The notes beneath the pieces are model-generated. The model did not search any database. It was not told the DNA's origin and saw nothing but the letters and a program-made list of their open reading frames with translations. The position numbers were made by a program, and so were the translations under genes. Of a stretch of DNA of 21,037 bases, positions 1-21,037 are shown piece after piece. Origin of the DNA: a virus; IMG/VR virus record IMGVR_UViG_3300008050_000403, positions 1 through 21,037 of that record. One strand, 5' to 3'. Positions within the stretch are counted from its first letter, which is position 1. Each line of letters opens with the position of its first letter.

Positions 1-5
1 ATCTC

Positions 6-1262
6 TTAGAAGTTTGTAATTGAGCAGAATGCTGCTGGTCTGTAAATAGGTAGTCCCATTCTCACAGAAGCTTTCATAACAACTATATCTTTTGCAAAGT
101 TTGATGCATGGCTATCGGACATGCTTACTTCCATACCTTGTCTTGCGACTATATGAATAGCTTGTCCACCGCCAAAAACACCAACGAGTGCAGTTCCAGA
201 AGTGTCTATTTCTTTAGACACTACAACAGGAACACCCCAGAGTCTTGGTAAAGCATTTTCTCCGAAGCCACCTGCACCAACGAATAATGGATTTAAACTT
301 CCACTAGTTGTTACTGCATTAACTTCAGTTACTACTTGATACCAGTCTGCTGGATTCATAATAATTGCATCGGGATTCATATAAGCGTCTTTCTGAATTT
401 CAGTAATCGCTTCGAATACTTGTCCGATTCTCTTTAAGTTTCCACTAAAAGAGGAATAATCAAAAGTGTTTATTCCACTCTTATTAAGAATTCCTGTGAG
501 AGCTGAGCCTGTTCCTGCACCATCTAAGATTTGGTCAGAGATAGCACTTCTTACCATAAGCCGTAATCTGCTATCAATGTATCCTTGTGATGCCGAAACA
601 TCTGCCAAGAGTTCCTCAGTCATTGGTATAAATGCACCAATCTTCCTAATGTTCTCCGTTCTTTCGGTAAATGCCAAAGCACTTTCGCCGTAAGTTCCAC
701 CTTCAGCAATAGTTCCTGCCGAGTTAGTGTAAGTAGTTTCTTCCAAATACTTATATTGATACTGGTCAGTTGTGATTGTATCAATTAAAGCAGGAACAAC
801 ATAAGGGTCAGCTACTGCCGACTCTTGTATTCTACTAGCCCTAACCACCGCAGGTGGCCATGTACTTTCAGTTACAGTTGTTTTAAACTCATATCTTGGG
901 TCAAACTTAACTTCAGATGATATGCCTTTTTGACCATTCTCAATAAAACCTTTATAAGCTTCTGTTTCAAGAAATTTTTGCCCAAGTGTTTTAACATCAT
1001 CTTTGTCTTTGGCTTCGCCATGTACAGCCATAGGCTCTACTGCTTTACCTTTTTCAATTTCAGATTCTAATTCCTTTTGCTCTTTATCTATCTTTTCAGC
1101 TTCTTTGATTTTATCTACTAAGTCAGCCATATCTTCATTTCTCTTTGCCCAATTTTCTTTGGTCTCGGAGTTGAAGTCAGTTGGCTCAAATTCCTTAAAC
1201 TCATTTAAGGTATTTTCTCTAAGTTCTTGTAGTTCTTTTTTCATATCAATTAATTTTGACAT
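6..1262 (-). CDS. Major capsid protein, HK97 fold
   Basis: Main shell protein of the icosahedral head, 418 aa. Residues 1 to about 75 are charged and heptad-rich, as expected of the N-terminal scaffolding (delta) domain that HK97-type capsid proteins lose during maturation. From about residue 125 the text is typical of the phage_capsid family: a conserved first strand, the block 'IGAFIPMTEELLADV', the helix 'AISDQILDGAGTGSALTGIL' and the block 'PDAIIMNPADWYQ'. The usual length is 300-420 aa, so the gene is complete; its TAA stop lies at 6-8. AGGAGA sits 6 nt before the ATG. It follows the prohead protease with a 2-nt gap, the standard order portal, protease, capsid. Recognition is by sequence pattern and gene order; confidence is high. 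Confidence 0.95.
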   Translation of the reverse strand: MSKLIDMKKELQELRENTLNEFKEFEPTDFNSETKENWAKRNEDMADLVDKIKEAEKIDKEQKELESEIEKGKAVEPMAVHGEAKDKDDVKTLGQKFLETEAYKGFIENGQKGISSEVKFDPRYEFKTTVTESTWPPAVVRASRIQESAVADPYVVPALIDTITTDQYQYKYLEETTYTNSAGTIAEGGTYGESALAFTERTENIRKIGAFIPMTEELLADVSASQGYIDSRLRLMVRSAISDQILDGAGTGSALTGILNKSGINTFDYSSFSGNLKRIGQVFEAITEIQKDAYMNPDAIIMNPADWYQVVTEVNAVTTSGSLNPLFVGAGGFGENALPRLWGVPVVVSKEIDTSGTALVGVFGGGQAIHIVARQGMEVSMSDSHASNFAKDIVVMKASVRMGLPIYRPAAFCSITNF

Positions 1263-1264
1263 AT

Positions 1265-2101
1265 TTATTCTCCTACAATCAAATTAGGGTCTAATGTTTC
1301 CATTAAAACCCTTTCCGTTTCTAATAATAAAGTTGTATCATCGATTTCTTCTTCTTTAAGTTTTTCTGGAGTTGCAACACTCAATAGAGTGTCCAAATCT
1401 TGGAATGCTTCTTGCAAAGCATCTTGCACTTCCATAACTAGAGAAGCTGACTTCTCTGATAAAACCTTCTCTTTTCCAAGTCTCAAGGCAGTAAGCTCCT
1501 TGAATCTTGATAACAATTCAGATAACTTAATAAGTAAATCATCTGATTGCTCATCTAAAGTTAAACCAGAGAGCTCCTTCTCAGTTGCTTCTGATTTTTC
1601 TTCGACATCTTCATCATTATTTTCTTTAACACCAACAGTGAAGGTGTTTTGATTTGCTCCGACAAGGACTGGGCTAACTTCCCAAACATTAAGTTCCTTT
1701 AAGTATCGAGCATCAACTGGTGTTTCACTATCTTTCTGATATGTACCATTTTCATAATCCAATACTTCATATCCGAAAGACCATTGTTGTAAATCTCCCA
1801 TAGCTTTAACAGTGTTGAAGGCATCTTTACCAGCTTGAGTGTCCATAATGAATTGACCTTTAAAGGTAGCTTTGTCTCCATCTTGTTTAATGACTCCACG
1901 ACCAATAGGATTTTTCCAGTCATGAGCCCAGACCATAGCAACTCCACTGTCTCCATAGCCAGACTTAATTGCATTTGGCATTACTACATCTCCATCTGAA
2001 TCCATTTCATTGAATACTGAGAAGACTGCTTCTACTTTGCCTTCTACTTCATTAGTTATTTTTGAGTCGATTACTTTTGACTCGAGCTTATCTCTTTCCA
2101 T
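1265..2101 (-). CDS. Prohead maturation protease, HK97/U35 family
   Basis: Serine protease that cleaves the capsid delta domain after prohead assembly; herpesvirus-assemblin fold. The N-terminal 160 residues carry the family pattern: 'VFNEMDSDGDVVMPNAI', a catalytic His in 'VWAHDWKNPIG' (about residue 60), a catalytic Ser in 'QQWSFGY' (about 108) and an acidic third residue in 'LNVWEVSPVLVGAN' (about 141). The C-terminal third is acidic and helical, as in family members that also act as internal scaffold. I chose the ATG at 2101 because GAAGGA lies 6 nt upstream and the previous stop ends 1 nt before it. An in-frame ATG at 2119 would add six residues but has no ribosome binding site and overlaps the upstream gene. 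Confidence 0.92.
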   Translation of the reverse strand: MERDKLESKVIDSKITNEVEGKVEAVFSVFNEMDSDGDVVMPNAIKSGYGDSGVAMVWAHDWKNPIGRGVIKQDGDKATFKGQFIMDTQAGKDAFNTVKAMGDLQQWSFGYEVLDYENGTYQKDSETPVDARYLKELNVWEVSPVLVGANQNTFTVGVKENNDEDVEEKSEATEKELSGLTLDEQSDDLLIKLSELLSRFKELTALRLGKEKVLSEKSASLVMEVQDALQEAFQDLDTLLSVATPEKLKEEEIDDTTLLLETERVLMETLDPNLIVGE

Positions 2102-2102
2102 T

Positions 2103-3455
2103 TTAAATCCTTCTTTCATGATAAATAACTGTACATCTACAATTACATACTAATCTAGGTGGAGCTCCAAAGCTACTATCTGCTGGATAATTCATCTTAA
2201 ATCCCTGCACATTGAAAGTAGCATTCTTGTCCACTTCAATCCTGTCCATATAAATATGTGCATCTCTTACTTTACCATCTCTTCTTGTTGTCCACTCCTT
2301 AGTTAACATTAATCCTGTTTGACCTGCTGACTGAGCCATTCCATAGTTAGATATAGCAGTTCCTTCTGTTCTTGCAATGTTCATTGCTCTTCCAAGATTC
2401 TTCTTTCCTAATACTTTGCTTATTCGTTTTTGAATATGTCTTTCAGCTCTAGCACCAGTTAAACCAAGTTCAGCTACTTCATCAGTTGCTTTCCTTAATG
2501 CAGTATTTAAGTTTCCTTTCATTGTCTTTGACATATCTGGAATTAAAGTATCTAATCTCTTTTGAACAAAAGCTTTTGAAGCCCTGTTAAATGATTGTCT
2601 TTCTATTGGTAATCTAACTCCAGCTCTTCTTCTAGGGTAGAATCCATCTTCAATAATTTCTTTTCTAGGTTTTAACCTTCTGTTCCTAGTAATGACTTCC
2701 TGCTGAGATGGTGTATAAACAAAGTTATCATCTGTTGTCTTCTCTTCTGGTAACAAGAATGCTGTTTGTAAGTAAGCAAAGTCAACTGCCATGCTTTCGT
2801 AAATATCAGCTACATCATCAATCCATTTGTTAGCTTCATTATCTATTGCAATGTTTGCTATGTTGATTGTTCCAGAAGCAGTTGCTGATTGTTCTGCAAA
2901 TACTTTATTGATTGCATTAACTTGATTTCTTAAAAGTACATAATAGGTTTTAGCTAAAACGAAATCCCAATTACCTAATAGTTTATCAAACTCTTCATAA
3001 TGAATATCTCTTGATTGTTTAGTTCTGAATCTTTCAGTCCTTACCTTCCAATTAGTATCTCTTAATATATTTCTTCTTCTTATAAGCTCTTGAGCAGATG
3101 CAAAGTTCTTTTGTTTCTCTAATGTATCAACATTCTCTCTTGCCCAGTGATAAGCTTTCATTCTATCTTCCTTCTCAATGCTTCCACCTAGTAGCAACCA
3201 GACAACTTGTTCAGCAGACATTAGTGATGTCTCTCCACGATTGTATGCTAAGGACTTCTTAGAATCTAACTCAGACTCATGTCTTAAGAAATAAGATTCC
3301 ATTTGTACTAGGAGCTCTTCAGTAACTATTCCTTTTGAAAGATTCTTTGCGTTTGTTGATAAGTCGGTAGGTATATGAGTTTCAGTAATATGAATAAAGT
3401 CCAGACCTTTAATTGCATTCTGTCTTATATGATTTGGAACTAGGAATCTAGTCAT
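2103..3455 (-). CDS. MuF/SPP1 gp7-like head morphogenesis protein
   Basis: Minor head protein, 450 aa. The last 110 residues show the Phage_Mu_F pattern: 'ARTEGTAISNYG', then 'EWTTRRDGKVRDAHIYMD', a hydrophobic strand 'FNVQGFKMNYPAD' and the closing 'VCNCRCTV' (Cys437, Cys439, Cys441). In SPP1 and Mu such proteins enter the prohead with the portal and affect DNA ejection. Residues 1 to about 115 look like a separate helical module that I have seen on phage head proteins ('VPNHIRQNAIKGL', then 'MESYFLRHESELDSK' and 'VVWLLLGGS'); its function is unknown to me. It overlaps the portal end by 8 nt, so translation is probably coupled, and the ribosome binding site is weak. No toxin-like domain is visible after the MuF block. 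Confidence 0.88.
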   Translation of the reverse strand: MTRFLVPNHIRQNAIKGLDFIHITETHIPTDLSTNAKNLSKGIVTEELLVQMESYFLRHESELDSKKSLAYNRGETSLMSAEQVVWLLLGGSIEKEDRMKAYHWARENVDTLEKQKNFASAQELIRRRNILRDTNWKVRTERFRTKQSRDIHYEEFDKLLGNWDFVLAKTYYVLLRNQVNAINKVFAEQSATASGTINIANIAIDNEANKWIDDVADIYESMAVDFAYLQTAFLLPEEKTTDDNFVYTPSQQEVITRNRRLKPRKEIIEDGFYPRRRAGVRLPIERQSFNRASKAFVQKRLDTLIPDMSKTMKGNLNTALRKATDEVAELGLTGARAERHIQKRISKVLGKKNLGRAMNIARTEGTAISNYGMAQSAGQTGLMLTKEWTTRRDGKVRDAHIYMDRIEVDKNATFNVQGFKMNYPADSSFGAPPRLVCNCRCTVIYHERRI

Positions 3456-5004
3456 CTTGCTTTTTAGGGCTAGTGCTATAACTTTCTATCTGTCTTAATC
3501 TTCTCTCTGCAAGTTTCCTTGTAGCATAGCAACCCATATTCTTTCCAGACCCTTCTGCAATTACACAATACTGGTCTTCAATCTTCTTAATAACTTTATC
3601 TTCAAATCTTTCAATGGTTGCTTTATCATCATTGTTCTCTTCATCATCTTCTGTAACTATTTCTGGAGTGTATTCAACTTCTGGCATATCTACTTGAGCT
3701 TCATGTGTGTATTCATCTTGATAATCTCTTTCAGTACCCATTGGCTTTAAGTAATAGTTTTGTGATTCATCAGTAGGTAGTCCAACTGCTTGTCTTGCTT
3801 CTCCGACTGTTACCCAACCACCTTCAACACCAACATTCATTCTCTCAAACAATTCGTTATGGTCTGTTTGCAAAGCTCTTACTTGACTGAAGTCATATTC
3901 TGCATAAGCCACTTCACTTGATTCATAATCTGGTAATAATATTTGTTGAGTTATTTCTTCAGCGACCATCTTCCATAAAGGAATCAGTTTGGATTCAGTA
4001 AAGAACTCTCTTAGTTCTCTAGCATTAGAATAAGTTGCGTGTTTCAATCCAGCTCCAAGACCAGCAAGGATAGCTGGAACACCAAGAACAGCAGACACTC
4101 TCTCTTCTGGAACTTGTCTGAGAGCTCCTATGTCTAAATCTTTAGGAGAGAACGATAGCTTCTCTATGTTCATTGAGCCAGATAGAATTAGTGGCTTACC
4201 TTTATTCTTTCCACCAACCTTCTGTTGATATGTCTTAGATATTTGGTCGGCTTCATCTTTAGTTAATCCATATTCATCTTTTGGACTAATCAAGATTGAA
4301 GGAACACCCATGTTAGATAATAAAGCTGTTGCCATTTGTCCTGCTGATTCATCTCCATAGATTTCTCTTAATACTGTTTTAAGTGGAGAGAATCCAGTCT
4401 TATGGTTATCTGGGTCAAGACCCAACTTGAAGTGAACGATGTCTGTCTTATCAATCTTTGCTTTGCCATCTTCCATTTCATAAACATAATGAGTTATCAG
4501 TTCTTCTTTAGTTCCTTTAGGAATTACATTGCTTGGCATCAAAGGATAGAGAGCTACCAGTTGCCCAACATTATTATATTGCTTAAGCAAGTAAGCATCT
4601 CCAGATACATGAATGGCATTTATAATATATTGTTGAACTACATCTCCAGACATATAAGGATTAGGTCTTCTCAATAATAAACTTAAAGGGTGGTTAGGTA
4701 TTGTTAGTTTTTCTCCATGCTCATCAACAGTACAAACTCCTATTGTTGCTTCTGAGAATGCAACACCAAGAACTTGAAGACAAGCTGTAACTGCTGAGTT
4801 CGATTGTCCATTGCCCAGACCTTCTATATCCCAGTTACCAGCAGAAGTGTGGTATCCCTCAATAAATGATGTGGACATTCCATAAGTTGATTCATTAGGG
4901 TCATCTCTATAGAAGTCATAGCCAGTTGTTCTCTTGTAACCAGTTCTATTATCTCTATATCTAATATTATTAACTATGTCTCTAAAGCTTCTTCGTTCTG
5001 CCAT
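3448..5004 (-). CDS. Portal protein, HK97 family
   Basis: Dodecameric DNA channel at the head vertex and docking site for terminase, 518 aa. Family landmarks are 'NSAVTACLQVLGVAFSEA', 'HPLSLLLRRPNPYMSG', 'INAIHVSGDAYLLKQYNNVG', 'TDIVHFKLG' and 'VPEERVSAVLGVPAIL'. Residues 1 to about 430 make a complete portal. An acidic linker follows, and then a small terminal module at about 479-507 with the pattern YCV-x6-GK-x-MGCY-ATRKLAERRLRQIE, an unusual tail for a portal. GAGGAGA lies directly before the ATG and overlaps the terminase TGA stop, so the two are probably coupled. The assignment rests on sequence landmarks and on the place next to the large terminase. Confidence 0.94.
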   Translation of the reverse strand: MAERRSFRDIVNNIRYRDNRTGYKRTTGYDFYRDDPNESTYGMSTSFIEGYHTSAGNWDIEGLGNGQSNSAVTACLQVLGVAFSEATIGVCTVDEHGEKLTIPNHPLSLLLRRPNPYMSGDVVQQYIINAIHVSGDAYLLKQYNNVGQLVALYPLMPSNVIPKGTKEELITHYVYEMEDGKAKIDKTDIVHFKLGLDPDNHKTGFSPLKTVLREIYGDESAGQMATALLSNMGVPSILISPKDEYGLTKDEADQISKTYQQKVGGKNKGKPLILSGSMNIEKLSFSPKDLDIGALRQVPEERVSAVLGVPAILAGLGAGLKHATYSNARELREFFTESKLIPLWKMVAEEITQQILLPDYESSEVAYAEYDFSQVRALQTDHNELFERMNVGVEGGWVTVGEARQAVGLPTDESQNYYLKPMGTERDYQDEYTHEAQVDMPEVEYTPEIVTEDDEENNDDKATIERFEDKVIKKIEDQYCVIAEGSGKNMGCYATRKLAERRLRQIESYSTSPKKQDD

Positions 5005-5011
5005 CTTCTCC

Positions 5012-6292
5012 TCAGTATGCTCTTATTGTGTTCTTCTTTGCACTTTGCAATACAGCATAAGCCAAGCTATCCACTTGGTCATCGTGTTCTCCATTAGGAA
5101 ACTGTAACAATTCCTTCTCCATATCAGAAAACCAAACTGCATCTCTAGGAAAGAATACCATACCAGCTTCCATTTTCGCAGACAATGGCAAAGCCCTAGA
5201 GAGCTTGTCTCTGTCTGCCTTCAATTCTACAATCGGAAGTGTTGTTTGTCTTCTTACGATTTGAATTAATGCTAATTGGTATCCTGCTCTTTCAATCCCA
5301 ATCATGTCTGGATTCCACTTATCATAAACTGTTTGAAGGAGCTTTAATACTTCTGGAGCTTCTAATCTCTCTCTAATGACATCGAGCACGAAGATATTGT
5401 TCTTCTTATCAAGACCAACAGTTGTTACGACTGTATAGTCTGCTGATTCCTTAGTTGATGTTGCCAAGTCAACAGTTGTAATCCTTCTTAGTTCTTTTGA
5501 ATTTCTTTTAATCTTTCCAGATATAAGATAAGTATTTGTTTCGTAGTTGCCCTCATCATTAAACTCTTCAACTGATTCTTCATTATAGAATTGAAACCAT
5601 TCTCTCTTAAGCAATCCACCAGTAAGCTCAACGAATTGAGCATCATACTCTTGTGAGAACAGATAAGACCCAATCTCTTGCTTGGCTATCTCTAATTCTT
5701 TAATATCAATAATTGGATTGGCTTGACTAGGATAGACCCATCGTTCCCATTCATCTTTGCCTTCAGCTTCATCGTATATTTTATAAAACCAGTTGTTCAT
5801 TCCTGCTGGAGTTGATATAAACAAAGCTCCACCTTTCCTATCAGTAAGGGTTGGTCTTAATACTTCTTTCCAAGTCTGTTCTTTGATGTAAGCACACTCA
5901 TCAAGAACTATGTAATCTAATCCTGCACCACGAAGTCTATCTGGGTTATCAGCAGTCCTTACAGTAACGAATCCATTAGTCTTTGTATAGATTGTCTTCT
6001 CAGATTCCTTAACTTCCATTCCATATTCACTAGCTAACTGTCTGATTGTCTTCCAACCTTCAAGAGCCATTGCATAAGTGGGAGCTACCCACCAAGTGTT
6101 CTTACCTTGCATTGCTTTTGCTAAACAGATTAAAGTTCCAAGTCTTGTCTTTCCAAATCTTCTTCCAGCAACTAAAACTTTGAATCTTGCTTGAGACTTG
6201 GCTACTTCTTGTTGAGCTTCATGTAGTTTCGGAAGTGTTACTTTATATCTAGTGGTAGTAACGAAACCTTTTGGGTCAAGACTGGTTTCCAT
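5012..6292 (-). CDS. Terminase large subunit (ATPase-nuclease)
   Basis: Packaging motor that cuts concatemeric DNA and pumps it through the portal, 426 aa. The ATPase half has Walker A 'VAGRRFGKT' (41-49), Walker B 'YIVLDE' with Asp131 and Glu132, and the coupling motif 'ISTPAG' (159-164). The RNase H-like nuclease half has candidate metal ligands Asp275 in 'TTVDLATS', Glu334 in 'IGIERAG' and Asp404, Asp405 and Asp408 in 'HDDQVDSLAYA'. All expected active-site residues are present and the length is normal. It overlaps the preceding 80-aa ORF by 17 nt. Packaging type (cos or headful) cannot be judged from this window. Confidence 0.95.
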   Translation of the reverse strand: METSLDPKGFVTTTRYKVTLPKLHEAQQEVAKSQARFKVLVAGRRFGKTRLGTLICLAKAMQGKNTWWVAPTYAMALEGWKTIRQLASEYGMEVKESEKTIYTKTNGFVTVRTADNPDRLRGAGLDYIVLDECAYIKEQTWKEVLRPTLTDRKGGALFISTPAGMNNWFYKIYDEAEGKDEWERWVYPSQANPIIDIKELEIAKQEIGSYLFSQEYDAQFVELTGGLLKREWFQFYNEESVEEFNDEGNYETNTYLISGKIKRNSKELRRITTVDLATSTKESADYTVVTTVGLDKKNNIFVLDVIRERLEAPEVLKLLQTVYDKWNPDMIGIERAGYQLALIQIVRRQTTLPIVELKADRDKLSRALPLSAKMEAGMVFFPRDAVWFSDMEKELLQFPNGEHDDQVDSLAYAVLQSAKKNTIRAY

Positions 6293-6518
6293 GCCTTAAC
6301 CAATTTAGAAAATCTCCAAACAAATCTTCGACTAACTCTGGTGGCATAGGACTTACCAAATATATTTGTGGAGATGGCATTGGTATTACATATTCATTAA
6401 TTATGTATGATGTATCTACATCAGAGAAATTCATATCCCAATCTTCAGCCATTATCATATCAACAAACTTACTGTTCGTTTCATCTTCATTCATATTATG
6501 TTCTGGAGTATCACTCAT
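6276..6518 (-). CDS. Small acidic protein between the terminase genes
   Basis: 80-aa ORF of unknown function. It is acidic in its first half and has a Pro-rich patch ('IPMPSPQIYLVSPMPP') followed by the amphipathic 'LVEDLFGDFLNWLRHG'. It is locked into the operon by a 4-nt ATGA overlap with the small terminase upstream and a 17-nt overlap with the large terminase downstream, so it is very likely translated. I do not recognise a family. The position suggests a packaging accessory role, but that is only inference. Confidence 0.7.
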   Translation of the reverse strand: MSDTPEHNMNEDETNSKFVDMIMAEDWDMNFSDVDTSYIINEYVIPMPSPQIYLVSPMPPELVEDLFGDFLNWLRHGNQS

Positions 6519-7084
6519 GACTGTTCTATTGTATCAGATGAAACTTGTTCTGGGTTGTTCTCACTAGGATTAGATACATCTTCATCGTGCATATCGTGCA
6601 TAACTGAATCACTAGGAAGTTCTTCTATGACCTTATCATCTTGAAAGTCTGAATAAGGCTCTCCATCTGCCCAGCTCATATCAACAACTACTTCTTCAAC
6701 ATTAGTAACTTGTAGGGAGCTCTTCTCTCCAAACTGCATAGGATACTTAACCGATAAGAGTTTCAGTAATAGGTTTCCATTGGTTTGCCCTAGTTCATTA
6801 ATGCGAATCAAAGTATTAACTTTAAACCGAGCTTCAGCATCTATGATTCTCTGCCATTGTTCAATAAAGTATTCATCTTTCTCTTCGAGGGCTCTCTGTC
6901 TCCATCTTCTAAAGGTTGATGAGTTAATTCCTGCGAAGGCACAAGCATCTTCAATGTATGCTCCATTCTCTAAAGCCCTAATAAGTTTTATCCATGTCTC
7001 TTCATCAAGGAACTTGTTCTTCTTTTTGGATTTCGTTAATCCGAAGTTCCTAGCGAGAAAGCCTTCATTATCTTGTTCTGTCAT
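6515..7084 (-). CDS. Probable terminase small subunit
   Basis: DNA-recognition subunit of the packaging terminase, 189 aa. Residues about 31-63 form a helix-turn-helix of the small-terminase kind ('EDACAFAGINSSTFRRWRQR'), followed by a long helical segment ('IDAEARFKVNTLIRINELG') and 'LLLKLLSVKYPMQFGEKSSL', a pattern common after the HTH in this family and expected to mediate oligomerisation. The last 60 residues are acidic and low in complexity. It is the first gene of the leftward operon, just after the divergent promoter region. The ribosome binding site is weak (TAGGT). Order and pattern make the call fairly safe, although small terminases diverge fast. Confidence 0.8.
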   Translation of the reverse strand: MTEQDNEGFLARNFGLTKSKKKNKFLDEETWIKLIRALENGAYIEDACAFAGINSSTFRRWRQRALEEKDEYFIEQWQRIIDAEARFKVNTLIRINELGQTNGNLLLKLLSVKYPMQFGEKSSLQVTNVEEVVVDMSWADGEPYSDFQDDKVIEELPSDSVMHDMHDEDVSNPSENNPEQVSSDTIEQS

Positions 7085-7142
7085 ATACCTATCTTAGTTT
7101 TTTTCTAAATTACAAATCAATAATTATATATTAGTACAATAA

Positions 7143-7154
7143 GAACAAATGTTC
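7143..7154. promoter_or_regulatory. LexA/SOS-type operator in divergent promoter
   Basis: GAAC-AAAT-GTTC, a 12-bp palindrome followed by GA, sits between the divergently transcribed small terminase (start 7084) and phosphoesterase (start 7168). GAAC-N4-GTTC is the core of the Gram-positive and actinobacterial LexA (DinR) box. A plus-strand -10-like TACAAT lies at 7135-7140, so the box would cover the start of the rightward transcript; a minus-strand TATAAT lies at 7123-7128 with its -35 region inside the box. No clear -35 is present on either strand. A phage repressor with a similar site is the alternative reading. Confidence 0.5.
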
Positions 7155-7167
7155 GAGAGAGATTTTT

Positions 7168-8385
7168 ATGACAAAAGAAGAATCTGAATCTAAAAAACTT
7201 GTAAAGAATAAACAAGAGGTCAAGCACAACGAAGAGCTTGGTAATAATTATTTTCCATCTGGTTGGAAGCCACAAAGAACTTGGGATAATGAATCTAATA
7301 CTGGAGAAGTTACTCATGTTCAGCAAGAAGAATCCTTTAAGTTCAATTCATTATTAGATGAATGGGGATTTCCTAGCGAAGAATTTTTCATTGTTGAAGA
7401 ATCAATTAAGTTTTCTACTTGGCAAACTCAACTCAAGGGTGGAACTGTTGCTGATATGTATGCTTTTAAGGCAACCATCAAACGAAAAAAACCAAAGCAT
7501 GATAAGTTTTTCAAAGAGACCTTAGCTCAAATCAAGAAGAAGAAGCCAGTTAAAGTATCTAAAGACACTGGAGAGTTAGCTTATTTCTTTATTTGTGCAG
7601 ATTGGCAGTTCGGTAAACGAGAATACAACTCTGATTGGGGAGCTGATGAGACTGTTGACCACATTCGTAATGGAATCATCAAAGCAAAAAATAATATTAA
7701 AGAATTAAAGAAGATGGGTCAGATAGTAGATGAAATATATATCATCGGAGTTGGGGATTTAATCGAAAATTGTTTTGGCTACTTCGACCATCAACCCTTC
7801 AATATCGAATACACAAGAACTGAGCAAGAACACTTAGCTCGAAGCATGATAGTTGAGATACTAGATGGCCTGTTACCTTTAGCACCAAAAATTGTTATTG
7901 GCTCAGTTATCGGTAACCATTCTGAATACAGAAGTGGTAAAGGAAGCATAACAACAAGCAGACTTGATGGCTCTGATACAGCAATCTTTCAAATCATTGG
8001 AGAGATTATTGAAGGCAGAGAAGCTTATAGTCATGTAAAGGTAGTTGTTCCAGATGATTTCTATTTAGTTCTTGAAGCCAAAGGATTAAGACTAGGTTTT
8101 TATCATGGTCATTTAACTTCTGGGGGAGCTAACATAGAAAAGAAAATTATGGGTTGGTGGTCTAATCAATCAATGGCAAGACTTCCCATAGGGTCATGCG
8201 ACATTCTTTGCACTGGGCATTATCATCACTTGAGAGTTTTAACAGAACGAGGAAAGACTTGGTTTCAATCTCCATCGTTAGATACTTCAAAAGAATTAGA
8301 AGCAAGAAGTGGGCTTACAACTACACATGGAATCTTAACATTCACAGTGAGCTCTCTAGGGTGGGATAATTTAAGAATACTTTAA
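7168..8385 (+). CDS. Metallophosphoesterase, Mre11/SbcD-like
   Basis: Calcineurin-type phosphoesterase, 405 aa, probably a DNA nuclease or repair enzyme. The metal-site motifs come in order: 'FICADWQFGK' (Asp145, with Gln147 where many members have His), 'GVGDLIEN' (Asp197), 'VIGNHSEY' (Asn250-His251), 'FYHGHLTSGG' (His313/His315) and 'CTGHYHHLRV' (His351, His353). About 135 residues precede the catalytic domain, with 'LLDEWGFPSEEFFIVEESIK' and 'STWQTQLKGG'; I associate this head region with actinophage proteins labelled Mre11-like, from memory only. It is the first gene of the plus-strand island and lies behind the LexA-type box, which fits a repair role. GAGAGAG lies about 6 nt before the ATG. 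A phosphatase acting on nucleotides cannot be excluded. Confidence 0.85.
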   Translation: MTKEESESKKLVKNKQEVKHNEELGNNYFPSGWKPQRTWDNESNTGEVTHVQQEESFKFNSLLDEWGFPSEEFFIVEESIKFSTWQTQLKGGTVADMYAFKATIKRKKPKHDKFFKETLAQIKKKKPVKVSKDTGELAYFFICADWQFGKREYNSDWGADETVDHIRNGIIKAKNNIKELKKMGQIVDEIYIIGVGDLIENCFGYFDHQPFNIEYTRTEQEHLARSMIVEILDGLLPLAPKIVIGSVIGNHSEYRSGKGSITTSRLDGSDTAIFQIIGEIIEGREAYSHVKVVVPDDFYLVLEAKGLRLGFYHGHLTSGGANIEKKIMGWWSNQSMARLPIGSCDILCTGHYHHLRVLTERGKTWFQSPSLDTSKELEARSGLTTTHGILTFTVSSLGWDNLRIL

Positions 8386-8410
8386 TGATTTCCAATTTTA
8401 GATTTATAAT
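8382..8410 (+). promoter_or_regulatory. Possible promoter for the lysozyme operon
   Basis: A perfect -10 hexamer TATAAT (8405-8410) lies 17 nt after a poor -35 TTAATG (8382-8387). The predicted start falls at about 8417, which is the ATG of the next ORF, so the message could be leaderless. The short gap after the phosphoesterase stop has no terminator-like hairpin, so read-through from 7168 is also possible. Confidence 0.35.
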
Positions 8411-8416
8411 TAGGTC

Positions 8417-8614
8417 ATGAAGAAAATAGTTGCTATCGAGAATGATGGTGTGGAAGCAAAGTTGCTTGTGCTTGATACAGATTCTGAAGAGATGACCACT
8501 CATAGAATGCCCATTGGTATAATGAAGGTTAGTCCAGTAGAGGATTATCATGATAAAATTAATTTTGAGCCCTTTGATGAGTTGCATACTAGCAACTTAT
8601 CCACACCCAGCTGA
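8417..8614 (+). CDS. Small hypothetical protein
   Basis: 65-aa ORF of unknown function starting 'MKKIVAIENDGVEAKLLVLD', a compact beta-rich head, with a polar tail. Its last 65 nt overlap the lysozyme-like gene in another frame, and the ribosome binding site of that gene (AGAGG) lies inside it, so it may serve mainly to couple expression. Evidence for it is the clean start just after a TATAAT box and TAGG a few bases upstream of the ATG. The long overlap counts against it. Confidence 0.5.
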   Translation: MKKIVAIENDGVEAKLLVLDTDSEEMTTHRMPIGIMKVSPVEDYHDKINFEPFDELHTSNLSTPS

Positions 8615-8984
8615 TATAGAAAACTATATCGCTTGTCAAGTTGTTGAGACCAAGCTTGAATCGGTCTCTCGTTGGCAACCCTTAATAGAGGAGTACTTCA
8701 AAGAAGAAGATGTTGCTAGAGCCATGCTGATTGTATATTGTGAAAGTCGAGGTAAAGAAAAAGCTGTTGGTAAAAATAAAGATGGAACTTTTGATGTTGG
8801 TCTTTGGCAATTCAATGACAACACTTGGGCTTGGTTAAAACCAAAGTTGAATATAACAAGCTCAAGATATAACCCAAAGGTCTCAACTGCTGTTGCAAGT
8901 TGGTTAGTATATAACGACACTCAAAACAAATATGGCAATGGTTGGTATCATTGGAACTCAAGTAAACATTGTTGGGGGGATTGA
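8550..8984 (+). CDS. Lysozyme-like (SLT) transglycosylase, probably exported
   Basis: Peptidoglycan-cleaving enzyme, 144 aa. The core shows the lytic transglycosylase/lysozyme pattern: 'MLIVYCESRGKEKAVG' with catalytic Glu65, then 'FDVGLWQFNDNTWAWL', a helix 'VSTAVASWLVYNDT', and 'WYHWNSSKHCWGD' at the C-terminus. Cys64 and Cys141 could form a disulfide. The first 20 residues (Lys then 'LILSPLMSCILA') look like a short signal or anchor peptide, so the enzyme may act outside the membrane. AGAGG with 6-nt spacing selects the ATG at 8550. No tail gene is adjacent; it could be an endolysin or a virion-associated lysin. The next gene starts in a 1-nt TGATG overlap. Confidence 0.8.
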   Translation: MIKLILSPLMSCILATYPHPADIENYIACQVVETKLESVSRWQPLIEEYFKEEDVARAMLIVYCESRGKEKAVGKNKDGTFDVGLWQFNDNTWAWLKPKLNITSSRYNPKVSTAVASWLVYNDTQNKYGNGWYHWNSSKHCWGD

Positions 8985-9112
8985 TGTGTAAATATTGTGA
9001 TACAAAAGAAAAAATTGTACATAGTGGAACAGATGCGTTGATGCTTCAGTGCTTAAAGGATTTACATAAAATTTGTTATGGGTGTGCCAACAAAAGAATG
9101 AAGAAGGATTAG
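8984..9112 (+). CDS. 42-aa zinc-ribbon microprotein
   Basis: ORF with two CxxC knuckles, 'MCKYCDTKEK' at the start and 'ICYGCANKRMKKD' at the end, separated by about 26 residues: a minimal four-Cys zinc ribbon. It begins in a TGATG overlap with the lysozyme stop behind GGGGGGA. The basic tail would suit nucleic-acid binding, but function is unknown. It is below the size that many gene callers keep. Confidence 0.65.
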   Translation: MCKYCDTKEKIVHSGTDALMLQCLKDLHKICYGCANKRMKKD

Positions 9113-9119
9113 AAGAATA

Positions 9120-9251
9120 ATGATTTTAGCTTGGAAAGATTCAGAAGGTAATCAGTGGTATAAGTTCAAAGCCAAAGATATTGATATGTTGTATCCAGCG
9201 ATGGTAGAAGAAAAGTTTGATGATGAGTGTGAGGGTTATTGTGGTATATGA
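9120..9251 (+). CDS. 43-aa hypothetical protein
   Basis: Small ORF starting 'MILAWKDSEGNQWYKFKA' and ending 'DDECEGYCGI' with two Cys. AGAAG lies about 5 nt before the ATG, which is 7 nt after the zinc-ribbon stop, and the next ORF follows 1 nt after its TGA. No family recognised. The tight spacing on both sides is the main support for translation. Confidence 0.55.
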   Translation: MILAWKDSEGNQWYKFKAKDIDMLYPAMVEEKFDDECEGYCGI

Positions 9252-9252
9252 T

Positions 9253-9438
9253 ATGCTACAAGTAAAAGCACTCTTTTGGATACCTTTGATTCAAGGACAA
9301 ACAGATGAAGAAAGATTGCAAATAGCAAAAGAAACTCTTAAAAAAATAACAGGGGAAGCTGATATATTCCAAGTATATCTAACTAATAATATTGTAGAGC
9401 TGGAAGTAAAGCCAAAATATCTAGTAGAAGAAGAATGA
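9253..9438 (+). CDS. 61-aa hypothetical protein
   Basis: Unknown function. The sequence suggests an alpha/beta fold: strand 'VKALFWIPLI', helix 'TDEERLQIAKETLKKITG', strands 'DIFQVYLTN' and 'IVELEVKPKYL'. I chose the ATG 1 nt after the previous stop; an in-frame ATG at 9217 would add 12 residues that overlap the preceding ORF. The C-terminal 'VEEE' codons overlap the next start as ATGA. Confidence 0.6.
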   Translation: MLQVKALFWIPLIQGQTDEERLQIAKETLKKITGEADIFQVYLTNNIVELEVKPKYLVEEE

Positions 9439-9599
9439 AGATGTTTTATATAGTTAATCCAAAGTTCATGTGTGTTTGCAAAGAAGAACTTGTTTGGAAA
9501 AGTAAGGAAGAAAAATACTGGTGTAGTTTTTGTAAAGAGTTTTATAAAGATGATAATGTTCATAACAACTTTCTTATAATTCAATCCGATAACCAGTGA
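9435..9599 (+). CDS. 54-aa zinc-ribbon microprotein
   Basis: A second small zinc-ribbon candidate in this operon: 'MCVCKEELVWKSKEE' (Cys13, Cys15) and 'YWCSFCKEFY' (Cys30, Cys33). CxC plus CxxC about 15 residues apart is a plausible single zinc site. It overlaps the preceding ORF by 4 nt (ATGA). Function unknown; the sequence differs from the 42-aa protein just upstream, so it is not an obvious duplicate. Confidence 0.62.
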   Translation: MKMFYIVNPKFMCVCKEELVWKSKEEKYWCSFCKEFYKDDNVHNNFLIIQSDNQ

Positions 9600-9600
9600 T

Positions 9601-9720
9601 ATGGCTATATTTGCATCAGAACTAGCCCTTCAGAGCCATTCTAAGAGCAGTAAAAATCATTCATACATTGTTGTCCAGAATGAATATCCCATATACATTG
9701 GGCTTTTAAGGAATCCATAA
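9601..9720 (+). CDS. 39-aa hypothetical protein
   Basis: Small ORF starting 'MAIFASELALQSHSKSS' and ending 'PIYIGLLRNP'. Its ATG is 1 nt after the previous TGA and its TAA overlaps the next ATG (TAATG), so it fills the gap exactly. It has no ribosome binding site of its own and would depend on coupling. Nothing in the sequence suggests a function. Confidence 0.5.
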   Translation: MAIFASELALQSHSKSSKNHSYIVVQNEYPIYIGLLRNP

Positions 9721-10238
9721 TGAGTGATGATTTCTGGAATGCAGAAAAAGAATCCTTTGCAGAATACAAAGCAAGAAAGACAAGTCATAGTAAAAGTCTC
9801 AGTCAACCAAACTCATTAAGGAATCAACATGGTAAATGTAAATATTCGAAACTCGAAAAACATAAATGCAAATGTAGAACTTGTATCAACAGAAGAAGTA
9901 GGAACAAAGGTCGAAGAAAGCAAAACCTAGTTCGAAAGAAGTTAAAGATTCCTAACAATAAATTTTATGGAGCAGATGCTCATGAAGAAAATTGGTCTGC
10001 TGGATTTAGAGTCGAGGTTAAAGCTGGTAAGCAAGTTCAACCAGTTGCTACTTTGTTTTATAAATGCAAAGCTCAATCTGATACAGCTCACAATGCAATC
10101 GGTGGTAAGAGTAAACCATTCATTCAAGTCTCAATGCCAGACAACTCAACTAATGGAATAGTTTCATTTGAATTAGATGACATTGAAAACATTTGTGTTG
10201 AAGTCCTAAAGAACTTTGGATACAGCTTCGGAGATTAA
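9720..10238 (+). CDS. Candidate PD-(D/E)XK nuclease with Cys-rich basic head
   Basis: 172 aa. Residues 40-55 carry Cys40, Cys50, Cys52 and Cys55, followed by a strongly basic stretch ('RRSRNKGRRKQN'), so the N-terminal part probably binds zinc and DNA. Residues about 84-150 resemble a small PD-(D/E)XK core: acidic 'AHEENW', then the strand 'FRVEVKAGKQ' with Glu99-Val100-Lys101 as the (D/E)xK motif, then a helix and 'PFIQVSMPDN'. That would make it a structure-specific or recombination nuclease, but the fold is inferred from one motif. AAGGA precedes the ATG. Last gene of the plus-strand island, converging on the replication genes. Confidence 0.6.
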   Translation: MSDDFWNAEKESFAEYKARKTSHSKSLSQPNSLRNQHGKCKYSKLEKHKCKCRTCINRRSRNKGRRKQNLVRKKLKIPNNKFYGADAHEENWSAGFRVEVKAGKQVQPVATLFYKCKAQSDTAHNAIGGKSKPFIQVSMPDNSTNGIVSFELDDIENICVEVLKNFGYSFGD

Positions 10239-10260
10239 AGCAACTCGGACTCAATTGTTG

Positions 10261-10388
10261 GAGACTGGGTTGAGTGTTCAACAAGGTAACCCATAAATCA
10301 ACTATAAAATATATCATCAGTTGACCGAAAGGAGTATCCAACCTGTTCGGAGTTCTCTTCCGACTCTATTCTCAACCCTTAATGTCTC
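10261..10388. ncRNA. Structured RNA or terminator at convergent junction
   Basis: The 164-nt gap between converging operons folds well on paper. GAGAC-T-GGGTTGAG (10261-10274) pairs with CTCAACCC-TTAAT-GTCTC (10371-10388), closing a loop with hairpins TCAACT/AGTTGA (10298-10303 with 10319-10324) and TCGGA/TCCGA (10347-10351 with 10359-10363). Competing local hairpins exist: GTTGA-GTGT-TCAAC (10269-10282) and TGGGTT/AACCCA (10266-10271 with 10288-10293). There is no U tract, so it is not a classical intrinsic terminator. It could protect or terminate either transcript, or be an independent small RNA. Confidence 0.45.
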
Positions 10389-10402
10389 TCATCATTAATT
10401 AA

Positions 10403-11155
10403 TTAATTAACAACATCTGGTCTTTTCTCTTCTTGGCAAAAGATGCAGATATGTAAATCATATCCAGTATAGCCAGTATCTCTAAACTCATGACCATCAA
10501 CTTTGCAGTCATGCTTCTTTGGCTTCTTCTCTTCTACATCGGAAAGTAAAGACCAATGTTTGACCAAAGCAAATGGAGTCAAGGTCATACCTACAAACAG
10601 CTTCTTATATGTTTCCACTCTGTTAGGAATTTCTTCTGCTGTTACTCCAGCTTCACGAAGCTCTTTGATACATTTATTCCAACCACCTCTTTCAACTTGA
10701 GTGGTCGGCTCATATCCAATAGCTTCAGTAAGAGCTCTCCATAGCTTTTTTCTATCTTCCAATATATTACTTTGGTTAGATGACTCTAGTTTGTATGTCT
10801 CTGATGAACTAGGGCTAGTGTCATCTTTGACATGGGGTCGGTCATCTATGACCCTACTGCTTCTATAAACTGTATAAAGATTTGAAGTTTGCTCTCCAGT
10901 AGCTTTATCAAATCTCTTCTCAGATTTTATAGCACCGATACTTTTTAGTTCTTTAAGTGCTCTCTTGATTGTAGAATCAGATACATTAATTCGAGATGCA
11001 AGAGTGCTTATGCTTGGAAAACAAGTTCCATCATCTTTGTCAGCATATCGACAAAGAAGAGCATAGACTCTTACAGCTTGTGCCGAAATGGGAGAATCAA
11101 TTACCCACTCTGGCACAATACTGAAATATACATCTGACTTTATGTAGTCAACCAT
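10403..11155 (-). CDS. Winged-helix replication initiation-type protein
   Basis: 250 aa. Residues about 15-98 are a winged helix of the kind found in phage replication initiators and DnaD-like proteins: 'AQAVRVYALLCRYADKDDGT', then 'CFPSISTLASRINVSDSTIK' as the helix-turn-helix, and the wing 'EQTSNLYTVYRS'. A Ser-rich linker follows. The C-terminal half is a helical domain ('LWRALTEAIGYEPTT', 'GWNKCIKELREAGVTAEEI', 'TPFALVKHWSLL'), like domains that load helicase. The last 35 residues hold a His/Cys cluster ('HDCKVDGHEF', 'HICIFC') that may bind zinc. It is the last gene of the leftward replication operon, 2 nt after its neighbour and without a clear ribosome binding site, so probably coupled. 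Confidence 0.75.
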   Translation of the reverse strand: MVDYIKSDVYFSIVPEWVIDSPISAQAVRVYALLCRYADKDDGTCFPSISTLASRINVSDSTIKRALKELKSIGAIKSEKRFDKATGEQTSNLYTVYRSSRVIDDRPHVKDDTSPSSSETYKLESSNQSNILEDRKKLWRALTEAIGYEPTTQVERGGWNKCIKELREAGVTAEEIPNRVETYKKLFVGMTLTPFALVKHWSLLSDVEEKKPKKHDCKVDGHEFRDTGYTGYDLHICIFCQEEKRPDVVN

Positions 11156-11157
11156 TT

Positions 11158-11559
11158 TTAAAATGGAGCTTCAAGAGAATCACTTGCTGGTGTATTCTTT
11201 GCATCTTCTTTTGCTTGAAGCAAATCTTTTATTAATTCCGATGCACCGATACCAGTTAAGCCATCACTTATCTTGGTGTTAGCTTTGTCTGCATCTTGCT
11301 TAGTAACTTCTCCAACAAGTTTGTTGATGAATCCTAATTGCTTAGCAGTTGCTTCTCCACCAGACCCAGATGGTTTGCTCACATTTGACTTTGGATATGT
11401 ATAACTTGCTTCTGGAGCAATGCCATACTCTTTCCAAATCTCATCAGCAAACTTCTTTGCTGTTGGAATGATATGTTCCATACCAATCTTTCCAGCAGTA
11501 GCTAATTCAATAGCTCCTTTGAATGCTGTCTGAGCAACTATAAGTTTATCTTTACTCAT
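11158..11559 (-). CDS. Possible ssDNA-metabolism protein
   Basis: 133 aa. The N-terminal region ('KLIVAQTAFKGAIELA' to 'PTAKKFADEIWKEYG') is a helical pattern seen in phage proteins near replication genes. After a Ser/Gly-rich linker comes 'ATAKQLGFINKLVGEV' and 'GIGASELIKDLLQAKEDA', a small module I know from phage recombination and ssDNA-annealing genes. The C-terminus 'SDSLEAPF' resembles the acidic, Phe-ending tip by which SSB proteins recruit partners. No OB fold is obvious. I chose the ATG at 11559 because AGGAAGGA lies 6 nt upstream; an open frame to 11613 has no such site and would overlap the 27-aa ORF. Confidence 0.6.
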   Translation of the reverse strand: MSKDKLIVAQTAFKGAIELATAGKIGMEHIIPTAKKFADEIWKEYGIAPEASYTYPKSNVSKPSGSGGEATAKQLGFINKLVGEVTKQDADKANTKISDGLTGIGASELIKDLLQAKEDAKNTPASDSLEAPF

Positions 11560-11569
11560 GTTATCCTTC

Positions 11570-11653
11570 CTACCTAGTGAATGGTCGAGGGTAACTATAT
11601 GACCATCTTCCATTCTTCTTGGATTTTTGTTTTCTTCTTTGGTGTCTATTCAT
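11570..11653 (-). CDS. 27-aa basic micropeptide (tentative)
   Basis: Tiny ORF starting 'MNRHQRRKQKSKKNGR' and ending 'YPRPFTR', strongly basic. It overlaps the stop of the upstream gene (ATGAATAG) and its own TAG directly abuts the AGGAAGGA site of the next gene, so it fills the gap exactly; GGTGG lies just before its ATG. It may act only to carry ribosomes across the gap. Length alone gives little statistical support. Confidence 0.35.
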   Translation of the reverse strand: MNRHQRRKQKSKKNGRWSYSYPRPFTR

Positions 11654-11951
11654 TTTCCACCAAACTTAATTGTGGAGCATCACGATAATCTCTTTCAGTA
11701 GGGAGCTCCTTGAGATAATAGAATGCTAGTCCTTGTTTTTTACTTCGGACTGTTTCAATATCCCAACCAGCTTTCCTAAGATTAAAGATAGATGAGCCGA
11801 ATCTGGAATAGTTCAAATCATAAATGAACTCTCCATTAGAGATTGGCTCTCCTTCTCTATGTCGTTGTAATGCCCAAGACACCATGTCATGTTTTGATTT
11901 AACTTTATCTGGAATCTTCTCTCCACGAAACCAATGTGCAGTTCGTGTCAT
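11646..11951 (-). CDS. Winged-helix DNA-binding protein (HTH_39-like)
   Basis: 101 aa. Residues about 22-80 match a small phage helix-turn-helix type: 'MVSWALQRHREGEPISNGEF', 'YDLNYSRFGSSIFNLRKAGW' and 'DIETVRSKKQGLAFYYLKEL'. The 'R-x-G-x-x-I-x-x-LRKAGW-I' block is the signature I rely on. Probably binds DNA, either for replication or as a regulator. GGGAG lies 7 nt before the ATG, and the gene sits 12 nt after an excisionase-like HTH gene. Confidence 0.72.
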   Translation of the reverse strand: MTRTAHWFRGEKIPDKVKSKHDMVSWALQRHREGEPISNGEFIYDLNYSRFGSSIFNLRKAGWDIETVRSKKQGLAFYYLKELPTERDYRDAPQLSLVENE

Positions 11952-11963
11952 TACTACTCCCTT

Positions 11964-12194
11964 CTACTTGCTCAATCTTGTTTGAGCTCGTTTGTTTATT
12001 CTAGCTTGAACAAAGTCATCAGACTTTGCCCAATCTTTTATTGTTTGCTCTGTCCAAATAGGAATACCACCAGAAACTAACCATTCTGGTTTAGGTAATC
12101 TATCTTGATGTTTCCAAGTTGCAACAGAAGCTCGGTCAACACCGAGCAACTGTGCAATCTCTTTAACAGACATGAGCTTCATGTCAGTTATCAT
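11964..12194 (-). CDS. Excisionase/MerR-like helix-turn-helix protein
   Basis: 76 aa. 'MSVKEIAQLLGVDRASVATW' followed by 'RLPKPEWLVSGGIPIWTEQT' is the HTH_17/AlpA pattern: a helix-turn-helix, a Pro-containing wing and a Trp-terminated second segment. Relatives act as recombination directionality factors or as small regulators. No integrase is in view, so a regulatory role is equally likely. The ATG follows the DUF932 stop with no gap, and GGAGAG lies 7 nt upstream within the end of that gene, so the two are coupled. Confidence 0.75.
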   Translation of the reverse strand: MITDMKLMSVKEIAQLLGVDRASVATWKHQDRLPKPEWLVSGGIPIWTEQTIKDWAKSDDFVQARINKRAQTRLSK

Positions 12195-13196
12195 TTATAT
12201 TCTCTCCAATTCTTGTCGAGCTTTTGTAGTTAACAAGCTGTCTTGTTTAAGAACACTTGTTGCTTGTCTCTCATAACGAGCTCTTTCATCTTTGCCAGTT
12301 GGCTTAGACCATAGCTCATAAGAGTTAACAGCATTAAGTGCAGTCCACTTGTTAGCTCCAAAGTAGCCAGACTCTTTAGACCAGTACTCTCCAATGCGAG
12401 AAAGAGTCCTATCACGATTTTTCATTTGTCGTTCATAGGTCTTCTTCATATCTTCAGAAGCTCCCTTCTCTAGTTCTTGTGGCTCTGGAACTATTGATTT
12501 TACCATTGCCCAGAATTTAGCATTGTCAATTTCCTGTTCTATTAATAAGTTTACATCTTTTGCAAACTCATCAAAGAATCTTTCTGCAATACCTAATGCA
12601 AGTCTTGCATCATTTATTTTTGCCGTTGCAGATTTAGTATGAGAAACTCTAAAGCTTCTCTCATAATCTCCTGCCATGTTGTATCTAATCATATTAGAAC
12701 ACGACAATCTCACTGGTAACATCATCACTTGTAATGAAGAGCTTCCATTGTGAGAGTTGGTCAACAGCATATAAGGCAAGATAGTATCCTTCTCAATAGG
12801 AAGAGCTTTATCTATATTCATCATGATATAAATAAGCTTTCCACCATGTAGCTCTCCAGCTATTTCATACTTCGCTTCTCCACTGTCCACGATGTTATCC
12901 ATAAACTGAAATGCTTCTTGGTTTTGAATTGGTGTATATCTTTTACCAACAACACCAAGAGCTTTCATCTTGTCTTGTCTTACTACTGCAAAGTTGTCTT
13001 CAACTTGTACTTGAGTTTCGAACTCTCTATTTTTTGCTCTACTCCTAAAGTATATGTCTTCCAACTTTACTTTCCAATCAAGACCTGCTGTCTCGATTGC
13101 TTCTTGAGCAGTCATTACATTGCCAGTAGTTTTACCTACTCTATGCAATGCAGTATTGACTGTTCCTGTTTGTGTTTCACTTTCTATTAAGTTCAT
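12195..13196 (-). CDS. DUF932 / phage-plasmid-like protein
   Basis: 333 aa, complete. The run 'VGKRYTPIQNQEAFQFMDNI' followed by 'GGKLIYIMMNIDKALPI', 'YMLLTNSHNGSSSLQVMMLP' and 'LSCSNMIRY' identifies the DUF932 family, found next to phage and plasmid replication or recombination genes; the biochemical role is unknown, and involvement in DNA processing is inferred from context. The C-terminal 100 residues are helical. AAAGGAG lies 7 nt before the ATG. It heads the replication cluster and follows the structured leader at 13231-13354, so it may be controlled by that leader. Confidence 0.85.
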   Translation of the reverse strand: MNLIESETQTGTVNTALHRVGKTTGNVMTAQEAIETAGLDWKVKLEDIYFRSRAKNREFETQVQVEDNFAVVRQDKMKALGVVGKRYTPIQNQEAFQFMDNIVDSGEAKYEIAGELHGGKLIYIMMNIDKALPIEKDTILPYMLLTNSHNGSSSLQVMMLPVRLSCSNMIRYNMAGDYERSFRVSHTKSATAKINDARLALGIAERFFDEFAKDVNLLIEQEIDNAKFWAMVKSIVPEPQELEKGASEDMKKTYERQMKNRDRTLSRIGEYWSKESGYFGANKWTALNAVNSYELWSKPTGKDERARYERQATSVLKQDSLLTTKARQELERI

Positions 13197-13230
13197 TTTT
13201 GAACTCCTTTCATTGTTTTATTTAGTGAAT

Positions 13231-13354
13231 GTTAGGGTGTTATGCCTAACCTAGTGGAGAGCTCTTAAGGATTTAATAATGATTTATTAGTACGACCTTA
13301 AGACTGGTAGGGCATTCCAGCTTCTCCCCACTAGGTTAAGCACAATGCTTAACC
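13231..13354 (-). promoter_or_regulatory. Chained alternative hairpins upstream of DUF932 gene
   Basis: Local option: hairpins GTTAGG/CCTAAC (13231-13236 with 13245-13250) and GGTTAAGC-ACAAT-GCTTAACC (13334-13354). Long-range option: TAACCTAGTGG (13247-13257) pairs perfectly with CCACTAGGTTA (13328-13338), continued inside by CTTAAGG/CCTTAAG (13264-13270 with 13296-13302). The long helix shares bases with both local hairpins, so the two states exclude each other. It begins 7 nt after the stop of the 67-aa gene and ends about 30 nt before the DUF932 start. No U tract follows. It could be a leader switch, a processing site or a DNA-level element. Confidence 0.6.
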
Positions 13355-13361
13355 TGTTGAG

Positions 13362-13565
13362 TTAATTGTCAAACTTGAATAAGTTTCCATCGACTCCACC
13401 ACGAAGCTCTTCTCCATTCTGAAGTCGAGTTTCCCAATCGAATGGGTCTCTTTTACTTTCCAAGTATTCATCAATCTTCTCTCCTATATAACCTGCAATG
13501 AACAAGGGTAAAAATAACCACTTAGCCATAAAGGTTAGTAAGTAGATTGCTTCTGCTTCATTCAT
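13362..13565 (-). CDS. Small single-pass membrane protein
   Basis: 67 aa, unknown function. Residues about 6-25 ('IYLLTFMAKWLFLPLFIAGY') form one membrane span, followed by a charged cytoplasmic-type tail ('EKIDEYLESKRDPFDWETR') and a Gly/Asp end. I chose the ATG at 13565, which overlaps the zinc-ribbon ORF stop and has GGAG upstream; the same frame is open to 13607, but that part would cover the neighbouring ORF. It forms a two-gene cassette with that ORF. Confidence 0.65.
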   Translation of the reverse strand: MNEAEAIYLLTFMAKWLFLPLFIAGYIGEKIDEYLESKRDPFDWETRLQNGEELRGGVDGNLFKFDN

Positions 13566-13707
13566 AATGACCAGCTCCATCATGGTCTGGAGAGAAGTCA
13601 TCAACATCTCCTAGATGCTTACGACACTCAAAACAGAACACATTGTCTGTATCTTTATCAACGAAAACAGTTGAATCTTTATTCAAATAACTATGATTAC
13701 AAATCAT
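13558..13707 (-). CDS. 49-aa zinc-ribbon microprotein
   Basis: Small ORF with 'MICNH' at the start (Cys3, with His5 or an N-terminal ligand) and 'VFCFECRKHLGD' (Cys25, Cys28), a likely zinc knuckle, and an acidic His-rich tail. AAGGAG lies 6 nt before the ATG, the best ribosome binding site in this area, and the stop overlaps the start of the membrane protein gene by 8 nt. Function unknown. It fits the small Cys-rich theme of the array. Confidence 0.65.
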   Translation of the reverse strand: MICNHSYLNKDSTVFVDKDTDNVFCFECRKHLGDVDDFSPDHDGAGHYE

Positions 13708-13750
13708 AGATACTCCTTCCTGTTATATTTTTTATACTTTGCTATATCAA

Positions 13751-13915
13751 TAGCTTGAGTAGCTCAACTGAAGCAAAAGGTAAAATACTAAAAAACCCTT
13801 GTGAGACTCTTCATTCTCTAACCAAGCCACTCAAGCTACTGACATATAAGAGTGTGGTTGTGAGCTGTTGCCAGTCCACATCATCTCCTAATAGATGAAC
13901 TCTTTTGTCAGTAGC
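13751..13915 (-). promoter_or_regulatory. Chained alternative hairpins with possible attenuator
   Basis: Two 10-bp perfect helices share one strand: TGTCAGTAGC (13906-13915) pairs with GCTACTGACA (13835-13844), while ACTCAAGCTA (13829-13838) pairs with TAGCTTGAGT (13751-13760). GCTA (13835-13838) belongs to both. A third option is the local hairpin TTGAG-TAG-CTCAA (13755-13767). On the transcribed minus strand a weak stem at 13798-13826 is followed by GGG and six T (13795-13790), like an intrinsic terminator. A 17-codon frame (13884 to 13831, 'MMWTGNSSQP') ends inside the shared strand and could be a leader peptide, but its AGGAG is too close to the ATG to be convincing. Confidence 0.5.
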
Positions 13916-13921
13916 TAAAGA

Positions 13922-14539
13922 TTAGTCTTCTTTTATTTTAGCTTGAAGCTTATCAATCCTTTTGACAATCGGCTTTTGCTTCTTGTCAAATTCGGCTTCA
14001 GTCTCTTTGAACTTATCCATGTATTCATCAGATAGTTCTTTAAGAGCTTCTTCCTTTTGGGATTCAATCTTTTCCACTACTCGTTGTTGCTTACGAATTT
14101 TATATTCGTGAACTTCGTTCAAAGATTTCTGAGAGACAAGCCCTTCAGCTACATTCTCTTCAGTAACTTGAACAGTTTCAGTTGAAGACAATTCTCCTCT
14201 TCTGGATTTATGTCTCTTCCACTCTTCAGCCATCTTTGATATTTGAGATACTGTATAATCTATACCTAACTCTACTGATTGTATTTCTACTAAGTATTTC
14301 TGGTAGTCATCAGTGGTCTCAATATGTTTCGTGCCTTTAGGACAATACAAGCTCCACTTAAGAGCGTGTCCATCTTTCCTTCTTTGGAGAACTAAGGCTC
14401 CACTAAAGAAAAGTCTCCAGCATTTAACACAACGAACAAACCGATTAGATTCAAGATTCAGAGTGATATGTCCTATTGAACTATCATCATCTGACATTCC
14501 TAAATTGTTATCGGTATAAAAATTTGTAATTTCTCTCAA
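13922..14539 (-). CDS. Cys-containing coiled-coil protein, TTG start
   Basis: About 205 aa, unknown function. The N-terminal half has a possible zinc site, 'FVRCVKCWRLFF' (Cys37, Cys40) and 'LYCPKGTKH' (Cys66, His72). The C-terminal 65 residues are a long charged helix ('QQRVVEKIESQKEEALKELS' onward), almost certainly a coiled coil. I place the start at TTG 14539 because AAGGAG sits 5 nt before it; the in-frame ATG at 14554 is itself part of that AAGGAG region and has no upstream site. A zinc head on a coiled coil suggests an adaptor or nucleic-acid binder, but nothing more can be said. Confidence 0.7.
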   Translation of the reverse strand: MREITNFYTDNNLGMSDDDSSIGHITLNLESNRFVRCVKCWRLFFSGALVLQRRKDGHALKWSLYCPKGTKHIETTDDYQKYLVEIQSVELGIDYTVSQISKMAEEWKRHKSRRGELSSTETVQVTEENVAEGLVSQKSLNEVHEYKIRKQQRVVEKIESQKEEALKELSDEYMDKFKETEAEFDKKQKPIVKRIDKLQAKIKED

Positions 14540-14563
14540 AACTACTCCTTCCATTGTTTAGTT

Positions 14564-14635
14564 GACAATTATTATACTCTTTGAGTATTACAAATAATTA
14601 TCGTTGAGCTCTGAGTTATTCAGAGCTCTGCGATA
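14564..14635 (-). repeat. Two-hairpin element, diverged copy 0
   Basis: Same architecture as copies 1-6 with largely different sequence. H1 pairs TATCGCAGAGCTCTGA with TCAGAGCTCAACGATA (14620-14635 and 14599-14614, read on the minus strand), interrupted by a 2x2 mismatch that includes the A-A position kept in the other copies. H2 pairs GATAATTATT with AATAATTGTC (one G-U), with inner ATACTC/GAGTAT (14574-14588). GATA is shared by both hairpins. H1 begins 1 nt after the TAG of the 85-aa gene. Confidence 0.65.
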
Positions 14636-14636
14636 A

Positions 14637-14894
14637 CTACTCTTCTTCTTCGTTTCCAAAGAACTGAGCCCTAATCAACTTTGGTGTTTCAGTATCTTCA
14701 CGAGACCAAACATAGTACTTTGATTTAGGTTGGTTTTCTGGGTCAAACTCAATATGTTCAACTCCCTTCCAATCTGAATAACCAAGTTTGATATTCTTAT
14801 CACCCAATTTCATATACAATGCGTAAGCTTTCTGATAAGAGTCAGCTTCGATTGTAAAGTCAATCGTAAAAGTTTCATGAAATAAGTATTTCAT
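14637..14894 (-). CDS. 85-aa hypothetical protein
   Basis: Unknown function. It starts 'MKYLFHETFTIDFTIEADSY' (two beta strands), then a helix 'YQKAYALYMKLGDKNI', and 'KYYVWSRED' with an acidic 'EEEE' end. A small alpha/beta fold is likely. AAGGAG lies 6 nt before the ATG. It lies between two-hairpin copies 1 (upstream) and 0 (downstream), so it is a single-gene cassette. Confidence 0.72.
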   Translation of the reverse strand: MKYLFHETFTIDFTIEADSYQKAYALYMKLGDKNIKLGYSDWKGVEHIEFDPENQPKSKYYVWSREDTETPKLIRAQFFGNEEEE

Positions 14895-14919
14895 AAATCT
14901 CCTTTCTGTTATTTAGTTT

Positions 14920-15045
14920 GATACTCCTTATAAGTATCTATCTGCTCTCGTGTTTCACTGAACTTCTCAACCCTACTGTTTCGATTTCGTTTCGATTTAA
15001 GGATTAGTTGGATAGTATTGCTAATTGCACAAGAGCAGTTAGATA
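14920..15045 (-). repeat. Two-hairpin element, copy 1 with expanded loop
   Basis: H1 arms TATCTAACTGCTCT and AGAGCAGATAGATA (15045-15032 and 14948-14935 on the minus strand) enclose an 83-nt loop instead of the 4-10 nt of the other copies. The loop contains a TTTCGATT direct repeat (from about 14980) and a weak ATTAG/CTAAT stem. H2 is GATACT-TATAAGG-AGTATC (14938-14920). The upstream TAA stop (15049-15047) is 1 nt from H1. Confidence 0.75.
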
Positions 15046-15046
15046 G

Positions 15047-15463
15047 TTACTCGTATAGAGTTAAATCAGATTTAAGTCCTTCAAGGACATCATCTAAATC
15101 CATTGTTGTATCAGTAGCGAATCTGATTTCATAATCAGTCAACCAACTGTCAACGACTTTTGGATTAGCTCCATCTGTATCTCCATTTTCAAGAAGGTCT
15201 TTCACATAATCAATGAATGAAGCAATAGTAACTTCATCAGAGTAATGTCTAGCCTTTTCGAAATAACGAATGACTTCATCTGGATTGTTGAAGTAGTTTG
15301 CATCATTTAACACACTAGCTCCAGTCAATATAGAATCATCATTAAGCAAATCAGTTCTTGAATATCTTACATAGCTGTAACCACCAAGCTGATTCTTTAA
15401 GAAGCTAACAGCTTGAATATCTTCTTCAAGTCTTAGCTTCGTTTCGTTGTCTTTGTTTTCCAT
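15047..15463 (-). CDS. 138-aa acidic hypothetical protein
   Basis: Unknown function, strongly acidic. Helical stretches include 'LRLEEDIQAVSFLKNQLGGY', 'NNPDEVIRYFEKARHYSDEV' and 'TIASFIDYVKDLLENGD'; the end 'MDLDDVLEGLKSDLTLYE' is also helical. It lies 2 nt after the stop of the 154-aa gene, and its AGAGGAG site lies inside the last codons of that gene, so this is a coupled pair with no hairpin element between. Its high net negative charge is reminiscent of phage DNA-mimic or inhibitor proteins, which is speculation. Confidence 0.7.
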   Translation of the reverse strand: MENKDNETKLRLEEDIQAVSFLKNQLGGYSYVRYSRTDLLNDDSILTGASVLNDANYFNNPDEVIRYFEKARHYSDEVTIASFIDYVKDLLENGDTDGANPKVVDSWLTDYEIRFATDTTMDLDDVLEGLKSDLTLYE

Positions 15464-15465
15464 TG

Positions 15466-15930
15466 TTAAACTCCTCTTGTTATTGCATTAACAAATAGAG
15501 TGTACCAATCTGTCTTTGACCAAATTTCAGTCATTTCAACTTGGTGCATATACATTCCAACACTATTACTATATGTGCCATTATCAACTGTTACAGTAGT
15601 TGTGATATTGATAACTTTATCTTTTATAGTTACAGTGCTAGTCTTTGTAACTTCTCCAACACCCATCTCATGGGTAACTTGAAAAGTAGCCCATCTATCT
15701 TTAGATGGCATGGAAACTCTATCAGAGCCATGATTCGCATAAGAATCTCGGCTTGTCCAATACACAATGTGGAAATTGTAATAACCTTTTCCTTTTGTGT
15801 TCCATGTTGGGCATTCTGGAAATCTTAGTTCATCTTGATTAGGAGCTGGAACAAGTTCCTGTCCATCAGCAAAATCGCTAAGTCCTTCCTTTACTGCTTC
15901 TATTAGTTTATTCATTTGTGTTTTGTTCAT
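15466..15930 (-). CDS. 154-aa hypothetical protein, beta-rich
   Basis: Unknown function. A helical start 'MNKTQMNKLIEAVKEGLSDF' is followed by a Trp/Tyr-rich region ('YYNFHIVYWTSRDSYANHG') and a run of alternating beta strands ('TSTVTIKDKVINITTTVTVD'). AAAGGAG lies upstream of the ATG within the 59-bp leader that is repeated exactly in front of the 173-aa gene. The first 16 residues weakly resemble the start of the 173-aa protein; the rest shows no convincing similarity by eye. Confidence 0.7.
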   Translation of the reverse strand: MNKTQMNKLIEAVKEGLSDFADGQELVPAPNQDELRFPECPTWNTKGKGYYNFHIVYWTSRDSYANHGSDRVSMPSKDRWATFQVTHEMGVGEVTKTSTVTIKDKVINITTTVTVDNGTYSNSVGMYMHQVEMTEIWSKTDWYTLFVNAITRGV

Positions 15931-15984
15931 AATAAAACTCCTTTCTTTTTTTTGTTTAATTAGTTTTTTTATGATTGATACTTT
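15926..15984 (-). repeat. 59-bp exact leader repeat, copy A
   Basis: Identical over 59 bp to 16573-16631. It spans the last bases of the ATG region, the AAAGGAG site, a T-rich spacer (A-rich in the transcript) and the 3' arm of H2. The two copies are 647 bp apart in the same orientation. Identity including homopolymer lengths (8 T and 7 T) implies a recent duplication or gene conversion. Confidence 0.9.
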
Positions 15985-16027
15985 ATAAGTATCTATCTGC
16001 TCTCCGATTAAGAAGAGCAGTTAGATA
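15977..16027 (-). repeat. Two-hairpin element, copy 2
   Basis: H1 arms TATCTAACTGCTCT and AGAGCAGATAGATA (16027-16014 and 16003-15990) with a 10-nt loop; H2 GATACTT-ATA-AAGTATC (15993-15977), the tightest H2 of the set. The conserved TAA-T preceding H1 (16031-16029) is not the stop of the upstream gene, which ends 27 nt earlier at a TAG in the same frame. Confidence 0.8.
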
Positions 16028-16055
16028 ATTACCTAATTTGCTTCAAGGTCATTAA

Positions 16056-16577
16056 CTATTCTATACCATCAGAAATTTCGACAATCTGACTTCCTATTAC
16101 TTGAGGCCTATCAATCAGCGTATCCATATTGATAGTATCTTTGGTTGACATAAGTTTTTTGTAATTCACATACAAATCTATGTGAACATTCTTTAGGTTT
16201 CCATCATAAGCATCAGAAATAGATATTCTATATTCTGTTCTAAATGGAACTCTCTCTCTGTTATGTCCTTTGGTATCGTTCCTGCCAACTGAGATATGAA
16301 GAAATCTTTCTTCATTTCTCATTAACTTGTTAGCTTCGTTTTCAACCACATACTCCATTGTCCACCAACCCTCTCCAGTGTTAAATGGATTCTCTGTATC
16401 TTTATGTCGGTCAACTCCAGTAGTGTAAATAGAATCTTCGGTATAAACTTCGGCATAGTCTTTATTTCTATTGTCCTTATTTATTCCTTTGACTTCCTCT
16501 ACTCTAAAGTCTCCACCATTCCACGCATGGTATGTGTTCATAGCTTTCACTATTTTTTTTACTTCACTTAAATTCAT
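16056..16577 (-). CDS. 173-aa hypothetical protein
   Basis: Unknown function. It starts 'MNLSEVKKIVKAMNTYHAW', with beta-rich segments later ('GEGWWTMEYVVENEANK', 'YRISISDAYDGNLKNVHIDL'). AAAGGAG lies in the repeated 59-bp leader. The TAG stop is followed in the same frame by eight sense codons ('LMTLKQIR') and a TAA that has the usual position 1 nt before the hairpin element, so the gene may have been shortened by a recent nonsense mutation, or the TAG may be read through at some rate. Confidence 0.7.
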   Translation of the reverse strand: MNLSEVKKIVKAMNTYHAWNGGDFRVEEVKGINKDNRNKDYAEVYTEDSIYTTGVDRHKDTENPFNTGEGWWTMEYVVENEANKLMRNEERFLHISVGRNDTKGHNRERVPFRTEYRISISDAYDGNLKNVHIDLYVNYKKLMSTKDTINMDTLIDRPQVIGSQIVEISDGIE

Positions 16578-16631
16578 AATAAAACTCCTTTCTTTTTTTT
16601 GTTTAATTAGTTTTTTTATGATTGATACTTT
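16573..16631 (-). repeat. 59-bp exact leader repeat, copy B
   Basis: Second copy of the leader at 15926-15984, here in front of the 173-aa gene. Identity ends inside the H2 loop, where copy 3 has three extra bases. Recombination between the two would remove one hairpin element and the 173-aa gene as a unit. Confidence 0.9.
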
Positions 16632-16676
16632 GTTATAAGTATCTATCTACCCACCAAGCTGATGGGTAGTTAGATA
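16624..16676 (-). repeat. Two-hairpin element, copy 3 (covariant stem)
   Basis: H1 arms TATCTAACTACCCA and TGGGTAGATAGATA (16676-16663 and 16653-16640), 9-nt loop; H2 GATACTT-ATAACA-AAGTATC (16643-16624). The apical stem TACCCA/TGGGTA replaces the TGCTCT/AGAGCA and AGCTCTC/GAGAGCT of the other copies with full complementarity. The upstream TAA stop (16680-16678) is 1 nt from H1. Confidence 0.85.
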
Positions 16677-16677
16677 G

Positions 16678-16812
16678 TTACTTGTAGTAACCATATTCGC
16701 AACTGTTGCACCAGAAGAAATATGTATTCTGAACTTTGTATTGTTCATCTACAAATCCTTCCATTGCAATTCTGATTTTTAATTCAGTGTTGCAAGTTTT
16801 GCAAAAAGTCAT
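16678..16812 (-). CDS. 44-aa zinc-ribbon microprotein
   Basis: Starts 'MTFCKTCNTELKIRIA' (Cys4, Cys7) and ends 'YFFWCNSCEYGYYK' (Cys35, Cys38): two CxxC knuckles 28 residues apart, a textbook minimal zinc ribbon. AAGGAG lies 7 nt before the ATG. It is bounded by two-hairpin copies 4 and 3, so it is a complete single-gene cassette. Function unknown; candidates are transcription or translation modifiers. Confidence 0.75.
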   Translation of the reverse strand: MTFCKTCNTELKIRIAMEGFVDEQYKVQNTYFFWCNSCEYGYYK

Positions 16813-16859
16813 TGCTGACTCCTTCCGATTTTTTGTTTGTGTGGTATTGATTTGTCATT

Positions 16860-16909
16860 GATACTTTTATAAGTATCTATCAGCTCTCGATTAGGAGAGC
16901 TGTTAGATA
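16860..16909 (-). repeat. Two-hairpin element, copy 4
   Basis: H1 arms TATCTAACAGCTCTC and GAGAGCTGATAGATA (16909-16895 and 16888-16874), 6-nt loop; H2 GATACTT-ATAA-AAGTATC (16877-16860). The TAA stop of the 150-aa gene (16913-16911) is 1 nt from H1. Confidence 0.85.
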
Positions 16910-16910
16910 G

Positions 16911-17363
16911 TTACTTCTTAGCTTCGTGTCTTGCTTTCATCATCAAGCGACCACGATACTCTCTCTTAGCACAACCTTCACTACAGTACAAAGTATGTTG
17001 TGTACTGAATGTTCCGAGCTTAGTGATTTCTCTAGTCTCAGAGTTATAGTCGATGTCTTCAACCTCGTTTGTGTAAAGAACAACATCTGAGAATTTGATT
17101 CCAGTTATTTCAACTGATACATCATCTTCATCGTAATCATCTTCATCATCAATGATTGACTCATCAACCATAAATGATTTTAATGATTCCTCGTAGTAAC
17201 TGCCAGACTCAGTGATAATTGTTTCACAAGTCATATTGTCGCACATAACCATTTCGCCATTATCTGATTCTGTAAGAACTTTGAGCATAGCATCTTGAGT
17301 TGCTTCATCTGCATCTTTCCAAGTTGTTATGTTCATATTTTCTACTTCGTTATTTATATCCAT
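16911..17363 (-). CDS. 150-aa acidic protein with possible zinc site
   Basis: Unknown function. Possible metal ligands are Cys41 and Cys46 ('MCDNMTCETI') and Cys127 and Cys131 ('LYCSEGCAKREY'). Between them lies an acidic run ('DDEDDYDEDD') and beta-like text ('VSVEITGIKFSDVVLYT'). The C-terminus is basic ('RGRLMMKARHEAKK'). AAAGGAG lies upstream of the ATG. Two half-sites brought together by folding would make one zinc centre. It is a single-gene cassette between copies 5 and 4. Confidence 0.7.
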   Translation of the reverse strand: MDINNEVENMNITTWKDADEATQDAMLKVLTESDNGEMVMCDNMTCETIITESGSYYEESLKSFMVDESIIDDEDDYDEDDVSVEITGIKFSDVVLYTNEVEDIDYNSETREITKLGTFSTQHTLYCSEGCAKREYRGRLMMKARHEAKK

Positions 17364-17402
17364 TTTTTGTTTTCTCCTTTCAAGAGAATAGTTTTTTACT
17401 TT

Positions 17403-17450
17403 GATACTTGTATAAGTATCTATCAGCTCTCCTTAGAGAGCTGTTAGATA
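17403..17450 (-). repeat. Two-hairpin element, copy 5
   Basis: H1 arms TATCTAACAGCTCTC and GAGAGCTGATAGATA (17450-17436 and 17431-17417) with the shortest loop, 4 nt; H2 GATACTT-ATAC-AAGTATC (17420-17403). A TAA-T precedes H1 as usual, but it is out of frame with the upstream gene, whose stop is about 20 nt earlier. Confidence 0.85.
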
Positions 17451-17473
17451 ATTACTTAGATATATTTTTATCT

Positions 17474-17764
17474 TTATTCATTTAGTTCCTCAATCTCAGA
17501 TTTTTTCTCTATGTACATCTCGTTGTCTTTCCAACAACCCTTGCAAAAACTATCAAGTGAATTTTTCTCTAAATCATTTCGGTAAGCCCTCTCGTATGGC
17601 TCAACTAATTCTTTTCCACAAGCAGTTTCCATAACAAATCCTTTTTCACTTATTTTCATATCACTAGCTTTGATATGTGTTAAAGCTGTTGGTGGATAGG
17701 TGTCCCCTCTTTTTGCTATGTTGTACACTCTGGCTTGAAGTATCCAAAGTTCTTTGTTATTCAT
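17474..17764 (-). CDS. 96-aa CG/CxxC zinc-type protein
   Basis: Unknown function. Likely zinc ligands are His30 ('ALTHIKAS'), Cys49 ('ETACGKELV') and Cys74 and Cys77 ('SFCKGCWKDN'). The spaced H...CG...CxxC pattern is one I associate with small actinophage proteins; this is memory, not a search. The rest is helical and polar. AAGGA lies about 10 nt before the ATG. Single-gene cassette between copies 6 and 5. Confidence 0.7.
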   Translation of the reverse strand: MNNKELWILQARVYNIAKRGDTYPPTALTHIKASDMKISEKGFVMETACGKELVEPYERAYRNDLEKNSLDSFCKGCWKDNEMYIEKKSEIEELNE

Positions 17765-17793
17765 TTTTTGTTTTCCTTTTTGTTTTTTAGTTT

Positions 17794-17843
17794 GATACTC
17801 GTATAAGTATCTATCAGCTCTCGGTTAAGAGAGCTGTTAGATA
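17794..17843 (-). repeat. Two-hairpin element, copy 6
   Basis: H1 arms TATCTAACAGCTCTC and GAGAGCTGATAGATA (17843-17829 and 17822-17808), 6-nt loop; H2 GATACT-TATACG-AGTATC (17811-17794). The TAA stop of the 28-aa ORF (17847-17845) is 1 nt from H1. Confidence 0.85.
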
Positions 17844-17844
17844 A

Positions 17845-17931
17845 TTACTTTGTAAGAAAGTTAAGTGCTACGACTAAAGTCGGAACAGTTACAATCCTTA
17901 TCAAGTTAAATGTCATTATTAGTATTTCCAT
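17845..17931 (-). CDS. 28-aa hydrophobic peptide
   Basis: Tiny ORF starting 'MEILIMTFNLIRIVT' and ending 'VALNFLTK', hydrophobic enough for one short membrane span. Support comes from its setting: AAGGA is placed as in the neighbours and the TAA lies exactly 1 nt before two-hairpin copy 6, as in the other cassettes. It may be a membrane micropeptide or an eroded cassette gene. Confidence 0.5.
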   Translation of the reverse strand: MEILIMTFNLIRIVTVPTLVVALNFLTK

Positions 17932-17956
17932 TTTTATTTTTTCCTTTTTGTTTTTA

Positions 17957-18007
17957 GTTGGAAGAGATTCTTCCATAGAGCCCACTCAATGAATGAGCTC
18001 TAGCAAC
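17957..18007 (-). repeat. Tandem hairpins, possible copy 7 with empty slot
   Basis: Hairpins TAGAGC/GCTCTA (18002-17997 with 17981-17976, inner CTCA/TGAG) and TGGAAGA-ATC-TCTTCCA (17975-17959), flanked by GTTG/CAAC, just ahead of the 28-aa ORF. The order stem, tight hairpin, ribosome binding site is that of copies 0-6, but the sequence is unrelated. Upstream (18008-18060) there are two AAAGGAA sites but no ATG-initiated ORF, as if a cassette had lost its gene. Confidence 0.45.
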
Positions 18008-18437
18008 AATCTTCTATCCTATATTTTTGTTTAATTTCCTTTTAATTTTTTTTCCTTTATAGGTTTGGAAGTTTCAGACTTCCGACTGTCCACTCAGCAT
18101 CTCCTTAACAACAGACTCAGAATCAAACATAGAGGATTCTTTCCGATGAAATCTTTGTGTCTAAACTACGAACTCCTTTGAATCTTGGAATCAAGTATTT
18201 TTGAGATTAGGAAATCTCGATGGCTACGATTGGCTCGACACGACTTTGGTACTGTATCAGAACGAGAGTGGATTTTTTGAGCTTTTGACTTTCAGCTTTT
18301 AAGACTCTTGGGGATTTACCAGAGGTAGTTCTGGGAGTTCAATCCGTTTTGTTTATTTCATAAGATAATATTACCTACTTAATCAGAGATTGCAAATTTA
18401 TAATTAGGAATATAGAAGAAAATAGGATAAATAGATA
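18008..18437. other. Gene-free hairpin-rich stretch
   Basis: No credible ORF on either strand. Visible hairpins are GGAAGT/ACTTCC (18067-18083), AGAATC/GATTCT (18119-18140), GAGATT/AATCTC (18203-18218) and a two-part stem GGATT..CCAGA / TCTGG..AATCC (18312-18345). On the minus strand TTGCAA (18395-18390) and TAATAT (18373-18368) with a 16-nt spacer are a weak promoter candidate for the leftward array. The length and density of stems allow a structured RNA or a control region between late and early operons; I cannot assign a family. Confidence 0.4.
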
Positions 18438-18495
18438 TATTAGAGCCAATAGACATAGGGTCTAATAGTACGAAAAAAAAAATTTATTTTTTTTT
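18438..18495 (-). terminator. Possible terminator of the right-hand operon
   Basis: Read leftward after the 74-aa gene stop come an A9-TAAA-T10 tract (18495-18473) and a hairpin TATTAGA/TCTAATA (18467-18461 with 18444-18438) extended by CC/GG across one mismatch. The following sequence is T-rich but interrupted. This would separate the holin-like genes from the cassette array. The stem is moderate and the layout is not a textbook stem plus U tract. Confidence 0.3.
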
Positions 18496-18530
18496 AGAAA
18501 TTTAGAGAAATATCACTCAAATTATGACTA

Positions 18531-18755
18531 TCAAGTTATATTTTTCAAAACTTGGAAGAGTCCAGTTAGGAGAAGAGTTACAATCGTTGCCCAAGCAAAG
18601 AGCTCTTGCCTATCAACTTTTGAATTTGTTTTTTCATGGAGCTCATCGATTCGCATATTAGTCTGTTCAAGTTTTGCAAGAATCAATCCGAGCATCTCCT
18701 TGTTGGTGTACCCTTGATGATATTCTTGTAAGTGATTTTTATCTTTGTGAGTCAT
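18531..18755 (-). CDS. XhlA-like small membrane protein, candidate holin
   Basis: 74 aa. A charged N-terminal half with heptad character ('NKEMLGLILAKLEQTNMRID', 'LHEKTNSKVDRQ') is followed by one C-terminal membrane span ('AWATIVTLLLTGLFQVL', about 54-70). This topology matches the XhlA/haemolysin family that accompanies phage holins. The ATG at 18755 has GGAG 7 nt upstream; an in-frame extension to 18776 lacks support. It overlaps the 49-aa gene by 17 nt. The lysozyme-like gene lies 10 kb away, so a lysis role is inferred from topology only. Confidence 0.6.
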   Translation of the reverse strand: MTHKDKNHLQEYHQGYTNKEMLGLILAKLEQTNMRIDELHEKTNSKVDRQELFAWATIVTLLLTGLFQVLKNIT

Positions 18756-18888
18756 ACATCTTCTCCTCTTGACCATCTACAAACTTTTGAAACTCTCCAG
18801 CAACAGTTATGAGTGTCTTGAAGATTGCATAGACTACTACCAGAGAGATAGCCACAACAAACATCGGAAACCAGAATGGAATTTCCAT
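18739..18888 (-). CDS. 49-aa membrane protein, candidate holin partner
   Basis: One long hydrophobic segment ('FPMFVVAISLVVVYAIFKTL', about 7-26) and a polar, charged tail. The ATG overlaps the stop of the 28-aa ORF (TAATG), so translation is probably coupled. A TTG in the same frame at 18945 would add a second hydrophobic segment but lacks a ribosome binding site and would cover the 28-aa ORF; that longer two-span form (68 aa) is the main alternative. Confidence 0.55.
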   Translation of the reverse strand: MEIPFWFPMFVVAISLVVVYAIFKTLITVAGEFQKFVDGQEEKMYDSQR

Positions 18889-18974
18889 TAAGAAGCCAAC
18901 TTTAAAAAATATAAAAGACAAACCAACATACAAAAGAATATCCAACCGATTGATTTTTCTAAATACTTATCCAT
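18888..18974 (-). CDS. 28-aa membrane micropeptide
   Basis: 'MDKYLEKSIGWIFFCMLVCL' and then 'LYFLKLAS': a short charged head and one membrane span. The ATG directly follows the nuclease TAG with no gap and its TAA overlaps the next ATG. With the two following genes it forms a run of three tiny overlapping membrane proteins, the usual setting of holin and antiholin genes. Weak ribosome binding site (AAGAGA). Confidence 0.45.
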   Translation of the reverse strand: MDKYLEKSIGWIFFCMLVCLLYFLKLAS

Positions 18975-19328
18975 CTATCTCTTGCCACCATCATAAGCTA
19001 CTGCGTGTCCGACTTCTATCATCTCTTGATTGATATTTGTTTCATCTATATAAAGTTCTCCAAGTACTCTGCCATACTTTCCTTTTCCTTGTGAATGTAA
19101 CTCAACAGAATATATATCATCAACACCAAAAAGTCTTTCCTCTAACCAATGTTTCGAAGCCAACCCTCTGACTTTCTCTTCTTTATCTCTTGTTCGTGAT
19201 TCTGGAGCATTGATGCCCACAAGTCGTACACGACATTTATGCCACACATTAAAACCCAAATCAATTCTGACATCTACTGTATCTCCATCAACTACTCTTA
19301 ATACTTCAACTCCATAATAATATTTCAT
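18975..19328 (-). CDS. Staphylococcal-nuclease-like (TNase) enzyme
   Basis: 117 aa, a minimal SNase domain that would hydrolyse DNA or RNA with calcium. Motifs: 'VVDGDTVDVRIDLGF' (metal ligand Asp16), 'RVRLVGINAPESRT' (Arg35 and Glu43, matching the catalytic Arg and Glu of the family) and 'GKYGRVLGEL' (Arg87), then 'NINQEMIEVGHAVAY'. Asn40 stands where staphylococcal nuclease has Asp40, common in the GINAPE subgroup. There is no signal peptide, so it probably acts inside the cell or virion. The start lies 7 nt after the upstream stop. It sits between membrane-protein genes; roles in host DNA turnover or DNA entry are possible. Confidence 0.88.
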   Translation of the reverse strand: MKYYYGVEVLRVVDGDTVDVRIDLGFNVWHKCRVRLVGINAPESRTRDKEEKVRGLASKHWLEERLFGVDDIYSVELHSQGKGKYGRVLGELYIDETNINQEMIEVGHAVAYDGGKR

Positions 19329-19335
19329 GTGGTTA

Positions 19336-19737
19336 TCAGTTTTTTCTTAATCCCATTGTTAGCAACCAAAGTGAAATAGATATTAGAATTGCAATCCCTA
19401 CTATGTCCTTAGAGCTCGAAGTTAAAGTCAACCATGCGATGAAAAATCCAAGAATTGTGAAAATCTGAGCAATAGTCTCCTTCACTGCTTCTACAAACCA
19501 CTTGCCAATATATTTTAGAACTTTCCAAAACCATCTAGCGACAAACAATACAGACAACTTAATAGAAGTAATTGTTTTCAAAATCATATTCCACAAACCT
19601 AGACATAAAGATTTTAAGTTAGACCATGTTGCACTAACAGCTTTAACAATTAAATCTTTTAATTTTATAACTGCATAATAAGGCAAACCCAATATCTTAA
19701 AAAGTAAATCCAATATTCGTATTATTAATTTCATCAT
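19336..19737 (-). CDS. Multi-pass membrane protein
   Basis: 133 aa, hydrophobic and basic. Likely spans include 'LIIRILDLLFKILGLPYYAV', 'LSVLFVARWFWKVLKYIG', 'IFTILGFFIAWLTLT' and 'IVGIAILISISLWLLTMGL'. Between the first two, 'KLKDLIVKAVSATWSNLKSL' looks amphipathic. No family recognised. It overlaps the repetitive protein upstream by 4 nt (ATGA) with AGGA 8 nt ahead, so the two are made together and may act together at the membrane. Confidence 0.7.
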   Translation of the reverse strand: MMKLIIRILDLLFKILGLPYYAVIKLKDLIVKAVSATWSNLKSLCLGLWNMILKTITSIKLSVLFVARWFWKVLKYIGKWFVEAVKETIAQIFTILGFFIAWLTLTSSSKDIVGIAILISISLWLLTMGLRKN

Positions 19738-21037
19738 TTTATTTTCCTAATAGGGATTATACTTCCTGCCGAAATGATTTGCGAGACTATGATAACTGGA
19801 ACTACAACTTCTTTGGCTTTATCTTTTTGGTCTTGAGTTAGGTCATTACCAATTTCTGAAACATTACCTACATCTGAAAAATCAATATCAGTAAGTTCTG
19901 CTATTGGATTCTCCAAGAAGGATTCTAAATTTATTTCTGTTACTGCATCAGCAAATGTATATTCTTGAGAAGAATCATCTGCATTCGCTACTGCTCTCTC
20001 TACGAACTCATCAACAGCTTGTGCAACTGCTTCATCTTCTTGTACTAATTCAGCTACTATCTCTACATCTTCCTTCTCTACTCCCAACACTTCAGCTACA
20101 ACTTCTACTTGTGCTTCAGTAAGTTCCTCAACATTCTCAACAGCTTCCTCAACTATCTGTGATACAACCTCAATTACTTCTTCAGATACTTCAGAAAGAT
20201 TCTCAACACCTATGTCATTAACTTCTTCAATGACTTCTACTAATTCCTCATTCTCTAATTCCTCAACCTCAATCTCTATCACTTCCTCAATAACTTCTTC
20301 CAGTTCCTCTACCTCTACTGCTAATTCTTCTTCAGTAAGCTCTGGCTCTTCCTCATTTGTAAAGATTTCTATAATGCCTGTAACAATTTCCTCTGCTGTA
20401 ACTTCTATCTCTATTACTTCGGCAACAGTTTCTGGAATAGTCGTAGTAGTTGTAGTTGTCGTTGTAGTGGTACTTGTGGTTGTGGTAGTAGGAGTTAGAG
20501 CAACTATTATATCTTCAACATCTACCTCTTTTATTTCTATAACTTCTTCCTCAACTTGTTCTGCTAACTCTTCTAGTTCCTCAATATTTTCTTCAATCTG
20601 TTGGATAACCTCAACAAATTCTTCTAGTTCTTCTTCTGTGTATTCAACATCAACCTGCATTGATTCTTCTAAAGATTGTTTTACTTCAGCTTTAATCCTA
20701 GCTTCCTCTTCAGCATCTTCTCTAACTAATCTCTCATCATCAGTTTCATAGTATCCAGTCTCAGCAAAGTTCCTATCTAGCATCTCTTGATATTCTCTAG
20801 CTTCTCTGTCAGCTCTCTCTGCATTGGTTTCGTAATATCCTGTTTCAGCTTGGTTAGCTTCTGATTCTTCAGCTATGCGTTTTTCTTCAGCAATCCTTTC
20901 AGCTTCAATTCGTTCAGCTTCTATTCGTTCAGCTTCCAATCTTTCTTGTTCTTCCTTATATTCTCTATCTCTGCGTTCAGAATCTAACTCCCAGTATCCA
21001 GTCTCAGCTTGGTTATTATCTCTCTCCCAATTAAGAG
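19734..21037 (-). CDS. Repetitive Glu/Thr-rich protein with C-terminal anchor, 5' end missing
   Basis: The reading frame is open to the right edge, so the N-terminus is outside; about 433 residues are visible. In order: three copies of an AETGY(Y/W)E-x3-ER-x2-RE motif, the first starting near the edge, with 'EAERI' repeats after the first; a helical acidic stretch; a Thr-rich linker (11 Thr, Ser, 5 Thr); about 200 residues rich in Glu and Val ('VEELEEVIEEVIEIEVEELE'); and a hydrophobic end ('EVVVPVIIVSQIISAGSIIP') with a basic tip. It looks like a long, partly disordered protein with a C-terminal membrane segment. A tail-fibre or virion role would fit the end of a late operon, but no fibre domain is visible. 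Poly-Thr linkers are frequent in Acidimicrobiia proteins, a weak host hint. Confidence 0.7.
   Translation of the reverse strand, partial: LNWERDNNQAETGYWELDSERRDREYKEEQERLEAERIEAERIEAERIAEEKRIAEESEANQAETGYYETNAERADREAREYQEMLDRNFAETGYYETDDERLVREDAEEEARIKAEVKQSLEESMQVDVEYTEEELEEFVEVIQQIEENIEELEELAEQVEEEVIEIKEVDVEDIIVALTPTTTTTSTTTTTTTTTTTIPETVAEVIEIEVTAEEIVTGIIEIFTNEEEPELTEEELAVEVEELEEVIEEVIEIEVEELENEELVEVIEEVNDIGVENLSEVSEEVIEVVSQIVEEAVENVEELTEAQVEVVAEVLGVEKEDVEIVAELVQEDEAVAQAVDEFVERAVANADDSSQEYTFADAVTEINLESFLENPIAELTDIDFSDVGNVSEIGNDLTQDQKDKAKEVVVPVIIVSQIISAGSIIPIRKIK
20439..20495 (-). repeat. Thr-codon microsatellite
   Basis: Nineteen codons encoding Thr-Pro-Thr5-Ser-Thr11, written almost entirely as ACN triplets with mixed third bases. 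The synonymous variation suggests selection for the threonine run rather than a fresh slippage product, although the length may still vary among relatives. Confidence 0.8.

Follow-up and report, generated by a model that had tools for sequence, protein, structure and literature searches.

Results

A three-arm element between the small genes

The window analysed here is a 21-kb viral stretch (IMG/VR record IMGVR_UViG_3300008050_000403, positions 1 to 21,037), in which GATAGATACTTATA occurs six times, always on the minus (coding) strand, with pattern positions at 14929, 15984, 16634, 16868, 17411 and 17802; the reversed pattern, run as a control, gave 0 matches. A sequence-only reading of this DNA had reported six same-strand copies in the small-gene array and none in the head-gene operon, and both statements hold. 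On the mRNA strand each element is built of three arms, of which either A and B pair into a long hairpin, H1, or B and C pair into H2. The 3' arm of H1 (TAGATA) and the 5' arm of H2 (GATAC) overlap in GATA, so that either H1 or H2 can form, but never both at once; in the second fold the inner stem is retained and B is switched to C. The hairpin sequences had been described correctly in the earlier reading. However, H1 is longer than it stated, and what it took for two hairpins in succession are competing folds that a single three-arm element can adopt, linked by the common GATA.

H1 follows the layout GTAAy-TATCTA-A-inner stem-A-TAGATA-C-TTAT, giving ~20 paired positions with a central A.A mismatch and a y.C mismatch. 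The inner stem measures 8-10 bp in 84 of 95 copies, and H1 length is thus roughly constant. The apical loops are highly variable in length. In the listed classes, the start of H2 lies 2 nt 3' of the A.A mismatch. Four of the window copies have the TAA stop codon of the upstream gene in the base of H1 (Table 1), and occluding the A arm in silico gave the H2 fold in all six. The leaders downstream of the element are A-rich with AAGGAG-type sites; the Shine-Dalgarno sequence AAGGAG, named in the earlier reading as following the A-rich leader, is found in most window copies, and copy 6 has AAGGAA instead.

Two diverged elements also lie in the window. The first, E0 at 17960-18011, was missing from the earlier list of copies; it belongs to the leader class, precedes the 28-aa gene 17845-17931, which is the first small gene of the array, and aligns with the conserved members of that class from 10 other contigs. 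The second had been read as a seventh copy of the same plan (14564-14635). No seventh copy of GATAGATACTTATA exists in the 21-kb window, even at one mismatch, and this region, different in sequence, is missed by our covariance model R1. It does have a long hairpin (14592-14642), then a further hairpin (14574-14588), and its B and C arms might pair (GATAATTATT/AATAATTGTC, with C at 14564-14573), so that the shared plan is only partly right.

Table 1. Element copies and associated features in the window.
Feature	Position	Strand	Basis and remarks
E0, diverged leader-class element (GATTGTTGCTA...GGAAGAATCTCTTCC)	17960..18011	-	fold and alignment
E0 H2	17960-17974	-	fold
Copy 6 H1 (A:B)	17803..17848	-	pattern, covariance model, fold; base = TAA of gene 17845-17931
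Copy 6 H2 (B:C)	17794..17811	-	fold; overlaps H1
Copy 5 H1	17412..17455	-	pattern, covariance model, fold
Copy 5 H2	17403..17420	-	fold; overlaps H1
Copy 4 H1	16869..16914	-	pattern, covariance model, fold; base = TAA of gene 16911-17363
Copy 4 H2	16860..16877	-	fold; overlaps H1
Copy 3 H1	16635..16681	-	pattern, covariance model, fold; base = TAA of gene 16678-16812; inner stem CTACCCATC/GGTGGGTAG
Copy 3 H2	16624..16643	-	fold; overlaps H1
Copy 2 H1	15985..16032	-	pattern, covariance model, fold
Copy 2 H2	15977..15993	-	fold; overlaps H1
Copy 1 H1, long apical insertion	14930..15050	-	pattern, fold; base = TAA of gene 15047-15463; same form in contig L026
Copy 1 H2	14920..14938	-	fold; overlaps H1
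Diverged last element	14564..14642	-	fold
Promoter-like site TTGAAA-16-CATAAT, head of leader, candidate only	18521..18548	-	motif; such sites not above shuffles

Covariation of the two competing folds

In the H1 alignment 99.1% of cells were paired and 7 pairs had changed on both sides, a covariation score reached by 0 of 500 shuffles; slid controls were 25-42% paired, and G-U wobbles were confined to the coding strand. The A, B and C arms change jointly across about a dozen classes, and the A.A mismatch (103 AA versus a few others) survives the change of all flanking pairs. H2 was examined in matches found by H1 alone, so that its presence was not assumed in the search: it was kept in 16 of 38 non-class-I matches, against 1.3 expected from shuffled tails, and in 65 of 68 matches of class I. 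The folds lie ~2 kcal/mol apart in nearly all classes (gap 2.0 +/- 1.1 kcal/mol over 80 elements), with 87.5% of these 80 elements falling within 0-3 kcal/mol as against 27% of random three-arm designs. From this comparative evidence we consider it very probable that the element is a three-arm, two-state RNA structure.

Distribution and genomic context

The element is widespread in viromes: scanning IMG/VR with exact patterns only, we found it on 51 contigs, in ~98 distinct copies, and the carrier contigs span two terminase lineages. These carriers are uncultivated viruses, probably of aquatic actinobacteria. Exact-pattern scanning of GTDB gave 0 class-I matches in 84,980 bacterial and archaeal genomes, and the window-lineage terminase had 0 confirmed matches in GTDB genomes. 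The TAGCTA-class pattern returned two contigs, both already known; several matches in the TTGCAA-class scan were attributed to chance, the descriptor finding no element there. No covariance model of Rfam 15 matched the element at gathering level, and a search at relaxed thresholds returned chance-level matches only, all far below gathering scores. Against cultured phages, blastn with one window copy gave chance matches of 18-30 nt and tblastn with a common cassette protein gave none. We found no earlier description of the element, and the literature on conserved phage intergenic hairpins yielded little of use. The notion of a structured RNA family specific to the small-gene array is therefore upheld by the covariation of H1 above shuffles, the lack of a match to an Rfam or terminator family, and its spread across viromes.

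In all 33 contigs with two or more copies, every copy lies on one strand, in sense orientation, and a leader-class copy comes first in the array in 15 of 15 contigs, some of them near-duplicates. Leader-class copies have no stop codon and mostly no upstream gene; no other stretch of the leader is as conserved as the element, which keeps all three arms. Of 76 copies, 48 have the upstream stop codon at the base of H1 and none has it inside the A arm; the two class-I copies without TAA carry TGA, which is still a stop and still pairs. Cassettes are shuffled with junctions at the element, as seen in 20 pairs with a common upstream flank and different downstream genes, and in 24 pairs of the reverse kind. 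In the arrays we counted at least 64 protein clusters. Most are unknown, and matches to anti-defence families were weak and single (ArdC N-terminal, the Thoeris inhibitor Tad6 and anti-restriction). Among 45 contigs, there was no phage-encoded RNase III, no Y1 transposase and no tyrosine integrase (0/45, the contigs being fragments; 14/14 control genomes). A T-run follows the hairpins in 0 of 98 copies, and promoter-like sites do not exceed the shuffle frequency, none being conserved across classes; both an intrinsic terminator and a sigma-70 promoter were rejected as candidates for the element on these grounds.

Discussion

The closest known systems are the RNase III sites of T7 and the ESAS of actinophages. 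An internal loop also marks T7 R1.1, a 60-nt hairpin between genes, which matches the element in approximate size and in its place at a junction of small early genes (PMC6121014). The element is a ~20-bp hairpin with a central internal loop between co-oriented genes, albeit a loop of only 1x1, whereas that of R1.1 is larger at 4/5. However, the T7 sites have no known competing H2 arm or base stop codon, their sequences differ, and cleavage of the element is a prediction. In the T7 early transcript the first RNase III site lies in the leader, which the leader-class copy at the head of the array resembles. ESAS and SAS are known from Cluster K mycobacteriophages and Cluster EF Microbacterium phages, where ESAS are repeated inverted repeats with a variable spacer before many small non-structural genes (PMC3203893, PMC7302621). 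The element is likewise an imperfect inverted repeat with a variable spacer before such genes, and several ESAS copies of TM4 and Pixie fold into 6 bp, a 1x1 mismatch and 8 bp or more; we nonetheless rejected these as homologues, for geometry is alike in some copies but there is no H2. The SAS motif GGGATAGGAGCCC, a feature of the ribosome binding site, is absent from the element. Whilst the ESAS authors report no support for RNA pairing from the deviations (PMC3203893, PMC7302621), the element covaries in three arms.

We tentatively posit that the element is an mRNA processing and insulation part, with H1 as a site of the host RNase III type. A double-strand RNase would act on H1, much as one does at T7 early gene junctions, and host RNase III is the likeliest candidate; as no phage-encoded RNase III was found in the 45 contigs, the enzyme would need to come from the host. 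A cut near the A.A mismatch would free the B arm, with UA-GAUAC... as the new 5' end, and the freed B could then re-pair with C, such that the downstream mRNA would start 2 nt before H2, and H2 would shield this 5' end ahead of the unstructured A-rich leader and Shine-Dalgarno site. Where the stop codon is embedded in an internal copy, a terminating ribosome may sit over A and keep the element in the H2 state, so that processing would be coupled with upstream translation. As a side effect, the repeated element would supply homology where cassettes are exchanged. The roughly constant H1 length, single orientation, leader copy in first place, frequent stop codon at the H1 base but never in the A arm, and start of H2 2 nt past the mismatch all speak for processing. 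Balanced fold energies, however, are not needed for a hand-off after cleavage and fit an equilibrium switch better, and the conservation of the class-I arms, which is partly imposed by the search, exceeds the general need of a double-stranded substrate and hints at a specific binding protein.

Could translation itself be the switch? A ribosome at the stop in the H1 base would melt A:B and let B:C form, thereby controlling downstream re-initiation or stability with no RNase involved. We think this unlikely, although the exact placement of the stop at the H1 base and never in the A arm, its preservation as TGA, the H2 fold obtained on occluding A and the near-equal energies of the two states all suit it. 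The leader class fits poorly, keeping all three arms in a well-conserved stretch yet devoid of stops and mostly of an upstream gene, and the Shine-Dalgarno site stays outside H2.

Less probable still, the element may be bound by an RNA-binding factor of phage or host, for example as a put-like antitermination RNA acting on RNA polymerase or as the target of an array autoregulator, as the conservation of the class-I arms and A.A mismatch beyond pairing might suggest. HK022 putRNA is a two-hairpin cis-acting RNA of ~70 nt, in tandem hairpins on early phage transcripts (PMC9378689). Yet put occurs as two copies per genome, one near each early promoter and not between all genes, and consists of two independent stem-loops, which are not described as alternative folds with a common arm; the hairpins of the element overlap in mutually exclusive arms and recur in many intergenic copies, and we found no candidate binding protein.

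Recombination at the DNA level, in which a folded single strand moves cassettes as at an integron attC or a REP/Y1-like site, is largely refuted and very improbable. Like attC, the element is folded and loop-variable, follows small ORFs in one orientation and marks the junctions of shuffled cassettes (the 20 and 24 flank-sharing pairs), and ATCTAAC happens to match RYYYAAC. However, the full RYYYAAC...GTTRRRY signature is missing, as GATAGAT stands in the 3' arm in place of GTTRRRY and other classes lack AAC; it is the coding strand that folds, whereas attC uses the bottom strand; neither the integrase nor a Y1 transposase was detected in the 45 contigs; and the C arm would be left without a role. 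In T4-like phages, PeSL recur as stem-loop cassettes among small and variable early genes, and the sequence-only reading had drawn this analogy, which proves weak: despite a class-I TATA motif and a site before each gene, a promoter, operator or terminator cassette is the least credible reading, because PeSL carry an early promoter and the element has none conserved, other classes lose TATA and keep pairing, promoter-like sites stay at shuffle level, T-runs are absent, and a protein-bound DNA palindrome would not predict compensatory changes in H2.

The covariation of the three arms makes an unusually clear comparative case that a repeated phage RNA has two competing folds. Returning to processing and insulation, perhaps the element represents an undescribed class of bistable RNA that serves as a standard gene-boundary part, a reading we hold as no firmer than tentative: if each cassette carries the same switch, with folds tuned to within ~2 kcal/mol of one another despite changes in all three arms, then neighbouring genes could be swapped without disturbing each other's expression. 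This provides a directly testable model of how phages may insulate and process the mRNAs of tiny, fast-exchanging gene arrays. Moreover, as the array clusters are mostly unknown and bear weak anti-defence matches, the element could serve as a bookmark for accessory, possibly anti-defence, cassettes in viromes where annotation fails.

Two mutually exclusive folds

On the mRNA strand, the main sequence class of the element (class I) reads GTAAy-TATCTA-A-inner arm-loop-inner arm-A-TAGATA-C-TTATA-n-AGTATC, followed by an A-rich leader and then a Shine-Dalgarno site ahead of the start codon. Hairpin H1 (arms A and B) pairs GTAA with TTAT, TATCTA with TAGATA and the inner stem, with one y.C and one A.A mismatch, whilst hairpin H2 (arms B and C) pairs GATAC(T) with (A)GTATC. 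Both need the same GATA and are thus mutually exclusive: the sequence-only reading had placed them in series, and they are instead alternative folds.

Pairing holds in 99.1% of H1 cells across 38 distinct class-I copies, with both partners altered in seven pairs; none of 500 shuffles attains the covariation score, and slid partners pair in 25-42%. Ten further pairs are invariant in class I and uninformative, because most lie in outer arms fixed by the search pattern. Every wobble is a G-U of the coding strand, and A-C cells are confined to the loop-closing pair. Since H2 is nearly invariant inside class I, the test of its covariation comes from the other classes. Their A/B/C arms (TTGCAA/TTGGAA/GTTCC; TTGCAA/TTGGAAG/CTTCC; TAGCTA/TAGCTA/GTAGC; TAGCAT/ATGCTA/GTAGC; TAGCTA/TAGGTA/TTACT; TAGCAA/TTGGTA/GTACC; AAGCTA/TAGGTT/CAACC; plus others) keep the A.A mismatch through every change. 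A matching C arm was found in 16 of 38 hits picked by H1 alone, class I excluded (1.3 expected), and several of the 22 without one resemble chance matches within genes.

In predicted folding, H1 beats the inner stem plus H2 by just 1.0-2.2 kcal/mol in the window's six class-I copies, where H2 is predicted to form if the A arm is covered or the RNA begins after the A.A mismatch. Across 80 distinct elements, 60 of them class I, the difference is 2.0 +/- 1.1 kcal/mol (87.5% within 0-3), as against 4.6 +/- 2.4 kcal/mol (27%) for random AT-rich three-arm designs of our own construction with perfect pairing. Class medians are 1.1-2.9 in 12 of 13 classes, with a single outlier at -4.1.

Position within arrays

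The motif GATAGATACTTATA has six copies in the window, all on the minus strand inside the small-gene array, and none elsewhere in it (reversed-pattern control, zero). Copies sit between co-oriented genes, and all 33 contigs that carry at least two of them keep them on a single strand. Of the 76 copies that follow a clear upstream ORF, 48 have its stop codon at the base of H1, and in none does that ORF terminate within the A arm. The leader class (TTGCAA) has GATT/AATC in place of TAA/TTA, which keeps the pairing and loses the stop; it comes first in the array in 15 of 15 contigs (some near-duplicates), mostly has no upstream ORF, and is the best-conserved block within an otherwise diverging leader. 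Such a stop-less, first-placed class argues for a function independent of upstream translation, to which internal copies are nonetheless fitted.

The roughly 500 nt ahead of the window's array (17960-18550, minus strand), which hold no clear gene, are probably the leader of its transcript. A GGAAG..CTTCC hairpin is also present in this stretch.

Features of the window, other contigs and ESAS-bearing phages
Feature	Sequence	Positions	Strand	Remark
Viral fragment	Window			21,037 bases
Terminase, portal, head morphogenesis, protease, capsid genes	Window	6-7084	minus	
Small-gene array	Window	about 13,900-17,931	minus	
Leader copy	Window	17960-18011		aligns with leader-class elements of other contigs; H1 diverged
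Promoter-like site TTGAAA-16-CATAAT	Window	18548-18521	minus	candidate; in the stretch without a clear gene ahead of the array
401-aa ORF	Window	19734-20939	minus	strongly Glu-rich, repetitive, Thr-rich run TTTTTSTTTTTTTTTTT; low-complexity
APNQxELRxP family	Window	15466-15930		
APNQxELRxP family	Contig L009	8705-9148		
APNQxELRxP family	Contig L035	310-750		
APNQxELRxP family	Contig L049	11916-12359		
ESAS repeats TGTTGAcACCTCAAC...GTTGAGGTaTCAACA	TM4 (L110)	20029 and 20619		predicted hairpin
ESAS repeat TGTTGAcACCTCAAC...GTTGAGGTaTCAACA	Pixie (L111)	29353		predicted hairpin

Proposed mechanism and known systems

Four things call for explanation: a hairpin of near-constant size, some 20 paired positions long, whose mismatch is fixed; a second fold that uses H1's 3' arm and begins 2 nt past that mismatch; a position both in the leader and between genes; and no promoter, terminator or recombinase found with the element in these fragmentary contigs. 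RNase III-type processing of H1, with the freed arm handed to H2, would account for all four. Reversible exchange between H1 and H2 could operate in addition, the terminating ribosome being its obvious driver in internal copies, and is kept because the folds are balanced in energy. Going beyond the folds themselves, we infer that both may act, and rank processing first.

H1 has putative functional analogues in T7 R1.1 (PMC6121014) and the rpsO-pnp hairpin of Streptomyces (PMC10126417). Judged by host group and position, the nearest described elements are ESAS/SAS of Cluster K mycobacteriophages (PMC3203893) and similar repeats of Microbacterium phages (PMC7302621). The SAS motif has matches in roughly 100 phage records. 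The original ESAS paper argued against RNA folding (PMC3203893). When folded, some ESAS copies of TM4 and Pixie share the hairpin geometry of our element (6-1-8 or longer), yet H2 is absent from all of these. The TGTTGAcACCTCAAC...GTTGAGGTaTCAACA hairpin has one mismatch, in the same register as H1. PutRNA (PMC9378689), PeSL, attC, terminators and all Rfam families each miss at least one tested feature.

Distribution, exchange and cassette genes

IMG/VR has 51 contigs with an exact match to the pattern TATCTAACN15-45GATAGATACTTATA. Within these, covariance model R1, along with a structural descriptor, found many further copies and new sequence classes; class frequencies are skewed to class I because all relatives came from exact-pattern scans, and gene absence is indicative only, the contigs being fragments. 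The exact class-I pattern has no match among 84,980 GTDB species genomes, and blastn of one window copy against 50,697 phage records gave chance matches only. Two phage lineages carry the element, and their large terminases differ, at about 426 aa in one and about 637 aa in the other. For the exonuclease and phrog_1221 proteins of the window, the closest relatives in culture are chiefly actinophages; the window's terminase has weak, more scattered matches, and the second lineage's terminase best matches Streptomyces phages, weakly. This makes a low-GC aquatic actinobacterium the probable host.

Only the upstream flank is common to 20 pairs of copies and only the downstream flank to 24, a comparison which shows, in these sequences, that cassettes have been exchanged at the element. 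The H2 loop tends to accompany the gene downstream of it; turnover is fastest in the inner stem, whose pairing is retained. Within a contig, 11 of 47 pairs of class-I inner stem-loops are identical, versus 88 of 2581 between contigs, a pattern that would fit homology-based exchange. A gene for a single-strand annealing protein is present in the second lineage. Two 89-nt stretches of the window (15896-15984 and 16543-16631; 85% identity), spanning the start and leader of the cassette genes at 15466-15930 and 16056-16577, appear to be a recent leader duplication or exchange.

Genes lying 3' of the elements fall into 64 clusters, with a median length of 76 aa, and few of them match known families. 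Several arrays share a cassette protein family marked by the motif APNQxELRxP; tblastn of one member against 50,697 cultured phage records gave no match. Single weak hits link cassette proteins to an HTH and, among PHROGs, to one anti-restriction and one endonuclease family, and those of alignment A3 to the Pfam ArdC N-terminal domain (1.2e-4) and the Thoeris inhibitor Tad6 (8.8e-4). The ArdC and Tad6 hits suggest that some cassettes may be anti-defence genes.
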